Below the pieces are notes generated by a model. It did no database searches. It had not been told where the DNA came from and saw only the letters and a program-made list of their open reading frames with translations. A stretch of DNA of 64,000 nucleotides from Rhodococcus sp. P-2. GTDB lineage: Bacteria; Actinomycetota; Actinomycetes; Mycobacteriales; Mycobacteriaceae. This document shows, in pieces, positions 1 through 64,000 of the stretch; position 1 is the stretch's first letter; each line of letters opens with the position of its first letter. The position numbers and the translations under genes are program-made. The stretch lies in NCBI RefSeq assembly GCF_016598535.1, contig NZ_CP066779.1, forward strand, positions 3,100,001 through 3,164,000, written 5' to 3'.

Positions 1-100
1 CGAGAAGTTCGTCCGATGCCAGCGGTCCGAGCGTCACCTCCTCGAGTTCGAACTTGCCGTCGCCGTCGCGCAGAATAGCGGCAATTGCGTTGGTGGTCAT
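1..100 (-). CDS. Zinc-type alcohol dehydrogenase (MDR family), N-terminal fragment
   Basis: Only the first 33 codons lie in the window; the gene continues past base 1. The ATG is at 100-98 and overlaps the TGA of the upstream ferredoxin reductase in an ATGA junction, so translation is probably coupled. The visible start, MTTNAIAAILRDGDGKFELE, followed by an acidic stretch and a DELL segment, matches the start of NAD(P)-dependent medium-chain alcohol dehydrogenases. As the last visible member of a P450 / ferredoxin / reductase operon it would plausibly oxidise the alcohol made by the P450. Catalytic zinc ligands and the Rossmann fold are outside the window, so the family call rests on the N-terminus alone. 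Confidence 0.6.
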   Translation of the reverse strand, partial: MTTNAIAAILRDGDGKFELEEVTLGPLASDELL

Positions 101-1335
101 GATTTCTTCTCCGTGGGGTCGAGGAGCTCGAGCGCATCTGCATACGTGCCCTTGTTGGCGATGATGCGGCGCAGCTTCATGATCTTGCGTTGTTCATTCA
201 AGGTGGCGGCGCCGACCAGACGGTCACCCGAGCGGTACAGTGCCACGAATTTGTCAGCCTCTGGATCGCCAGAGGCGAAGACAACTTCGTCGGCGACTGC
301 GGTGCCTACGAACTGGATACGGCTCTCGTACCAGTCGCTCCAGAAGTAGGGGACGGTCTCGTAAGGCTTGGCGTCCTCTGGCGCGACAGCATTGACAGCT
401 GCCTGGTTCGCTTGATCAGCAGCATTCGTCCAGTTCTCCAGACGGACCGAGAGTCCACCGAATGCGGGGTTGGGCCAGTGGACCACATCGCCTGCTGCAT
501 AGACGTCTTCGAGCGAGGTTCGAAGAAACTCGTTTGCTATCACCCCGCCGTCTACTGGATGGAGCTCGATGCCGGAATTCGCCAGCCACCCGGTTGCGGG
601 TGTCGCTCCCACACCGACGACGACCAGTTCAGCGGGCAGTGAGGTGCCGGTACTGAGCCGGACGGACTCGACGTGTGTGGTGCCGATCAGCTCTTCGACC
701 TGAACGTCACACAAGAGCGGAATTCCGTTGCGTTCGTGCAGCTTTGCGAGTGCCTGACCGACGGTCGCACCGACTGCGCGGACGAGTGGAATTGGAGCAG
801 CTTCGACGATCGTCACGTCTGCGCCTCGGTCTCGGGCGGACGACGCGAGCTCGGACCCGATGAATCCAGCGCCAACTATCACGAGCTTCGTTCCAGGGCG
901 GAGTCTTTCGCGGAGCGCGAGCGCATCATCGATCGTGCGAAGCGCGATAACGCCGTCCAAATCCGGAGTGTTGGGCAACGAGCGTGGTGACGCGCCTGTC
1001 GCAATGATCAGCTTCTCGTAGGGAATCCAATCGCTGTCTCCGACTCGCACACGGTGTGATGTCGGATCGAGTTGTGTCGCCGGCGCCCCGAGTAGAAGTT
1101 TCACATCGAGGGCGGCGAGTTCCTCGGTGGTCGTGTGAAAGTCGACCTCAGCGCCGTCCTTCAGGAATTGCTTACTCAGGGGCGGTCGGTCGTAGGGAAG
1201 ATGGAATTCGTCGCCGACCAGAGTGATCGGTCCTTCGTACCCCGCCTGCCGGGCAGACTCCGCGGCCCGCAGACCGGCCAGAGACGCTCCGACGACAACG
1301 AGTCCCGCACCGTGATCGATATCTGTTGCGCTCAC
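97..1335 (-). CDS. NAD(P)H-dependent ferredoxin reductase (FAD), P450 electron-transfer partner
   Basis: A 412-residue FAD/NAD(P)-dependent oxidoreductase of the putidaredoxin/rubredoxin reductase type, which passes electrons from NAD(P)H to a small ferredoxin. Two dinucleotide-binding motifs are visible: VVVGASLAGLRAAE at the N-terminus (FAD) and VIVGAGFIGSELA in the middle (NAD). A YAAGDV segment near residue 290 fits the second FAD contact. I chose the GTG at 1335, two bases after the ferredoxin stop, because it places the FAD motif about ten residues from the start. An ATG at 1374 in the same frame would overlap the ferredoxin gene. It sits directly downstream of its ferredoxin and P450 partners, forming a class I P450 chain. 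Confidence 0.9.
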   Translation of the reverse strand: MSATDIDHGAGLVVVGASLAGLRAAESARQAGYEGPITLVGDEFHLPYDRPPLSKQFLKDGAEVDFHTTTEELAALDVKLLLGAPATQLDPTSHRVRVGDSDWIPYEKLIIATGASPRSLPNTPDLDGVIALRTIDDALALRERLRPGTKLVIVGAGFIGSELASSARDRGADVTIVEAAPIPLVRAVGATVGQALAKLHERNGIPLLCDVQVEELIGTTHVESVRLSTGTSLPAELVVVGVGATPATGWLANSGIELHPVDGGVIANEFLRTSLEDVYAAGDVVHWPNPAFGGLSVRLENWTNAADQANQAAVNAVAPEDAKPYETVPYFWSDWYESRIQFVGTAVADEVVFASGDPEADKFVALYRSGDRLVGAATLNEQRKIMKLRRIIANKGTYADALELLDPTEKKS

Positions 1336-1337
1336 GA

Positions 1338-1532
1338 TCAGGTCTCGTCGAGGGTGAGCGCTTTGGCGGGGCACGATCGAACAGCCTCCCGGACAAGGTT
1401 TTTGTCGTCGTCATCGACCAACTCCTTGTGCAGAATCAGCGATCCGTCGTCGGCTACCTCGAAATAGTCCTCGGATACGGATTCGCAGATTCCGATTCCT
1501 GTGCACCGACCGCGATCGACAATGATCTTCAT
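1338..1532 (-). CDS. 3Fe-4S ferredoxin for cytochrome P450
   Basis: A 64-residue acidic ferredoxin. The cysteine pattern is C10-x5-C16 (CTGIGIC) plus C54 in a CPAKAL segment. The usual fourth cysteine of a 4Fe-4S site is absent (Gly in the CTGIGIC loop), which is typical of the single-cluster 3Fe-4S ferredoxins that serve actinobacterial P450s. It lies between the P450 gene (39-base gap) and the ferredoxin reductase (2-base gap), so all three are probably one transcript. Its role would be one-electron shuttling from reductase to P450 in the cytoplasm. Confidence 0.93.
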   Translation of the reverse strand: MKIIVDRGRCTGIGICESVSEDYFEVADDGSLILHKELVDDDDKNLVREAVRSCPAKALTLDET

Positions 1533-1571
1533 AGCGTCGTTCCTGTTCTCTACTGTCTTTACTGGGGTTAG

Positions 1572-2855
1572 TTACACGCGGACCGGGAGGCGCTTGATCC
1601 CGTTGATGAACTCGCTGTAGAGGTACACCGGCTCCCCGACCTCCATGCGCGGTAGTTTGGTCAGAATCTGTGAGTACAGCGCTCGCAGTTGAGCTTTGGC
1701 GACCATATGGCCGAGGCAGTAGTGGATTCCGCCACCGCCGAAGGCAACATGGTTGTTGTTGGGGCTGCGCTGTAGGTCGAACCGGTGCGGATCGTCGAAG
1801 GTGTCCTCGTCACGGTTTCCCGAGCAGTAGAACAAGACGACCTTGTCGCCTCTGTTGACCAGGGTTCCGCTCAACTCGATGTCCGAGGTGGCCGTGCGTG
1901 CAAATTCCTGGACGGGAGAGGTGTGGCGAATGAACTCCTCGATCGACTGGGCGATACGTCCGTCGAAGTCCTCCGTCAGCCATCGCTTCTGGTCCGGGTT
2001 CCGATCCAGTGACATGGCAGTGTGGCTGGTGGTCTGTTTCGTTGTGTCGTTACCGGCAACACTGAGTAGGAGCATCATCGAACCGATTTCGAGCTCGGAG
2101 AGCGGTTTGCCGTCGAATTCAGTGTTGGCCAGTGCAGTGGCGATGTCGTCGGCCGGATTTTTGCGACGGAAATTGACCAGATCGTTGCCGATCTCCGACA
2201 ACGCCGCGACCTGTTGCATCGTGAACTCGATCGGGGTCAACCCCTCGGGGAGCATATCGGGGTCGGCGGCACCGACCAGGTTGTCGCCGGCCGTTGCGAA
2301 GTCCTGAACCAGGCTCTCCGGGACGCCGACAAGATCGGCGATCGTGAGCATCGGCAACTTCGAGGCGACTTCGGAGACGAAGTCGAATTCGCCTGCGCCG
2401 ACTACCCGGCCGACGATTTGCTCGGCGCGTTCTTCGATCTTGTCACGCAGACGCTTGACGGCCTTGGGTGTGAAACCAGAGCTGATGATTTGGCGATACC
2501 TGGTGTGATCGGGCGGATCCATCATCACGAAGTTCGGGGCGCCGGAGAGTTCTGGATCGTTCGGCGCGAACCCCACTCCCCGCCACTTGAGCTGATCCGA
2601 GCTGAATAGTTCGTGGTTCTGGCTGACGAACGCGATGTCCGCGCTTTTCACGATGGCCCAGAATCCGGTCTCACCGTGGTCGGGTTTGAAATGGGGGCGG
2701 TCCATCGGCTTGTGCCAACTCACCGTCGCATTCTCGCGCAGCCACGCGAATGTCCTGTCCCGCTCGACAAATGGTTTGCTCCAGAACTCGACGCTGGTGA
2801 GGTCGATGTGCGGTGCTGTCAGTGGGTGCTCGGTGGATGGAAGTGAGGTGGTCAT
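1572..2855 (-). CDS. Cytochrome P450 (CYP124/125/142-like bacterial class I)
   Basis: A 427-residue soluble P450. Diagnostic motifs: I-helix oxygen-activation segment AGNDTT, K-helix ExxR (EEFIR), and the haem loop FGGGGIHYCLG with Cys380 as thiolate ligand. The overall pattern (MMDPPDHTRYRQIISSGFTPKAV, with the C-terminal FINGIKRLPV) resembles the CYP124/CYP125/CYP142 group, which hydroxylates methyl-branched lipid or sterol side-chain ends. The precise substrate cannot be read from the sequence. It sits between a thiolase-like gene upstream and its own ferredoxin and reductase downstream, which suggests it oxygenates a substrate later shortened by the neighbouring beta-oxidation-type enzymes. 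Confidence 0.92.
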   Translation of the reverse strand: MTTSLPSTEHPLTAPHIDLTSVEFWSKPFVERDRTFAWLRENATVSWHKPMDRPHFKPDHGETGFWAIVKSADIAFVSQNHELFSSDQLKWRGVGFAPNDPELSGAPNFVMMDPPDHTRYRQIISSGFTPKAVKRLRDKIEERAEQIVGRVVGAGEFDFVSEVASKLPMLTIADLVGVPESLVQDFATAGDNLVGAADPDMLPEGLTPIEFTMQQVAALSEIGNDLVNFRRKNPADDIATALANTEFDGKPLSELEIGSMMLLLSVAGNDTTKQTTSHTAMSLDRNPDQKRWLTEDFDGRIAQSIEEFIRHTSPVQEFARTATSDIELSGTLVNRGDKVVLFYCSGNRDEDTFDDPHRFDLQRSPNNNHVAFGGGGIHYCLGHMVAKAQLRALYSQILTKLPRMEVGEPVYLYSEFINGIKRLPVRV

Positions 2856-2951
2856 GCAGGTACCTTTCTGTCGCTCCCCCCTGGGATGGGCTGTTCGGTC
2901 GAGGATCTACTCCTCGTTGGGTGTTGCGTTCGGCGAGAAGAAGATTCCCGC

Positions 2952-4109
2952 TCACGGACGCCGGTTCGAGAGCACCAAACTGCCTGCGGCACCGAAGTAG
3001 AACCCGACTCCCTGGACAAAACTGATTTCGACTCCGGGAACTTGCTCGCACGCCTCACCGCGTAGTTGGCGCACCGCCTCCTGTATGGCGAACATCCCGT
3101 ACATGCCGGTATGGGTGTACGACATGCCGCCGCCGTTGGTGTTCATCGGAAGCCGGCCGCCTTTGGATGTATTTCCCTCGGCGACAAAGTCTCCCGATTC
3201 GCCGTGGCCGACAAAACCGAGATCCTCGAGCATGAAGAGCGGGACGTGCGCGAAGGCGTCGTATGCCATCAGATGGTCGACGTCGTCGTGGGTGATCCCA
3301 GCGGTGGCGAACGCTTCGGCGCCGGCGAGTCGGAATGCTTTGAAGGATGCAGGATCCTGCATCTGAGAAACCATCGGGGCTTCTGCGGATTCACCGGACC
3401 CGAGTAGGTACACGTGTCGGTCGGATCCCGGCATGTCTGCTGCTCGTTCGACACTGGTCAGGATCACGGCGCCGCCGCCGTCGGTCAGGACACAACACAT
3501 GTCCCGGGTAAACGGGTACGCCACGCGAGGACCGGCCAGAACTTCGTCGACTGTCGTCGGTTTGCGACGGAAAGCTCGCGGATTGTCCAGAGCCCAGTTG
3601 CGCTGAGCAACCACGAGTCCAGCCATGTGTTCGATGGTCATTCCGCGCTCGTGCAGAAAGCGCAGTGCCGGAACAGTGAAGGTCGAGTACGGCATGTTCG
3701 CGCCGTACACGGTCTCGAATTGACCGCTCATGGAATTCAAAGTCAGCGGATACGGCGGGGCGCCGATTCTCGACCGGCCGGATTCTCCGTGGGTCACGAG
3801 AACAACGTCGGCGGCACCCGAAGCGATGGCAGCCGCGGCGTGACGCACGTGCAGCATGAAACTGCATCCACCGACGCCGGTTCCGTCCAGCCAGCGAGGG
3901 GTTATGCCCAGGTGATGAGAGACCTCGAGGGAAAGTAGTCCGGTGGTAGCGACGCCGTCGATGTCCGCGGGTGTGAGGCCGGCGTCGGCCATTGCATTGC
4001 GGGCAGCGTTGGCATGTAGATCCAGGACGGACGTGTTGGGCAGTACGCCGATTTCCGTGGTCTCTGCCGCGCCGACGATCGCGATGTCTCCGTTGTGCAT
4101 CGATGTCAT
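2952..4109 (-). CDS. Thiolase-like / lipid-transfer-protein family acyltransferase or aldolase (Ltp2-like)
   Basis: A 385-residue protein of the SCP2-type thiolase family. The ATG at 4109 overlaps the TGA of the DUF35 gene (ATGA). Residues GVGGCSFMLHVRHA carry Cys82 at the position of the thiolase nucleophile, and the C-terminal NTNGGGMSYTHTGMYGM resembles the thiolase Asn-Gly-Gly...His loop with the GHP motif altered to THT. Length and pairing with a DUF35 protein match the steroid side-chain aldolases (Ltp2 with the DUF35 part of ChsH2), in which a thiolase-fold protein cleaves a C-C bond without CoA attack. Ordinary thiolase activity is the alternative. Confidence 0.85.
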   Translation of the reverse strand: MTSMHNGDIAIVGAAETTEIGVLPNTSVLDLHANAARNAMADAGLTPADIDGVATTGLLSLEVSHHLGITPRWLDGTGVGGCSFMLHVRHAAAAIASGAADVVLVTHGESGRSRIGAPPYPLTLNSMSGQFETVYGANMPYSTFTVPALRFLHERGMTIEHMAGLVVAQRNWALDNPRAFRRKPTTVDEVLAGPRVAYPFTRDMCCVLTDGGGAVILTSVERAADMPGSDRHVYLLGSGESAEAPMVSQMQDPASFKAFRLAGAEAFATAGITHDDVDHLMAYDAFAHVPLFMLEDLGFVGHGESGDFVAEGNTSKGGRLPMNTNGGGMSYTHTGMYGMFAIQEAVRQLRGEACEQVPGVEISFVQGVGFYFGAAGSLVLSNRRP

Positions 4110-4519
4110 CGAGCAGACTCCTGTACCGGCGTGAACACGGGGAGCTTCATGTCCCCTCGTGCGATGAACGTGACTTCGAGTGGTTGGTCGAGCTCGAGGT
4201 ACTCGGGGTCGGCCTCCACTCCGACCACATTGCTCATCAGGTGCGGGCCCTCCTCGAGTTCGACCAGTGCGACGACGATGGGAGTCGCGGGGTCGAAGGG
4301 TGGAGTCGGTCGATAGTTGATCACGTAGGACAACAGTCGGCCTCGGCCACTGACGGGTGTCCACTCCACGTTGTCGGAGTTGCAGTTCGGGCAGAAAGGT
4401 CGCGGATAAAAGTAGTGCTGTGTGCACTCCAGGCAATGTTGAATGGTGAGTTCCTCCCGCTGCGCGCCCTCCCAATAGGGGGCGGTAGCAGGGGTCGGCA
4501 CCGGTACAGGCCCTGTCAA
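4106..4519 (-). CDS. DUF35 zinc-ribbon/OB-fold protein, partner of the thiolase-like enzyme
   Basis: A 137-residue protein with a rubredoxin-like zinc ribbon (C29-x2-C32 and C43-x2-C46, in HCLEC...FCPNC) followed by an OB-fold acyl-CoA-associated domain. I chose the TTG at 4519: a GAGAGGA stretch lies just upstream, and the product then has the usual family length. An ATG at 4636 would add 39 residues of unlikely composition and run into the regulatory region. DUF35 proteins form complexes with thiolase-fold enzymes; the 4-base overlap with the downstream thiolase gene supports a 1:1 partnership. Confidence 0.85.
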   Translation of the reverse strand: MTGPVPVPTPATAPYWEGAQREELTIQHCLECTQHYFYPRPFCPNCNSDNVEWTPVSGRGRLLSYVINYRPTPPFDPATPIVVALVELEEGPHLMSNVVGVEADPEYLELDQPLEVTFIARGDMKLPVFTPVQESAR

Positions 4520-4936
4520 GGGACAGTCCTCTCGTCGTGTGAATCTGTGATGGATCATCAAGTCTCTCAACGGAATACGCCCGTCGAGTCGGGTGAATGA
4601 AACACGTTCCGCGAGTGCGCTTCTGCGGAATACCATCCGTTCCGCTTCTTCGAAGCGGATTCAGTTCAGGACCCTTTGCTTAAACGGAACGCGTTTCGTA
4701 ACGATCAGAGTGATCCAGTTCATCGTGTATGTCAAGGTCTGTCGAGAAATTCCGTTAGTTCGGCTGACTGCTTCGAATCGAAGGGCTTGCCAATCACATA
4801 CGTAACGTGTTCTCTTTAGGTGGAGTGGGTTGTCGGACAACGTTTTCGGATACCGTTTCGCGATACGCGACACTTACCGTCCGGTAACCCCGCTCCACTC
4901 CTGCGCACGCCTATTCGGATGAAATCGAGGTTCTAC
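4520..4936. promoter_or_regulatory. Divergent promoter region with three AACnnGTT boxes (KstR-like)
   Basis: This 417-base gap separates the minus DUF35-thiolase-P450 operon from the plus hydratase-SDR-TetR operon, so both promoters must lie here. Three sites share the core AACnnGTT of the KstR consensus TnnAACnnGTTnnA: 4598-4611 (TGAAACACGTTCCG, 13 of 14), 4685-4698 and 4801-4814. A separate inverted repeat, CCGCTTC-ttc-GAAGCGG, lies at 4642-4658. The TetR encoded at 6918 is KstR-like and is the natural candidate to bind here. No binding data; operator assignment is inference from pattern. Confidence 0.6.
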
Positions 4937-5797
4937 ATGCCGATCGACAGCTCACTCGTCGGACTCACCGGCAAGCCTGTCTGGAAGAGTTGGACGTCGA
5001 AAGACGCGTTGCTGTACGCCCTGGGTGTCGGCGCGGGTCAGCCTGACCCGCTCGACGAGCTGGAGTTCACCACCGAGAACAGTGAGGACATCCAGCAGAA
5101 GGTTCTTCCGACGTTTGCGAACGTGGCGTTCTACGGCGACGGCGACGGCGAAGACGACGGCTTCGCGCTGCCCGACGATGTGGACTACAGCAAGTTGCTG
5201 CATGCATATCAAGCGTTCAGTTTGTCCGGCCCGCTCCCGACAGACGGCCGCGTTGAAACCACCCGCAGAATCACCGGCGTGTACGACAAGGGTTCAGGGG
5301 CCTTGCTCACGACGGAAACCGTCGCCCGCGACGCTGTCGGTCAGATCGTGGGAACCATCGAGTCCGGGTCGTTCTTCCGCGGTTATGGAGGTTTCGGCGG
5401 CGAGCGCGGGCCTTCAACTTCATGGGAACTGCCGGCCTACAAGCCGGATCACGTTGTCACGTACGCAACTCGAGCGGACCAGGCGCTGCTGTACCGACTG
5501 AGCGGTGACCGGAATCCGCTCCACTCGGACCCGACATTCAGCGCACGCGGCGGGTTTTCCACTCCCATCCTGCACGGTATGTGCACCTACGGTTACGTCG
5601 GTCGGGCTCTCCTGCACGCTGTGGCCGATTCGGATCCGACGCGCTTCACCGGGATGTCGGGACGGTTCACCAAGCCACTGTTGCCCGGACAGACAATCAC
5701 TACCTCGATCTGGGTTGCCGGTGGAGCTGTTCGATTCCGCACGGTCGACGACATCGGCGATGTGGTCATCGACCACGGCACCGCCGAAATTCACTGA
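4937..5797 (+). CDS. MaoC-family (R)-specific enoyl-CoA hydratase 2
   Basis: A 286-residue double hot-dog protein. The hydratase-2 signature YRLSGDRNPLHSDP is at residues 187-199, giving catalytic Asp191 and His196, and the following PILHGMCTYGYVGRAL segment is characteristic of the family. It would hydrate a trans-2-enoyl-CoA to a 3-hydroxyacyl-CoA in a beta-oxidation cycle. The ATG at 4937 follows a CGAGGTT ribosome-binding site; upstream in-frame codons to 4820 fall in the regulatory region. The SDR 82 bases downstream would oxidise the product. The end of the gene is part of a 22-base tandem duplication (see the repeat at 5776). Confidence 0.9.
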   Translation: MPIDSSLVGLTGKPVWKSWTSKDALLYALGVGAGQPDPLDELEFTTENSEDIQQKVLPTFANVAFYGDGDGEDDGFALPDDVDYSKLLHAYQAFSLSGPLPTDGRVETTRRITGVYDKGSGALLTTETVARDAVGQIVGTIESGSFFRGYGGFGGERGPSTSWELPAYKPDHVVTYATRADQALLYRLSGDRNPLHSDPTFSARGGFSTPILHGMCTYGYVGRALLHAVADSDPTRFTGMSGRFTKPLLPGQTITTSIWVAGGAVRFRTVDDIGDVVIDHGTAEIH

Positions 5798-5819
5798 CGG
5801 CACCGCCGAAATCCACTGA
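5776..5819. repeat. 22-base tandem duplication copying the hydratase stop codon
   Basis: Two adjacent 22-base units, 5776-5797 and 5798-5819, are identical except for one T/C change. Each begins CGGCACCGCCGAAAT and ends CACTGA. The first contains the true last codons and stop of the MaoC gene; the second is a non-translated copy including a second TGA. Similar short duplications across stop codons occur at 24522 and 33339. Confidence 0.9.
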
Positions 5820-5879
5820 CACTCAACCCGTTACATACTCGCCACGATGGTATTCGTGGCATGAACAAAGGAAAGATTC

Positions 5880-6791
5880 ATGGGTTCACTCGAAGGTCGC
5901 GTAGCGATCGTGACCGGAGGCGGCCGAGGCATCGGTGCGTCGATCAGCAGAATGTTCGCTGCCGAAGGTGCAAAGCTGGTCATCAACGATCTCGGTTCGT
6001 CGCCGGACGGTCAGGGCGGGGATCAGGGCCCGGCGCGTGACGTCGCGGCCGAGATCGTGGCCAATGGCGGTCAGGCCGTTGCCGACGGCGGCGACATCGC
6101 AGACGTCGCGACCGGTCAACGCCTTGTCGATCTTGCGCTGGAGCACTACGGCAAGCTGGATGTTCTCGTCAACGTGGCAGGCATTCTCCGAGACAAGATG
6201 ATTTTCAATCTTCCGGAAGAAGACTGGGACGCAGTCATTCGAGTGCATCTGCGTGGCCACTTCAGCACCATCAAGCCGGCCGCGGCGTACTGGCGTGCGC
6301 AGAAAAACCCCGAAGGCCACTACCGCATCATCAACTTCACCTCCGATTCCGCGTTGCAGGGTTCGCCCGGGCAGCCGAACTACGCCGCTGCCAAGATGGG
6401 AATCGTCGGCTTGACTGCATCCACGGCCAATGCGCTCGGGCGATACGGCGTGACGGCAAATGCGATCGCTCCGGGTGCCGTCACCCGTCTGACTCAAACT
6501 GTGCCTGACGAGAAGCGGATGGGAGACGGCATCGACGAATCCGTCTCGCCGGACAACATCGCGCCCATCGTCACCTACCTTGCCGGTACGAGTTCCGATT
6601 GGTTGTCGGGCCGCACGATCGGCGCGATGGGCTACGAGGTGAAACTGTGGAATAACCCGGAAGTAGTTTCCACGGTCGCCTCGGATGGACCGTGGAATCT
6701 CGACGACCTGACCGCCAAGGTCGAGAAGGAATTCCGTCCGTTGGCTGACGGTCTTCACCCGTCCATCTTCATGGCTCAGCTTCCGTCCTGA
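5880..6791 (+). CDS. SDR-family 3-hydroxyacyl-CoA dehydrogenase (HSD17B4-like)
   Basis: A 303-residue short-chain dehydrogenase. The cofactor motif TGGGRGIG is at residues 12-19, NVAG at 98-101, Ser at 155/157, and the catalytic YxxxK is Y168/K172 (YAAAK). Length and the long segment after the first Rossmann strand fit the peroxisomal-multifunctional-enzyme type that oxidises 3-hydroxyacyl-CoA made by hydratase-2 proteins. The ATG at 5880 has an AAAGGAAAG ribosome-binding site. Adjacent to the MaoC hydratase, it completes the hydration/oxidation pair of a beta-oxidation turn; a steroid or terpenoid acyl-CoA is plausible but not proven. Confidence 0.9.
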   Translation: MGSLEGRVAIVTGGGRGIGASISRMFAAEGAKLVINDLGSSPDGQGGDQGPARDVAAEIVANGGQAVADGGDIADVATGQRLVDLALEHYGKLDVLVNVAGILRDKMIFNLPEEDWDAVIRVHLRGHFSTIKPAAAYWRAQKNPEGHYRIINFTSDSALQGSPGQPNYAAAKMGIVGLTASTANALGRYGVTANAIAPGAVTRLTQTVPDEKRMGDGIDESVSPDNIAPIVTYLAGTSSDWLSGRTIGAMGYEVKLWNNPEVVSTVASDGPWNLDDLTAKVEKEFRPLADGLHPSIFMAQLPS

Positions 6792-6917
6792 TTCGTAAAT
6801 ACCTGATGAAGGGTGGGACTGATCCGAGTGCCTGAGTTGGTGCTGGTGCAGGGGCGTTATCGTGGAGGCAGATGACGCGTCGGCGTCAGTCTCGGAACAT
6901 GATGGGGGACAGACTGG

Positions 6918-7577
6918 ATGTCCGCAGTGAAGGTGAACGGCCGCACCGCTGAGGCAAAGGCGTTCCGTGTCGAGCGAGTCGTGAAAGCCACCCGCGAGTT
7001 GGCGTCCGCGGGCGGTTACGAAGCTGTGCAGATGCGGGAGGTCGCTCGAGTTGCCCAGACTGCCCTGTCGACCCTTTACAAGTACTACGCGTCCAAGGAC
7101 GATCTCATCACGGTAGCCGTTCGGTCGGAACTGGACTCCCTGGCTGAGGACTTTCTCCGCCGTCCGTCGAGACAGCGGACGGCGGAGGGGCGCGCAGGAG
7201 AAGTCTTCGTCCGGGCGTTCCAGGGGATGGTCCGAGATCCTGGGTTCGCACACGCTGCGATGTGCGCGCACCAAACGCTACGCGAGTACACCCCCGACCG
7301 GGATGAGCTCGATGTAAGGAACAACGAGATGACGCGTTGGGCCACCCCCTTCGGCTATATTGCCGTCACTCAAGCGTGGGGGGCGGATCACCGATGCACT
7401 CCGATGCAGTCCCGCACACTCGGCATGTTGGAGACCTTGTGGAGTGCCAGCGTTGTCGGGTGGCTGAACGGGGACACGTCGGTCGACGAGGTGAAACGGC
7501 GCCTTCGACTGGCGGCGAAGCTCTTGCTCGGCGCGAATTCTGTCGGCTCGAAAGTCAATGCGGAAGAAGAAGACTGA
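6918..7577 (+). CDS. TetR-family regulator, KstR-like
   Basis: A 219-residue TetR/AcrR regulator. The N-terminal helix-turn-helix (residues about 20-70) reads GYEAVQMREVARVAQTALST then LYKYYASKDDL, very close to KstR-type regulators of steroid catabolism; the C-terminal two-thirds is a ligand-binding helical domain. It lies 126 bases after the SDR gene on the same strand and is the likely local regulator, acting on the AACnnGTT boxes between the divergent operons. The inducer would be a CoA thioester if it behaves like KstR. Confidence 0.85.
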   Translation: MSAVKVNGRTAEAKAFRVERVVKATRELASAGGYEAVQMREVARVAQTALSTLYKYYASKDDLITVAVRSELDSLAEDFLRRPSRQRTAEGRAGEVFVRAFQGMVRDPGFAHAAMCAHQTLREYTPDRDELDVRNNEMTRWATPFGYIAVTQAWGADHRCTPMQSRTLGMLETLWSASVVGWLNGDTSVDEVKRRLRLAAKLLLGANSVGSKVNAEEED

Positions 7578-7604
7578 GGCGATCGTGCTCGAACCCGACG
7601 GTCT

Positions 7605-7778
7605 TCACGAGCGTCGCGTTATCCACTCCGCAGCCGCAGCGTCGATGTCCTGCTGCAACTTCTCGAAGAAGGACGGCGTCGGGGTAGGTACCAAGTCTGC
7701 GGCCGTTGTCAGTGATCGGCCGAGGGCGATTCGCCGCTCGAGCAATTCCTCGTCCGTCAGGAGCGTCAGATCCGGCAT
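7605..7778 (-). CDS. Small protein of unknown function (57 aa)
   Basis: A 57-residue reading frame beginning MPDLTLLTDEELLERRIALG and ending WITRRS. The ATG at 7778 has a strong AGGGGGA ribosome-binding site, better than any upstream start in the frame (to 7856). The sequence is acidic and helical, with no cysteines, signal peptide or membrane segment. I do not recognise a family. It lies convergent to the TetR gene and is preceded by an A+T-rich gap that could hold its promoter. Confidence 0.5.
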   Translation of the reverse strand: MPDLTLLTDEELLERRIALGRSLTTAADLVPTPTPSFFEKLQQDIDAAAAEWITRRS

Positions 7779-8023
7779 CGCGGTCCCCCTTGTCCGGTGC
7801 GATTTCTGTCGGGGCAGACCGTGCGCATCGGGATCGATGCATGATTCGATGCGCACGGCCGAGGCATTCCAGGCTGGGGGCCGGAATGCAAAATCTACTT
7901 TACCAAATGATTACCAATTGCTGTGGATAGCATGTCGCGCTCGGTTACCGCGGAGTGCTTTCACAGCGTTCTCCCAGGTGTTAAGTCCTGACAATCGTTG
8001 AAGCTGCAACTATCGTCGAAAGC

Positions 8024-8707
8024 ATGAAAAAGATCTGGTGGATAGGCGGAGCAGTAGTTGTGGTCGTACTAGCCCTGCTTGTGGGGCCGTGGGCGTACGG
8101 GAAATTCATCGCCGAAGACGATGCGCCGGCGGCCGTGGTGTCCACACAGGGGGCCGAGGCGGCGTCCGGATCGATCGACGGGCAGTGGACCGTCGTCCCC
8201 GGGCAAGGGGACAACCAGACCGCAGCCGGGTACACCGTCCACGAGATTCTCAACGGATCGAGTGTGACCGTCGTCGGAACCACCGGCGAGGTGAGCGGAA
8301 GCGCGGTCGTCGAGGGTGAGAAGCTCACGGCCGGTGAAGTGACTGTGCAGGTGGCGAGTATCAAGACCGACTCGGACCGGCGCGACGGCCAGTTCACGGG
8401 CAACGTGATGGACACCAGTACCTACCCGACGGCGACGTTCACGATCGACTCCCCGGTGGATCTGTCGGCCGTGCCGACCGATGGAACAACGGCAACGGTC
8501 ACGGTGTCAGGAACCTTGACTCTCAAAGGGCAGTCCAAGCCGGTATCGGTCGACATGACCGTGCTGCATTCGGGCGATTCGTTGATCGCCTCGGGCTCGA
8601 TCCCGGTCACCTGGACCGATTTCGGCGTCGAACCCCCGTCTCTCGGCTTTGTCACCGTCGACGGCAGCGGGTCGGTGGACTTCCTGGTCTCGCTCGCCTC
8701 GAGCTGA
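8024..8707 (+). CDS. YceI-family lipid-binding protein with N-terminal membrane anchor
   Basis: A 227-residue protein. Residues 3-25 form one hydrophobic segment (IWWIGGAVVVVVLALLVGPW) and the remainder (about 50-225) is a YceI beta-barrel, recognised by SxxFxIxH-like strands and the VSGTLTLKGQSKPV strand. YceI domains bind isoprenoids or other amphiphiles in a lipocalin-like cavity. The anchor places the barrel outside the membrane. It stands alone, with a hairpin downstream at 8732. Confidence 0.88.
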   Translation: MKKIWWIGGAVVVVVLALLVGPWAYGKFIAEDDAPAAVVSTQGAEAASGSIDGQWTVVPGQGDNQTAAGYTVHEILNGSSVTVVGTTGEVSGSAVVEGEKLTAGEVTVQVASIKTDSDRRDGQFTGNVMDTSTYPTATFTIDSPVDLSAVPTDGTTATVTVSGTLTLKGQSKPVSVDMTVLHSGDSLIASGSIPVTWTDFGVEPPSLGFVTVDGSGSVDFLVSLASS

Positions 8708-8731
8708 ATTACGTCCACCCGATTCGCACGG

Positions 8732-8792
8732 CTTCGGGACGGGCAGGGAAGATTAAGGACATGACCTTCCCTTCTTGTTGTCCGTCCCGAAG
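8732..8792. terminator. Compound inverted repeat after the YceI gene (possible terminator)
   Basis: Outer arms CTTCGGGACGG (8732-8742) and CCGTCCCGAAG (8782-8792) are perfectly complementary over 11 bases. Nested inside are GGGAAG (8746-8751) and CTTCCC (8766-8771). The RNA could fold into a two-stage hairpin between yceI and the DUF202 genes. There is no T-run, so it may be a Rho-type boundary or a regulatory structure instead of an intrinsic terminator. Confidence 0.5.
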
Positions 8793-8806
8793 GCAGCGCG
8801 TGAATC

Positions 8807-9181
8807 GTGCCCGGACGGAATGAACGAGTGATGCCCAGGTGGAGGCCCTTCCGGGCTGGTGAAGACCCCGACCCACGTTTCACTCTCGCCAACGAACGGA
8901 CATATCTGGCCTGGATTCGCACCGCGACGGCCTTTGTCGCGTCAGGCGTCGGACTCGAGGCCTTCGGCGGCGACATCCTCAACCCGACGGTTCGCGTCGG
9001 CTTGGCCGCATTGCTGCTCGTCGGCGGCGCTCTGATCGCCATCACTTCTTTCATCCACTGGATCAGTGCCGAGCGCGCGCTGCGTGCCGAGCGCTCGTTG
9101 CCGGTGCCGCTGATGGCGCCGGTGGTCGGCATCGTGCTGGTGATCTGCGCGACCGTCCTGGTGGTCGAGGTCGTGAACTGA
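8807..9181 (+). CDS. DUF202 membrane protein (YidH-like)
   Basis: A small inner-membrane protein of up to 124 residues. The DUF202 signature LANERTYLAWIRTATAF precedes three hydrophobic segments. The start is uncertain: GTG at 8807 gives 124 residues, ATG at 8831 gives 116 and may be preferred because the eight N-terminal residues look non-conserved. The function of the family is unknown. It is immediately followed by a second DUF202 gene, a common arrangement. Confidence 0.8.
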   Translation: MPGRNERVMPRWRPFRAGEDPDPRFTLANERTYLAWIRTATAFVASGVGLEAFGGDILNPTVRVGLAALLLVGGALIAITSFIHWISAERALRAERSLPVPLMAPVVGIVLVICATVLVVEVVN

Positions 9182-9520
9182 TTGACCGCGCTGGAACCTT
9201 CGGAAGGACTCACGCCGCCGGACCGGGGCCTGCAGTCCGAGCGCACATCCCTCTCGTGGGTGCGGACGAGTCTGTCGATACTCGGCTTGTCGGCGGCCTG
9301 CTTGAGATGGCTGCCGCCGTTCGGGTCGGTGGCCTTGATCGGCCCGTCCGTCGCGGCGGTGCTCGTTGTTGTAGTGACGGTCTACGAACGTCGGGCGCGA
9401 CCCAGGCGGTTGGCCCAGTTTTCAGTCGAAAAGGCAACGCCTGCTCTGGGTATGGGCGCAGCTCTCGCGCTGGGCCTTCTGTTGCTCAGTGCGACGGGGC
9501 TGTGGATTCTGTTGAAGTGA
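9182..9520 (+). CDS. Second DUF202 membrane protein
   Basis: A 112-residue protein starting with TTG at 9182, the base after the preceding TGA, so the two genes are almost certainly co-translated. It carries the DUF202 N-terminal motif (LQSERTSLSWVRTSLSI) and three predicted membrane helices. Its last 35 bases overlap the end of the convergent desaturase gene. The two DUF202 proteins probably form a hetero-oligomer; no function is established. Confidence 0.8.
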   Translation: MTALEPSEGLTPPDRGLQSERTSLSWVRTSLSILGLSAACLRWLPPFGSVALIGPSVAAVLVVVVTVYERRARPRRLAQFSVEKATPALGMGAALALGLLLLSATGLWILLK

Positions 9521-10427
9521 CCTCGGCTTTGGGTGCCCAGCCGGGCGGGCCGAACACGTAGCCGGCTCGCTGCCGCCACGAGGTCGACGCCTTCCAGTCG
9601 CGAGCGATGGCAGCGTACTCCCGCGTTTGGAGCTTCCAGATGTTGTACGTTCCGACCGGCGTCGTGAGTCCGTAGGTGGGCCTGTGGGTTTCGGCCGCGA
9701 ACGTGCCGAACATCCGGTCCCAGACGATGAGGATCCCGGCGTAGTTGCGGTCGAGGTACTCGGCGTCGGAACCGTGATGGACTCGGTGATGCGAAGGCGT
9801 GTTGAAGACGAATTCGACAGGACGCCAGAGTTTTCCGACTCGCTCGGTATGGACGAAGAATTGGTAGACGAGGCTGACGGAGAAGCCGACGAACACCATC
9901 CACGGCGGGATGCCGAGGAACGGCAACGGCAGCCACATGATGATCTCGCCGCTGTTGTTCCACTTCTGCCGTAGCGCGGTACTGAAATTGAAGTACTCAC
10001 TCGAATGATGAGCTTGATGTGTCGCCCAGATGACTCGAACCCGGTGTGCGATGCGGTGATACGCGTAGTAGAGGACGTCGATTCCGAGAAGCAGGATCAC
10101 CCAGGTGTACCAGGCTGTCGGCGACAGATGCCACGGTGCGAGATACACCCAGATTGCCGAATAGCCGATCAGCGCCAGTACTTTCCAAAATGTGCTCGTG
10201 GCGATGGACACCAAGCCGAGGAGGACGCTGGTCCGGGCGTCGGCGCTACGGTATCCGCCCTGCGCCGGCCGCGCACGTCCGTCGGCGTCGTTCGGATGAT
10301 CTTCGAGTGCTCGGGCGGCGAACCACTCGATGCCGAGGAAGATGACAAACGCAGGGATTGCGAGAGTGACCGGGTCATGGAGTGGTTCGAGAAGTGACCG
10401 CCATGACTCGAGAAGCGTTTCCCACAT
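9486..10427 (-). CDS. Sterol desaturase / fatty-acid hydroxylase superfamily protein
   Basis: A 313-residue integral membrane di-iron enzyme. Three histidine clusters are present in order: HRIAH (within YAYHRIAHR), HQAHH and HRVHH, the canonical ligands of the ERG3/FAH superfamily. Hydrophobic segments flank them. It would insert a hydroxyl or double bond into a lipid or carotenoid; the substrate is unknown. The gene is divergent from an Rrf2 regulator, with a perfect 8-base inverted repeat in the shared promoter region, and its 3' end overlaps the convergent DUF202 gene by 35 bases. Confidence 0.88.
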   Translation of the reverse strand: MWETLLESWRSLLEPLHDPVTLAIPAFVIFLGIEWFAARALEDHPNDADGRARPAQGGYRSADARTSVLLGLVSIATSTFWKVLALIGYSAIWVYLAPWHLSPTAWYTWVILLLGIDVLYYAYHRIAHRVRVIWATHQAHHSSEYFNFSTALRQKWNNSGEIIMWLPLPFLGIPPWMVFVGFSVSLVYQFFVHTERVGKLWRPVEFVFNTPSHHRVHHGSDAEYLDRNYAGILIVWDRMFGTFAAETHRPTYGLTTPVGTYNIWKLQTREYAAIARDWKASTSWRQRAGYVFGPPGWAPKAEVTSTESTAPSH

Positions 10428-10455
10428 GCGATTTGTCCTGTTCTTTTGCTTCGTT

Positions 10456-10482
10456 CGTTACATTATGCACCAATATGTAACG
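10456..10482. promoter_or_regulatory. Inverted repeat CGTTACAT-N11-ATGTAACG in a divergent promoter
   Basis: Perfect 8-base arms at 10456-10463 and 10475-10482, centres 19 bases apart, lie between the desaturase start (10427) and the Rrf2 start (10557). The region is locally A+T-rich. Size and symmetry suit a dimeric winged-helix regulator, and the adjacent Rrf2 protein is the obvious candidate. Confidence 0.6.
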
Positions 10483-10556
10483 TCAAGGAACCCTTTTGGG
10501 ACAAGAATCTGGCGGGTTTGTTGCGACTTTTCATAGAACAATGGTAGGAATTGCCG

Positions 10557-11012
10557 GTGCATATCACCGCGAAGGTGGACTACGCCGTGCGGACTCTGGT
10601 CGAGCTTGCGGCAGTCGGTCCAGACCCGGCCAAAGCCGAGTTTCTCGCCAAATCCCAGGTCATACCTCACAAGTTCTTGGAAGCGGTGCTCTCGGACTTA
10701 CGGCGCGGCGGCCTGGTCAACAGTCGTCGAGGCCCGGACGGTGGATACTGGCTCGCCCGATCCGCAGACGAGATCACGATTGCTGACGTCATCCGCGCCG
10801 TCGAAGGACCGCTTGCGTCGATACGGGGTCAGCGCCCCGAGGACGTCGACTACGGGGGGCCGGCAACGCCACTCAAAGAGGTGTGGATCGCAGTGCGCGT
10901 CAACCTTCGCGCCGTGCTCGAAAACGTCACGCTCACCGACGTCGCGGGTGGCGAGTTACCCGAGTTCGTTCACGAACTGACTGCAGACCCCGGGGCGTGG
11001 AATCGTCGCTGA
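10557..11012 (+). CDS. Rrf2-family transcriptional regulator (cysteine-free)
   Basis: A 151-residue winged-helix regulator. After the start the typical Rrf2 opening HITAKVDYAVRTLVELA is followed by the recognition region (KFLEAVLSDLRRGGLVNSRR) and wing (GPDGGYWLAR). I prefer the GTG at 10557, preceded by TAGGAA, over the TTG at 10551. There is no cysteine in the protein, so it cannot hold the three-Cys Fe-S cluster of IscR/NsrR; sensing must use another mechanism, such as a small ligand. It is divergent from the desaturase gene, which it may regulate. Confidence 0.88.
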   Translation: MHITAKVDYAVRTLVELAAVGPDPAKAEFLAKSQVIPHKFLEAVLSDLRRGGLVNSRRGPDGGYWLARSADEITIADVIRAVEGPLASIRGQRPEDVDYGGPATPLKEVWIAVRVNLRAVLENVTLTDVAGGELPEFVHELTADPGAWNRR

Positions 11013-11045
11013 AACGGCGCGGTTTCACGCTGTTCGTCGTGGCGT

Positions 11046-12158
11046 TCACACTGTCCGTCGGGGGCGTGAAACAGTTGTCGGCGCAGTGTTCGCGGCGTTG
11101 CCGCCCGCAGATTTCGCGTCGTACATCAGATGATCGGCCGCGATTATTGCCCGGGAGAACTCGTTGTAGTCGAACTCCTCTTGATGTGGGACGAACGGTA
11201 GCGTCGCTGCTCCGACGCTGACCGTGGCCAGTGGGCGGTCGGAGGCGTTCACCACTGCTTTGGGCAGGGTTGCGATTCGCTTGCGCAATCCGTACGGGGT
11301 GCCGATCATCACGACGGTGAACTCCTCGCCGCCCGTGCGTGCGGCGTAACCGAAACCGTTCACATGCTCCTGCAGGCGCATTCCGGTCCGGCTGATGACG
11401 GCGTCTCCGACTTCGTGGCCGAACGTGTCGTTCACCGCCTTGAACTTGTCGATGTCCACGACGGCAACAGCGATGTCGGCACGATTTGCCGACGCGACCG
11501 ACCAGATGTGTTCCGACATGTCCCACAGACCCCGTCGGTTCAGCAGGCCGGTGAGCGCGTCCACTTTGGATCCCGTTGCACGCGAGAGTAACTGGCGCCA
11601 GGTGAACTGAATTGTCGCCGGAATGAAGATCACGGCGCACAGTACGACGTCGGTACGCGCAAGCACGCTGGTCGCCGAGTACTCGCCGTTCGTCAGGCCG
11701 AGCACGGTCAGGGCGATGACAAACGTCGTGGCAAAGGCGAGGTGGAAGGCCAGCCAGCGATAGTCGAGGAAATAGGTGAAGTAGGCGCCGGTGGCGACGA
11801 AGAGCACCGCGCCGAACAGTGCGGCGTTATGGCTGGTGAACGTGATGAGTATCGAGGCGGTTCCGAGATCTGCCCACAGTCCGTAGAACTCGAGTGTGCG
11901 TGCCCCTCTGATTCGGCCCACGAACCAGAGAAAGGTGGGAATCAAGTTGATCGTCGCGATGCCGATGACCCACGCTCGTGCAAACGGTCCGTCGGGGCCC
12001 TCGGTGCTGAAGAGAAACAGGTAGGCCACGAGCGAGAAATTGAGTGAGCAGAATCCGATGGTGAGATGAACGAGACGTAGGACCGTGCCTCTTCCGGTCT
12101 TCGATCCCCACAGCATGACCGAGGACGAAACCGGCCAGGTGTGCAGGAGCGGATCCAT
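11046..12158 (-). CDS. Membrane-bound diguanylate cyclase (GGDEF)
   Basis: A 370-residue protein: about six hydrophobic segments in residues 20-190, then a GGDEF domain (about 205-365) with the opening DALTGLLNRRG and the catalytic loop GGEEF. It would make cyclic di-GMP from GTP. The residues before the catalytic loop (GYAARTGGEEF) lack the RxxD inhibitory site, so product inhibition may be absent. The ATG at 12158 has a GAAGGAA ribosome-binding site. A stand-alone EAL protein lies 12 kb away at 24561. Confidence 0.92.
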   Translation of the reverse strand: MDPLLHTWPVSSSVMLWGSKTGRGTVLRLVHLTIGFCSLNFSLVAYLFLFSTEGPDGPFARAWVIGIATINLIPTFLWFVGRIRGARTLEFYGLWADLGTASILITFTSHNAALFGAVLFVATGAYFTYFLDYRWLAFHLAFATTFVIALTVLGLTNGEYSATSVLARTDVVLCAVIFIPATIQFTWRQLLSRATGSKVDALTGLLNRRGLWDMSEHIWSVASANRADIAVAVVDIDKFKAVNDTFGHEVGDAVISRTGMRLQEHVNGFGYAARTGGEEFTVVMIGTPYGLRKRIATLPKAVVNASDRPLATVSVGAATLPFVPHQEEFDYNEFSRAIIAADHLMYDAKSAGGNAANTAPTTVSRPRRTV

Positions 12159-12355
12159 CAGATTCCTTCGCCGAACTCGTTTGGTTAATGAAGAGCAAAG
12201 TATGTCAGCCTCTGTTGCTTTACGCGTCAACTCGGGTTGGAGTTTCATGCGGGGCGTCACCGGCAACAACTACTGACGTGTTCGTTGGGTCGTAGGGCGA
12301 GCAAAGGTGTGAGCCAGGCCTCGAGAATTCGAGCGGTGTGTTCGAACGCACAATT

Positions 12356-12389
12356 TTGCAGAGCTCTGCAAAGTTGCAGAGGTCTGCAA
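12356..12389. promoter_or_regulatory. Tandem palindromic operators upstream of a TetR gene
   Basis: Two 16-base palindromes lie head to tail: TTGCAGAGCTCTGCAA at 12356-12371 (perfect) and TTGCAGAGGTCTGCAA at 12374-12389 (7-base arms around GG). Their centres are 18 bases apart. They end 18 bases before the GTG of the TetR gene at 12408, the classic position of an autoregulatory TetR operator that would also control the downstream MMPL exporter. Confidence 0.85.
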
Positions 12390-12407
12390 GTTCGGTACGG
12401 TGGTGGA

Positions 12408-13022
12408 GTGATAACCGAGCCAAGCCTTCGCGACCGCAAGAAGGCAGCAACCCGTACCGCACTCAGTGACGCGGCGGCACGACTGGCTCGCGCTCTCGGG
12501 ATCGAATGCGTCACCGCTGATGCGATCGCCTCCGAGGCGGGGGTGTCGACGAGGACATTCCACAACTACTTCTCCAGCAAGGAGGAGGCGGTTCTGGCGA
12601 GTTTCGAGGAAACAGTGGCTCTGTGGATCGAGGCGCTTGCAGCCCGGCCCGCGGATGAGCCCATCCTCGACGTGCTCGAGGATCTCGTGGTCGAAATCGT
12701 GAGCGATTCCGGCTCGAGCGTGAAGGAAAAAGTAAACATCTGGATGTTGTCGGATTCGAGTCCTGCTCTCTATCGGGATGCGGCCGACATGCATCAGCGG
12801 ATCAACCGTGCAGTCACTCGGGCATTGGCCGAACGCACCGGCACGGACGCCGAACGGGACCTGTATCCGACCCTCCTCCTGGGGGTGGTGGCCGGGGCTT
12901 GTAAGTCGGTGATCGACATCTGGTCTGGTGGAAAGTCGGAGGCTTCCAGTCCGGAAGAGTTGGTCCACGACGCTTTTCGGCAAATCCGTGCGGGATTGCC
13001 TGCGCCGCCACCTCGCCCCTGA
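12408..13022 (+). CDS. TetR-family repressor of the MMPL exporter
   Basis: A 204-residue TetR regulator. The HTH is in residues about 10-58 (ALGIECVTADAIASEAGVST then RTFHNYFSSKEEAVLASFEE). I chose the GTG at 12408 with a GGTGGAG site upstream; starts further upstream would overlap the two operator palindromes. The MMPL exporter gene begins 55 bases downstream on the same strand, so the pair looks like a ligand-responsive repressor and its efflux pump. Confidence 0.9.
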   Translation: MITEPSLRDRKKAATRTALSDAAARLARALGIECVTADAIASEAGVSTRTFHNYFSSKEEAVLASFEETVALWIEALAARPADEPILDVLEDLVVEIVSDSGSSVKEKVNIWMLSDSSPALYRDAADMHQRINRAVTRALAERTGTDAERDLYPTLLLGVVAGACKSVIDIWSGGKSEASSPEELVHDAFRQIRAGLPAPPPRP

Positions 13023-13077
13023 GACCCACTCGTAATACCTGTCCACGTACACGCACCGAAACAGCAAGGAGCCCGTC

Positions 13078-15432
13078 GTGGCCACCTATCTCTATCGGAT
13101 CGGCAAGTTCGCCTATCGGCGAAAAGGCGCGGTCCTCAGCGTTTGGCTGATAATCCTGGTCCTGATGGGCGTCGGGGCAGCCACCCTGTCCGGCCCCACC
13201 AAGGATTCGTTCTCCATTCCGGGTACGCCGGCGCAGCAGGCGCAGGACCTGATGGCTGAGCGTTTTCCCGATGCTCCAAATCCGATGGATTCGCTGAGCG
13301 CCCGATACGTCGTACAGGCACCGGCAGGTACGACGCTGGCGGATCCGGCGAACGTCAAGGCCATGGACGACATGCTCGCGAGTATTCGCGGCATCGACAA
13401 GGTCGCCGACTCCGCCAAGGTGGACCCGGCAACTGCCACTCCGGAGCAGGCCGCGAAGGCGTTGGTCAATCCGGTTGCCGGCAACGACTCCATGGTTGCG
13501 ATGTTCAAGGAGAAGGCCGCTGCAGCGGGAACTTCCGAGGCGCAGGCTGTTGACGACGCGCGGGCGTTGTCGCCGCTCAGTGCCGACGGCACAGTCGGGT
13601 ATGTCGAGGTTCCGTTCAGCGGTGACTTCGCCGATCTCGATCAGGCGTTGCGTGATTCGATCAACTCCGCAGCCGATGTCGGACGGTCCGAAGGGCTCAA
13701 CGTCCAGGTCAGTGGTTCGGCCGCCCAGGAAGCAGAAATGCCCGGTGGTGTCACCGAACTGATCGGTATCGCCGTCGCCGCTGTCGTTCTGGCCATCACG
13801 TTCGGTTCGCTTGTGGCCGCAGGGCTCCCGCTTCTCACAGCGATCATCGGTATCGCGATCGGCAGCCTCGGAATCACGGTCGCCACCGGATTCATGGATC
13901 TGAGTTCCATGACTCCGACGCTGGCGATCATGATCGGTCTGGCAGTGGCGATCGACTACTCGCTGTTCATCATGTCCAGATTCAGGCATGAGCTCACGCT
14001 CACCGACAATCGTGCCGAAGCGGCGGGCCGCGCTGTCGGAACTGCCGGTTCCGCAGTGGTATTCGCTGGATTGACGGTCATCATCGCGCTGGTCGCGTTG
14101 CGCGTCGTCGGCATCCCGTTCCTTTCGGATATGGGTGCGGCCGCAGCCTTCACGGTTCTGATCGCGGTTCTGATCGCCCTGACCTTGCTGCCCGCGATTC
14201 TGGGTATGTTCGGGCGCAAGGCTTTTGCCGGCAAGATTCCCTTCCTCAGCAAGCGTGCAGAGGAGTCCGAGGACGAGGATTCGGGCAAGCCGAAGTTGGC
14301 TCTGCGCTTCATCAGCGCTGTCGTCCGTCGTCCGCTCGTACCGCTGATCGGTGGTGTAGTCCTTCTGGGCGCATTGGCCCTGCCCGCAACGGGATTGAGC
14401 CTGGCATTGCCGTCGGAGGCCACCGGTGACCCGGCGACGAGTGCGCGTCAGGCATACGACCTGATCGACGAGGGCTTCGGTGACGGTCGAAACGGGCCGC
14501 TCATTGCGGTCGTCGACGCCAAGGGTGCCAGCGTCCCGGCAGGGGAGGCCTTCGCGGAGGTCGTCTCGACCATCTCGAGTTTCAGTGACGTCCAGAACGC
14601 ACAGGTCGTCGGGGTCAACGCGGCCGGCGACACCGCGCAGGTGCTGATCACTCCGAAGAGTGGTCCGACCGATCCGGCGACCATGGATCTGGTGTCCAGC
14701 CTTCGTGGAGCCGAAGGTGGACTCAACGATTCGATCGGCGTCACCTACGGCATCACCGGCCAGACTGCACTCGAAGGTGACGTCTCGGACACGCTGAAGG
14801 ATGCATTGGTGCCCTACCTCGCGGTAGTGGTGGGCCTCGCATTCATCTTGTTGCTCTTGGTGTTCCGCTCGATCCTGGTCCCGCTGACGGCGACGCTCGG
14901 CTTCCTGCTCAGCGTGCTCGCGACATTCGGTGCCACGGTGGCGATCTTCCAGCACGGTTGGCTGGGCATCATCTCGAACCCGCAACCGCTCGTGAGTTTC
15001 ATGCCGATCTTCCTGATCGGTGTGGTGTTCGGACTGGCGATGGACTACCAGGTGTTCCTCGTGACGCGTATGCGTGAGGAGTACGTCCACGGCGCGACGG
15101 CGAAGGAGGCCGTGACCATCGGCTTCAACCACGGTGCCCGGGTGGTCAGTGCGGCCGCGGTCATCATGATCTCCGTGTTCGGTGCCTTCATCGCAGAACC
15201 GAACTCGTTCATCAAGTCGATCGGATTCGCGCTCGCGGCGGCGGTGTTCTTCGACGCCTTCATCGTGCGCATGGTCATCATCCCGTCCGTCATGGCGCTG
15301 CTCGGCGACAAGGCGTGGTGGTTGCCGAAGTGGCTGGACAAGATTCTGCCGAACGTCGACATCGAGGGTGAGAAGCTCAGCAAGGCCCTCCGTGACGAGA
15401 AGGAAGCGGAACTGCAGTCCGCATCTGCTTGA
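13078..15432 (+). CDS. MMPL-family RND exporter
   Basis: A 784-residue membrane transporter of the MmpL/RND superfamily, driven by proton flux. The topology is one N-terminal helix, a large outer domain, five helices (about residues 225-380), a second outer domain, and five more helices (about 570-760). The conserved LAVAIDYSLFIMSRFRHEL and MDYQVFLVTRMREEY segments each carry the DY pair that relays protons. GTG start at 13078 behind AAGGAGCCC. Being paired with a TetR, it more likely exports a toxic compound or small lipid than a core mycolate. Confidence 0.92.
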   Translation: MATYLYRIGKFAYRRKGAVLSVWLIILVLMGVGAATLSGPTKDSFSIPGTPAQQAQDLMAERFPDAPNPMDSLSARYVVQAPAGTTLADPANVKAMDDMLASIRGIDKVADSAKVDPATATPEQAAKALVNPVAGNDSMVAMFKEKAAAAGTSEAQAVDDARALSPLSADGTVGYVEVPFSGDFADLDQALRDSINSAADVGRSEGLNVQVSGSAAQEAEMPGGVTELIGIAVAAVVLAITFGSLVAAGLPLLTAIIGIAIGSLGITVATGFMDLSSMTPTLAIMIGLAVAIDYSLFIMSRFRHELTLTDNRAEAAGRAVGTAGSAVVFAGLTVIIALVALRVVGIPFLSDMGAAAAFTVLIAVLIALTLLPAILGMFGRKAFAGKIPFLSKRAEESEDEDSGKPKLALRFISAVVRRPLVPLIGGVVLLGALALPATGLSLALPSEATGDPATSARQAYDLIDEGFGDGRNGPLIAVVDAKGASVPAGEAFAEVVSTISSFSDVQNAQVVGVNAAGDTAQVLITPKSGPTDPATMDLVSSLRGAEGGLNDSIGVTYGITGQTALEGDVSDTLKDALVPYLAVVVGLAFILLLLVFRSILVPLTATLGFLLSVLATFGATVAIFQHGWLGIISNPQPLVSFMPIFLIGVVFGLAMDYQVFLVTRMREEYVHGATAKEAVTIGFNHGARVVSAAAVIMISVFGAFIAEPNSFIKSIGFALAAAVFFDAFIVRMVIIPSVMALLGDKAWWLPKWLDKILPNVDIEGEKLSKALRDEKEAELQSASA

Positions 15433-15435
15433 TCT

Positions 15436-15490
15436 CTGCTGTGCGCCTTTATTAACCCCCCGCGGTTAATAAAGGCGCACAGCAGTTTTT
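15436..15490 (+). terminator. Strong intrinsic terminator of the MMPL gene
   Basis: A perfect 22-base-pair stem (arms 15436-15457 and 15464-15485) with a 6-base loop is followed by TTTTT at 15486-15490. It begins three bases after the MMPL stop codon. This is the longest uninterrupted hairpin in the window and insulates the ABC transporter genes that follow. Confidence 0.93.
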
Positions 15491-15547
15491 CGGTCACCGA
15501 AATATACAGCGGCACATGTCGGCCAGGATTGGTAACCTTCGCTCACT

Positions 15548-17281
15548 ATGCTGATCAGGCTGCTGCGCACTTATCTGACGCCGTACCGGGGTGAACTCAC
15601 GGGCGTTGTCGTCCTGCAGTTTATTTCGACTATGGCGGCCCTTTACCTTCCGAGTCTCAATGCCGACATCATCGACAATGGTGTGACCAAAGGCGACACC
15701 GGCTACATCCTCTCCACCGGCGGGATGATGCTCATGGTCACGCTGACGCAGATCCTCTGCTCGGTGGGTGCCGTCTTCTTCGGTGCGCGAGTCGCCATGG
15801 GCGTCGGACGCGACCTGCGAGCGTCGGTGCTGCATCAGGTCGGGACGTTCTCGGCCAGGGAAGTCGGCCACTTCGGCGCGCCTTCGCTGATCACCCGAAA
15901 CACCAACGACGTCCAGCAAGTTCAGATGATGGTCGTGATGAGTTGCACCATCCTCGTCATGGCGCCGATCATGTGCGTCGGCGGCATCATCATGGCTCTG
16001 CGGCAGGACCTGAATCTGTCCTGGATCCTCGGCGTCAGCGTCCCTCTCCTCGTGATCTCGATGGGTTTCCTGATCGCCCGGATGGTGCCCGGTTTCCGGG
16101 TCATGCAAGGCCGTCTCGACGCCGTCAACCGTGTTCTTCGCGAACAGATCACGGGCATCCGGGTTGTCCGAGCATTCGTGCGGGAACCGTACGAGGTCGA
16201 GCGTTTCGGCGACGCCAATCGCGAACTGACGGAGACGGCACTCGGCGTCGGCCGCCTCATGGCACTGATGTTCCCGCTCGTGATGCTGATCAGCAACGTC
16301 ACCAGCGTCGCGGTCATCTGGTTCGGTGGCCATCAGATCAACGAGGGCTCGATGCAGATCGGCTCGCTCACCGCCATGCTCAGCTACATCATGCAGATCC
16401 TGATGGCCGTCATGATGGCCACCTTCATGGCGGTGATGCTGCCGCGTGCGTCGGTGTGCGCCGAACGTATCTCCGAGGTGCTCGACACGGATTCGTCGGT
16501 GATCCCGCCCGAGAATCCGATCCGAGAGCTGAAGGACCCGGGCGTCGTCGAACTTCGTGGCGCTCAGTTCCAGTTCCCCGGAGCCGAGGAACCCGTGTTG
16601 CGCGACATCACCTTTCGTGCCGAGCCCGGAAAGACGACCGCGATCATCGGCGGCACCGGATCGGGAAAGACCACTCTGCTCAACCTGATTCCGCGATTGA
16701 TCGATTCCACCTCCGGATCGGTATCGGTGGGAGGAGTCGACGTCCGCGACATCGACACGGAGTTGCTCTGCTCGGTGATCGGGCTGGTTCCGCAGAAGCC
16801 CTACCTGTTCTCCGGCACCGTCGCCACCAATCTTCGCTACGGAAACCCCGAAGCTACCGACGAATGGCTGTGGGAGTGTCTCGAAATCGCCCAAGCTGCC
16901 GACTTCGTCCGTGCCATGCCCGAAGGCCTGGACACACCGGTGGCACAAGGCGGTACGACGGTATCGGGTGGTCAGCGTCAGAGACTCGCCATCGCCCGAG
17001 CGTTGGTGCGTAAGCCGCAGATCTATCTGTTCGACGATTCCTTCTCGGCACTCGACCTCACTACTGATGCGAGGCTGCGTGCGGCGCTCCGGCCGGTCAC
17101 GCAAGACGCCTGCATCGTCGTTGTCGCGCAGCGTATCTCCACCATCGTCGAGGCCGATCAGATCATCGTGCTCGACGACGGCGCCATCGTGGGGATCGGC
17201 ACGCACGACGAACTCGTGGTCAGTTGTCCCACCTACGGCGAAATCGTCGCCTCTCAGCTAGCCGTACAGGACGCATCATGA
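15548..17281 (+). CDS. ABC exporter half-transporter A (degenerate NBD)
   Basis: A 577-residue fused six-helix membrane domain and ATPase domain. Walker A GGTGSGKTT (about residue 367) and the canonical signature VSGGQRQR (about 471) are present. The Walker B is followed by Asp, not Glu (YLFDDSFSALD), and the H-loop His is Gln (AQRIST). Those two changes mark the degenerate catalytic half of a heterodimeric exporter. The stop overlaps the ATG of the next gene by four bases. Probably multidrug or lipid export; the substrate is not evident. Confidence 0.92.
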   Translation: MLIRLLRTYLTPYRGELTGVVVLQFISTMAALYLPSLNADIIDNGVTKGDTGYILSTGGMMLMVTLTQILCSVGAVFFGARVAMGVGRDLRASVLHQVGTFSAREVGHFGAPSLITRNTNDVQQVQMMVVMSCTILVMAPIMCVGGIIMALRQDLNLSWILGVSVPLLVISMGFLIARMVPGFRVMQGRLDAVNRVLREQITGIRVVRAFVREPYEVERFGDANRELTETALGVGRLMALMFPLVMLISNVTSVAVIWFGGHQINEGSMQIGSLTAMLSYIMQILMAVMMATFMAVMLPRASVCAERISEVLDTDSSVIPPENPIRELKDPGVVELRGAQFQFPGAEEPVLRDITFRAEPGKTTAIIGGTGSGKTTLLNLIPRLIDSTSGSVSVGGVDVRDIDTELLCSVIGLVPQKPYLFSGTVATNLRYGNPEATDEWLWECLEIAQAADFVRAMPEGLDTPVAQGGTTVSGGQRQRLAIARALVRKPQIYLFDDSFSALDLTTDARLRAALRPVTQDACIVVVAQRISTIVEADQIIVLDDGAIVGIGTHDELVVSCPTYGEIVASQLAVQDAS

Positions 17282-19209
17282 GCAATCGACCGACTTCCTC
17301 GCCTCCCATCGGCCCGCCCGGCGGCGGCGATCCCACCAAGAAGGCCATGAACTTCGGCCCTTCGCTCAAGCGTCTCCTCGGTCGCTTGAGTCCGGACAAG
17401 CCGATCGTCGTCCTGATCTTCGCTTTGGTGACGGCAAGCGTCGTACTTTCCTCGATCGCTCCGAAGATCTTGGGAAACGCCACCAACCTGATCTTCGACG
17501 GCATCGTCAGCAAACAACTCCAGCCGGGGACGACCAAGGAACAGGCTGTCGAAGGATTGCGCGCTTCGGGGCAGGGTCAGCTCGCCGACATGGTGTCCGG
17601 CATGGCCGTTGTGCCCGGAACCGGAATCGATTTCGACGCCGTCGGCAAGGTCTTGATGATCGTGCTGCTGTTGTTCGTCTGTGCGTCGCTGTTCAGTTGG
17701 CTGCAGGCGTATCTGCTCAACATCGTGGTGCAACGTACCGTTCGCCGTCTGCGCGAGGACGTCGAGCAGAAGATTCATCGACTTCCTTTGCGGTACTTCG
17801 ATACCCACGCCCGCGGCGACGTTCTCTCGCGCGTGACCAATGACATCGACAACGTCGCGCAGAGCCTGCAGCAGACGCTCAGCCAGCTGGTCATGTCGGT
17901 GATGACCGTCCTCGGCATTCTGGTGATGATGCTGTGGATCTCGCCGTTGCTCGCCCTGATCGCGGTGGCAACCGTTCCGCTGTCGATCATGGTCACGGCG
18001 TTCATCGCGAAGCGTTCACAGAAGCACTTCGTGGCGCAGTGGAAGAGCACTGGCGGCATTAACGCACAGGTCGAAGAAGCGTTCAGCGGCCACGAGTTGG
18101 TCAAGGTGTTCGGCCGCCAGCAGGAGGTCGAGGAGCGCTTCCGCAAGCAGAACGAGGATCTGTACGAGTCGAGCTTCAAGGCACAGTTCATCTCCGGTCT
18201 GGTCATGCCGGCCGTGATGTTCCTCGGCAACCTCAACTACGTTGCCATCGCAGTGGTGGGCGGCATGCGCGTCGCATCCGGAACGATGACGCTCGGCGAC
18301 GTGCAGGCGTTCATTCAGTACTCGCGGCAGTTCACCCAGCCGCTCACGCAGATCGCGTCGATGACCAATCTGCTGCAGTCCGGCGTCGCTTCGGCCGAGC
18401 GGGTCTTTGCGCTGCTCGATCAAGACGAGCAGTCGGAGGATCCGAGGGGTGCGAAGTCGCCCACGGTCGACCAGGGCCGGGTCAAGTTCGAGAACGTCAC
18501 CTTCAGTTACAAACCGGAACAGCCGCTGATCGAGGACCTGTCCCTGACCGCCGAGCCGGGTCAGATGGTTGCGATCGTCGGACCCACCGGAGCAGGCAAG
18601 ACCACCCTCGTCAATCTCATCCTGCGGTTCTACGAACTCAATTCCGGCCGAATCACTCTGGACGGCATCGATATAGCCGACATGACGCGAGACGATCTGC
18701 GCTCACGCATCGGCATGGTTCTGCAGGACGCATGGCTGTTCGGTGGAACCATCCGCGAGAACATTGCGTACGGCAAGCCCGGTGCCACCGACGAGGAGAT
18801 CCGTCGCGCGGCAGAGATGAGCTACGTCGACAAGTTCGTGCACTCCTTGCCCGAGGGCTACGACACGGTCATCGACGAGGAAGGCAGCAACGTCAGTGCC
18901 GGTGAGAAGCAGCTCATCACCATCGCCCGTGCCTTCATCTCGCAGCCGTCCATCCTGATCCTCGACGAGGCGACCAGTTCGGTGGATACACGTACCGAAC
19001 TACTGGTTCAGAGCGCCACTGCGGTTCTGCGCAGTGACCGCACCAGTTTTGTCATCGCGCACCGTCTTTCGACAATTCGTGATGCGAACCTGATCGTGGT
19101 GATGGAGGAAGGCCGGATCGTGGAGCAGGGGAGCCATGAGGCGCTGCTCGAATCCCGCGGCGCGTACTTCCGTCTGTACAACAGCCAATTCGTGGGCGCG
19201 GAGATCTAA
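17278..19209 (+). CDS. ABC exporter half-transporter B (canonical Walker B)
   Basis: A 643-residue partner of the preceding half-transporter, with a proline/glycine-rich N-terminus, six membrane helices and an ATPase domain. Walker A GPTGAGKTT (about 434), catalytic Glu in LILDEATSSVD, and H-loop His (IAHRLST) are intact, but the signature is VSAGEKQL instead of LSGGQ. The complementary defects mean that one competent site forms from Walker A/B here and the signature of the partner, as in TM287/288-type exporters. An insert at about residues 65-125 after the first helix is extracytoplasmic. Confidence 0.93.
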   Translation: MSNRPTSSPPIGPPGGGDPTKKAMNFGPSLKRLLGRLSPDKPIVVLIFALVTASVVLSSIAPKILGNATNLIFDGIVSKQLQPGTTKEQAVEGLRASGQGQLADMVSGMAVVPGTGIDFDAVGKVLMIVLLLFVCASLFSWLQAYLLNIVVQRTVRRLREDVEQKIHRLPLRYFDTHARGDVLSRVTNDIDNVAQSLQQTLSQLVMSVMTVLGILVMMLWISPLLALIAVATVPLSIMVTAFIAKRSQKHFVAQWKSTGGINAQVEEAFSGHELVKVFGRQQEVEERFRKQNEDLYESSFKAQFISGLVMPAVMFLGNLNYVAIAVVGGMRVASGTMTLGDVQAFIQYSRQFTQPLTQIASMTNLLQSGVASAERVFALLDQDEQSEDPRGAKSPTVDQGRVKFENVTFSYKPEQPLIEDLSLTAEPGQMVAIVGPTGAGKTTLVNLILRFYELNSGRITLDGIDIADMTRDDLRSRIGMVLQDAWLFGGTIRENIAYGKPGATDEEIRRAAEMSYVDKFVHSLPEGYDTVIDEEGSNVSAGEKQLITIARAFISQPSILILDEATSSVDTRTELLVQSATAVLRSDRTSFVIAHRLSTIRDANLIVVMEEGRIVEQGSHEALLESRGAYFRLYNSQFVGAEI

Positions 19210-19231
19210 TCGCGCTACTACGGTGGTGAGC

Positions 19232-19900
19232 ATGCTGATTGCCGAGGATCTGCTGTTGCTCGCCACCGACGACGTCAGCGGGAAACTGCTGCGTTCGTCG
19301 TCCTACGTCGATGTTGCGCTCGGAGGTGCCTTGTTGGTCGAGCTTGTGCTTGCCGACCGCGTCCGTCTCGACGGCTCCGGATGGAGGGCGCGGGCAGCCG
19401 TCATCGACAATCGGCCACTCGCGGATCCCACTCTCAACGCTGCATTGGCGAGGCTGGTGGAGAAGCCACCGGCCCGGCCGACTGCGGTGGTGAACCGACT
19501 CGCGAAGGGCGCAAGGAAGGCGCTCTATGCAGGCATGGCGGCCCGCGGAATTGTGACGGCCGTGGAGCATCAAGTGCTCGGTATCTTTCCGAGTGTCAGA
19601 TGGCCGGCGACAAACCCGCGGTACGAGGATCAACTGCGCTCCGTGCTGCGTGACATTCTGCTGGGCGTCCGCGAACCCACTCCCGCCGAAGGTGCATTGG
19701 TGTCGATCCTGGCAGGCGCCAACATGCTCAAGGTGATCGTTCCGGCGGATCAGTTCAAGGCGGCGAAAGCGCGAGCGAAGGTGCTGTCGCAGGGAAACTG
19801 GGCGAGCGAGGCAGTGCGGCAGTCGATCGCCGCGACGCAGGCAGCCACTACAGCGGCGCTCACCGCAACAATTGCGGCGTCGACATCCTCGGGATCGTAA
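19232..19900 (+). CDS. GPP34 (GOLPH3/VPS74-like) family protein
   Basis: A 222-residue protein matching the GPP34 family: the N-terminus LIAEDLLLLATDDVSGKLL and the central DPTLNAALARL segment are typical. Eukaryotic relatives bind phosphatidylinositol 4-phosphate; in actinobacteria these are stand-alone proteins of unclear role, presumably at the membrane surface. The ATG at 19232 was used; in-frame GTG codons at 19226 and 19223 are alternatives. The alanine-rich C-terminus looks disordered. Confidence 0.82.
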   Translation: MLIAEDLLLLATDDVSGKLLRSSSYVDVALGGALLVELVLADRVRLDGSGWRARAAVIDNRPLADPTLNAALARLVEKPPARPTAVVNRLAKGARKALYAGMAARGIVTAVEHQVLGIFPSVRWPATNPRYEDQLRSVLRDILLGVREPTPAEGALVSILAGANMLKVIVPADQFKAAKARAKVLSQGNWASEAVRQSIAATQAATTAALTATIAASTSSGS

Positions 19901-21969
<2,069 letters not shown>

Positions 21970-22029
21970 CCAAGCACCACAAGGCGCTCGGATGCGAGTT
22001 GGCGACCGTCCAGTTGCGCAGAACACACC

Positions 22030-22067
22030 GAAGGCCCTGCGGTTTCACGTGGAACCGCAGGGCCTTC
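22030..22067 (-). terminator. Intrinsic terminator of the proline-rich membrane protein operon
   Basis: A perfect 15-base stem (22030-22044 with 22053-22067) encloses an 8-base loop. It lies 20 bases after the stop of the minus-strand gene at 22088; a T-rich stretch (GGTGTGTTCTG) follows on that strand. It separates this operon from yhhQ. Confidence 0.75.
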
Positions 22068-22087
22068 GAGGTATGTAAACGAACTGA

Positions 22088-23035
22088 TCAGGCAGCTACC
22101 GGACCGCCGGTCAGTACGCGATATGCGTAGGTACTGGCGATCAGCGCGACGGGCGCCGTCACCAGTAGTCCGATTCCACACAGCAGTGCACCGACGATGT
22201 TGATACCGATCAGAGCGAGCGCCAGCAGGATCAAGGTTCCGACGTTCGACGAGGTCAACGCATAGCTCGACTTGATGCCGGAAATCGCATCCTGGTTCTT
22301 GTCCACGATGAAGGTCAGCGTGTAGTAGAGCAGGAACGCCGCGATGATGCCGGGAATTATGCAGAGCGCCAAACCGACGTAGGTAGCTACGGCTACAAGG
22401 AAACCGCCGAGGACAACCGCACCGATGTTGGTGAATTGGAAGAAGGTGCCGAAGGCCGGCTTGATTCCGTCCAATTCGCTCAATGCTCCACGAAGGAATG
22501 CGGCTTGGATGATGTAGCCGACGACTGCAGTGACCAATCCGCCCACGATCGACAGCGCGTTGAACTCGGTGTTGGTGTAGTCGAAGCCGTTGAACGCGCC
22601 CTGGATCAGTCCGGCGATCACAAACGCGATGAGCGAGATCCCGATCCAGACGAGCGCATTGTCTTTGAATTTGTTCCAGCCGTACGTAATTGCTGCACCC
22701 ACGGAAAGCTGGGGGCCGCCGAAACCTGCGCCGTAGTCATTCGGAGGCGGAGGCGGGAAGTTGCCACCCCCGGGAGGAGGCGGGTACCCGCCGGGCGGCG
22801 GATAGTTTCCGCCGGGAGGGGGATAGTTTCCGCCCTGGGGTGGCGGTGGGTATCCACCGGGCGGCGGGTAATTGCCACCTTGAGGCGGAGGCGGGTAGCT
22901 ACCGCCCTGTGGAGGCCCGGCCGGAGGGGGATAGCTTCCGGGAGGGGGTGCTCCCTGCTGGCCGTACGGATCCTGGGGTGGGAATTGCTTCCCATCCTCT
23001 GGGTTCTGGTTGGGGTCGTGCCCACCGGTTGTCAT
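22088..23035 (-). CDS. Proline/glycine-rich multi-pass membrane protein
   Basis: A 315-residue protein. Residues 1-110 are low-complexity repeats of the type PPPQGGNYPPPGGY; residues about 115-315 contain five or six hydrophobic segments without a recognised catalytic motif. The opening MTTGGHDPNQNPEDGKQFPP is almost the same as that of the upstream RDD protein, and the DNA encoding the two N-termini is nearly identical, so one tail was copied from the other. The gap to the RDD gene is 8 bases, so they are one operon. Function unknown; such tails may mediate protein contacts at the membrane. Confidence 0.8.
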   Translation of the reverse strand: MTTGGHDPNQNPEDGKQFPPQDPYGQQGAPPPGSYPPPAGPPQGGSYPPPPQGGNYPPPGGYPPPPQGGNYPPPGGNYPPPGGYPPPPGGGNFPPPPPNDYGAGFGGPQLSVGAAITYGWNKFKDNALVWIGISLIAFVIAGLIQGAFNGFDYTNTEFNALSIVGGLVTAVVGYIIQAAFLRGALSELDGIKPAFGTFFQFTNIGAVVLGGFLVAVATYVGLALCIIPGIIAAFLLYYTLTFIVDKNQDAISGIKSSYALTSSNVGTLILLALALIGINIVGALLCGIGLLVTAPVALIASTYAYRVLTGGPVAA

Positions 23036-23043
23036 ATTCCTAC

Positions 23044-23763
23044 CTAGCCCTTGACTACCTGAGTTCCACCAGCGAGCTCGTCATGCTTGCCCTGCTTGGT
23101 GGGGCTGTTGTTGATGGTGACTGCGATGACGATGTACGCAACCAGCGCGAGGATTCCGCCGATGATCGGAATGATCGAGAGCAAAGTGAAAGCGTTGCGA
23201 ATCGCAGACTGCTGGACTGAGGGGCGAGGTGCGCCGCCCGGACCGTGTACTGAAAGGCCCAGAATCATCTTTCCCAAAGTCCGACCCTGCGTCACTTCCA
23301 TTGCGATGAAGTACGCGAAGGTCAGAATTCCCGAGAACAGCCCCGAGACCAGAATCAAGCTGTCGGAGTCACTGACCAACAGAGCCAGAATCGCGGCGAT
23401 GATGCCGACGATGATGCCGTCGATGATGCGGGCACCGAGTCGAATCCACAGATCGCCCGGCTGAGCGCCCGAAGGCAGCCGGTTTCCTCCGCCGTACGCA
23501 CCTTGGTCGTTGAACTGCGGAGGAGGCGGGAAGTTTCCGCCCTGGGGCGGCGGCGGGTATCCACCGGGAGGCGGGTAGTTGCCACCCTGAGGAGGCGGGA
23601 AGTTTCCGCCCTGCGGAGGTGGGTAGCTTCCGCCCTGCGGGGGGCCGGCGGGAGGTGGGTAACTTCCGGGAGGAGGTGTTCCCTGCTGGCCATATGGATC
23701 CTGGGGTGGGAATTGCTTCCCGCCTTCTGGATTCTGGTTGGGGTCGTACCCGCCGGTTGTCAT
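23044..23763 (-). CDS. RDD-family membrane protein with proline-rich N-terminal tail
   Basis: A 239-residue protein: residues 1-90 are PPPQGG-type repeats; residues about 100-235 form an RDD domain (LGARIIDGIIVGII opening with the Arg and Asp that name the family) with about three to four helices. RDD proteins are envelope proteins, some linked to ion transport. First gene of a two-gene operon on this strand. The tail is shared at DNA level with the neighbour at 22088. Confidence 0.85.
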   Translation of the reverse strand: MTTGGYDPNQNPEGGKQFPPQDPYGQQGTPPPGSYPPPAGPPQGGSYPPPQGGNFPPPQGGNYPPPGGYPPPPQGGNFPPPPQFNDQGAYGGGNRLPSGAQPGDLWIRLGARIIDGIIVGIIAAILALLVSDSDSLILVSGLFSGILTFAYFIAMEVTQGRTLGKMILGLSVHGPGGAPRPSVQQSAIRNAFTLLSIIPIIGGILALVAYIVIAVTINNSPTKQGKHDELAGGTQVVKG

Positions 23764-23893
23764 GTGTTCCCCTCAGTCGTAAATATCGCGCTCGAGTGTG
23801 ACAGTGGATATGACCCTACTGGGATCAAAGAGCGATGTGGATGACATCTGCTCACTTGGATTCGGAGGTCACCTGTGGTTTAGGCTGCGTTGT

Positions 23894-24532
23894 ATGACGA
23901 GTTCCGGGGGCAACAACGACGATTCTTCGAGCGATTACCAGGCAAAACCTGGATACGGAGAATTTCCGAGCCTGCCTTCTGAGGGGTACGGCGTGTCCCC
24001 GTCCGAAACGCAGTCTTCACCTGAAATTCCCGGATATACCACTCCCAACGAGCAGTACCCGGGTTACCCACCGCCGTCGTACAACCCCACCGGCAATACG
24101 CCTGAGCCGGGTGGAATTGGTGAACCAAACCCATATCTGCCGCCGCAGACCTTCAATCCACCTAATCAATACCCGGCCAATCAATATCAGCAACCCGGAC
24201 AATATGGACAGGCTCAGTACGGTCAGCCGCCGAACCCGTACGGTCAACCGAATCAATTCGCGGGCGGGTACGCACCGCCGATGCGGCCGGTCGGTACCAA
24301 TGGTCTGGCAATTGCATCGCTGGTTGTGTCGCTTGCGGGCGGTTGCTTTTACAGTCTCGGCGGAATCGTCGGGATCATTCTGGGAATTGTCGCGCTCAAC
24401 CAGATCAAGCAGACAGGTCAAGAGGGACGCGGTCTCGCGATTGCCGGAATTGCGGTCGGAGCGACTTTCTTGGCGATCTTTGCCGTGATTCTTGTGGTCG
24501 CACTCATAGCAAGTGCATCGTCGCCGTACTGA
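23894..24532 (+). CDS. DUF4190-type membrane protein with proline/tyrosine-rich tail
   Basis: A 212-residue protein. Residues 1-130 are rich in Pro, Tyr, Gln and Asn (QYGQPPNPYGQPNQ); residues about 135-210 form two helices of the DUF4190 type (NGLAIASLVVSLAGGCFYSL ... GIVGIILGIVALNQIKQ). It is divergent from the RDD operon and has a similar tail, so the three genes may serve the same envelope process. The ATG at 23894 was chosen because upstream codons in the frame look non-coding. The last codons belong to a 16-base tandem duplication. Confidence 0.78.
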   Translation: MTSSGGNNDDSSSDYQAKPGYGEFPSLPSEGYGVSPSETQSSPEIPGYTTPNEQYPGYPPPSYNPTGNTPEPGGIGEPNPYLPPQTFNPPNQYPANQYQQPGQYGQAQYGQPPNPYGQPNQFAGGYAPPMRPVGTNGLAIASLVVSLAGGCFYSLGGIVGIILGIVALNQIKQTGQEGRGLAIAGIAVGATFLAIFAVILVVALIASASSPY

Positions 24533-24553
24533 AGTGGCGCCGTACTGAAGTGC
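24522..24553. repeat. 16-base tandem duplication copying a stop codon
   Basis: Units CGCCGTACTGAAGTGG (24522-24537) and CGCCGTACTGAAGTGC (24538-24553) differ only in the last base. The first contains the last two codons and TGA of the DUF4190 gene; the second repeats them outside the gene. This is the second of three such structures in the window. Confidence 0.9.
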
Positions 24554-24560
24554 GCAGCGC

Positions 24561-25301
24561 TCACACGGGCGTGACGATGGATGACGCGGGGAGCGGCTTC
24601 CCGAAGTAATAGCCCTGGCCCATATCGCAGCCGGCTCTCGAGACGTTGGCTGCGTGTTCGGCGGTTTCGACGCCCTCTGCGATCGAATCAAGCCCGAGCT
24701 TGCGGGCGATGTCGGCGATGGACTCCATGACCATGAAAGCGCGATCTCCAGCACGACCCGCTGCGCTGACGGCCCATGTCAACGATTGGTCGATCTTGAG
24801 AATGTCGAGCGGCAATTCCGACAACGCGGAGAACGACGCGAAGCCCGCCCCGAAATCATCGAGGGCAATTCGAATTCCTTCGTTGTGCAGGATGTGAAGA
24901 GTGTCCGCGGCATGCCTACCTACGACGCCGAGTTCGGTGACTTCGACGATAATTCTGCTCAGTGGCGTTTCTGAACTGTCGAGTGCTCCGAGGATCTCGT
25001 GAGCGGCGTGCGGCGTCGCGAGTTGGCGAGGCGAAAAGTTGACCGCAACCATCATGTGCTCAGGCCACGACGCTGTTTGGGCGCAAATCATATCCAGAGC
25101 TTGTAATCCGATGGGAATGATGAGTCCGGAAGATTCGGCGGAGCGCATGAAATCTTGAGGTTCGATCAACCCTCGGAGTGGATGGCGCCACCGCAAAAGT
25201 GCTTCGTAGCTGACAATTGCTGACGAGTTCAGATTGACCTGGGGTTGATACAACACCTCGAATTGATGGTCGTCGAGTGCCTCGCGAAGCTCGCGGACCA
25301 T
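24561..25301 (-). CDS. Stand-alone EAL-domain protein (c-di-GMP phosphodiesterase)
   Basis: A 246-residue protein made of a single EAL domain. Expected residues are present: EALLRW, VNFSP, EVTE, DDFGAGF, LKIDQSL and AEGVE, covering the metal-binding and catalytic positions, so it should hydrolyse cyclic di-GMP. There is no membrane or sensory domain. The ATG at 25301 is the first in-frame start giving a complete domain. It is the likely counterpart of the diguanylate cyclase at 11046. Confidence 0.9.
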   Translation of the reverse strand: MVRELREALDDHQFEVLYQPQVNLNSSAIVSYEALLRWRHPLRGLIEPQDFMRSAESSGLIIPIGLQALDMICAQTASWPEHMMVAVNFSPRQLATPHAAHEILGALDSSETPLSRIIVEVTELGVVGRHAADTLHILHNEGIRIALDDFGAGFASFSALSELPLDILKIDQSLTWAVSAAGRAGDRAFMVMESIADIARKLGLDSIAEGVETAEHAANVSRAGCDMGQGYYFGKPLPASSIVTPV

Positions 25302-25557
25302 GCGTATTCCTTTTCGTCCTGAGTCGCCCGTGCCGCACGTGCGTGTCAGCGTGGATGCTGCAAGTGGGTACTGCGGTCGGATTCCAGGTTCAGATCCGGG
25401 GTGTGGTTTTGCAGGGACCACTCGCCCTGAATTGCCTTCGCCAGTCTCGACCGTACTTCACTATTTGGAAATTGCCAACGAATAGCTATTGCGGACCGCT
25501 TTGTCATATCGGACAATCGAGCTTTTGTCCCCGACAAGGCGCTGATTGATACTTCAC

Positions 25558-26454
25558 TTACTTTGCCGGGAAAATCCACGGGTTCCGGGGGATCTTGCGA
25601 GAGTCGAATCGATCCGCCAATAGCGGAGGCGTGACAACTTCGCCGGGTTCGGCGAGACCGATGCTCGACGCGATCATCGTCAGAACCTGTTCGGCACTGC
25701 GTCCGGCTTCGAGTTGATCTGCCAGGGTCACTGCGCCATCGCGCTTCGCGAGTCGTTTGCCTTCACTGTTCAACGCGAGAGGAACGTGAGCGTACGACGG
25801 TGGTTCGATGTCGAGCAGTTGGGCAAGGTACGCCTGACGCGGCGCCGAGGTGAGGAGGTCGTCGCCGCGGACGACTTGATCGATGTTCTGGGCGCCGTCG
25901 TCGACGACTACTGCGAGGTTGTAGGCGGGTACTCCGTCTCCGCGGAGCAGGACGACGTCGTCGACTTGCCTCGTCACCTCGCCGAACAGTGCGTCGTGCA
26001 CGGTGAATGAATCGATATCTGCCCGAAGTCTCAGCGCCGGGGATCGTCCGCTTGCCGATCTGTCGGCGCGTTCGGCGTCCGACAGGTTTCGGCACGTGCC
26101 AGGGTAGGCGCCATCGGGAGCATGGGGAGCGGACGGCGCCTGCAGGATCTCTTTGCGTGTGCAGAAGCAAGGGTAGGTCAGGTTGCGCTCGCGCAACCGG
26201 TCGATAGCCTTGTGGTACAAGGGAAGACGGTGTGACTGTAGGACGACCGGGCCGTCCCACGTAAGGCCGAGCCTGCGCAGATCGTCGAGTTGTCGTTCCA
26301 TCGCGCCGGGGCGAACACGGTCGAGATCCTCGACGCGAATGAGGAAATCGCGCCCGCTGGTGCGGGCGAACAGCCAGGCTAGAAGGGCGGTACGGAGGTT
26401 TCCCAGATGGAGATCGCCGGACGGACTCGGCGCGAAGCGCCCTGCTCCTGCCAC
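25558..26454 (-). CDS. gluQRS: Glutamyl-Q tRNA(Asp) synthetase
   Basis: A 298-residue truncated glutamyl-tRNA synthetase paralogue lacking the anticodon-binding half. HIGH-like motif PSGDLHLGN near residue 11, KMSKS-like KRLAKRDGA near 240, and a CxC...C zinc site (YPCFCTRKEI, then YPGTC). It attaches glutamate to the queuosine base of tRNA-Asp, so it only makes sense in a cell that has queuosine; tgt and the YhhQ transporter are 4-6 kb away. The GTG start at 26454 is one base from the stop of the upstream TetR gene. Confidence 0.93.
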   Translation of the reverse strand: MAGAGRFAPSPSGDLHLGNLRTALLAWLFARTSGRDFLIRVEDLDRVRPGAMERQLDDLRRLGLTWDGPVVLQSHRLPLYHKAIDRLRERNLTYPCFCTRKEILQAPSAPHAPDGAYPGTCRNLSDAERADRSASGRSPALRLRADIDSFTVHDALFGEVTRQVDDVVLLRGDGVPAYNLAVVVDDGAQNIDQVVRGDDLLTSAPRQAYLAQLLDIEPPSYAHVPLALNSEGKRLAKRDGAVTLADQLEAGRSAEQVLTMIASSIGLAEPGEVVTPPLLADRFDSRKIPRNPWIFPAK

Positions 26455-26455
26455 G

Positions 26456-27064
26456 TCAGCTGGCGAGCACGACGGAGGTGGGCAGATTCTCGGCGTCGTG
26501 CAGGGTGAGGCGGATCTGGGTTTCCAAAGCGTGATCGAGGTACTGCGGTGGATACATGGCGGGGCTTCCGAGTGCGTCGAGTGCCAAACCGTTGACGGTT
26601 GAAAGTAGAAGTGCCGCTCTGGTTTCAGCTTCCGGAGTGCCGATTCCGATCAAGACGGTCGAGATGCCGGTGCGGATCGTGAACAGAGTTGTCCGGCGGA
26701 TCTCGGAGAGTGACTCACTGGTTGCGGCGCGCACGGCAAAGGCGGCGAGCACATGTGCCTCGCGCGTACGTTGCTCGTCGAGGGGCAACAGTTGCGAGAG
26801 CGCTTGGAACAGGGAGGCATGTGGGTCCGCGTCGGCGGACGACTCGGCCAGTCGCGTCAACAATCGATCGACGAGGGTTCGCAGTGCGAACGCGAACATC
26901 TCGTCCTTGGTCGAGAAGTGATGTTGCACTGCGCCGATCGAGACGCCCGCCCGTTTTGCGACCTCGCGAACGCTGGCATTTTCCAGTCCGGATTCCGCGG
27001 CGACGTCGAACAATGCCGCCGCAAGCAGGTCTGGACTCGTGGAGGATTTTCGGCGTTCCGGCAT
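26456..27064 (-). CDS. TetR-family regulator
   Basis: A 202-residue TetR regulator with HTH in residues about 10-60 (LENASVREVAKRAGVSIGAV then QHHFSTKDEMF) and a C-terminal helical ligand domain. It is the first gene of a two-gene unit with gluQRS (one-base gap). That linkage may be incidental. No obvious palindrome was seen immediately upstream. Confidence 0.88.
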   Translation of the reverse strand: MPERRKSSTSPDLLAAALFDVAAESGLENASVREVAKRAGVSIGAVQHHFSTKDEMFAFALRTLVDRLLTRLAESSADADPHASLFQALSQLLPLDEQRTREAHVLAAFAVRAATSESLSEIRRTTLFTIRTGISTVLIGIGTPEAETRAALLLSTVNGLALDALGSPAMYPPQYLDHALETQIRLTLHDAENLPTSVVLAS

Positions 27065-27115
27065 ACCGCGACATTACCTGTGTATGGAAGTAATGCCCAC
27101 GTCAGGGGTGCTTTT

Positions 27116-27676
27116 TCAGGCCTTCCGGCCCAGGAAGGCAAGGAGTTTCGTTGCTTTGTCAGCGTTGTCCGGAACCGGAATTTCAGGGCCACACACACCG
27201 CTCATGCGGATCGACTCGCCGAGGCCCGCTGCGATCTCCGAGACCCACTCCACGTCCGTGTCGCGCATCGTCGTATCGGTGCCCGTTGCGGCTGCGAGGT
27301 CCCAACCGTGGATGACCAGATCGAAGCACAGGAAGCCCTCGACCGTGGCCCCGAGGTTGGTCCGGCCGAAGTGCCCGTCGTACTCGAGGGTGGACTTCGA
27401 CGGATCGTCGAGAATGGCCTGCATCGAATCGCGGACGGCCGCCCAGGCTGCTGACGGGTCGTCGTCGACCGACGGACCGGATGCCAGTTCCAGGCCGACA
27501 ACCTTGACCATGTCTCGTTCGCTGTCGAGTACGTGTCTCACGACGTCGCGAGCGGTCCAGCCTTCGCAGGGGGAATTGTCGTCCCATCGATCGGCGGGTA
27601 CGGCGTCGATCCGCGCCGTGAATCCGGCGGCAAGATCCCGATAACGCTGGGCGGGGGAGATCTCTGTTGAAGTCAT
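27116..27676 (-). CDS. TIGR03086 / mycothiol-dependent maleylpyruvate isomerase N-terminal domain protein
   Basis: A 186-residue DinB-like four-helix protein. The DNSPCEGWTARDVVRHVLDS segment carries the first metal-binding His, and the HGWDLAAAT segment the later one, as in the TIGR03086 family of actinobacteria. Members often use or bind mycothiol; the reaction here is unknown. The ATG at 27676 with AAGGA nine bases upstream sets the start. Confidence 0.85.
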   Translation of the reverse strand: MTSTEISPAQRYRDLAAGFTARIDAVPADRWDDNSPCEGWTARDVVRHVLDSERDMVKVVGLELASGPSVDDDPSAAWAAVRDSMQAILDDPSKSTLEYDGHFGRTNLGATVEGFLCFDLVIHGWDLAAATGTDTTMRDTDVEWVSEIAAGLGESIRMSGVCGPEIPVPDNADKATKLLAFLGRKA

Positions 27677-27727
27677 GACGTCAATCCTTCTCCACAGCGG
27701 CGCGTCGTGATTGATTATTTCGGACAT

Positions 27728-28795
27728 TCACTCGATCTCCGGGGCCTCCGCCCAGATGTCCATCGGTACGACACCGGCGCTCTTACCTTCGTCATCGAGA
27801 AGGCGGCCCACTCTTTTCATCGATCGCAGCACCACCGATCTGTTCAGCACCACCAGACCCGGCGCCTCTTGGGCGAGTTGTACCTCGGTAATGGGGGTTT
27901 CACGCAGGGAATGAGCGGCGATCGCGAGCAGTGTGTTGGCGCGGCCGCCGGATATACGCATACACACCCGTGTCCCCGGCACTCGTTCCACCAGCGCACG
28001 AATCGTCGACCGGTCCGTGGGATCGACATATCCCCACACCCAGGTGACGAGGGGCCAACCGGACAGCGGTAGCGAGACGTCGCAGCGGAACACGATTTGG
28101 TTGCGTGAGGTGAGTTCGGCAAGTCGCCGCCTGACCGTACTTTCGCTGAGTCCGGTGCCGACGGTGAGCTCGGCAATCGAGGATCGACCGTCCTCGCCCA
28201 GTTTCAATATCAATTGGCGATCGACGGCGTCGAACGTCTTCCCGTGATGGCGCTGATCCGTCGGCGCATATTTGTAACGCACAGGCCGGTCTGTCATGAC
28301 CGTTCGCTGAGTGGCATCGAGTACCTGCAATTTCCAGTCGTCTCCGATCGCGAAGACCTCGGTGACGAGGTGTGCACGCGAACTGACGATTCCGGGTACC
28401 GACGCGAGCGACCGAAGCAGGAAGCGCGACAGGAAAGCCATGTCTCTGACCTCGACGAGAAGAGTCAAGTCGCCTGGGCCGCTTGTGTGTTCGACGCTCA
28501 GAACGTGCGGCCAGCGGGCAAGTCGTTCCGCGATCGTCAAGGCGTACGAAGTCGTGCAGTCGACTTCGACGAAAGCCAGACACGATTCCGGACGGCCGTG
28601 GCCGGTTGCCCGCGCGGAGACCCAGGCGGTGCCGGAGTCCTGTAGCCGCTGCCAGCGGCGTGCGACGGTGACCGGATCGACTTTGAGTGCGTCACCTACC
28701 GTGCGCCACGACGCTCGCGGGTCGAGCTGCAGGCAATTGATCAGGGCGAGGTCTATGTCGTCGAGTACGGCGGAATCCTGCGTTTCTTCGATCAT
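27728..28795 (-). CDS. Double-domain AsnC/Lrp-family regulator
   Basis: A 355-residue protein with two tandem Lrp/AsnC units: HTH near residues 12-55 (IDLALINCLQLDPRASWRTV) with its sensor domain to about 165, then a second HTH near 190-235 (VDRQLILKLGEDGRSSIAEL) with a second sensor domain. Fused double regulators of this type control amino-acid use in actinobacteria. It is divergent from an M20 deacylase and MHS transporter, which it presumably controls. The start is uncertain by a few codons, as another ATG lies at 28813. Confidence 0.87.
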   Translation of the reverse strand: MIEETQDSAVLDDIDLALINCLQLDPRASWRTVGDALKVDPVTVARRWQRLQDSGTAWVSARATGHGRPESCLAFVEVDCTTSYALTIAERLARWPHVLSVEHTSGPGDLTLLVEVRDMAFLSRFLLRSLASVPGIVSSRAHLVTEVFAIGDDWKLQVLDATQRTVMTDRPVRYKYAPTDQRHHGKTFDAVDRQLILKLGEDGRSSIAELTVGTGLSESTVRRRLAELTSRNQIVFRCDVSLPLSGWPLVTWVWGYVDPTDRSTIRALVERVPGTRVCMRISGGRANTLLAIAAHSLRETPITEVQLAQEAPGLVVLNRSVVLRSMKRVGRLLDDEGKSAGVVPMDIWAEAPEIE

Positions 28796-28812
28796 CGTGC
28801 AAGTATCGTGCA
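28794..28812. promoter_or_regulatory. Direct repeat ATCGTGCA x2 at the AsnC start
   Basis: ATCGTGCA occurs at 28794-28801 and 28805-28812, an 11-base period close to one helical turn. It overlaps or sits just upstream of the AsnC start codon and faces the divergent deacylase operon. Lrp/AsnC proteins bind phased repeats as oligomers, so this is a plausible autoregulatory site. Confidence 0.4.
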
Positions 28813-28904
28813 TCTTCACTGTGTCTGGGATCACTTCATTCATGCTCGAAGGCAGAACGCGGTGGCGAGAGTCACCGCGTTCCTGCTGGGAGAGGAGAAC
28901 CCTG

Positions 28905-30092
28905 ATGCCGTCCACCACGTTGTCCACCGTTCCGACCGAGAGAACCCTCGATTGGGTGCAGCGCCTCATCGAGATAGATACGACAAGTTCCGTGAGCAAT
29001 CGACCGTTGATCGATCTTCTCGCTGCAGAACTGCGTCGCCACGGGGTCGAGCCGATACTTGTTCCCGACGACGAGGGGACGAAGCTCAATCTGTTGGCCA
29101 CGTTCACCCCTCCTGACGGAAGTACTGCCGGTGGTGTGATGTTTTCCGGTCACACAGACGTTGTGCCGGTCGACGGTCAGGATTGGAGCAGCGACCCTTT
29201 CACTCCTGACATTCGCGACGGAAGTCTGTACGGGCGCGGCACGTGCGACATGAAGTCGTTCATCGGGATCGTCGTCGCGGCGATCCCCGACATCGTTGCT
29301 CGGCCGCTGTCGACGCCGATTCACTTTGCCTTCTCCTACGACGAAGAAGTCGGCTGCATCGGTGCAGCCGGGTTGGTCGAAGAGGTTGTTGCCCGGAACC
29401 TGCGCCCCGATGTGTGTGTCGTCGGAGAGCCGTCGGAGATGCGCGTCATTCGCGCACACAAGTCGATGAATGTCATACGTGTTGATCTGCATGGTGTTTC
29501 GGCGCACTCGTCGCTCACTCCGCAAGGAGTCAATGCAATCGAATACGGTGCCGAGTTGATTCGATTCGTCAGAAACAGTGCCGACGAACTCCGGGCGTCC
29601 GGCCCGTACGACGACGCATTCGACGTGGCCTGGACGACCTGCTCGGTCAATCTCGTGTCCGGCGGAATAGCGGTGAACACAGTGCCCGAGGATTGCTCGA
29701 TCACTTTCGAGTTCAGGAGCATCAGTACAGCCGGCGCCGCGGATCTGCTCGAACGCTTTGCCGCCGAGACGAATCGGATCGAGAACCTGATGCAGGAAGA
29801 AAACCCGTCGGCCTCCGTGACGATGCACGTCTCGGCCTCGGTTCCTCCTTTGGAGACGGATGCGAATGCTTCGGCGGCCGCACTGGTCGAACAATGGGGT
29901 GGCCTGCCCTCGGACGAAAAGGTCGCGTACGCCACCGAGGCCGGGATGTTCGCGAGCATCGGTATCCCCACTGTCGTGTGCGGGCCGGGAAGCATCGCCC
30001 AAGCGCATGCACCCGACGAGTACGTGACACTTGACCAGTTGGCACAGTGCGAGCAGTTCGTTCGGAGCGTCATCGCTCACGCCCGCGCCTGA
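28905..30092 (+). CDS. M20-family deacetylase (acetylornithine deacetylase-like)
   Basis: A 395-residue zinc hydrolase. Metal and catalytic motifs: GHTDVVPVD, GRGTCDMKSF, DEEVGCIGA with the catalytic Glu pair, and GEPSEM. It resembles ArgE-type deacetylases. Its setting, with an AsnC regulator and a carboxylate/amino-acid MHS transporter, points to use of an exogenous N-acyl amino acid and not to arginine synthesis. The ATG at 28905 follows an AGAGGAGAA site; the transporter starts 25 bases downstream. Confidence 0.88.
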   Translation: MPSTTLSTVPTERTLDWVQRLIEIDTTSSVSNRPLIDLLAAELRRHGVEPILVPDDEGTKLNLLATFTPPDGSTAGGVMFSGHTDVVPVDGQDWSSDPFTPDIRDGSLYGRGTCDMKSFIGIVVAAIPDIVARPLSTPIHFAFSYDEEVGCIGAAGLVEEVVARNLRPDVCVVGEPSEMRVIRAHKSMNVIRVDLHGVSAHSSLTPQGVNAIEYGAELIRFVRNSADELRASGPYDDAFDVAWTTCSVNLVSGGIAVNTVPEDCSITFEFRSISTAGAADLLERFAAETNRIENLMQEENPSASVTMHVSASVPPLETDANASAAALVEQWGGLPSDEKVAYATEAGMFASIGIPTVVCGPGSIAQAHAPDEYVTLDQLAQCEQFVRSVIAHARA

Positions 30093-30117
30093 TACACCCT
30101 CACCCCTAAGGAAAACC

Positions 30118-31407
30118 ATGTCCACGGCAACTACGCCAACCTCCGGAACTGTCACCCCGGAACGCCTGGCCGCTGCTCGCAAGGCGGTGATCAGCAGCTC
30201 ACTCGGCGCTGCGCTCGAATGGTTCGACGTCATCGTCTACGCGTCATTCGCAGTGGTCATCGCCCATAACTTCTTTCCCGGCGGCGACAACACACTCGGC
30301 CTGATACTGACGTTCGCGACGTTCGCGATCTCGTACGTCATCCGCCCGCTCGGCGGGATGGTTCTCGGCAGCTACGCAGATCGTCGCGGGCGCAAGAATG
30401 CCCTGACGTTGACGATGATGCTCATGATGATCGGCACCCTCATCATGGCCGTGGCGCCGACGACCTCGATGATCGGGCCGTGGGCCGGCGTCGTCATCCT
30501 GGTTTCGCGACTCATTCAAGGGTTCTCTGCCGGCGGTGAATTCGGCACTGCCACAACCTTCCTCGTGGAAACAGCGCCCCACAAGAAGGCGTTCTATTCT
30601 TCCTGGCAGGTCGCCAGTCAGGGCGCCTCTGTTTTCCTGGCATCGTTGTTCGGATACATGCTCAACACCCATCTTTCGCATGAAGCGCTCTACTCGTGGG
30701 GCTGGCGCGTTCCGTTCTTCTTCGGCATCATCGTCGGGCCGGTCGGTCTCTACATCCGTGCCAAGCTCGATGAAACGGACGATTTCAAGACGAGCGTTCC
30801 GGAGAAGGCTCCGCTGAAGACGACGCTGACCAGGCATCTCGGCCGGGTGCTGACTGGTGCCGCAGTAGTGGGCGTCGCGACTATCTCGATCTACCTCATC
30901 TTGTACATGCCGACGTTTGCCGTGAAGAACCTCGGAGTTTCCGCCTCTGCCGGCTATCTCGGCGGCATCGTCGCCGGACTGGTCACCTTGATCACCGTGC
31001 CGTTGATCGGGCATCTTGCAGACCGGGTCGGACCTGCGAGAGTTATGACCTGGGCCTCCGTTGCGGCAATCGTCTTGGCCTGGCCGCTCTTCAAATTGAT
31101 GGTCGATCACCCGTCGACTCTGACGCTCGTCCTGGTTGTTTCGGTCCTGGGTGTCATCATGGCGTTTGCCTTCGGTCCCTTGCCCGCCCTGATGAGTTCG
31201 CTGTTCCCGGCGGAGATCCGGGCTACCGGAATGTCTTTGTCGTACAACCTCGGCGTGACCTTGCTCGGCGGAATCGCGCCGTTGGTCTTGACCTGGTTGA
31301 TCAGTACAACAGGCTCGCTCGACGCTCCGAGCTACTACTACATGACCGTCGCAGTGCTCTCCCTCGGCGGTCTGTGGTCTGCCAGGACGCTTTTCAGCCA
31401 GAAGTGA
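30118..31407 (+). CDS. MFS transporter, metabolite:H+ symporter (MHS) family
   Basis: A 429-residue twelve-helix transporter. The N-terminal SSLGAALEWFDVIVYASF and the GGMVLGSYADRRGRKNAL loop are hallmarks of the MHS family, which imports carboxylates, amino acids or betaines with protons. ATG at 30118 behind TAAGGAAAA. It is co-transcribed with the M20 deacylase, so the pair probably imports and then deacylates a substrate. Confidence 0.9.
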   Translation: MSTATTPTSGTVTPERLAAARKAVISSSLGAALEWFDVIVYASFAVVIAHNFFPGGDNTLGLILTFATFAISYVIRPLGGMVLGSYADRRGRKNALTLTMMLMMIGTLIMAVAPTTSMIGPWAGVVILVSRLIQGFSAGGEFGTATTFLVETAPHKKAFYSSWQVASQGASVFLASLFGYMLNTHLSHEALYSWGWRVPFFFGIIVGPVGLYIRAKLDETDDFKTSVPEKAPLKTTLTRHLGRVLTGAAVVGVATISIYLILYMPTFAVKNLGVSASAGYLGGIVAGLVTLITVPLIGHLADRVGPARVMTWASVAAIVLAWPLFKLMVDHPSTLTLVLVVSVLGVIMAFAFGPLPALMSSLFPAEIRATGMSLSYNLGVTLLGGIAPLVLTWLISTTGSLDAPSYYYMTVAVLSLGGLWSARTLFSQK

Positions 31408-31429
31408 CGGCGGGGGAGCGCGGAAGCGA

Positions 31430-32209
31430 TTACGCGACCGCGTCTCCCTCTGCTAGCGCAACGACGGTATCCGACCCATGCCAGTCGGGGGCTTGAGTTC
31501 GGAGTAGAGCTGCCGGGGTCAGTGAAGAGATTCGGCGGCATTCACGAGTCAAGTGGGCCTGATCGCTGAATCCGCAGTGCGCTGCGGATTCAGCGAGTCC
31601 CAGCGCGGGTCGACTGCGAGCGAGCGCCATGAAGCGCTGGAGGCGCAGGATCGAGCGCAGCGTTGCCGGGCCGTATCCGAAGGCGTCGTTGCATCGACGT
31701 TGGAGTTGGCGCGAAGTCAGTGCCGCCGCGTCGGCGAGAGAGCTGACATTCCACGAATGTTCGGACAGTGCGGTGCGAACGTGGTTGATCACCGGATCGT
31801 GCCGGAAACTCGAACTTGCCCAACTCCGGACAGCGCTCTCGAGAATGGCGACCTGTTCGTGGTCTTCGGAATTCTCCAAGCGGTTCAACAGTATTCGTTC
31901 GGTGCGTGCGTCGGTTACATCGCTGAGATCGGCGCGAGAATCCCGAAGCTCGGACGCAGAGGTTCGCAACATGGGCGATGCCGATCCCGGGCGGAATCGA
32001 ACACCCACGGAGCGTGTTCCGGGCGGAAGAGTAAATGACCACGCAGCGGTTTCGGGGCCACAGACGCGTATGCCGACGCCACGTATCCACAGCACGTCCA
32101 TGCAGGCATCGGGCACGAGGAGGTGTTCACCTTCTGCACACGCCGTCCAGCCGCACACCAAAATGTCGGAGAGATCCGAAGCGACCGATTGTGGTGTGTA
32201 CCAACCCAT
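31430..32209 (-). CDS. AraC-family regulator
   Basis: A 259-residue regulator. The N-terminal domain (CMDVLWIRGVGIRVCGPETA) is the DUF6597-type sensor; the C-terminal double HTH starts near residue 165 (WNVSSLADAAALTSRQLQRR) and continues to LGLAESAAHCGFSDQAHLTR. It converges with the MHS transporter gene (22-base gap). The target is unknown. Confidence 0.88.
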   Translation of the reverse strand: MGWYTPQSVASDLSDILVCGWTACAEGEHLLVPDACMDVLWIRGVGIRVCGPETAAWSFTLPPGTRSVGVRFRPGSASPMLRTSASELRDSRADLSDVTDARTERILLNRLENSEDHEQVAILESAVRSWASSSFRHDPVINHVRTALSEHSWNVSSLADAAALTSRQLQRRCNDAFGYGPATLRSILRLQRFMALARSRPALGLAESAAHCGFSDQAHLTRECRRISSLTPAALLRTQAPDWHGSDTVVALAEGDAVA

Positions 32210-32248
32210 GAGAACAGCCTATCGAGGGGCTCCGACACGAAGGCGATT

Positions 32249-32910
32249 TCAGTCGACCGGGCCGAAGCGGTATCCGAACCCCCGGATGGTTTTGATGTAT
32301 TTCGGTTTCGCGGGATTGGATTCGAGTTTGGATCGCAGGCTGAGAATGGTCGCGTCGACCACACGCGTCTTTTCGTGGTCGGAACCCCAGACGTTTCGGA
32401 TCAGGTGATCACGCGAGTACACGCGCCCAGGCTCGGTCGACAGTTCCAGGAGTACCCGCCATTCGGTCCGGCTGAGAACCAGCAGCTTTCCACCCATCGT
32501 CGCCGTCATCGCACGTCGATCGAGGAGCAGGTCACCGTGACGTTGGTGCTTGCCGGGGGCGGGATGTGCGGTTTCACGAAGGATCGCCGTGACCCGAAGA
32601 TCGAGCGCGTGAGAATCAATACAAAGTCCGAAACAGCGCCATGTGGTGCTTCGTCGATGTCCTCGTGGGTGTCCACCAACATCATGATCGGCATCGAACT
32701 GCGCAAGCGGATCTGTCGTGCAATCTCGTAGCCGTCGATGTCCGGTAACAGGAGATCGATCACGGCGATATCGAAACTGTCGGTGTCGAGGTCGTCCAAT
32801 AGGCGGCGCCCGGTGCGGACGAGCTGTGTTTGATGACCGAAATGAACTAATTCGGTCCCGAGTGTCCGGGCAAGCTCCGAACGGTCGGTAGCTGCAAGTA
32901 TCAAGCTCAC
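32249..32910 (-). pseudogene. Orphan OmpR-type response regulator, frameshifted between receiver and DNA-binding domains
   Basis: The receiver half runs from a GTG at 32910 (AGGA site eight bases upstream). The phospho-acceptor region IDLLLPDIDGYEIA is present, but the N-terminal acidic pair is weakened (ILAATDR) and the conserved Thr is Val (MMLVDT). After DFVL, near 32617-32628, homology continues only in another frame (LRVTAILRE, then a complete winged helix ending KTIRGFGYRFGPVD at 32249). One base is missing, or two are extra. The KPF motif is lost in either frame. No histidine kinase is adjacent. It could be a sequencing error, but the degenerate receiver suggests real decay. Confidence 0.75.
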
Positions 32911-33043
32911 GTGAAATCCTCCCCCCGAAGGTGTTACTAGTCGTAACAGCGTGCATTGTGGCAGATCATCTATCGCATGGCCACAAGAAGGTGGCTGATC
33001 GAAAGTTACGGGGATCGGGGGCGTTCGTCGCTAGACTTCTTTC

Positions 33044-33352
33044 ATGGGCACTCTGTTCGCGTTGACGCTGCCAGGCTTGCTCGTGCTGCTGGTCCTGTTT
33101 GCATTCGCGGAGACTCTCTGGAACCGGCTCACCGGTGGTCGGGCACTGCCGTGGACTCGGGGACGCACGACTCGTCCGGTCTCGGCAGCAGGCTTCGAAG
33201 AGGTTGCTGCCCTGTTTCAGGGCTCCAAGCATCATGAATTCGAGCAACGGCAGAGTGCATTGATGCATCGTGAGGACGGAACCGACGGTGATCCGCCGTG
33301 GGTGTCCGTCGATCCGGAAGCCAACAAGGTCGTTCTCCGTCGACGGAGTTGA
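33044..33352 (+). CDS. Small membrane-anchored protein (DUF6191-like)
   Basis: A 102-residue protein with one N-terminal hydrophobic helix (residues 3-22), then a charged soluble part containing the FEEVAALFQGSKHHEFEQRQ segment typical of small actinobacterial DUF6191 proteins. Function unknown. The stop codon is included in a short tandem duplication (33339). It stands alone between a response regulator and a pentapeptide protein. Confidence 0.7.
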   Translation: MGTLFALTLPGLLVLLVLFAFAETLWNRLTGGRALPWTRGRTTRPVSAAGFEEVAALFQGSKHHEFEQRQSALMHREDGTDGDPPWVSVDPEANKVVLRRRS

Positions 33353-33370
33353 CAGTCGGCGGAGTTGACC
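33339..33370. repeat. 16-base tandem duplication copying a stop codon
   Basis: Units GTCGACGGAGTTGACA (33339-33354) and GTCGGCGGAGTTGACC (33355-33370) match at 14 of 16 bases. The first spans the TGA of the DUF6191-like gene at 33350-33352; the second carries another TGA. This is the third structure of its kind in the window. Confidence 0.8.
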
Positions 33371-33380
33371 GTCGCCAGGC

Positions 33381-34199
33381 TCAGGCCCAGTGGCCGGGGC
33401 GGGTAAGCGAATCGGGAAGCGTGGTAGCCGAATCGCCGATCGCCGCGTTGATCTGGAATTGAGTGAGAAAGATACTGCCGCGGAGTTTTGCGCCGCGAAT
33501 GTCGGTGCCGCGTAAGTCTGCACCGATCAGATCGGCTCGATCGAGATCGCAGCCGCGCAGGTCTGCCCCGATCAGATAACTGCCGCGAAAGTTGGCCCCA
33601 CGCAGGTCGGAACCACGGAATCTGGCGCCGATGAGGTCTGCGCCACGGTGGTCGAGTTTGCGCCCCTTCTTGCCCGAGACCTGTGAGCGCACAAGGTCAC
33701 TCGTCTGCAAGAGCAGTGTGTTCACTGCCGCCCGGTGTGCCGAGACGTCGACGCCTCGAACCTGCGAAGGCGTGCCGTTGGTCAGGCTTTCCGTCTCTGC
33801 GAGTGCCGCGTCGAGTTCCTTCCGAATCGAGTGGGTCTGCTTCAGTGAGCGGGCTTCGGTGAGATACCAGAGGAGTTCGTGCAACTGGCGTAGAACAGGG
33901 AAGGTTTCGAACATGTCTGACGCGGTCTCCGGGGCATCTCGCCAACTGATGCCGTCGTAGGTATGCTGCGAAACCTTCTGTCCCGCACCGAAACAGTCGT
34001 AGACGGTGCAACCGGTGAAGCCCTTCTTTCGCAATCCGGTGTGAATGCCGCAGCGGAAATCCTGCTGCAGGTTTTTACAGGGGTCGCCTGCATTCTTGTT
34101 GGTCGCGAAGTCGGAGGACTTGGAAAAGGGGAGTGCGACGCAGCACAGGCCGAAGCAATTGCTGCAATCCGCGAGCAGATTGGTCTGGCCGGCAATCAC
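33381..34199 (-). CDS. Cys-rich metal-site domain fused to pentapeptide repeats
   Basis: A 272-residue protein. The N-terminal part has clustered cysteines (CSNCFGLCC, then DPCKNL, FRCGIH, GCTVYDC) reminiscent of YkgJ-type iron/zinc-cluster proteins. A helical middle is followed by about ten pentapeptide repeats, A(D/N)LRG-like, near residues 180-245, which would form a right-handed quadrilateral beta-helix. I chose GTG at 34199 with AGGAG upstream; an ATG at 34259 would add 20 basic residues. Function unknown; pentapeptide folds can mimic DNA and bind gyrase, but nothing here proves that. Confidence 0.72.
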   Translation of the reverse strand: MIAGQTNLLADCSNCFGLCCVALPFSKSSDFATNKNAGDPCKNLQQDFRCGIHTGLRKKGFTGCTVYDCFGAGQKVSQHTYDGISWRDAPETASDMFETFPVLRQLHELLWYLTEARSLKQTHSIRKELDAALAETESLTNGTPSQVRGVDVSAHRAAVNTLLLQTSDLVRSQVSGKKGRKLDHRGADLIGARFRGSDLRGANFRGSYLIGADLRGCDLDRADLIGADLRGTDIRGAKLRGSIFLTQFQINAAIGDSATTLPDSLTRPGHWA

Positions 34200-34312
34200 G
34201 CGCACTCCTGATTGTTGGGGTGGACGGAAAGTGTGTCTTCGGGTTCGTGAGTCTGTCAAACGAAATTGCGTGGTTCTGAAGCAGTCGATGCGCTGCTAGG
34301 CTGCTTTTTCGC

Positions 34313-34648
34313 ATGTCGATTCGAAGCCGGGGGGCTTGGGTGGGGAACGAAATACTGCAAGCAGATGCCGAGTTGTTACGGGCCTTGTCCGAGGCCGTGC
34401 GAGACCAAAGCGCCGTGATTGCCGGCATCGAGGTGTCCGGAATCCTTGCTGACGCGGCAGCTGCGAGGCCCGGTTCGGCTAGCGGCTCGGCCGCCGTGCG
34501 GGCCGGTGACCCGATTACCGCCAGATACCGCGCTACCTCGGCGATGCTGACGTCGATGACTGACGCCGCGCAATCCAGCGCAGACAGCTATGACGCTGTC
34601 GAAGTCGCTTTCCGGAACCGATTGGTGACCTACCAGGCGCCTGTGTAG
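34313..34648 (+). CDS. Small helical protein of an ESX-like accessory locus
   Basis: A 111-residue protein predicted to be largely helical and Ala/Ser-rich, with no signal peptide. It is followed without a gap by the remnant at 34649, then a lipoprotein and a YbaB/EbfC-like protein, an order seen around ESX/WXG100-type accessory genes of actinobacteria. I do not recognise a precise family; the link to type VII secretion is inferred from context. A GTG at 34340 is an alternative start. Confidence 0.55.
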   Translation: MSIRSRGAWVGNEILQADAELLRALSEAVRDQSAVIAGIEVSGILADAAAARPGSASGSAAVRAGDPITARYRATSAMLTSMTDAAQSSADSYDAVEVAFRNRLVTYQAPV

Positions 34649-34814
34649 ATGGCGACAATCTCTCAGGTCCGCGCGTGGAATCCAACTGCTTTCGCTACCG
34701 CCGCTACGGCTTTGGAGCGGAGGAACCGCGACTTCTCTCACGCGGTGGAAGCGGCACACCGCTCCGGCTCTTGCCGGGATGGGCCACGTGATCGCCGGAC
34801 TAGGAGCGCCATGA
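34649..34814 (+). pseudogene. Remnant of a larger gene reduced to its two ends
   Basis: The first about 39 codons (MATISQVRAWNPTAFATAAT and the following ERRNRDFSHAVEAA) look like the start of a larger secretion-related or alpha/beta-hydrolase-type protein of this locus. The frame then continues as unnatural Arg-rich sequence. Beginning near 34761 a different frame reads APALAGMGHVIAGLGAP and stops at TGA 34812-34814, overlapping the ATG of the lipoprotein exactly as an intact operon gene would. The simplest reading is a large internal deletion with a junction near 34755-34775. The N-terminal frame also runs on through the lipoprotein gene. Confidence 0.6.
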
Positions 34815-35380
34815 CCAACGCAACTCGACGCGGTAGAGCACTCGGCTCGGGCAGTATCGCGGTGGCAGTGCTGCTGTCGGCGTGTGCGACGACGGAGAAC
34901 GGAAAAGTGATGGAAGCCGACATGAATCTGACCCGCGCACAGGCACAGGCCAAGGTGATCGAGTATCTGACCGAGACGATCGCGGTACTGCCGCCGGGTG
35001 CCTACCTGACGCGGTATTCCGAGCTGAGCAAGAAAGTCACACTCAGCCCGGGTGGCGTCGTCCCGTGCAACGACAGCAATCTGTCGAAGGACACATCCGT
35101 GGACTACGGCGTGATGTATTTCCTCGAGTCTTCTGACGCTGCGAGCATTCCAAGTTTCGGCGACACGATCCGCAGCCTGTGGACTGAGCGCGGCTGGAAG
35201 TTTCGAACGTACGACTCCGCCGGGGACACGACGAGCACCGAAACCATTTTGCCGGATGGATATCGGATGGTCTTCGACGAGCATCCACGCGGGGCAGGCC
35301 TGAGCGGATCGTCGCCGTGTTTCTCCCGACCCGAAGCGTCGGATCATCCGAATGCGCCCGTGCAGATCGATCAGCCATGA
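34811..35380 (+). CDS. Lipoprotein of unknown function
   Basis: A 189-residue protein with a basic N-terminus and a lipobox LLSAC (AVAVLLSACATTENG), giving a lipidated Cys after signal peptidase II cleavage. The rest contains no recognised domain. The ATG at 34811 is correct because it begins just ahead of the signal sequence and overlaps the TGA of the upstream remnant. The stop overlaps the ATG of the YbaB-like gene (ATGA). Confidence 0.8.
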   Translation: MTNATRRGRALGSGSIAVAVLLSACATTENGKVMEADMNLTRAQAQAKVIEYLTETIAVLPPGAYLTRYSELSKKVTLSPGGVVPCNDSNLSKDTSVDYGVMYFLESSDAASIPSFGDTIRSLWTERGWKFRTYDSAGDTTSTETILPDGYRMVFDEHPRGAGLSGSSPCFSRPEASDHPNAPVQIDQP

Positions 35381-35790
35381 CCGGACCCGCGTCCTCGCTT
35401 CCGGAGTTGACTGTCCTTGCCCGCCAAGCCGACATCGAGGTCGGGAAGGTTCGCGCCCGCGCAGATGCTGGAGGTGGGGCCGTCAGCGTCGAAGTCGACG
35501 CGTACGGTGCGATCACCGACCTGCAATTGACCGAGAGTTGCCTTCGGGCCGGCGCCGCTGCACTCTCCGACGCGATCACACAGTCCCACCGAACCGCTTG
35601 CGCGGCAGCAGCGGCGGCCGCGCAGGAACTTCGCGCACCTCTCCTCCGCGACTCTCGTGTCGTCAGGGCTATGGAGGCGTTCAATCAGGTGCCGGCCGCA
35701 CCCGAGACCTATCTGCAGCGACGAGCTAGCCGTGCACCGGTCGACGACGACCCACCTTTCGGTGGCGGTTCGTTCATGGGGCGTGCCTGA
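35377..35790 (+). CDS. YbaB/EbfC-family DNA-binding protein (ESX-associated type)
   Basis: A 137-residue protein with the YbaB/EbfC fold: a long helix, a strand pair (AVSVEVDAYGAITDLQL) and a second long helix, then a disordered tail. It differs from the housekeeping YbaB that accompanies dnaX-recR, and instead ends a secretion-type operon. Such paralogues (EspL-like) help ESX loci. The 4-base overlap with the lipoprotein indicates coupling. Confidence 0.75.
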   Translation: MTGPASSLPELTVLARQADIEVGKVRARADAGGGAVSVEVDAYGAITDLQLTESCLRAGAAALSDAITQSHRTACAAAAAAAQELRAPLLRDSRVVRAMEAFNQVPAAPETYLQRRASRAPVDDDPPFGGGSFMGRA

Positions 35791-35798
35791 ACCCTGGC

Positions 35799-35844
35799 AA
35801 AAAAGAACCCCTGTGAACCGCTTCTCAGCAGTCCACAGGGGTTC
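35799..35844 (-). terminator. Intrinsic terminator of tRNA-Ser
   Basis: On the minus strand the arms GAACCCCTGTG (35844-35834) and CACAGGGGTTC (35815-35805) pair perfectly over 11 bases with an 18-base loop, followed by TTTTTT (35804-35799). It begins three bases after the CCA end of the tRNA gene. Confidence 0.9.
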
Positions 35845-35847
35845 CTT

Positions 35848-37505
<1,658 letters not shown>

Positions 37506-37603
37506 GTTCTCGAAGCGGCGTGCCCGGTCGGTACTTTTCGGTCTTGTCTTGTACCGTTCGGAGCATCAATTCCCGACATAGGGTGTAAATCCCGGAGGTT
37601 GTA

Positions 37604-38959
37604 GTGACGGGCGCGATCAACGCTTCGGATGGGCCTTCTTTCGAGGCACACACCGCGAATTCAGAGTCGGTCATCGAAGCTGACATTCCGCGTCGCAGTC
37701 TTCGTGTCGGTGTTCTCGGATTCTCTGTGCTCGGTGTTCTGGCAGTCGCGTCCGTGCTTATGGTTCTGTTCGCCGTGCCGATGAATACGCGGTACTGGGG
37801 GATCTTCGAAAACTTCCTCGATCTCGACGTCTACCGCCACGGCGGGAGTGTCGTGGTTCAGGGCCTTCCGCTGTACGACGGTCCGGTTCTGCAGGGAATG
37901 ATGTTCACGTACACGCCGTTTGCGGCTTTGCTGTTCACGGTGTGGGCGGTGCTCTCGTTCAAACAGGCGATTGTCGTGTGGACAGGTTTGAACATCGCGG
38001 CGTTGTTCGCGGTGATCGTGTTGTGCTGGAAGTACCTCGGCTACCGGCTCGACGTGAAGGCCTACGCCGTCAGTGCGTTGGCCACCACGATCTTCCTGTT
38101 CATGGAACCGATACGTACGACGCTCTGGCTCGGGCAGATCAACATCTTCCTGCTGCTCCTGATCGTGTGGGACCTCGGTCGGGACGAGAAGAGTCGGCTC
38201 CGAGGAATCGGGGCAGGCATCGCCGCCGGCGTGAAGCTCACTCCGGCCTTCTTCTGGGCGTACCTCTTCATCACTCGTCAATGGCGTGCGTTGGTGACGG
38301 CCGTCGTGACGTTCGCGGCGACCGTCGCGATCGGCTTCGTCGTGATCTACAACGATGCGTACAAGTACTGGACCGGCACCCTCGTCGACAGCGAACGCGT
38401 CGGACCGACGGATGCTCCGAGCAACCAGTCCGTGTCCGGACTGATCGCCCAACTCACGCACACTCCGGAGCCGTCGAAGGCCCTGGTTCTCGTCTTCAGT
38501 GCGCTGGCGGTGTGCCTCGGACTCGGAGCGGCGTGGGTTGCGCATCGGCACGGTCAGAAATTGCTCGGCCTCACCATGACTGGGTTGACTGCGACCACCG
38601 TCTCGCCGTTCTCATGGGGTCATCACTGGGTATGGTTCGTCCCGCTGGTCGTCCTCGCCGCGCACTACGCGATGGTGTCGAAGAAGCGTTTGGCGTGGGT
38701 AGCGCCGTTCGTGTTCCTGCTCCCGGTCTTGAACTGGTCTCACACCTGGTGGGACCCGTCGGTCATTCCCGGTACGGATCGCTTTGTCGGCATGGGCTTG
38801 TTCATGTTCGTGCCGCCCGAGTATCTGCGTATTCCGACCGTCGGCGTCTACCTGTGGGTCTTCACGCTTGCCGCGGTCTCGACCTTGGTTCTGTTCGGCT
38901 GGAAGAAGTGGAAGATTCCGGCGCCGGATGCGTCGGCGCCGGTCACAACTGCCCCTTGA
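37604..38959 (+). CDS. GT87-family polyprenyl-phosphomannose mannosyltransferase
   Basis: A 451-residue membrane protein with about ten helices. The first outer loop after helix 1 carries the acidic pair of GT-C enzymes (FLDLDVYRHGGSVVVQGLPL). GT87 enzymes transfer mannose from polyprenyl-phosphomannose to lipids or lipoglycans (PimE-like) on the outer face of the membrane. The GTG start at 37604 follows GGAGGTT. The precise acceptor is unknown. Confidence 0.85.
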   Translation: MTGAINASDGPSFEAHTANSESVIEADIPRRSLRVGVLGFSVLGVLAVASVLMVLFAVPMNTRYWGIFENFLDLDVYRHGGSVVVQGLPLYDGPVLQGMMFTYTPFAALLFTVWAVLSFKQAIVVWTGLNIAALFAVIVLCWKYLGYRLDVKAYAVSALATTIFLFMEPIRTTLWLGQINIFLLLLIVWDLGRDEKSRLRGIGAGIAAGVKLTPAFFWAYLFITRQWRALVTAVVTFAATVAIGFVVIYNDAYKYWTGTLVDSERVGPTDAPSNQSVSGLIAQLTHTPEPSKALVLVFSALAVCLGLGAAWVAHRHGQKLLGLTMTGLTATTVSPFSWGHHWVWFVPLVVLAAHYAMVSKKRLAWVAPFVFLLPVLNWSHTWWDPSVIPGTDRFVGMGLFMFVPPEYLRIPTVGVYLWVFTLAAVSTLVLFGWKKWKIPAPDASAPVTTAP

Positions 38960-38977
38960 CGTGGCAGTATCGGACTC

Positions 38978-39559
38978 ATGGCACTTCAACTGAACCTTGT
39001 CGGTGACCCCGAAGCCGATGCTCTCCTGGCCGAAGACCCGTTGGCGTTGTTGATCGGAATGCTTCTCGATCAACAGGTTCCGATGGAAACGGCCTTCCTC
39101 GGTCCGAAGAAGCTGGCGGATCGGCTCAGCGGCATCGACGTCAGGCGAATCGCCGACATGGACACCGACGAGTTCATCTCGATCTGTGCCGAGCCTCCGG
39201 CTGTGCACCGATTCCCGAAGTCGATGGGCGAGCGTATCCAGCTCATGTGCCAGTTCATCGTCGAGAACTACGACGGCGACACCGCCGCGATCTGGACTTC
39301 GGGAAATCCCGACGGCAAGGAAGTGCTGAAGCGGCTCAAGGCACTGCCCGGCTACGGCGACCAGAAAGCCCGGATCTTCTTGGCGTTGCTCGGCAAACAG
39401 ATCGGCGTCGAGCCGAAAGGTTGGCGTCAAGCGGCCGGCGACTACGGGCTCGAAGGTTCGAGGCGCTCGATTGCAGACGTGGTCGACGAGCAGTCCTTGC
39501 TCGAGGTCCGTGAGTTCAAGAAGGCCGCAAAGGCAGCAGCGAAGGCCGACAAGAAGTAG
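38978..39559 (+). CDS. HhH-GPD family DNA repair protein (TIGR03252-type)
   Basis: A 193-residue protein with a helix-hairpin-helix motif in the LKALPGYGDQKARIFLALLG segment, and an N-terminal LIGMLLDQQVPMETAFLGPK that matches the base-excision glycosylase superfamily. The canonical catalytic Lys/Asp of EndoIII is not clear, so substrate and activity are uncertain. It starts 18 bases after the GT87 gene, so is probably co-transcribed. A lysine-rich tail (KKAAKAAAKADKK) may help DNA contact. Confidence 0.83.
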   Translation: MALQLNLVGDPEADALLAEDPLALLIGMLLDQQVPMETAFLGPKKLADRLSGIDVRRIADMDTDEFISICAEPPAVHRFPKSMGERIQLMCQFIVENYDGDTAAIWTSGNPDGKEVLKRLKALPGYGDQKARIFLALLGKQIGVEPKGWRQAAGDYGLEGSRRSIADVVDEQSLLEVREFKKAAKAAAKADKK

Positions 39560-39566
39560 GCCGCTT

Positions 39567-40475
39567 TCAGGATTTCCGGGGCCCGCTCGCACGCACTACT
39601 TTCATCAGGTCGCCTGCGGGGCCCTCGAGCTGACGCGGCGGACGCCACACTGCACGCAGGGATCGGTCGAGCTCCAAGCCTTCGACGGCTACGACCCGGA
39701 GCTCTCCCTTCTGCACCTGATCCGCGACGGCCAGCGTGCTCAGTACCGCCGGACCGACGCCACCGAGCACGCTGGTTCGAATCGCGGCCGAACTACCCAG
39801 TTCCAACAACGGTGCACCGCGCTCGTATTCGTGTAACGCCAGGTCGAGAGTTGTTCTCGTTCCCGATCCGGGCTCACGCACCAGCAGCGGTGTCGCTGCC
39901 AGTTCGGCGACGGTCAGGGGCTTTCGTCGACGCGTCCATGGATGGTCCGGATGAACGACCACGACCAGCGAGTCACGCGCGACGGTGACGCTGGACAGGG
40001 TCTTCGGAGCGGTCGGGGACTCGACGAATCCGAGGTCACACATTCCTACTTCGACGGCTTCGAGTACGCGTGTCGAGTTGTAGACCTGGAGGTGGACGGT
40101 GACACCGGGATGCAGCGATCGAAAGACGCCGAGCCAGGCCGGGATCAGATGTTCGGCGACGGTCATGCTGGCGCAGACGGTCAATTCCGCCGATCGTTCG
40201 GTCCGCATCCCTTCGGCGACGTCGAGAAGCTGCCTCGAGTTGGCGAGGACGCGGCGCGCCCAGTGGACGATGACGGTCCCCTGCGGAGTCAAGGTTGCCC
40301 CCGTCGACTTTCGGTGTATGAGTGGCATCCCGAGCTGCCGCTCGAGGGCTTTGACGGCGCGGCTGGCATTCGGCTGTGCGATGTGAGCCAGACGGCTTGC
40401 AGCACTGAGGCTTCCATGATCGTCGATACCGACAAGTAGCTCGAGAGTGGTGAGGTCGGGCCACCTTCTGGTCAT
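39567..40475 (-). CDS. LysR-family regulator of the YeiH gene
   Basis: A 302-residue LysR regulator: winged HTH in residues 1-65 (HGSLSAASRLAHIAQPNASR then AVKALERQLGMPLIHRK) and a periplasmic-binding-like effector domain. It is divergent from a YeiH exporter, with an inverted repeat in between. LysR/YeiH pairs are common in bacteria and are often linked to sulfur metabolism or oxidative stress. The stop lies seven bases from the stop of the HhH-GPD gene. Confidence 0.9.
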   Translation of the reverse strand: MTRRWPDLTTLELLVGIDDHGSLSAASRLAHIAQPNASRAVKALERQLGMPLIHRKSTGATLTPQGTVIVHWARRVLANSRQLLDVAEGMRTERSAELTVCASMTVAEHLIPAWLGVFRSLHPGVTVHLQVYNSTRVLEAVEVGMCDLGFVESPTAPKTLSSVTVARDSLVVVVHPDHPWTRRRKPLTVAELAATPLLVREPGSGTRTTLDLALHEYERGAPLLELGSSAAIRTSVLGGVGPAVLSTLAVADQVQKGELRVVAVEGLELDRSLRAVWRPPRQLEGPAGDLMKVVRASGPRKS

Positions 40476-40503
40476 GCAGACAGGCTATACCCAGCACCCT
40501 TTC

Positions 40504-40520
40504 CATATCGATCTGATATG
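40504..40520. promoter_or_regulatory. Inverted repeat CATATC-N5-GATATG between LysR and YeiH genes
   Basis: Perfect 6-base arms at 40504-40509 and 40515-40520, 17 bases in total, lie in the 101-base divergent gap. It contains the ATA-N-TAT symmetry typical of LysR boxes and is a candidate binding site for the adjacent LysR protein. Confidence 0.5.
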
Positions 40521-40576
40521 CCGTCGTGGTGGAACTCGCCCTACCGGGACGATGATGGCTGAAGGACTCTGGATGG

Positions 40577-41623
40577 GTGAACCGTGATGTGAAGTCCGTG
40601 GCCGAGAAACCCGCAGTCGCCCCTTCGTCAGAAGTGCGACGGTGGTCGAACCTCGCCGCATTGACGCCCGGAGTTGCGTTGTGCGCCTTGGGGGCTGCGG
40701 TCGCACTGGTAGCCGGTCGGTTCACCTCCGCCGTGAGTCCGCTGCTGATTGCGATTGTCGCGGGTGCGGCGTTGGCGAATACCGTTGCCTTGCCGGCAAA
40801 ACTCCAACCTGGTCTGGCATTCTCGGCGAAACGACTACTTCGGGTCGGGATCGCTCTGCTCGGGCTGCAATTGATGTTCTCCGACATCATCGGTTTGGGT
40901 TGGGGAGTGATCGCGGTTGTGGTGGCGATAGTGTTCCTCGGTATCGCCGGGACCATGTATGCCGGAAAGCTTCTGGGATTGAGTTGGTCGCAGAGGATTC
41001 TGATTGCCTGCGGCTTCTCGATCTGTGGCGCTGCCGCTGTGGCTGCGGCAGACGGTGTTGTGAATGCGCGGGAGGAAGAGTTGCTGACCGCCGTAGCGTT
41101 GGTGGTGATCTTCGGAACTCTGATGATTCCGACAATCCCATTGTTGGCCAATGCTTTCGGTATGAGCGAGATTGGCGCAGGCATGTGGGCCGGTGGGTCG
41201 ATCCACGAAGTCGCGCAAGTAGTGGCTTCAGGCAGCGCTCTCGGCGCCACCGCGTTGGGTGTCGCGACCGTCGTGAAACTTGCGCGCGTGTTGATGCTGG
41301 CGCCGGTCATGGCGTTTCTGAGTATCCGGCAACGCACGATGGTCGACAACACTGCCACCAAGCGTCCCCCGCTGATTCCGTTGTTCGTTGTGGCATTCAT
41401 CGGTTGCATGGGTTTGCGCTCCACCGGAATATTGCCGAATGAGTTTCTCGGATTGGCGAAGACTGTGCAGACGGCGCTGTTGGCTGCTGCGATGTTCGCT
41501 CTCGGGTTGGGAGTGCGGTTGAGCGTCATTCGTGGCGTGGGTGCCCGACCATTCGTGCTGGCCGCGATTTCCACCGTGTGGGTGGCGACGATCGCCTACG
41601 TCGGAGTCGTGCTGGTCAGCTGA
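40577..41623 (+). CDS. YeiH/UPF0324 family putative exporter
   Basis: A 348-residue membrane protein with about ten helices. Family segments include LLRVGIALLGLQLMFSDI, IACGFSICGAAAVAAADGV and AGMWAGGSIHEVAQVVASGS. Members are proposed to export sulfonates or related anions, based mainly on genomic context. GTG start at 40577. Its 3' end overlaps the convergent AraC pseudogene by 8 bases. Confidence 0.88.
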   Translation: MNRDVKSVAEKPAVAPSSEVRRWSNLAALTPGVALCALGAAVALVAGRFTSAVSPLLIAIVAGAALANTVALPAKLQPGLAFSAKRLLRVGIALLGLQLMFSDIIGLGWGVIAVVVAIVFLGIAGTMYAGKLLGLSWSQRILIACGFSICGAAAVAAADGVVNAREEELLTAVALVVIFGTLMIPTIPLLANAFGMSEIGAGMWAGGSIHEVAQVVASGSALGATALGVATVVKLARVLMLAPVMAFLSIRQRTMVDNTATKRPPLIPLFVVAFIGCMGLRSTGILPNEFLGLAKTVQTALLAAAMFALGLGVRLSVIRGVGARPFVLAAISTVWVATIAYVGVVLVS

Positions 41624-42618
41624 TCGAGCGGTGAGCCCGCCATGCGCTCGGGCTCATCGAGAACTGAGTGCGAAACCAGCGCGAGAAGCTACCCTGCGTC
41701 GAAAACCCCAGGTGTACCGCCACTTCGGTCAAAGAATAGCGAGGATTGGCGACAAATCGTTCCGCGAGGGTGCTTCGGACCGAATTGAGAACGGCAGTGA
41801 ACGTATCTCCGGATTCGGCGAGATGGCGGTGCAGTGTCCGCCGGTCGAATCCGAGGCTTCGTGCTACCTGCTCGACCGAGCAGCGGCCGGTCGGAAGCAG
41901 AACTTCGATCAATTCCTTGGTGCGGCTGAGTGTGTCGGAGGTTTCCGATGCGGGAAGTGAGTCGAGGAACTGGCGAGCGTACGGCCGGAGCAACTCGTCG
42001 GACAGTTGGTTTGCCGCATCCAGGTCGGCGGCGAAGAAAACGATTCCGGTGAATTCGTGATCGAATTCCACGGGGTCGCCGAGGATTCGTCGATGCGTGC
42101 TCGTATCTTTCGGGGCATTGTGCGTGAATCCCACGCTGACCGGATGCCATCGAGAACCCAGAAAACTTCGCAGGATCTGCAGCGTCGCGCCGACTGCGAG
42201 TTCGACGCTCTGTCTGGTGTCGACCGGCTCGCCGACCTCGAGCGAGATTCGCAGGGTGGCGAGTCCGTTGACCTCGTTCAATCGGATGCGCAATGACTCG
42301 TTGTACGTGTGCTCGTATCGCATCAATACGTCGAGTGCGCTCCTGACGTCTGGTTCTTCCCTGATGACCAAGCTGAGGGGACCGAGATTGGACAGTCGAC
42401 GCAGGCCGGCGAGTAGAAGCCCGAAGTCTTCGTGTCCGGACTCCGCTGCCGATCGCTCCAGGAGCGATGCGATGGAGGCGGCCGGTACCCATTGGTCCGG
42501 GTTCGCCAGACTTGCCGGGCTCAGGCCGACACTTCATCAGGGCCACAGCGTTGACGTCCACTGTTCGGCACAGGTCGACGTAGCGGTTCAGTGATGCGTA
42601 ACGGGCGAGTGGCTTCAT
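41616..42618 (-). pseudogene. AraC-family regulator with a one-base frameshift
   Basis: The gene starts with a strong AAAGGAGG site and ATG at 42618 (MKPLARYASLNRYVDLCRTV). After AVALMK, at about 42531, homology continues one base later in another frame: VGLSPASLANPDQWVP, a full AraC-binding domain, and a double HTH (CSVEQVARSLGFDRRTLHRH, YSLTEVAVHLGFSTQGSFSR). Removing one base restores a product of about 333 residues, the normal length. As written, translation stops early or could restart at 42371 to give 251 residues. It is divergent from the catabolic operon at 42819, which it would normally control. A read error is possible. Confidence 0.8.
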
Positions 42619-42676
42619 GGGGCCTCCTTTACTCGATGTCCCGAAATGTTGTGTTGCGTGTCTCGTCAAGTTAAGC

Positions 42677-42696
42677 ATGTGAGCCGGATCTCACAT
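42677..42696. promoter_or_regulatory. Operator-like inverted repeat ATGTGAG-N6-CTCACAT
   Basis: Perfect 7-base arms at 42677-42683 and 42690-42696 lie in the 200-base gap between the AraC pseudogene and the catabolic operon. It resembles the TGTGA...TCACA of CRP sites, but the spacing between those pentamers is 8 and not 6. It could be the site of a GntR-, AraC- or CRP-type regulator. Confidence 0.5.
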
Positions 42697-42818
42697 AGTT
42701 TTGGTCACATCAGTTCGGCACGACCGCGAAGTCGAGCACCGACTTCTGGAAGTTGTTGCGTACGAATGCAGCTCGACCGCAATCGAGTCGAGTCCGCCCA
42801 CAGAATTGGAGAGCATCG

Positions 42819-43793
42819 ATGGCAAACGCCATTCGGTTCCACGAGATCGGCACACCGTCCGTCATGCGTTGGGAAGAGATCGAGATAGGGCGACCGGGCG
42901 TCGGAGAGGTTCGAGTTCGCCATGAAGCGGTGGGGTTGAACTTCGCCGACACCTACTTTCGAAGCGGCCTCTACCCTGCGCAATTGCCTGCCGGGATGGG
43001 CGTTGAGGGTGCCGGCGTGGTCGAAGAGATCGCCGAGGGAGTCGTCGATTTTGCAGTGGGGGACCGCGTGACCTACACCGGCAGTCCGCTGGGTGCGTAC
43101 GCCACCGAGCGGATCATGGCGTCGTCCGACCTGATCGCGCTTCCCGACGGCATTGCCTTCGGCACCGCGGCCGCCATGACCATGCGAGGGTTGACTGCCG
43201 CATACCTTCTGCGTCGCATCTACCCGTTGAAAGCGGGGGACACCGTGTTGCTGCATGCTGCGGCCGGTGGTGTCGGACTGATCTTCACCCAGTGGGCAAA
43301 ACTGTTGGGAATCAAAGTGATCGGCACGGTTTCGAGCGACGAGAAGGCGAGCGTCGCCCGAGCGCACGGGTGCGATGAAGTCGTCATCTACACCCGCGAG
43401 GACGTCGTCGCACGTGTCAAGGAGATCACCGGGGGCGTCGGCGTGCCGGTTGTCTACGACAGTATCGGGCAATCCACCTTCGACATCTCACTCGATTGCC
43501 TTGCCAGGCGCGGGCTGCTGGTGTGCTTCGGAACGGCCTCCGGACCGACTCCGCCGATTCAGGCAATGCAGTTGGCAGTCAAGGGATCTCTTTTCCTCAC
43601 ACGTCCGGCTCTTGCCGATTACATCGCGGATCCCGAAGAACGTGCCGAACTGGCGGGAGAACTGTTCTCCCACGTCGAGTCCGGGCGAATCAAGATCGAG
43701 ATCAACCAGCGATACCCCCTCGAAGATGCGGTGCGTGCGCACCACGACATGGAGTCCGGTCGCAGTATCGGTTCCTCCGTCTTCTCCGTCTGA
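42819..43793 (+). CDS. Quinone-oxidoreductase-type MDR enzyme
   Basis: A 324-residue NADPH:quinone reductase-like protein without the structural zinc loop. GroES-like N-domain, then the Rossmann motif AAAGGVGLIFTQWAKLLGIK with LLHA before it. ATG at 42819 (GGAGAG upstream) fits the alignment at MANAIRFHEIG. It is the first gene of a seven-gene operon and probably reduces an alpha,beta-unsaturated carbonyl, a quinone, or an enoyl thioester in the pathway. Confidence 0.9.
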   Translation: MANAIRFHEIGTPSVMRWEEIEIGRPGVGEVRVRHEAVGLNFADTYFRSGLYPAQLPAGMGVEGAGVVEEIAEGVVDFAVGDRVTYTGSPLGAYATERIMASSDLIALPDGIAFGTAAAMTMRGLTAAYLLRRIYPLKAGDTVLLHAAAGGVGLIFTQWAKLLGIKVIGTVSSDEKASVARAHGCDEVVIYTREDVVARVKEITGGVGVPVVYDSIGQSTFDISLDCLARRGLLVCFGTASGPTPPIQAMQLAVKGSLFLTRPALADYIADPEERAELAGELFSHVESGRIKIEINQRYPLEDAVRAHHDMESGRSIGSSVFSV

Positions 43794-43823
43794 ACCGAAA
43801 CAGCACTTCCAAGAGGAATTGTC

Positions 43824-44723
43824 ATGACCAACACCGCAACGCTGACAGAAAACCTTCCCTCGTCGACGAGTACGATCCGCGTCGAGAAATTGACCTGTTC
43901 GATCGGGGCAGAGTTGTCCGGGGTGGATCTCGGCGAGGTCGCGCGAGATGATGCACTCTTTGCCCAAATCAAGGGATTGTTGCTCGAACACAAGGTTCTG
44001 TTCTTTCGTGACCAGAACTTCTCCAGAGCCGAGCACGTTGAACTTGCCCAGCGATTCGGTGAACTCGAGGATCATCCGGCCCTGGGCAGCGACCCCGACC
44101 ACCCAGGTCTGGTCCGCATCTACAAAGACCTGGACAGCCCGCCGGAGCACTTCGAGAATGCGTATCACTGCGACGCCACCTGGCGCGTCAACCCGCCCAT
44201 GGGATGTGTATTGCGTTGTGTGGAAACACCTCCTGTCGGCGGCGACACGATTTGGGTGAACATGGCACTCGCCTACGAGAATCTGTCGGCGCGGGTCAAG
44301 GACCAGATCAAGGATCTGCGTGCCAGGCACAGTATCGAGTCGACCTTCGGCGCTCGGATGCCGATCGATCAGCGGCACCAGCTGAAGGAACGCTTTCCCG
44401 ACGCCGAACACCCCGTGGTACGAACACATCCGGAGACCGGCGAGAAGATTCTCTTCGTCAATTCCTTCGCCACACACCTCGTGAACTATCACACGCCCGA
44501 GAACGTCCGCTACGGAATCGATTACGCCCCCGGCGCCGGGAATCTGCTCACCTACCTGGCTAGCCAGGCTCAGATTCCCGAGTACCAGGTTCGGTGGCGC
44601 TGGACCGAGAACAGCGTCGCGATCTGGGACAACCGTTCGACACAGCACTACGCGGTGCAGGACTACTGGCCTGCTGTTCGAAAGATGGAGCGCGCCGGAA
44701 TCGTCGGCGACGCACCGTTCTGA
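43824..44723 (+). CDS. TauD/TfdA-family 2-oxoglutarate/Fe(II) dioxygenase
   Basis: A 299-residue dioxygenase. The iron ligands are the HxD of YHCDATWR and the distal His in NRSTQHYAVQDYWP; the Arg about 12 residues later (AVRKMER) binds 2-oxoglutarate. TauD-like enzymes hydroxylate next to a heteroatom to release sulfite, amine or phenol. The position between an MDR enzyme and a BKACE suggests that it opens the pathway by hydroxylation or C-S/C-N/C-O cleavage. Substrate not predictable. Confidence 0.92.
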   Translation: MTNTATLTENLPSSTSTIRVEKLTCSIGAELSGVDLGEVARDDALFAQIKGLLLEHKVLFFRDQNFSRAEHVELAQRFGELEDHPALGSDPDHPGLVRIYKDLDSPPEHFENAYHCDATWRVNPPMGCVLRCVETPPVGGDTIWVNMALAYENLSARVKDQIKDLRARHSIESTFGARMPIDQRHQLKERFPDAEHPVVRTHPETGEKILFVNSFATHLVNYHTPENVRYGIDYAPGAGNLLTYLASQAQIPEYQVRWRWTENSVAIWDNRSTQHYAVQDYWPAVRKMERAGIVGDAPF

Positions 44724-44774
44724 TCTCTCTTCCCAGCCCCGAAGAAAATTCATTCACTCGATCGGAGTCACGCT

Positions 44775-45827
44775 ATGCATTTCCACGACGATTCACTGTT
44801 CCCCGAAACCCAGGACAAGCTTGTCATCACCGTTGCTCCCTACGGACCGGAGTGGGAGCCGGACGATTTTGCGGAAGACCTACCGCTGTCGATGGACGAG
44901 CACGTCCAGCAAGCCGTCGACTGCTTCAACGCCGGTGCCACCGTTCTCCACATCCACGTGCGTGAACTCGACGGCAAGGGCTCGAAGCGTCTGTCGAAGT
45001 TCAACGAGCTTCTCGGCCGCCTGCGTGAGGCCGTTCCCGAGATGATTCTGCAGGTCGGCGGCTCGATTTCGTTTGCCCCGGAGGGGGAAGGCGCCGATGC
45101 GAAGTGGTTGTCCGACGACGTGCGCCACATGCTTGCGGAATTGGAGCCGGCTCCCGATCAGGTGACGATCGCGATCAACACCAGCCAGATGAACATCATG
45201 GAACTGATGACCGACGACGACATCGCGGGTACGTCGATGCAACGTCCGGAATTGGCGGACACGTATCGGGAAATGACCGTGCCCGCCGGTCCGGAGTGGG
45301 TGGCAGAGCACCTGCGACGGCTGCAGGCCGCCGGAATCCAGCCGCACTTCCAGTTGTCGAGCATTCCGCAGCTCGAAACGGTGGAGCGGTTGATCCGACG
45401 CGGCATCTACACCGGCCCGGTCAACCTCACGTGGGTGGCAATCGGCGGCGGCTTCGACGGCCCCAACCCGTACAACATGATGAACTTCGTCCAGCGGGTT
45501 CCCGACGGTGCCTGCCTGACGCTGGAAACGCTGATGCGTAGCGTCCTGCCGGTGAACACGATGGCGATCGCGATGGGCCTGCACGCTCGTTGTGGCAACG
45601 AGGACACCATCTGGGGCCGCAAGGGCGAGAAGATGACATCGGTGCAGCAGATCGAGCAGTTGGTGCGCATTGCAGGCGAATTGGGCCGTGAGGTGGCGAC
45701 CGCGAAGGAAGCTCGGGACATCTACCGGATCGGTGAGACGTATGCCGACACCGACGAGACGTTGGCGAAGCTGGGTTATGCACCCAACCGCCGTATCGGC
45801 CAGCTGGGATTCACGCAGCACGCCTGA
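44775..45827 (+). CDS. Beta-keto acid cleavage enzyme (BKACE, DUF849)
   Basis: A 350-residue TIM-barrel zinc enzyme of the Kce family. LVITVAPYGPEW starts strand 1 and HIHVRELDG supplies the HxH metal ligands; GGSISFAPEGEGADAKWLSD and the EDTIWGRKGEK segment are also family positions. BKACEs condense a beta-keto acid with acetyl-CoA to give acetoacetate and a shortened acyl-CoA. Which of the many BKACE subgroups this is cannot be told by eye. Its presence means that the substrate passes through a beta-keto acid. Confidence 0.9.
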   Translation: MHFHDDSLFPETQDKLVITVAPYGPEWEPDDFAEDLPLSMDEHVQQAVDCFNAGATVLHIHVRELDGKGSKRLSKFNELLGRLREAVPEMILQVGGSISFAPEGEGADAKWLSDDVRHMLAELEPAPDQVTIAINTSQMNIMELMTDDDIAGTSMQRPELADTYREMTVPAGPEWVAEHLRRLQAAGIQPHFQLSSIPQLETVERLIRRGIYTGPVNLTWVAIGGGFDGPNPYNMMNFVQRVPDGACLTLETLMRSVLPVNTMAIAMGLHARCGNEDTIWGRKGEKMTSVQQIEQLVRIAGELGREVATAKEARDIYRIGETYADTDETLAKLGYAPNRRIGQLGFTQHA

Positions 45828-45852
45828 GTTCGCCCCCTCTCGTACAACAGTT

Positions 45853-45888
45853 CCGGGGGTACGAACCGCATCGGTTTCGTACCCCCGG
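45853..45888. terminator. Intra-operon hairpin between BKACE and MFS genes
   Basis: CCGGGGGTACGAA (45853-45865) pairs perfectly with TTCGTACCCCCGG (45876-45888) over 13 bases; a further CCG/CGG pairing extends it past one unpaired base. It lies 25 bases after the BKACE stop and is not followed by T residues. It may be a partial terminator or an RNA-stability element that lowers expression of the distal genes. Confidence 0.6.
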
Positions 45889-45922
45889 AGCCCCGTCTAC
45901 CTCGAGTACTCCTAGGAGAGTC

Positions 45923-47284
45923 ATGGGATTGCAAGCTCCCGCCACGTCACGTGTGGACACCGCGCTCGGAATCGGTGGACGACGAAAGTTCTACCCGTGG
46001 ATCGTTTTCGCCCTGGCCTTCGGTCTTCTGCTCTCGGACTACATGTCGCGGCAGGTGCTCAGTGCGGTCTTCCCGATACTGAAAGCGGACTGGGATCTTT
46101 CCGACTCGCACCTTGCCTCCCTGAGCAGCGTGGTGGCATTGATGGTCGGGCTGTTGACGTTCCCGTTGTCGCTGCTCGCGGACCGCTGGGGCCGCGTCAA
46201 GAGCTTGATCTTGATGGCGGTGTTGTGGAGTGTCGCGACGTTGCTGTGCGCAATTGCTCAGACCTACGAGCAGATGTTGGGCGCCCGGTTCCTGGTCGGT
46301 GTCGGTGAAGCGGCGTACGGCAGTGTGGGTATCGCCGTGGTGCTCAGCGTATTTGCGCCCCGCGTGCACGCAGCTCTTGCCGGTGCCTTCATGGCGGGTG
46401 GATCGTTCGGTTCGGTCATCGGTGTGGCAATCGGCGGGTTCATCGCAGTTCAGTTCAGTTGGCGGTGGTCTTTTGCTGCCATGGCGATCTTCGGACTGAT
46501 CCTGGTTGCACTCTTCCGTGCACTCGTCACCGAGAAGAAACTCACTGCCTATGCCGTCGAGGCCGCTCCGGATGCTGCCGGGGAAGTGGCGAGACACGAG
46601 GGTTTCCGGGCGCCGGTGTCATCGCTGTTCACCAATCCGGCCGTGTTGTTCGCCTACATCGGTGGCGGTCTCCAGATGTTCACCGCCGCTGTACTTCTGG
46701 CGTGGTTGCTGAGCTTCTTCAATCGCTACTACGATTTGGCCCCGGACAAGGCCGGCGTCACGGCTTCCGTGTTCGTCCTCCTGGTCGGGAGCGGGATGGT
46801 GGTCTGTGGTTTCATCACAGACAGATTCAGCCGCGACGATTCGGCGCGGAAATGGACCACCGCCATCGTCTATTGCGCCATCTCATTGGTTACGCTGAGT
46901 ATCGGGCTCCGGTTGGGCACGGGGACAGCGCAACTCGTGTTGCTCGGTATCGGTGCGTTCTTCTCCGCCGGTTCGTCGGGGCCGACAGCGGCGATGGTCG
47001 CGAACCTCACCCATCATTCGATTCGAGCGTCGGCTATGGGCACGCTCACCGTTGCCAACAACCTTCTGGGACTGGCTCTCGGTCCCTTCGTGGTCGGCAT
47101 TCTCGCCGACCACCTGGGCCTCCTCGGCGCGCTCCAGCTTTCACCCTTCGTCTATGTCGTCGCGGCCCTCGCGCTGATTGCGGGCAAGCGAGCCTACCCG
47201 GCGGGAATGAGGCGGCTGGCGACATTGCAGAAGGGGCCCGAAAGCCTCGGCGCCACTGAAGTAACAGACGTTCGGAGTTCATGA
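45923..47284 (+). CDS. MFS transporter of the catabolic operon
   Basis: A 453-residue twelve-helix major facilitator. The helix 2-3 loop has the LLADRWGRVKS signature, and SDYMSRQVLSAVFPILK at the start resembles aromatic-acid and hexuronate-type anion transporters. ATG at 45923 follows CTAGGAGAG. The stop overlaps the start of the following hydrolase (ATGA). It probably imports the operon substrate. Confidence 0.88.
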   Translation: MGLQAPATSRVDTALGIGGRRKFYPWIVFALAFGLLLSDYMSRQVLSAVFPILKADWDLSDSHLASLSSVVALMVGLLTFPLSLLADRWGRVKSLILMAVLWSVATLLCAIAQTYEQMLGARFLVGVGEAAYGSVGIAVVLSVFAPRVHAALAGAFMAGGSFGSVIGVAIGGFIAVQFSWRWSFAAMAIFGLILVALFRALVTEKKLTAYAVEAAPDAAGEVARHEGFRAPVSSLFTNPAVLFAYIGGGLQMFTAAVLLAWLLSFFNRYYDLAPDKAGVTASVFVLLVGSGMVVCGFITDRFSRDDSARKWTTAIVYCAISLVTLSIGLRLGTGTAQLVLLGIGAFFSAGSSGPTAAMVANLTHHSIRASAMGTLTVANNLLGLALGPFVVGILADHLGLLGALQLSPFVYVVAALALIAGKRAYPAGMRRLATLQKGPESLGATEVTDVRSS

Positions 47285-47889
47285 TGAATGAATCAACCAC
47301 GGTAGTAATGGTTCCCGGTCTGCGGGATCATGTCGAGGATCATTGGCAGACTCACCTCGCGCGCAGGCTCGACAATGTTCTGACGGTTCCTCCCCTCGAG
47401 ACCGACAAGCTCAGCCGCGATGCAAGGGTTGCGGCGTTGGACGAGGTGCTGACAAGTGTTGGCGGGCCGGTGGTCCTGGTCGCGCACAGCGCCGGAGTCA
47501 TGACCGTTGCTCACTGGGCGAGGGCGCATTATTCAGAGATTGCCGGCGCACTACTGGTCACGCCGGCGGATCTCGAACTTCCGCTGCCCGAGTCCTATCC
47601 GTCGCTCGAGGAGCTCGACCGGAACGGGTGGCTACCGATACCGCGTCAGCGTCTGCCTTTTCCGAGCACGGTCGCGGCGAGCCGGAACGATCCGCTCGCC
47701 GGATATCGCCGAGTTGTGGGTTTGGCTGAAGGATGGGGGAGTCGGTTGCTGGATCTGGGTGAGGTCGGATATCTCAATCCGGCATCCGGATACGGGTATT
47801 GGCCGCGGGCGGAATCGTTGGTGTGGGAACTGCTCGAGTCGGCGTCGCTAGTGGATCCCGTGGAGCAGGAGGACCACAGTCATGCTTGA
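47281..47889 (+). CDS. RBBP9/YdeN-family alpha/beta hydrolase
   Basis: A 202-residue serine hydrolase. The opening TVVMVPGLRDHVEDHWQTHL and the nucleophile elbow HSAGVMT (Ser in GxSxx-like VAHSAG) are characteristic; the late GYLNPASGYGYWP segment matches the GHxN/S region of RBBP9 proteins, with Tyr replacing the usual His. That replacement leaves the catalytic His uncertain. Overlaps both neighbours, so it is firmly in the operon. The role might be ester or thioester hydrolysis. Confidence 0.82.
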   Translation: MMNESTTVVMVPGLRDHVEDHWQTHLARRLDNVLTVPPLETDKLSRDARVAALDEVLTSVGGPVVLVAHSAGVMTVAHWARAHYSEIAGALLVTPADLELPLPESYPSLEELDRNGWLPIPRQRLPFPSTVAASRNDPLAGYRRVVGLAEGWGSRLLDLGEVGYLNPASGYGYWPRAESLVWELLESASLVDPVEQEDHSHA

Positions 47890-49483
47890 CCTTGCGACTC
47901 TGCTGGAAGACTCGGCCCGGCGATACCCGGAACGGGACGCGCTGGTGCTCGGGAAAGCGAGGCTGACGTATGCGCAGTTCGACGCCTACTCGAATCGCAT
48001 TGCCCATCTGCTCGTCTCGCGGGGTGTCGAGCCAGGTGACAAGGTAGCGTTGTCCTGCCCGAACGTCCTCGAGTTCCCGATCGTCTACTACGGCATTCTC
48101 AAGGCCAGCGGCGTCGTCGTTCCTCTGAACATTCTTCTCAAGGGACGCGAAATCGCCTATCACCTGGCTGATTCGGAAGCGAAGCTGTACTTCTGTTTCG
48201 AGGGAAGTACCGAATTGCCGATCGCCGAGTACGCCATCGCCGGGTTCGAGCAGAGCGAGAGATGTTCGTCCTTGATCGTGATCAGTGCCGAACCGGGTGC
48301 ACCGTCGTCGATCCTCGGAGTCGAGACTCTAGGCGAAGCACTGGCATCCGTGTCCGGCACGGAAACGCCTGCAGCCGCGGTTGTTCGTGAACCGACGGAT
48401 ACCGCGGTCATTCTCTACACCAGCGGCACGACCGGAAAGCCCAAGGGCGCCGAACTCACTCACTCCAACATGGTCTTGAACGCACTGTCGACCAACCGGT
48501 TGTTCGAGAGCGTTCCGTCCAGGCATGAGCGATATCTCCTGACTTTGCCGTTGTTCCACTCGTTCGGCCAGACAGTGACCATGAATGCGGGAATCTGCGT
48601 CGGTGCCACCTTGGTGTTGATGCCGCGCTTCGATGCGACCGCGGCACTCGAGATCATGGAACGCGAAAAGATCTCGGTCTTCGCGGGCGTCCCGACCATG
48701 TACTGGGGACTGCTCGGCGTGCTGGACGAGGTAGTGGAATTCGGGGTGGATGTCGAGACCGTTGCACAGAACATGCGGTGCGCGATCTCCGGTGGCGCAG
48801 CGCTTCCCGTCGAAATCTTGACACAGTTCAAGGAACGCTTCGGTGTTCAGATTCTCGAAGGATACGGCTTGTCCGAGACCTCTCCGCTGGCCTTGTTCAG
48901 TGACCCCGAGAGTGACCCCCGGCCCGGTTCGATCGGCGTGCCGATCTGGGGTGTCGAAGCGAGGCTTGTCGATGACTTTTGGCACACGATCACCGGCCCC
49001 GATGAAGTGGGCGAGTTGGCCATTCGCGGGCACAACGTCATGAAGGGCTATTTCAACCGACCCGAGGCGACGGCGGAAGTCATGTGCGACGGATGGTTTC
49101 GCACCGGGGATTTGGCACGGGTCGATACCGACGGAAATTACTACATTGTCGATCGTGCGAAAGACATGATCGTGCGGGGCGGATTCAACGTCTACCCACG
49201 CGAAATCGAAGAGGTTCTGCTCACCCACCCAGCCGTCTCACTCGTCGCTGTCGTCGGGGTGCCGGACACGAGCCTCGGCGAAGAAGTTGTCGCGTTCGTG
49301 ATCCGAGAGCCGAGTGAAGAGATCTCCGAATCGGATCTCGTGGAATGGTCGCGGGAACAGATGGCCGCCTACAAATATCCGCGCCGCATCGAGTTCGTGC
49401 CGTCGCTGCCGATGACGGCAACCGGAAAGATTCTCAAACATGAACTGAATCAAGAATTTTCGATGGCCGGAGGAGATCGATGA
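47882..49483 (+). CDS. Acyl-CoA ligase (AMP-forming, long-chain type)
   Basis: A 533-residue ANL-superfamily ligase. The P-loop is YTSGTTGKPKGAELTHSN, followed by GYGLSETSPLALF and the GWFRTGDLARVDTDGNYYIVD hinge; the catalytic C-terminal Lys is in MTATGKILKHEL. It activates a carboxylic acid as its CoA thioester. In this operon it may activate the substrate or the acid released by the hydrolase or dioxygenase. It overlaps the hydrolase by 8 bases and the CMD gene by 4. Confidence 0.92.
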   Translation: MLDLATLLEDSARRYPERDALVLGKARLTYAQFDAYSNRIAHLLVSRGVEPGDKVALSCPNVLEFPIVYYGILKASGVVVPLNILLKGREIAYHLADSEAKLYFCFEGSTELPIAEYAIAGFEQSERCSSLIVISAEPGAPSSILGVETLGEALASVSGTETPAAAVVREPTDTAVILYTSGTTGKPKGAELTHSNMVLNALSTNRLFESVPSRHERYLLTLPLFHSFGQTVTMNAGICVGATLVLMPRFDATAALEIMEREKISVFAGVPTMYWGLLGVLDEVVEFGVDVETVAQNMRCAISGGAALPVEILTQFKERFGVQILEGYGLSETSPLALFSDPESDPRPGSIGVPIWGVEARLVDDFWHTITGPDEVGELAIRGHNVMKGYFNRPEATAEVMCDGWFRTGDLARVDTDGNYYIVDRAKDMIVRGGFNVYPREIEEVLLTHPAVSLVAVVGVPDTSLGEEVVAFVIREPSEEISESDLVEWSREQMAAYKYPRRIEFVPSLPMTATGKILKHELNQEFSMAGGDR

Positions 49484-49851
49484 CTGACGTTCGAGCAAGT
49501 GAAGCATTTCCCGTCACCCAGGCCATGAAGGATTCAGGTGGCTGGAATCCGTTGTGGGACGGCCTTTCGGAGCTGGATCCCGAGTGGACCGAGCTGTACA
49601 TGACGACAGCGATGCAGCCCTGGAACAGTGGGGTGCTGTCACCTCAGGTGATCCAGTTGCTGTGCATAGCCGTCGATGCGGCGAGCACACACATGTACGC
49701 GCCCGGCGTACGACGCCATATTCGCGCCGCGCTCGACATGGGAGTGACCCCGAAGGAGATTCTCGAGGTGCTGAAACTGACCACCGTCGTCGGGATTCAT
49801 TCCTGCAATGTCGGCGTTCCGATCCTGATGGAGGAAATCGCGAACCGGTGA
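49480..49851 (+). CDS. Carboxymuconolactone decarboxylase (CMD) family protein
   Basis: A 123-residue all-helical protein of the CMD/AhpD superfamily. The CxxC of AhpD peroxidases is missing (CIAVDAAST), so it is not a canonical AhpD. The HIRAALDMGVTPKEILEVLK core places it nearer to gamma-carboxymuconolactone decarboxylase-type proteins. Last gene of the operon, converging with amt after 6 bases. Its reaction is unknown. Confidence 0.85.
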   Translation: MTDVRASEAFPVTQAMKDSGGWNPLWDGLSELDPEWTELYMTTAMQPWNSGVLSPQVIQLLCIAVDAASTHMYAPGVRRHIRAALDMGVTPKEILEVLKLTTVVGIHSCNVGVPILMEEIANR

Positions 49852-49857
49852 GGGCGG

Positions 49858-51171
49858 TCAGTCCCGCTCGCGGTTCTCCCGTTCCTCACGCTGACGCTGG
49901 AGGAACGGGCTGGGGTTCTGTCCACCGATCGGACCGTGGCCGAGGACTCCGTGCTCGTAGGCCGACTCCGCGTGCAGTGCAACGTCGATTCCGCGGGCCT
50001 CGTCTTCACGCGAAATACGGAAGCCGAAGGTCTTGTCGATGAGCTTTCCGAGACCGTAGGTCACACCGAAGGCATAGAGCGCGACCACGACGACACCGAC
50101 GAACTGCTTGCCCAACTGCGCGAATCCACCGCCGAAGAACAAACCTTCCGGACCGCCCGTCATCACGGCCGTCGCGAGGAGTCCGATCAGCAACGAGCCG
50201 ACGATTCCACCGACGAGGTGCACGCCGACGACGTCGAGGGAGTCGTCGTAGCCGAGCTTGTGCTTCCATCCCACGGCGTACGAGCAGACGATGCCGGCGA
50301 TCAGACCGATGACGAGCGCACCGAACATGTTCACCGTTCCGCACGACGGGGTGATCGCGACCAGACCGGCGACGACGCCCGAAGCTGCGCCGAATGTGGT
50401 GGGGTGTCCGTCACGGTTCTGCTCGACGAACAGCCAGCCGAGTAGTCCGGTGCAGCCGGCGACGAGGGTGTTGAGGAAGATCTGCGAGGCCATACCGTCG
50501 GCCGCAAGGGCCGACCCGGCGTTGAATCCGAACCAACCGAACCACAGCAGGCCGACACCGAGCAGGACGAACGGCAGATTGTGCGGACGCATCGACTCGG
50601 CCTTGAAACCCATTCGCTGGCCGAGGACCAGTGCCAATGCCAGGCCTGACGCTCCGGACACGATTTCGACCACGAGGCCACCGGCGTAGTCGAGTGCGCC
50701 CATCTGGGCGAGCCATCCCTGCGGATTCCACACCCAGTGAGCGACGGGGACATAGACGAGCAAGGACCAGATGGGGACGAAGATCATCCAAGCGGAGAAC
50801 TTCGCGCGGTCGGCGATCGCACCACTGATGAGTGCTGCAGTAAGGATTGCGAACGTCAATTGGAAGGTTGCGAACAACACTTCCGGAACGTTCCCGTGCA
50901 CGGTCGACGGGTCGATGCCCGCCATGCCGATGTGCTCGAGTCCGCCGATGATGCCACCGTGATCGTCGCCGAACACGAGGCTGTAGCCCACGAACAACCA
51001 CGCAACCGTGACGAGTGCGATGGAGACGAAGCTCATCATGATCATGTTGAGTACGCCCGTCGAGCGGACCATGCCGCCGTAGAACAGCGCGAGTCCTGGC
51101 GTCATCAGAAGTACCAGTGCAGTACTGACGAGCAACCAGGCAGTTGCTCCGGCATCGATGGTGGCGGGCAC
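49858..51171 (-). CDS. amt: Ammonium transporter
   Basis: A 437-residue Amt/Rh protein with eleven helices. Family segments: LALFYGGMVR, GAIADRAKFSAW, DYAGGLVVEIVSGASGLALA, FGWFGFNAGSAL and the pore His positions in GVHLVGGIVGSLLIGLLA. GTG at 51171 with a GAGGAGAAG site is the correct start; a long antisense extension upstream over dnaX is not real. It transports ammonium as NH3 or NH4+ under nitrogen limitation. No glnK or glnD follows, unlike the standard amtB-glnK operon. Confidence 0.94.
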   Translation of the reverse strand: MPATIDAGATAWLLVSTALVLLMTPGLALFYGGMVRSTGVLNMIMMSFVSIALVTVAWLFVGYSLVFGDDHGGIIGGLEHIGMAGIDPSTVHGNVPEVLFATFQLTFAILTAALISGAIADRAKFSAWMIFVPIWSLLVYVPVAHWVWNPQGWLAQMGALDYAGGLVVEIVSGASGLALALVLGQRMGFKAESMRPHNLPFVLLGVGLLWFGWFGFNAGSALAADGMASQIFLNTLVAGCTGLLGWLFVEQNRDGHPTTFGAASGVVAGLVAITPSCGTVNMFGALVIGLIAGIVCSYAVGWKHKLGYDDSLDVVGVHLVGGIVGSLLIGLLATAVMTGGPEGLFFGGGFAQLGKQFVGVVVVALYAFGVTYGLGKLIDKTFGFRISREDEARGIDVALHAESAYEHGVLGHGPIGGQNPSPFLQRQREERENRERD

Positions 51172-51333
51172 AGTCTTCTCCTCACGCACGCGGACCAGCC
51201 CGCGTGCACGGAACCCACGATGAGTGCGCGCGGTTTCCTCCGCACTGCGATTGTGTTGCGAACATGTTTCGGGAGAAGTCGACGGTGCACCCGCACCGGA
51301 CCACCTGTCGTGGGTCGCCGGTAGTCTTTGCGC

Positions 51334-53562
51334 GTGGCCCTGTACCGGAAGTATCGACCCGCGTCCTTCGCCGAGGTGGTGGGGCAGGAGCATGTCACCG
51401 CACCGCTCAGCACGGCCCTCGACACCGGACGCATCAACCATGCCTACCTGTTTTCCGGCCCGCGCGGCTGTGGAAAGACGTCGTCGGCGCGAATCCTGGC
51501 GCGTTCGCTGAACTGTGAGCAGGGACCGACATCGACGCCGTGCGACGTGTGCGACTCGTGCGTTTCGCTGGGCCCGGGCGGCACAGGCAACCTGGACGTG
51601 ACGGAACTCGACGCCGCAAGTCACGGTGGCGTCGACGACACCCGAGAACTCCGAGACAAGGCGTTCCACGCACCCGCCGCTTCTCGCTACCGCGTCTTCA
51701 TCATCGACGAGGCACACATGGTGACGGCGGCGGGCTTCAACGCGCTGCTCAAGATCGTCGAAGAGCCGCCGGAGCACCTCATCTTCATCTTTGCGACGAC
51801 GGAACCGGAGAAGGTTCTCCCGACCATTCGTTCGCGTACACACCACTATCCGTTCCGCCTGTTGGCGCCGTCGACCATGCGCGGACTCCTGGAAAAGATC
51901 TGCGCCCAGGAAGGGGTACCGGTCGAGCCCGCTGTATACCCGCTGGTCATCAAGGCTGGTGGCGGTTCGCCTCGTGACTCGTTGAGTGTCCTCGATCAGC
52001 TGCTCGCGGGAGCCGGCGAAGAAGGCGTCACGTATCCGCGAGCGCTCTCTCTTCTCGGGGTCACCGACGTCGCGCTCATCGACGAAGCAGTCGACGCTCT
52101 CTCCGCCAGTGACGGTGCCGCCTTGTTCGGCACTGTCGATCGCGTGATGGACGCCGGTCACGACCCACGCAGATTCGCGCTCGATCTCCTCGAACGTCTG
52201 CGTGATCTGATCTTGATGCAGGCCGTCACCGACGCCAGCGAACGCGGGTTGGTCGACGCGCCAGAGGCCGAGCTGGTCACGATGCGTGAGCAGATTCAAC
52301 GGGTTGGTCCCGCCACGCTCACCCGCTTCGCCGAAACCGTCCACGCTGGTCTCAGCGAAATGCGAGGGGCAACGGCGCCGCGGCTGCTGCTCGAAGTGAT
52401 GTGCGCGAGAATGCTGCTCCCTTCGGCCTCCGACACCGAGTCGGCCGTGTTGCAGCGGCTCGAGCGCCTTGAACAAGGTATTCCGGCTGCTGGAGTCGCG
52501 GCTGCCGCCGCCCCTCGCGCGGCAGCAGCGCCGGCACCGACCGTGCCGCCGCTCGAACCGGAGATTGCTTCCAAGTTCCAACGGCCCTCGCAACGCAAGG
52601 CCGAGCCTGAGGCACGGCCGGAACCAGCGGCACCTGCGCCAGCGGCGACGCCGCCGGTTGTGGAGGCTCCTGTTGTCGAACCGCCGGTAGCGGCAGTTCC
52701 CGTCGTCGAGCCTCCCACGGTCGAGATCGTCGATCCGCCAGTTGCCGAAGCTCCAGTGGTTGAAGCTCCGGCTGCCGAGGCTCCAATAGTTGAAGCTCCA
52801 GTCGTTGAAGTTCCAGTAGTTGAACCACCGGTTCCTGCTCCAGCCGAAGCGGAAGAGCCCATCGGACTCTCGGAGCCGGAACCGGACTACGAGCCTGAGT
52901 ACGAGGAGCCGGCGGTTGCAGAAGCTGCGCCGGTCTCGGCAGGCCCCACAGTCGAGACTCTCCGTGAATCGTGGAACACCTTGCGCAACAAGGTCGGTGA
53001 ACGAAACAAGGTTCTTCCGGCCATGCTGTCCGCGGCGACGGTTCACGATGTGCGTGGACATGTCGTGGTCATCGCTCACGGCTCGCCGGTCCTGGGTGCT
53101 CGTGTGACACAGCCGCACAACGCGGCGGTCATCTGCGAGGTCCTTGCCGAGATGTTCGGTGGCACTTGGCAAGTCGAGTATCAAGAAGGTGCACCTACGG
53201 CGCCGGCAGCGTCGAGTGCTCCCAAGTCGTCTGAAGCTCCGAGCCGCCCTGCCGCTGCGCCGCGATTCTCTCGCCCCAGCCAGGAGCGCGCAGCGCAGCA
53301 GCCCAAGGCTCCGCAGCCCCAGCGCGGGGATTCGGACGACATTCCGCCGCCTGAGGCTCCTGACTATCCGGAAGACCCTGGACCGGCCCCTGCTCCGGAG
53401 GTCGACTACGAGGCAACTCCTCCGCCTGCAACGCCGGAGGACGAGGACGAGATGTTCGCGGAGGCTGCTGAGCCCGCTGATCCGACTGCCAGACGTGATC
53501 CCGAGGATGTTGCAAAGGAACTCCTCAAGGACGTCCTCGGAGCTCGCCGCCTCGAAAGCTGA
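51334..53562 (+). CDS. dnaX: DNA polymerase III subunit gamma/tau
   Basis: A 742-residue clamp-loader subunit. GTG at 51334 gives the standard start VALYRKYRPASFAEVVGQEH. Walker A GPRGCGKTS (Lys48), a four-Cys zinc module (CEQGPTSTPCDVCDSC), Walker B IIDEAHMV and the SRTHHYPF sensor region follow. Domain III ends near residue 370; then comes a Pro/Val/Glu-rich linker of short VVEAPVVEPPV-type repeats (about 415-510), a domain near 530-620, and a Pro-rich tail. Usually dnaX lies directly after the aspT gene and before ybaB-recR; neither holds here. Confidence 0.95.
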   Translation: MALYRKYRPASFAEVVGQEHVTAPLSTALDTGRINHAYLFSGPRGCGKTSSARILARSLNCEQGPTSTPCDVCDSCVSLGPGGTGNLDVTELDAASHGGVDDTRELRDKAFHAPAASRYRVFIIDEAHMVTAAGFNALLKIVEEPPEHLIFIFATTEPEKVLPTIRSRTHHYPFRLLAPSTMRGLLEKICAQEGVPVEPAVYPLVIKAGGGSPRDSLSVLDQLLAGAGEEGVTYPRALSLLGVTDVALIDEAVDALSASDGAALFGTVDRVMDAGHDPRRFALDLLERLRDLILMQAVTDASERGLVDAPEAELVTMREQIQRVGPATLTRFAETVHAGLSEMRGATAPRLLLEVMCARMLLPSASDTESAVLQRLERLEQGIPAAGVAAAAAPRAAAAPAPTVPPLEPEIASKFQRPSQRKAEPEARPEPAAPAPAATPPVVEAPVVEPPVAAVPVVEPPTVEIVDPPVAEAPVVEAPAAEAPIVEAPVVEVPVVEPPVPAPAEAEEPIGLSEPEPDYEPEYEEPAVAEAAPVSAGPTVETLRESWNTLRNKVGERNKVLPAMLSAATVHDVRGHVVVIAHGSPVLGARVTQPHNAAVICEVLAEMFGGTWQVEYQEGAPTAPAASSAPKSSEAPSRPAAAPRFSRPSQERAAQQPKAPQPQRGDSDDIPPPEAPDYPEDPGPAPAPEVDYEATPPPATPEDEDEMFAEAAEPADPTARRDPEDVAKELLKDVLGARRLES

Positions 53563-54237
53563 GTTGCCCCCTTGGCCTGTGTGCGTGAAACAGCTGTCGG
53601 AATGTCGCAGCACCACTGTGTGATCGAATTGTTATAAGTGCCGTTCCCTTGTGCGCGCACGTGCCGAAAGCGCACCTGCTCGGCCCGGCAAAGCTGAATT
53701 GTGTGTGGCCGGTTTGCTGGCACATTCGTTCGCTCAGTTCCGGTGTAACGAAATGCCGATCCGGACGATGGTCGCCGAAGAATATCTGGAATTTCTCGTA
53801 GTCTGATCGACATTCGAGTGCCGCTGTTAATTCTCTGTGTGTCACGAATGCCAGATTGAAAGTTGCCGGATGTTTGTTTTGCGGCGATCGACCAATTTGG
53901 GACATTCGGCGAATTGGCCACATATTCGGCATTGTGCCATTTCAGAGAGTACTCAACTAACTATTTGCCGATCTCGAGTAGATGATCGCCGTGACGCCGG
54001 GTTCCGGTACGTATGTTCAAACCCGCCATTGACCGGCCATGAAGCAAACAAGTAACTTCAAGTTACAGCTAACTATGGATTGCTGAAAAATTGCCGTGGT
54101 TCGTTCATGGTACTGAGCGACCTTTGTTATTTGTTTATGCCTTGAGGTGAATCTGCGTTTTACACACCGATGAATGCGTGGTTAGTCTTCGGTCGATTGA
54201 GTCTCCCGTGGATGCGCGTGAAAATAGGAAGTGTAAG
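53563..54237. promoter_or_regulatory. Long A+T-richer intergenic region upstream of the synthase, with palindromes
   Basis: This 675-base gap has no convincing gene; the open frames in it have poor codon bias. It is visibly less G+C-rich than its surroundings. A cluster of symmetric elements lies at 54052-54074: GTAACTT-c-AAGTTAC (54052-54066) overlaps AGTTA-cagc-TAACT (54061-54074). They are about 165 bases before the synthase ATG and look like operator sites. The synthase start at 54238 has an AGGAAG site. The rest of the gap could contain a long leader. Confidence 0.5.
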
Positions 54238-57200
54238 ATGACTGAAGATTCAACTAATCCCGCGATCGCGATAGTCGGGATGAGCATGTGGTCTCCCGGA
54301 GCCCATGATCTGCAAGGATTTTGGGAGAACGTCCTCGCGCGTCGGATGCAATTCCGAAAGTTTCCCGAGTCACGGATGTCCCTCGACGACTACTGGAGCG
54401 CGAGCCCTGACGACGTCGACAAGACATACGCCGACCGCGGCGCGTTCATGGATGGTTTCGAATTCGACTGGGTCGGTCGCCGGATACCGGAGCGGACCTT
54501 CAAGTCGACAGATCTCACGCACTGGTTGGCCCTGGAAACAGCACTCGGGGCTTTGACGGACGCGGGGTACAGCCGAGGATCGGTGCCCACCGGACGCAGC
54601 GCCGCAATCGTCGGCAACTCCCTCACCGGTGAAGAATCCCGGATGTGGTCGATGCGTTTGCGGTGGCCTTACGTCAAGCGCGCACTCGCTGTGGCAGCCG
54701 AAGCACGCCAGTTGGACCCTTCTGTCGTCGATGCTCTCGCCGAAACGATGGAAGAGGTCTACAAAGGCCCATTGGTGGAGCCGAGTGAAGACACCCTGGC
54801 CGGGATGTTGTCGAACACGATTGCAGGCCGGATCTGCAATTACCTCGATTTCAACGGCGGCGGGTACGTCGTGGACGGTGCGTGCGCGTCCGGAATGCTC
54901 GCGGTGGCGACTGCCGCCGAAAAGCTGGCGTCCGGCGCGGCCGACTTCGTCTTGGCCGGTGGAGTCGACGTCAGCCTGGATCCTTTGGAACTGGTGGGAT
55001 TCGCCCGTTTGGGTGCACTGACCCGTGGCGACATGAACGTGTACGACGCAAGCCGAAGCGGATTCATCCCGGGTGAAGGTTGCGGATTCGTGGCCTTGAA
55101 ACGACTCGAGGACGCCAGGGCGGACGGCGACTACGTGTACGCGACGATTCGCGGCTGGGGCATCTCCACCGATGGCAAGGGTGGAATTACCAAGCCCCGC
55201 GCCGAAACTCAGGCCGAAATGATCCGTCGCGCATATTCGGGAGCGGGATTCGCGGCCGGCGAGGTTGCCTTTGTCGAAGGACACGGAACTGGTACTCCCG
55301 TCGGGGACCCTGTCGAATTGGCCGGCGTCCAGCAAGCCGCGCAGACGGACGGGCCCGTCGAGGCTCGCAGCATCGGCATGACGTCGCTGAAGTCGCTGAT
55401 CGGGCACACGAAGGCGGCGTCGGGCATCCTTGCGCTGATCAAGGCGACCATGGCCGTCAATCAACGAATCCTTCCGCCGCTCGCCGGTTGCACCGACCCG
55501 AACCCGGCGTTCGCAACCGAAGCACCGGCACTCTTTCCGCTTGTCAACGGCGAGATCAGAGATCCGTCGGAGAAGATGCGTGCCGGTGCGCAAGCCATGG
55601 GTTTCGGCGGTATCAACTGCCATGTCGCCATCGAATCGGCTGATGCACCGTCCAGCAAGCTGACACCCTCGCGGGACGTCCGCACGATGATGGCGTCGTA
55701 CCAGGACACCGAGGTATTTGTTCTCTCCGCGGATTCGGCCGTGGACTTGGCGACGCGAGCGCGCGATGTCGCAGATCTGGCAGTTCCGTTGAGTGTTGCC
55801 GAACTGCTGGACTTTTCGGCGAAGCTCTCGCGAGTGATCTCGCCGACGGCACCCTTCCGCGCTGCAGTGGTGGCTGGTCGTCCCGCGCAGTTGGCCGAAC
55901 GCATGCGTCAGCTAGCCGTGATCTGCGAGAACTCCGCTCCCGCTTCCGGCCAGGTGAAGGTCGTGAGCAACGAGATCTCGATCTCGAACAACGTTCGCCA
56001 CGACATCGGATTCCTGTTCCCTGGACAGGGATCCCAACAACTCGAGATGGCTCGTGTGCTGATCGAGCGCTTCGAGTGGGCACGCGAACTGGCGGCCAAG
56101 GCGGACGGCTGGTTGGAGGGAGTCGGAGCGGAGGCGATCACGCCGCGGATTCTGCGGAACCCGGTCAAGAGCGCTGACGCTGCGGAATTGGCGAAGTGGA
56201 AGCTGGACCTCGCCCAGACGCAGTTCACCCAGCCCGCCGTCGCCTTGGCTTCGCTGCTCTGGTTCGAGTACCTCCGACGATTGGGTGTCACACCCAGTGC
56301 CGTCGCCGGCCACAGTCTCGGGGAGTTGACCGCACTCTACGCGGCAGGAGCTTACGACCAGAAGACGCTGATCACCTTGGCTGCGGCGAAGGGCGCGGCC
56401 ATGTCGGTCAGTGGTGGTGGAAACGGCGCAATGGCGAGCCTGGCCTGTGACCGATCGACGGCCGAGGCGATCATCGCGGAAGCAAAGGGTTACGCGACCG
56501 TCGCGAATCTGAATACGCCTACGCAGACTGTGGTTTCGGGAACCAAGGATGCAGTCGACGCTGTGGTTGCCATCGCGAAGGCGCGCGGAGTGTCGGCTCA
56601 GGCGCTTGCCGTGTCGAATGCTTTCCACTCCGAGATGATGAACGAGGCCGAACGGGAGCTCAAGTCCACTGCGCCCGTTGACGAGCAAGTCGATTCGTTG
56701 ACTTGCACCGTGTATTCCTGCGTCGAAGGGGAACGCGTGCAGACGCCACTGGCACTTCGCGAATTGGTCACCAAACAGGTTGTCTCACCGGTCGACTGGG
56801 TCAAGACGGTAAGTGGGATCTCGCAGGAGGTGGACCTGCTCGTCGAGGTCGGACCCGGCCGTGTGCTGACCGGGCTCACCAAGGCGATCAATGGGACCGA
56901 CGGCGTGCGCTGCTTCCCCGTTGCGTCCAAGTCCGGACGTGACGAGGACTTCAACGTCGCGCTGGCAGCGATGTACGTACACGGCGCTCAGGTTCGTTGG
57001 AACGAACTTTTCGACGGCCGGTTCGTGCGTGAATTCGTTCCTGCCGATCAGAAGGTGTTCATCGAGAACCTGGCCGAGGCGAAGCTGTCGGTTACATCTG
57101 CTCCCGAACCGCTCGAACTGGGTACGTCCGGCGGGGATCCGGCTGCGGCGCTGGCCGATTACCTGAGCCGGCGCGGGACCTTCCTCGTCGACGTGATTCG

Positions 57201-60200
57201 TGCCGACGTGGGCAGTGGGGTGAGTGCTCCTTCATCTCCGATCCCGCAGGCCGTCACCAACGGGCACGAATCTGCAGCAGTGAAAGCTACTACGCCCGCT
57301 CCGGTTCCGGTCGTGGAAGTGCCGGCTGTCGTGGGTGCGACGTCCGTGGAAGGTGAGTTGATCAGGATCCTCGCCGACACCACGGGGTTCCCTGCCGAGT
57401 CGATCACGACGGATCTGCGTCTGCTCGATGATCTCAATCTCGACTCGATCAGTGCGGCAGAGGCTATTTCGAAGGTTGCGCACCAGTTCGAGGTTGTCGA
57501 CCTCGACCCTGCCGAGTTGGCCAATGCCACCATCGGAGAAGCAGCATCGCTGATTCTTGCGGTATCACCGAATCCCGGCTCTGCCGTTCCGGAAACGCGT
57601 TCGGTGCAGTCGGACGTATCGCGAATACTGCTCGAGGTAATCGCGGAGGACACCGGATTTCCGGTGGAGTCTCTCGACGTCGATCTCCACCTTCTGGACG
57701 ACCTGAACATGGACTCGATCAAGGCCGCCGATGCAATCGCGACGGTGGCAACACGATTGGGTGTTCAGGGCGACCTGGATCCGGCCGAACTCGTGAACGT
57801 CAGCCTGGGTGAACTGATCGAAGTGCTCGATCGGTCCGCGAAGGAGAAGTCGGGGCAGCAGCAGCCGGCTGCGCGAGCGCTGCCGGCGAAGGCGAAGGGT
57901 ATGTCAGCCGACAGCTTCACCTGGGTTCGCGATTACACCCTGGAAAAGGTTCGGAGCGAGACAGCGTTGCACGGAGTCCGAGACCTCACGGACACGACGT
58001 TTGTCGTCATCGGCGACGACGCCGGTTTGGTCGGAAGGTTGGAATCCGAACTTCGAGGTCGTGGTGCTCGGGTCGACATTCGCACATTCTCCGACAGTGC
58101 TCCTGCGCATGCGCACCACGTGGTTGCCGTAATGCCGCGCGTGACAGATGATTCCGTCACCGAACTCGGTTTGCGCCGTGGGATCGAACACATGTACAAG
58201 ATCGTTCCGGCGCAGCAAAGGGGCGGCGCGCGAACCACATTGGCAGTGGTCCAGTTCATCGATGTCGAGTTGGGCAATCCAGCGCCCGTGCCGAGTGCGG
58301 CGGCTTTTGCCGCTTCGGTGCATCACGAGCGCCCCGAGTTGGATGTACGCGTCATAGGATTCGACGGCTCGACTGCGGACGCGGAGGTGGCAGCCACCGT
58401 CGTCTCCGAGTTGGATTCGGTTGCACCCTATGTGTTTGCGACCTACGACGCCGAGATGGGACGCACGGCACTGCAACCGAAGGTTCTCACCTCGAGCGAC
58501 TACACCGTCCGCGAGAGCGGGTTGGGAAGTTCGGATGTCGTGGTCGTGACCGGTGGCGCGAAAGGCATCATGGCCCAATGTGCTCTGGCCCTCGGTCGAA
58601 AGACCGGCGCCGAACTGGTGCTGATCGGAAGCTCTCAGCGACAAGCGGGTGACGAAATCGCCTCCACTCTTGCGGACTTCACGTCTGCCGGTTTGAGCGC
58701 TCACTACTATCGCTGCAACGTCACGGATGCCGCGGCGGTGGCCGGCATCGTCGCCCAGATCGAGGTCGAGGTGGGGCCGATAACCGGGTTCGTCCACGGT
58801 GCGGGAGCGAATGTTCCGCGGCGGTTCGAGAGAGTCGACAGCGCTGTGGCTTTCACGGAGGTTGCACCTAAGGTCCTGGGCGCAGCCAACTTCGTCGAAG
58901 CGCTCGCTGATCGTGACTTGAAGCTGTTCGTGGGCTTCTCCTCCATCATCGGATTCACAGGTATGCCCGGAAACAGTTGGTATGCATACGGAAACGAGCT
59001 TCTCGATGACATGGTCGCGCGGTATGCCGCCGGTCACCCGAGGGCTCGGACGTTCTCGCTCGCGTACAGCGTGTGGGGAGAGACCGGAATGGGCGCCCGT
59101 ATGGGCAGTGTCAACCACCTCGCGAAGATGGGTGTCATGCCGATTTCGACGGCTGCGGGAGTGGATCATTTCCTTCGCCTGGTCGACAGCGGACCCGAGG
59201 CGAGTCGTATCGTCGTGACCAGTCGACTCGGCGGTCTCGACACCTGGGCGCCGGCAGCACCGGCTCTGCCGGCGGTGTCGCGATACATCGACCAAGTCGT
59301 GACGTTCGAGCCGCAGGTAGAACTGGTGACCCGGACGACGTTGTCCACCTCGGCGGATCCCTTTGTCCTCGAACATGTCTGGAAGGGATCGGCGCTGCTT
59401 CCGACGGTGTTCGGACTCGAGGCGATGTCGCAGGCAGCGGCCTATGTCACCGGACGCGTGACCCTGGGCCGCGTCCGCATCGACGACATCAAACTGGATC
59501 GACCGATCGTCGTCGACACGGTCGAGGGCACCGGAGTCGAGATCAAGGCAAGCGTCGTGGAGCAGGATCGTGATGCCGCAGGAACGCGGGTGCATGTCAC
59601 GATCGGCACCGAACGGACCGGATACGGGCGGCCCCATTTCTCGGCCGACTTCATCTTCGGGCTGGACGAAACACTGCCGGAGTTCGAGAAGGAGTTGCCG
59701 CGACCGGTGCTCGACATCGATCCGTTGGACGACCTTTACTCGTGGTTGCTGTTCCAGGAGGGCGATTTCCGCCGACTCGAAGAGATCTCGAGCCTCGATT
59801 CCGAGCACATCCTCTTCAGCGCCATTTCGCGGGCCGACCGTAAGCAGCACCTCCTCGGTGATCCTTACTTCCTCGATTCCCTGCTCCAATCGGGCCAGAT
59901 CATGGTTCCGCGGGAGATCTGCCTTCCGGTCAACATTGCGCGAATCGACATGTACGACGGACGATTCGAGGCTCGGTCGTTCACTGCGTACGCCTACGAC
60001 AAGGTGCAGACAGAGACCCACATGCAAGCCGACGTGGCGGTGGTGAAGGACGGACGAGTGGTGATGCAGCTCGAGGGATATCGCTCCCAGATTCTCTCCC
60101 ACGACGAAAGCCGTCCTACGGCTGAGGAAATCGCGGACCCGACTGCGCGCGACGCACAGATCATTCTCGACAAGCTCGCGCAGCACAGCCGGGCGTTGGG

Positions 60201-60339
60201 CGTGAAGAGCCCGCGGGTTGTGGTCGCGCATACCCCGGGGATTCACGAGTTGACCAAGTCGGAACGCCACGAGCAGGAGAAACCGATCGCCGAGGCGGCC
60301 GTGAACATTCATCTCGATGAGGATGCGGTGATCAAATGA
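54238..60339 (+). CDS. Iterative type I PKS / PUFA-synthase-like megasynthase, KS-AT-ACP-ACP-KR-DH
   Basis: A 2033-residue multidomain synthase. KS (about 6-460) has Cys216 (GACASGM), His349 (EGHGTGT) and His390 (IGHTKAA). AT (about 588-890) has Ser693 in GHSLGE. Two tandem carrier domains carry phosphopantetheine serines Ser1070 (NLDSIS) and Ser1160 (NMDSIK). KR has its NADPH motif TGGAKGI at 1438 and the Tyr-x3-Asn of WYAYGNELLD. The C-terminal double hot-dog DH has His1713 (HVWKGSALLP) and Asp1880 (DSLLQ). Single-module order with tandem ACPs is that of enediyne PKSs and PUFA synthases, implying an iterative polyene-type product. No ER or TE domain. The stop overlaps the next gene (ATGA). 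Confidence 0.93.
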   Translation: MTEDSTNPAIAIVGMSMWSPGAHDLQGFWENVLARRMQFRKFPESRMSLDDYWSASPDDVDKTYADRGAFMDGFEFDWVGRRIPERTFKSTDLTHWLALETALGALTDAGYSRGSVPTGRSAAIVGNSLTGEESRMWSMRLRWPYVKRALAVAAEARQLDPSVVDALAETMEEVYKGPLVEPSEDTLAGMLSNTIAGRICNYLDFNGGGYVVDGACASGMLAVATAAEKLASGAADFVLAGGVDVSLDPLELVGFARLGALTRGDMNVYDASRSGFIPGEGCGFVALKRLEDARADGDYVYATIRGWGISTDGKGGITKPRAETQAEMIRRAYSGAGFAAGEVAFVEGHGTGTPVGDPVELAGVQQAAQTDGPVEARSIGMTSLKSLIGHTKAASGILALIKATMAVNQRILPPLAGCTDPNPAFATEAPALFPLVNGEIRDPSEKMRAGAQAMGFGGINCHVAIESADAPSSKLTPSRDVRTMMASYQDTEVFVLSADSAVDLATRARDVADLAVPLSVAELLDFSAKLSRVISPTAPFRAAVVAGRPAQLAERMRQLAVICENSAPASGQVKVVSNEISISNNVRHDIGFLFPGQGSQQLEMARVLIERFEWARELAAKADGWLEGVGAEAITPRILRNPVKSADAAELAKWKLDLAQTQFTQPAVALASLLWFEYLRRLGVTPSAVAGHSLGELTALYAAGAYDQKTLITLAAAKGAAMSVSGGGNGAMASLACDRSTAEAIIAEAKGYATVANLNTPTQTVVSGTKDAVDAVVAIAKARGVSAQALAVSNAFHSEMMNEAERELKSTAPVDEQVDSLTCTVYSCVEGERVQTPLALRELVTKQVVSPVDWVKTVSGISQEVDLLVEVGPGRVLTGLTKAINGTDGVRCFPVASKSGRDEDFNVALAAMYVHGAQVRWNELFDGRFVREFVPADQKVFIENLAEAKLSVTSAPEPLELGTSGGDPAAALADYLSRRGTFLVDVIRADVGSGVSAPSSPIPQAVTNGHESAAVKATTPAPVPVVEVPAVVGATSVEGELIRILADTTGFPAESITTDLRLLDDLNLDSISAAEAISKVAHQFEVVDLDPAELANATIGEAASLILAVSPNPGSAVPETRSVQSDVSRILLEVIAEDTGFPVESLDVDLHLLDDLNMDSIKAADAIATVATRLGVQGDLDPAELVNVSLGELIEVLDRSAKEKSGQQQPAARALPAKAKGMSADSFTWVRDYTLEKVRSETALHGVRDLTDTTFVVIGDDAGLVGRLESELRGRGARVDIRTFSDSAPAHAHHVVAVMPRVTDDSVTELGLRRGIEHMYKIVPAQQRGGARTTLAVVQFIDVELGNPAPVPSAAAFAASVHHERPELDVRVIGFDGSTADAEVAATVVSELDSVAPYVFATYDAEMGRTALQPKVLTSSDYTVRESGLGSSDVVVVTGGAKGIMAQCALALGRKTGAELVLIGSSQRQAGDEIASTLADFTSAGLSAHYYRCNVTDAAAVAGIVAQIEVEVGPITGFVHGAGANVPRRFERVDSAVAFTEVAPKVLGAANFVEALADRDLKLFVGFSSIIGFTGMPGNSWYAYGNELLDDMVARYAAGHPRARTFSLAYSVWGETGMGARMGSVNHLAKMGVMPISTAAGVDHFLRLVDSGPEASRIVVTSRLGGLDTWAPAAPALPAVSRYIDQVVTFEPQVELVTRTTLSTSADPFVLEHVWKGSALLPTVFGLEAMSQAAAYVTGRVTLGRVRIDDIKLDRPIVVDTVEGTGVEIKASVVEQDRDAAGTRVHVTIGTERTGYGRPHFSADFIFGLDETLPEFEKELPRPVLDIDPLDDLYSWLLFQEGDFRRLEEISSLDSEHILFSAISRADRKQHLLGDPYFLDSLLQSGQIMVPREICLPVNIARIDMYDGRFEARSFTAYAYDKVQTETHMQADVAVVKDGRVVMQLEGYRSQILSHDESRPTAEEIADPTARDAQIILDKLAQHSRALGVKSPRVVVAHTPGIHELTKSERHEQEKPIAEAAVNIHLDEDAVIK

Positions 60340-61892
60340 GCAATGCCTTTGCCATCGAATGGCAGGAAACCGGAAAGCCCGTCGTTGTCGGTGACGTTCC
60401 ACCCTCTGTGGATGTCTCGCTCTCGCACGACGGCAGTAAGTCACTCAGTTCGGCCGGCGACTGGCCTCAGGGGTGCGACATCGAACCGATTCGTTCCCGG
60501 ACCGTCGTGCAGTGGAAGGCGCTTCTGGGGTCGGCACGGATTCCGCTGCTCGACGAGTTGATCGCAGGCGGCGAATCACTCGATCGTGCGGGAACCAGGT
60601 TGTGGGCGGCGGCCGAGGCGATCCGAAAGGCCACGGGGCAGATGTCGGTTTCTCTGGCGATGGGCGCCAGAGAGGACGACGCAGTGACCTTCCGCGGCGG
60701 CGCAGAGGCAAGCGTGGTGGTTCTGACCTTTCCAGCTCTGTTGACGGACAACGAGGAGCGGATTCTCGCGTTCGTGACTCATGAGGAGGATGCGGAAGAA
60801 CCGGCGCAGGACTCGGCACCGCAGTTCGACTCCGGCCCGTTGTCGGCGAATTCTCTCGCGCAGTTCGATCCGATGGCGTACGGCTCCGACGTGCATGTGG
60901 TGGCCCGAAGCGGCTATCCGGCGGTGTCGATCCGATTCCCCGTCGGGTTCCGGGACGCGTGCAACGTCGGTGGATCAGTGGGGTTCGCGAGCTTCGCGCT
61001 GTGGTTGGGCGCTTTGCGAGAGAGGGGAACCGGACCGATCTCGAAGCAGATCGTGGAGGACATGGCGACGGGTCGTTGGGGGATGGTGACCAACAACTCC
61101 GAGGTGTTCATCGATGCGAACCTGTACACCGACGACATCGTCGAGGGGACGATCTGGATCACTGAGCTCACCGGTCCGGACCGGGCAACGACCAATCTGC
61201 ATGTGGAATGGTGCCGGGTCGACGGTGAGACGCGCACTCATATCGGGTGGAGTGCGATGCAGACGACGTGGGTGGAAATCCTTTCCCACGGTGTGGTGGC
61301 GGCACGGCCGATGCCGCAGTATTTCCACGATTTCATCGAGCCGATGACGATTCCGACGGGGGCGAAGAACATCGCTGTCCCCACAGAACCGACGGACGTC
61401 GATCGTGGTTCCTTGATCCGCTCGGCTCCGATGGTGCCGCGCAATCCGTACCTGCTCGAATCCGAGGTGTTCTCGACGACGTTGCAGGACGGAAATGTCG
61501 TGGGCAACATCTACTTCGGCAACTATTACATCTGGCAGTCGAGGGTTCGGGACAAATTCCTCGTCCGTTCTCAGCGTGAAGCCATGGCGGCAAGAGGTGC
61601 TCTCGGGGAACTGCGTTGTGTGCACACAAGGGTGGAGCATCTGCGCGAGGTCATGCCGTTCGACGACGTCCTGGTCACGATGTCCTTGGCTGCCCTCTAC
61701 GAGCGGGGGATCGACCTCGAGTTCGAGTACTTCAAGGTCAATCCGGACGGATCACGGGAGAAGCTCGCGATCGCTCGGCACAGAACTGTCTGGACGGTGC
61801 CGGGCGCTCCGGGAGAACTGGAAATCTCTCCGCCGTCGAAACTTCCGCAGTCACTGATCGATTCGGTGCTGGAGGCGATCGACGGAAAGTAG
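60336..61892 (+). CDS. PPTase-like domain fused to two hot-dog thioesterase domains
   Basis: A 518-residue partner of the synthase. Residues 1-150 resemble a 4'-phosphopantetheinyl transferase: SLSH (28-31), GCDIE (46-50) and LWAAAEAIRKATG (89-101), where the usual WxxKE Lys is Ala92-93 region but Glu94 and Lys98 remain. Residues about 190-335 (FRDACNVGGSVGFASFALWL) and 375-500 (GNVVGNIYFGNYYIWQSRVR) are two hot-dog domains related to the thioesterases of enediyne clusters (CalE7/DynE7-like). The set would activate the carrier domains and release the product. In enediyne PKSs the PPTase is fused to the synthase; here it is fused to the release enzyme. Confidence 0.8.
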   Translation: MSNAFAIEWQETGKPVVVGDVPPSVDVSLSHDGSKSLSSAGDWPQGCDIEPIRSRTVVQWKALLGSARIPLLDELIAGGESLDRAGTRLWAAAEAIRKATGQMSVSLAMGAREDDAVTFRGGAEASVVVLTFPALLTDNEERILAFVTHEEDAEEPAQDSAPQFDSGPLSANSLAQFDPMAYGSDVHVVARSGYPAVSIRFPVGFRDACNVGGSVGFASFALWLGALRERGTGPISKQIVEDMATGRWGMVTNNSEVFIDANLYTDDIVEGTIWITELTGPDRATTNLHVEWCRVDGETRTHIGWSAMQTTWVEILSHGVVAARPMPQYFHDFIEPMTIPTGAKNIAVPTEPTDVDRGSLIRSAPMVPRNPYLLESEVFSTTLQDGNVVGNIYFGNYYIWQSRVRDKFLVRSQREAMAARGALGELRCVHTRVEHLREVMPFDDVLVTMSLAALYERGIDLEFEYFKVNPDGSREKLAIARHRTVWTVPGAPGELEISPPSKLPQSLIDSVLEAIDGK

Positions 61893-61922
61893 ACGGGGGT
61901 TTTCCGAGATCGAAGTGGAGAG

Positions 61923-61959
61923 ACGGGTTGCGTTTTCCTTGCCGGAGAACACAACCCGT
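61923..61959. terminator. Hairpin between thioesterase and multicopper oxidase genes
   Basis: ACGGGTTG (61923-61930) pairs with CAACCCGT (61952-61959); the inner GTTTTCC and GGAGAAC pair with one wobble across a 5-base loop. The imperfect 15-16 base stem ends 20 bases before the oxidase ATG. It may terminate some synthase transcripts or protect the oxidase mRNA. Confidence 0.5.
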
Positions 61960-61979
61960 TTCGATGGGGAGGGGTATGT

Positions 61980-63857
61980 ATGGGTATCGGGGTTTCGAGA
62001 AGGTCGGTTCTGAAGGGGTCGGTAGTCGGCACGGCGGCGATTGCATTGGGTGCAAAGGCAAGTGCTGTTCCGTCCGGGAGTGCGGACGTCGAGTCACCGT
62101 TGATTTTTCATTCGCCGGAGTTCGAGCCGTTCTGTGACGAACTGCCCTCGTTGTCGACGCTTTCCGGAAACGAGATCACGCTGACAGCGCAAGTCGGGCA
62201 ACATGCTTTTCATCGGGATTTTCCATCGTCCCCAGCACTGTCGTACCGCAGCGGAGAGATCGGTGGCGGTTTTCTGGGCCCGACCGTCGAGGCGTATTCC
62301 GGCGAGCCGATCATGGTGACGTTCGAGAACGATCTGACCGGATATCCGTTGGCCGCGGACATGGATATGACGCTGCACGGAATGCAGGCCGACTTCCGCG
62401 CGAACCCGCCGACGTCGTTGCACTTGCACGGAGGAGTCACTTCACCCGAGAGCGACGGCCACCCGGAGCTGCTCGTGATGCCGGGACAGGCTGCGATGCA
62501 TCACTTTTCGCACGGTCAGGAAGCCGCGCACCTCTGGTATCACGATCATGCGATGGGCATCACCCGGCTCAACGTCTACGCCGGTCTGATCGGCAACTAT
62601 TTGATCAGGGATGAATTCGACACCGGCAAGCTGGGAAACCCGTTGGGGTTGCCGGCCAAGGAATTCGAGATCCCATTGATCCTGCAGGAGAAGATCTTCA
62701 CACCGACCGGCGCCCTGAACGGCCGATCCACCATCTTGATCCCGGAAGGATCGTGGGAAGGCGGAGCCGTGGGCGACGTCGGCTTGGTCAACGGCAAGGT
62801 GTGGCCGGAACTGGCTGTGGCTCGGGGCCTTTACCGTTTCCGGATCGTCAATGCGTCGTCGGCAAGTGTGTGGAATCTTCACTTCTCGAACATGATGACG
62901 TTCTGGGTCATCGGTAACGACGCCGGAATGCTCGACGCGCCCGTCGCGGTCAATGCCTTCCGCTGCGCACCGGGGGAGCGGTACGACCTCCTCGTCGATT
63001 TCACCGGACTGTCGGAGGGATCGACGGTGGAGCTTCGCAACGACGAGGCGCCCCCGCTACCCGCTGCTGTCATCGGTGAAGTGACGATGCCGCTGTTCTG
63101 CCGGTTTCGCGGCGACCCCAGGCGCGGATTCACCGGTGGTGTTCCGTCGCAGCTGCGCGGTGGACGCCGGCAACGTGACGTTCTCGCCCCGTTGGAGCAG
63201 CCGACGGTAATTCGCACGGTGACGGTCAGCCAGCAACTGGAACTGCGGAATCCACCGGCTCAGATGACTCTGAACAACCTGACGTTCAGCACCACCGACG
63301 TCGAGAGGCCGCGGCAAGGCACCGTCGAGCAGTGGAACATCGTCAACACCACGCCTGACCCGCATCCGATACACCTGCACCTGGTGAATTTCCGGATTCT
63401 CGGCAGAACGCCGATGCGGACGTTGGAGTACCTGATCCGTCATCCCCAGCCGACGATCGGCAACAAGTGGACTCCGTCTCCCGACGGGTTCGAGGCGGGG
63501 CCGATGATCTCGCCGGCGCCGTGGGAAGCAGGGATGAAGGACACCGTCAGGGTGGACGGTGGCACGGTCACGCGGATCATCGTGCGATTCCCCACCGCAG
63601 ACGAGTTGGGTTTCGATCCCGACGCGATGTTCGATCGACTACCGAAGGCTGTCATGACGGGCGGTGCGATGACGGGCGGTGCGATGACGGGCGGTGCGAT
63701 GACGGGCGGTGCGATGACGGGCGGCGATCAGGCGCATCAGGGAAACGGGCACCACGGTATGAGTGACCCTGGTCGACTCCAGGGGTACGTGTGGCACTGC
63801 CACCTGCTCGATCACGAAGATCACGACATGATGTTGCCCTATCGCATCGTGCCGTGA
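61980..63857 (+). CDS. Tat-exported multicopper oxidase (CotA/PhsA-like)
   Basis: A 625-residue multicopper oxidase. A twin-arginine signal (GVSRRSVLKGSVVGTAAIAL) sends it folded across the membrane. The copper motifs are LHLHGG, WYHDHAMG, HPIHLHLV and HCHLLDHEDHDMM; the last gives the type 1 Cys, two His and axial Met, so T1 and trinuclear sites are complete. CotA, bilirubin oxidase and phenoxazinone synthase are the nearest kinds, enzymes that oxidise phenolic or metal substrates with O2. A Met-rich MTGGA repeat precedes the last motif. ATG at 61980 has a GGGGAGGGG site. It may oxidise the polyketide or serve copper tolerance. Confidence 0.92.
   Translation: MGIGVSRRSVLKGSVVGTAAIALGAKASAVPSGSADVESPLIFHSPEFEPFCDELPSLSTLSGNEITLTAQVGQHAFHRDFPSSPALSYRSGEIGGGFLGPTVEAYSGEPIMVTFENDLTGYPLAADMDMTLHGMQADFRANPPTSLHLHGGVTSPESDGHPELLVMPGQAAMHHFSHGQEAAHLWYHDHAMGITRLNVYAGLIGNYLIRDEFDTGKLGNPLGLPAKEFEIPLILQEKIFTPTGALNGRSTILIPEGSWEGGAVGDVGLVNGKVWPELAVARGLYRFRIVNASSASVWNLHFSNMMTFWVIGNDAGMLDAPVAVNAFRCAPGERYDLLVDFTGLSEGSTVELRNDEAPPLPAAVIGEVTMPLFCRFRGDPRRGFTGGVPSQLRGGRRQRDVLAPLEQPTVIRTVTVSQQLELRNPPAQMTLNNLTFSTTDVERPRQGTVEQWNIVNTTPDPHPIHLHLVNFRILGRTPMRTLEYLIRHPQPTIGNKWTPSPDGFEAGPMISPAPWEAGMKDTVRVDGGTVTRIIVRFPTADELGFDPDAMFDRLPKAVMTGGAMTGGAMTGGAMTGGAMTGGDQAHQGNGHHGMSDPGRLQGYVWHCHLLDHEDHDMMLPYRIVP
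63654..63725 (+). repeat. 15-base tandem repeat coding MTGGA inside the oxidase gene
   Basis: Four exact copies of ATGACGGGCGGTGCG plus a partial fifth encode MTGGA x4 then MTGGD. The repeat lies between the last cupredoxin strand region and a His-rich linker (HQGNGHHGM) just before the C-terminal copper motif. Perfect DNA identity of the copies suggests recent slippage and likely length variation among strains. Confidence 0.93.
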
Positions 63858-64000
63858 GCCCTTCCGAAGACGCTCGTGAAATGAACAGGAGCGGGCAGGC
63901 GCACGCACGTCGGATCACCTCGGTCACCTAGCAGGATCGCTTCGGTCCTTCCCATGAATTTGGAACACGTTCTACAGTGAAAGGGCTGAGGTCTGTACCT

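Follow-up and report, generated by a model that had tools for sequence, protein, structure and literature searches.

A Probable RerA/RerB-Type Iterative Polyene Synthase Locus in Rhodococcus sp. P-2, with a Second Hot-Dog Domain Predicted in RerB

Introduction

The closest described counterpart of the locus analyzed here is the RerA/RerB pair of Rhodococcus erythropolis PR4 (RER_RS03860/RER_RS03865), which was expressed in 2024 and yields linear polyenes extending to C22 nonaenes, in a study that employed nitroso-pyridine trapping (Prasongpholchai et al. 2024; PMC11563203). Co-expression of PR4 rerA and rerB in E. coli gave yellow cells, inactivation of the KS or the PPTase left the cells colorless, and inactivation of the TE gave orange, enzyme-bound species; chains on the ACP of PR4 RerA reach C22, and purified RerA and RerB supplied with malonyl-CoA and NADPH turned yellow within 3 minutes (PMC11563203). 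Our literature search under the RerA/RerB names returned nothing beyond this study. A PR4 cluster had been listed in an earlier survey as pfa-like "Type Q", the sole Rhodococcus entry in that list (Shulse and Allen 2011; PMC3098273); we infer that this cluster is rerAB, and it is this survey to which PMC11563203 refers on tandem ACPs. The second group of described relatives consists of the enediyne PksE synthases and their thioesterases (CalE8/CalE7, DynE8/DynE7), which share with the Rer pair the order KS-AT-ACP-KR-DH-PPT-TE across genes as well as the thioesterase family, and conjugated polyene chemistry, as in the Rer pair, is described for CalE8 (PMC3107222).

Results

We analyzed a window of 64,000 nucleotides from Rhodococcus sp. 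P-2 whose distal part contains three consecutive genes on the + strand. The first, rerA (54238..60339), has no internal stops, has a possible alternative start (GTG) upstream at 54178, and encodes a 2033-residue protein that Pfam, conserved residues, orthologues, and the published RerA all identify as an iterative polyene synthase. The KS-AT-ACP-ACP-KR-DH architecture proposed in the initial annotation is confirmed by Pfam, with every domain above its curated cut-off: KS (54262..55488; PF00109 and PF02801, placed also by the tree described below), AT (56011..56871; PF00698), two tandem ACPs (57358..57825; two PF00550 stretches with DSI motifs, the end of the second ACP being approximate), KR (58540..59076; PF08659), and DH (59314..60111; PF21089 and PF14765). 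The protein retains Cys216, His349, and His390 in the KS, Ser693 in the AT, Tyr1582 and Asn1586 in the KR, and His1713 in the DH, and Ser1070 and Ser1160 lie in the DSI motifs of the ACPs; we take these to be the catalytic residues. Orthologues of RerA are 94.9–96.6% identical, and the computed mass of the untagged protein is 216.2 kDa, compared with 219 kDa published for PR4. Two terminator-like sites precede rerA against a chance expectation of 0.8, and a promoter scan of the upstream region returned none.

The second gene, rerB (60336..61892, +), starts at 60336 in an ATGA overlap with the rerA stop, as first read, and encodes a 518-residue protein with a PPTase-like part, a domain published as "unknown domain Y", and a thioesterase. 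Both genes occur at the same place in R. erythropolis NBRC 15567 (L017), with identities of 96.6% and 95.3%; RerB there has 528 residues, so that its length varies. The untagged RerB of Rhodococcus sp. P-2 has a computed mass of 56.6 kDa, compared with 61.5 kDa published, a gap larger than one short tag would be expected to add. Locus and PR4 pair agree in both genes, gene order, domain order, and species group (PMC11563203), and we found no functional difference, the likeness resting on architecture and group and the identity having been measured with NBRC 15567. We therefore regard the locus, with high confidence, as the R. erythropolis-group version of RerA/RerB, an iterative polyene synthase. 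The architecture had been described at first as one lacking a characterized product, which does not hold, since the PR4 pair with identical domain order was worked out in 2024 (PMC11563203); the suggestion of a polyene as product class agrees well with what that pair makes.

The N-terminal part of RerB (60336..60740, ends approximate) has no Pfam match, and the AcpT model recognizes it only weakly as PPTase-like (E 7.7e-4, far below the cut-off). BLASTP aligns it to the C-termini of a protein from the cyanobacterium Gloeothece verrucosa PCC 7822 and of 12 PksE sequences among the 20 fetched, and GCDIE and W..xEA..K positions are conserved between the PPTase-like parts of RerB and the Gloeothece protein. 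At the other end, the hot-dog thioesterase domain (61443..61865) matches an "ACP-polyene thioesterase" (PDB 4i4j, E 1e-11), CalE7 (2w3x, E 2.3e-10), and DynE7 (E 1.2e-8). The claim that the locus carries its own PPTase-like domain together with an enediyne-type thioesterase is thus borne out by the PksE-end alignment and the PDB matches.

Profile comparison also bears on the intervening domain Y (60918..61325, ends approximate) and upholds the initial reading of two hot-dog domains in this protein. Against 14 enediyne-locus thioesterases, a profile of Y, behind which stand only two really distinct sequences, gave an hhalign probability of 95.5% (E 1.5e-8), whereas 19 controls reached at most 3.3%. 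The signature N..GN[VI]Y[YF].[NH][YF]..WQ is present in the RerB thioesterase domain; it occurs in 18 of the 18 thioesterase sequences aligned here and in none of the five Y sequences. By these comparisons, Y is a predicted second, degenerate hot-dog domain that is homologous to the enediyne-type thioesterase and lacks its signature. Y would most likely pair with the thioesterase inside one chain, where it may hold the long polyene or influence its shape; an AlphaFold model of the Y-thioesterase region, built from three near-identical sequences, has a mean pLDDT of 32, too low to inform on the fold. Among 396 genomes of the phylum, eight besides this one match RerB, each match covering fragments of the thioesterase or PPT part and leaving Y uncovered.

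The initial annotation proposed a phylogeny of the KS, and here its view of the synthase as both enediyne- and PUFA-like stood in part. The RerA KS pairs with that of Gloeothece (support 100/98), to which it is 55.5% identical, the closest found outside Rhodococcus, and the pair is sister to the 20 sampled PksE sequences (99/94); the relationship to PksE is upheld, with RerA outside the PksE clade, and the PUFA side is unsupported. The PksE sample comprises the best 19 of 30 matches outside this genome plus G030, with 11 weaker matches left out; the PfaA-family set consists of 20 PfaA-model matches made into loci, 18 of which exceed the cut-off. The KS set leaves out a further KS found in L045, as well as the short hits in L003 and L004.

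A reduced PUFA (Pfa) synthase making polyunsaturated fatty acids, as the old "Type Q" label implies, would account for the two tandem ACPs and for PfaA being the best whole-protein NCBIfam model for RerA, and the 2011 survey places the cluster among pfa-like ones (PMC3098273). We consider this reading highly improbable: the PfaA match, at 582 bits, falls short of the cut-off of 1010, the RerA KS is only 34–38% identical to the PfaA-family sequences, and these stand apart at 100/99, with RerA lying on the side of PksE at a further branch (100/97), which leaves the PUFA-like label unsupported. The absence of ER and CLF noted at the outset holds, in that Pfam detects neither in RerA or RerB, the three matches to the PfaD-family ER in this genome score about 22 bits where the cut-off is 449, and no further KS-family gene that could serve as CLF lies nearby apart from the thiolase after the cassette. 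The "Type Q" cluster, filed among lipid synthases in PMC3098273, is placed with PksE by our KS tree.

A true enediyne pathway with its accessory genes elsewhere in the genome could be proposed from the 47–51% identity of the RerA KS to PksE and from the enediyne type of the RerB thioesterase. Yet the E3-type UnbV/ASPIC gene, reported missing from the window, has no match anywhere in this genome or in any of the four rerAB genomes, in contrast to its presence in 17 of the 20 PksE genomes (15 times inside the fetched stretch). Three of those 20 also lack it, and its absence alone is therefore no proof against an enediyne. None of E4, E5, and E11 was named among the 10 ORFs scanned downstream. 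The RerA and Gloeothece KS domains fall outside the PksE clade, and the PR4 pair yields free polyenes up to the nonaene (PMC11563203), so that we see very little chance of an enediyne pathway here. The architecture differs as well: the gene break of PksE systems follows DH-PPT and precedes the TE, whereas in the Rer locus it follows DH and precedes PPT-Y-TE; Pfam recognizes two ACPs in RerA but none at E 0.001 in any of the four PksE proteins scanned; and the Rer locus has the extra hot-dog Y. The PPTase is thus absent from the end of the synthase, as originally remarked in contrast to enediyne loci, but it has merely been split off onto RerB.

The third gene (61980..63857, +) follows rerB after 87 bases, a gap in which no + strand terminator-like site was found, and encodes a multicopper oxidase (MCO) of the CotA/phenoxazinone synthase-like type, assigned by Pfam and, for its putative part in the pathway, by adjacency. 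An exported Tat MCO had been proposed, and we concur, with the MCO domains above the Pfam cut-off and the Tat signal slightly below it. The protein carries His-rich motifs, presumably the usual copper motifs. Its nearest solved relatives are CotA, followed by phenoxazinone synthase and bilirubin oxidase, enzymes that act on phenols and pigments.

A search for the three-gene arrangement across Rhodococcus, suggested in the initial annotation, found rerA, rerB, and the MCO gene together in four of 28 genomes of the genus, all those with RerB, and in each of them the order dnaX-rerA-rerB-MCO-thiolase is identical. Pairwise dN/dS of the three genes among these genomes is 0.07–0.20, so that all three look kept by selection. 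In a close relative (G017) only the 3' end of the MCO gene is left at the locus, and this remnant is a deletion scar.

Whether the MCO belongs to the pathway is, in our judgment, evenly balanced against its being a bystander, namely a CotA-like laccase that happens to follow rerB and leaves the polyene untouched, which would not change our reading of the synthase. Homologues at E 1e-100 or better occur in 21 genomes of the genus without RerB (25 of 28 overall), a second copy (53%) lies about 45 kb away in this genome, the solved relatives are those just named, and the oxidase goes unmentioned in the main text of PMC11563203, all of which would suit a bystander. Against this, the gene stands directly 3' of rerB in all four genomes with rerB and is under purifying selection, the rer-linked copies form their own clade (100/100), and the G017 scar fits joint loss of rerAB and nearly the whole MCO gene. 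Next to MCO paralogues in two genomes (G017, G011), the 10 ORFs inspected include no copper genes and instead encode Mce/MlaE, homogentisate dioxygenase, aldehyde dehydrogenase, hydrolase, CoA-transferase, HMGL-like, CrtC-lipocalin-like, and Lcp/mpaB-like proteins.

Discussion

The mechanism that we propose for the RerA/RerB locus consists of steps shown or argued in print for the PR4 proteins and transferred here by orthology. The PPTase of RerB would activate the two ACPs of RerA, which would load malonyl units and repeat condensation (KS), keto reduction (KR), and dehydration (DH); as the cycle lacks enoyl reduction, the chain would remain conjugated. Release of the chain would fall to the RerB thioesterase, and hydrolysis accompanied by decarboxylation or dehydration would yield linear polyenes as well as polyenones, the longest being nonaenes. 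The MCO may oxidize the exported product or may be an unrelated linked gene.

The Gloeothece synthase, encoded on plasmid Cy782201 (NC_014533.1), has two ACPs, PPT, Y, and TE ordered as in Rer; unlike the rerA/rerB break, it is split after the AT with the remainder fused, and three Trp_halogenase-family genes and one for a carotenoid oxygenase come after it, whereas the Rhodococcus pair is followed by the MCO gene. Literature searches for PCC 7822 with enediyne, or with halogenase and polyketide, found no product, and a scan of viral_contigs with the Gloeothece protein as query found no relative. We are cautious in speculating that RerAB and the Gloeothece synthase form a separate, never-enediyne lineage of enediyne-type iterative synthases, in which two hot-dog domains in tandem, a dead Y and a live thioesterase, would act as a release module that sets or protects longer chains and the polyene would pass to oxygen-using or halogenating enzymes (the exported MCO in Rhodococcus, the halogenases and carotenoid oxygenase in the cyanobacterium); we regard this scheme as doubtful.

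The main question raised by the initial annotation is answered, in that the synthase has a characterized counterpart and a known class of product. By analogy with the PR4 pair, the gene pair is mostly known already and its products would be long colored conjugated chains. For what the published work left unsolved, the comparison offers two handles: the assignment of Y as a predicted degenerate thioesterase-like hot-dog domain and a cyanobacterial relative with which native products may be compared.

Organization of the Cassette and the Published RerA/RerB System

The genome is a single contig of 6.34 Mb, of which the window takes up bases 3100001–3164000, and close to the right end of the window, on the + strand downstream of dnaX, lie rerA, encoding a synthase of 2033 aa (54238–60339), rerB, encoding a second protein of 518 aa that starts within an ATGA overlap (60336–61892), and, 87 bases past rerB, a gene encoding a multicopper oxidase (MCO) of 625 aa (61980–63857). 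Pfam models assign KS, AT, two ACPs, KR, and DH to the synthase, and it carries the catalytic motifs. ORF positions, Pfam domains, and motifs thus confirm the three-gene cassette described in the initial annotation. Its interpretation is supported in part, with the core of the system already known; the claim that no characterized product exists for this exact architecture does not hold, given that Rhodococcus erythropolis PR4 RerA (KS, AT, ACP1, ACP2, KR, and DH) and RerB (PPTase, "an unknown domain Y," and TE) match it and make polyenes (Prasongpholchai et al. 2024, PMC11563203). In that study, rerA and rerB together turned Escherichia coli cells yellow, inactivation of the KS or PPTase gave colorless cells, and inactivation of the TE gave orange cells. 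Products identified by trapping were polyenones and polyenes with six to nine double bonds, the longest ACP-bound chains were C22, and the authors state that investigation of the native product is still ongoing. Our computed masses of RerA and RerB (216.2 and 56.6 kDa) are lower than those published (219 and 61.5 kDa), which may reflect tags and length variation. Shulse and Allen (2011, PMC3098273) give R. erythropolis PR4 as the sole member of the pfa-like Type Q, which we infer to be rerAB. Beyond the window, the thiolase is followed by a hydratase/3-hydroxyacyl-CoA dehydrogenase fusion and, after it, by a cyclopropane synthase-like methyltransferase and other genes; no ER or CLF was present among 10 ORFs scanned past the end of the window.

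A Cyanobacterial Relative and the Nature of Domain Y

Among 72,556 plasmid records searched, the top match to RerA is encoded on plasmid Cy782201 of Gloeothece verrucosa PCC 7822 (42.2% identity at 98% query coverage, vs. 34–38% identity for the remaining 19 of the best 20 matches listed), and this plasmid is the one record of 48 matching RerB in which at least 80% of the protein is covered. The Gloeothece gene is split, with KS-AT in one protein and ACP-ACP-KR-DH-PPT-Y-TE in the next, and is followed by a small ORF, three Trp_halogenase family proteins (39–45 bits vs. a cut-off of 21), and a carotenoid oxygenase. The synthase, halogenase-family, and oxygenase genes occupy positions 9986–26042 of the stretch fetched (L095; NC_014533.1 315975–342497), and a search for literature on this plasmid cluster found nothing. 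The KS tree, built from 46 rows, joins RerA with Gloeothece in a pair (100/98) whose sister is the 20 PksE rows (99/94), and the 20 PfaA-family rows are separate (100/99); this topology is read with caution given the odd amino-acid make-up and long branch of the Gloeothece row and the sampling of cyanobacteria through plasmid records. The pairing is independently supported because tandem ACPs and domain Y are common to both.

A profile of domain Y (five rows, effectively two) matched 14 TEs from PksE loci with a probability of 95.5% (E 1.5e-8, 139 columns). Control comparisons with nine other synthase domain slices, each in forward and reversed form, and with a reversed TE profile gave probabilities of at most 3.3%, the first half of the DH scoring highest. 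Used as a BLASTP query, the RerB TE aligns with domain Y of the Gloeothece protein (E 7.6e-4). All 18 TE rows carry the signature N..GN[VI]Y[YF].[NH][YF]..WQ, and none of the five Y rows does. From the profile match and the absence of this signature we conclude that domain Y is, by homology, a second hot-dog domain that is very likely inactive as an enediyne-type thioesterase. Y would pair with the TE within one chain.

The Multicopper Oxidase

Judged from its sequence, the MCO is a CotA-like protein with predicted Tat export. Its gene directly follows rerB in all four genomes encoding RerB, and these rer-linked copies form their own clade (100/100); of the 28 genomes of the genus, 25 have homologs (E 1e-100 or better), including 21 that lack RerB. 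We consider the chances even that the MCO is a bystander to the RerAB polyene synthase. An MTGGA repeat just ahead of the last copper motif (63654–63725) varies in length across the four orthologs. In genome G008, a partial homolog (C8:76976–77995; 72% identity to the window MCO over 342 residues) contains an in-frame TGA and is likely a decayed copy. In genome G011 (L042 9437–14346), the neighbors of an MCO paralog include a CrtC-lipocalin-like gene and one for a latex-clearing-protein/mpaB-like oxygenase.

Orthologs and History of the dnaX–Thiolase Site

RerB is present in 4 of the 28 genomes, two of which were identified by coordinate match as R. erythropolis NBRC 15567 (L017) and Rhodococcus sp. 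IEGM 1409 (L018). The synteny check proposed in the initial annotation bore out the rerA-rerB-MCO order in all four, and the longer order dnaX-rerA-rerB-MCO-thiolase-fadB is identical here and in the other three. Identity to these three loci is 94.9–96.6% for rerA, 95.3–97.5% for rerB, 89.1–94.4% for the MCO, and 99.8–100% for the thiolase; pairwise dN/dS is 0.07–0.12, 0.07–0.18, and 0.10–0.20 for rerA, rerB, and the MCO, respectively, compared with 0.05–0.07 for dnaX.

In G017, a genome without RerB, the final 300 bases of dnaX are 90% identical to the window, and about 10 bases past dnaX an identity of 95% restarts at window position 63782 and continues onward. What remains is 76 bases from the 3' end of the MCO gene, with changes already present, and the spacer up to the thiolase. 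The simplest reading is that G017 would have lost about 10.2 kb (53564–63781); strictly, the scar shows the former presence of the MCO end alone. In the stretches fetched from three more distant genomes (G011, G008, and G003), dnaX lies near the thiolase and no rerA, rerB, or MCO match exceeds 150 bits. Two of these three Rhodococcus genomes have another long ORF between dnaX and the thiolase (583 aa, L126 5208–6959; 537 aa, L128 4938–6551), presumably resembling a GH5-type glycoside hydrolase, and these ORFs suggest that gene content in the interval is variable. The core of the cassette is that of the published RerA/RerB; new here are the nature of domain Y, the cyanobacterial relative, and the history of the site.
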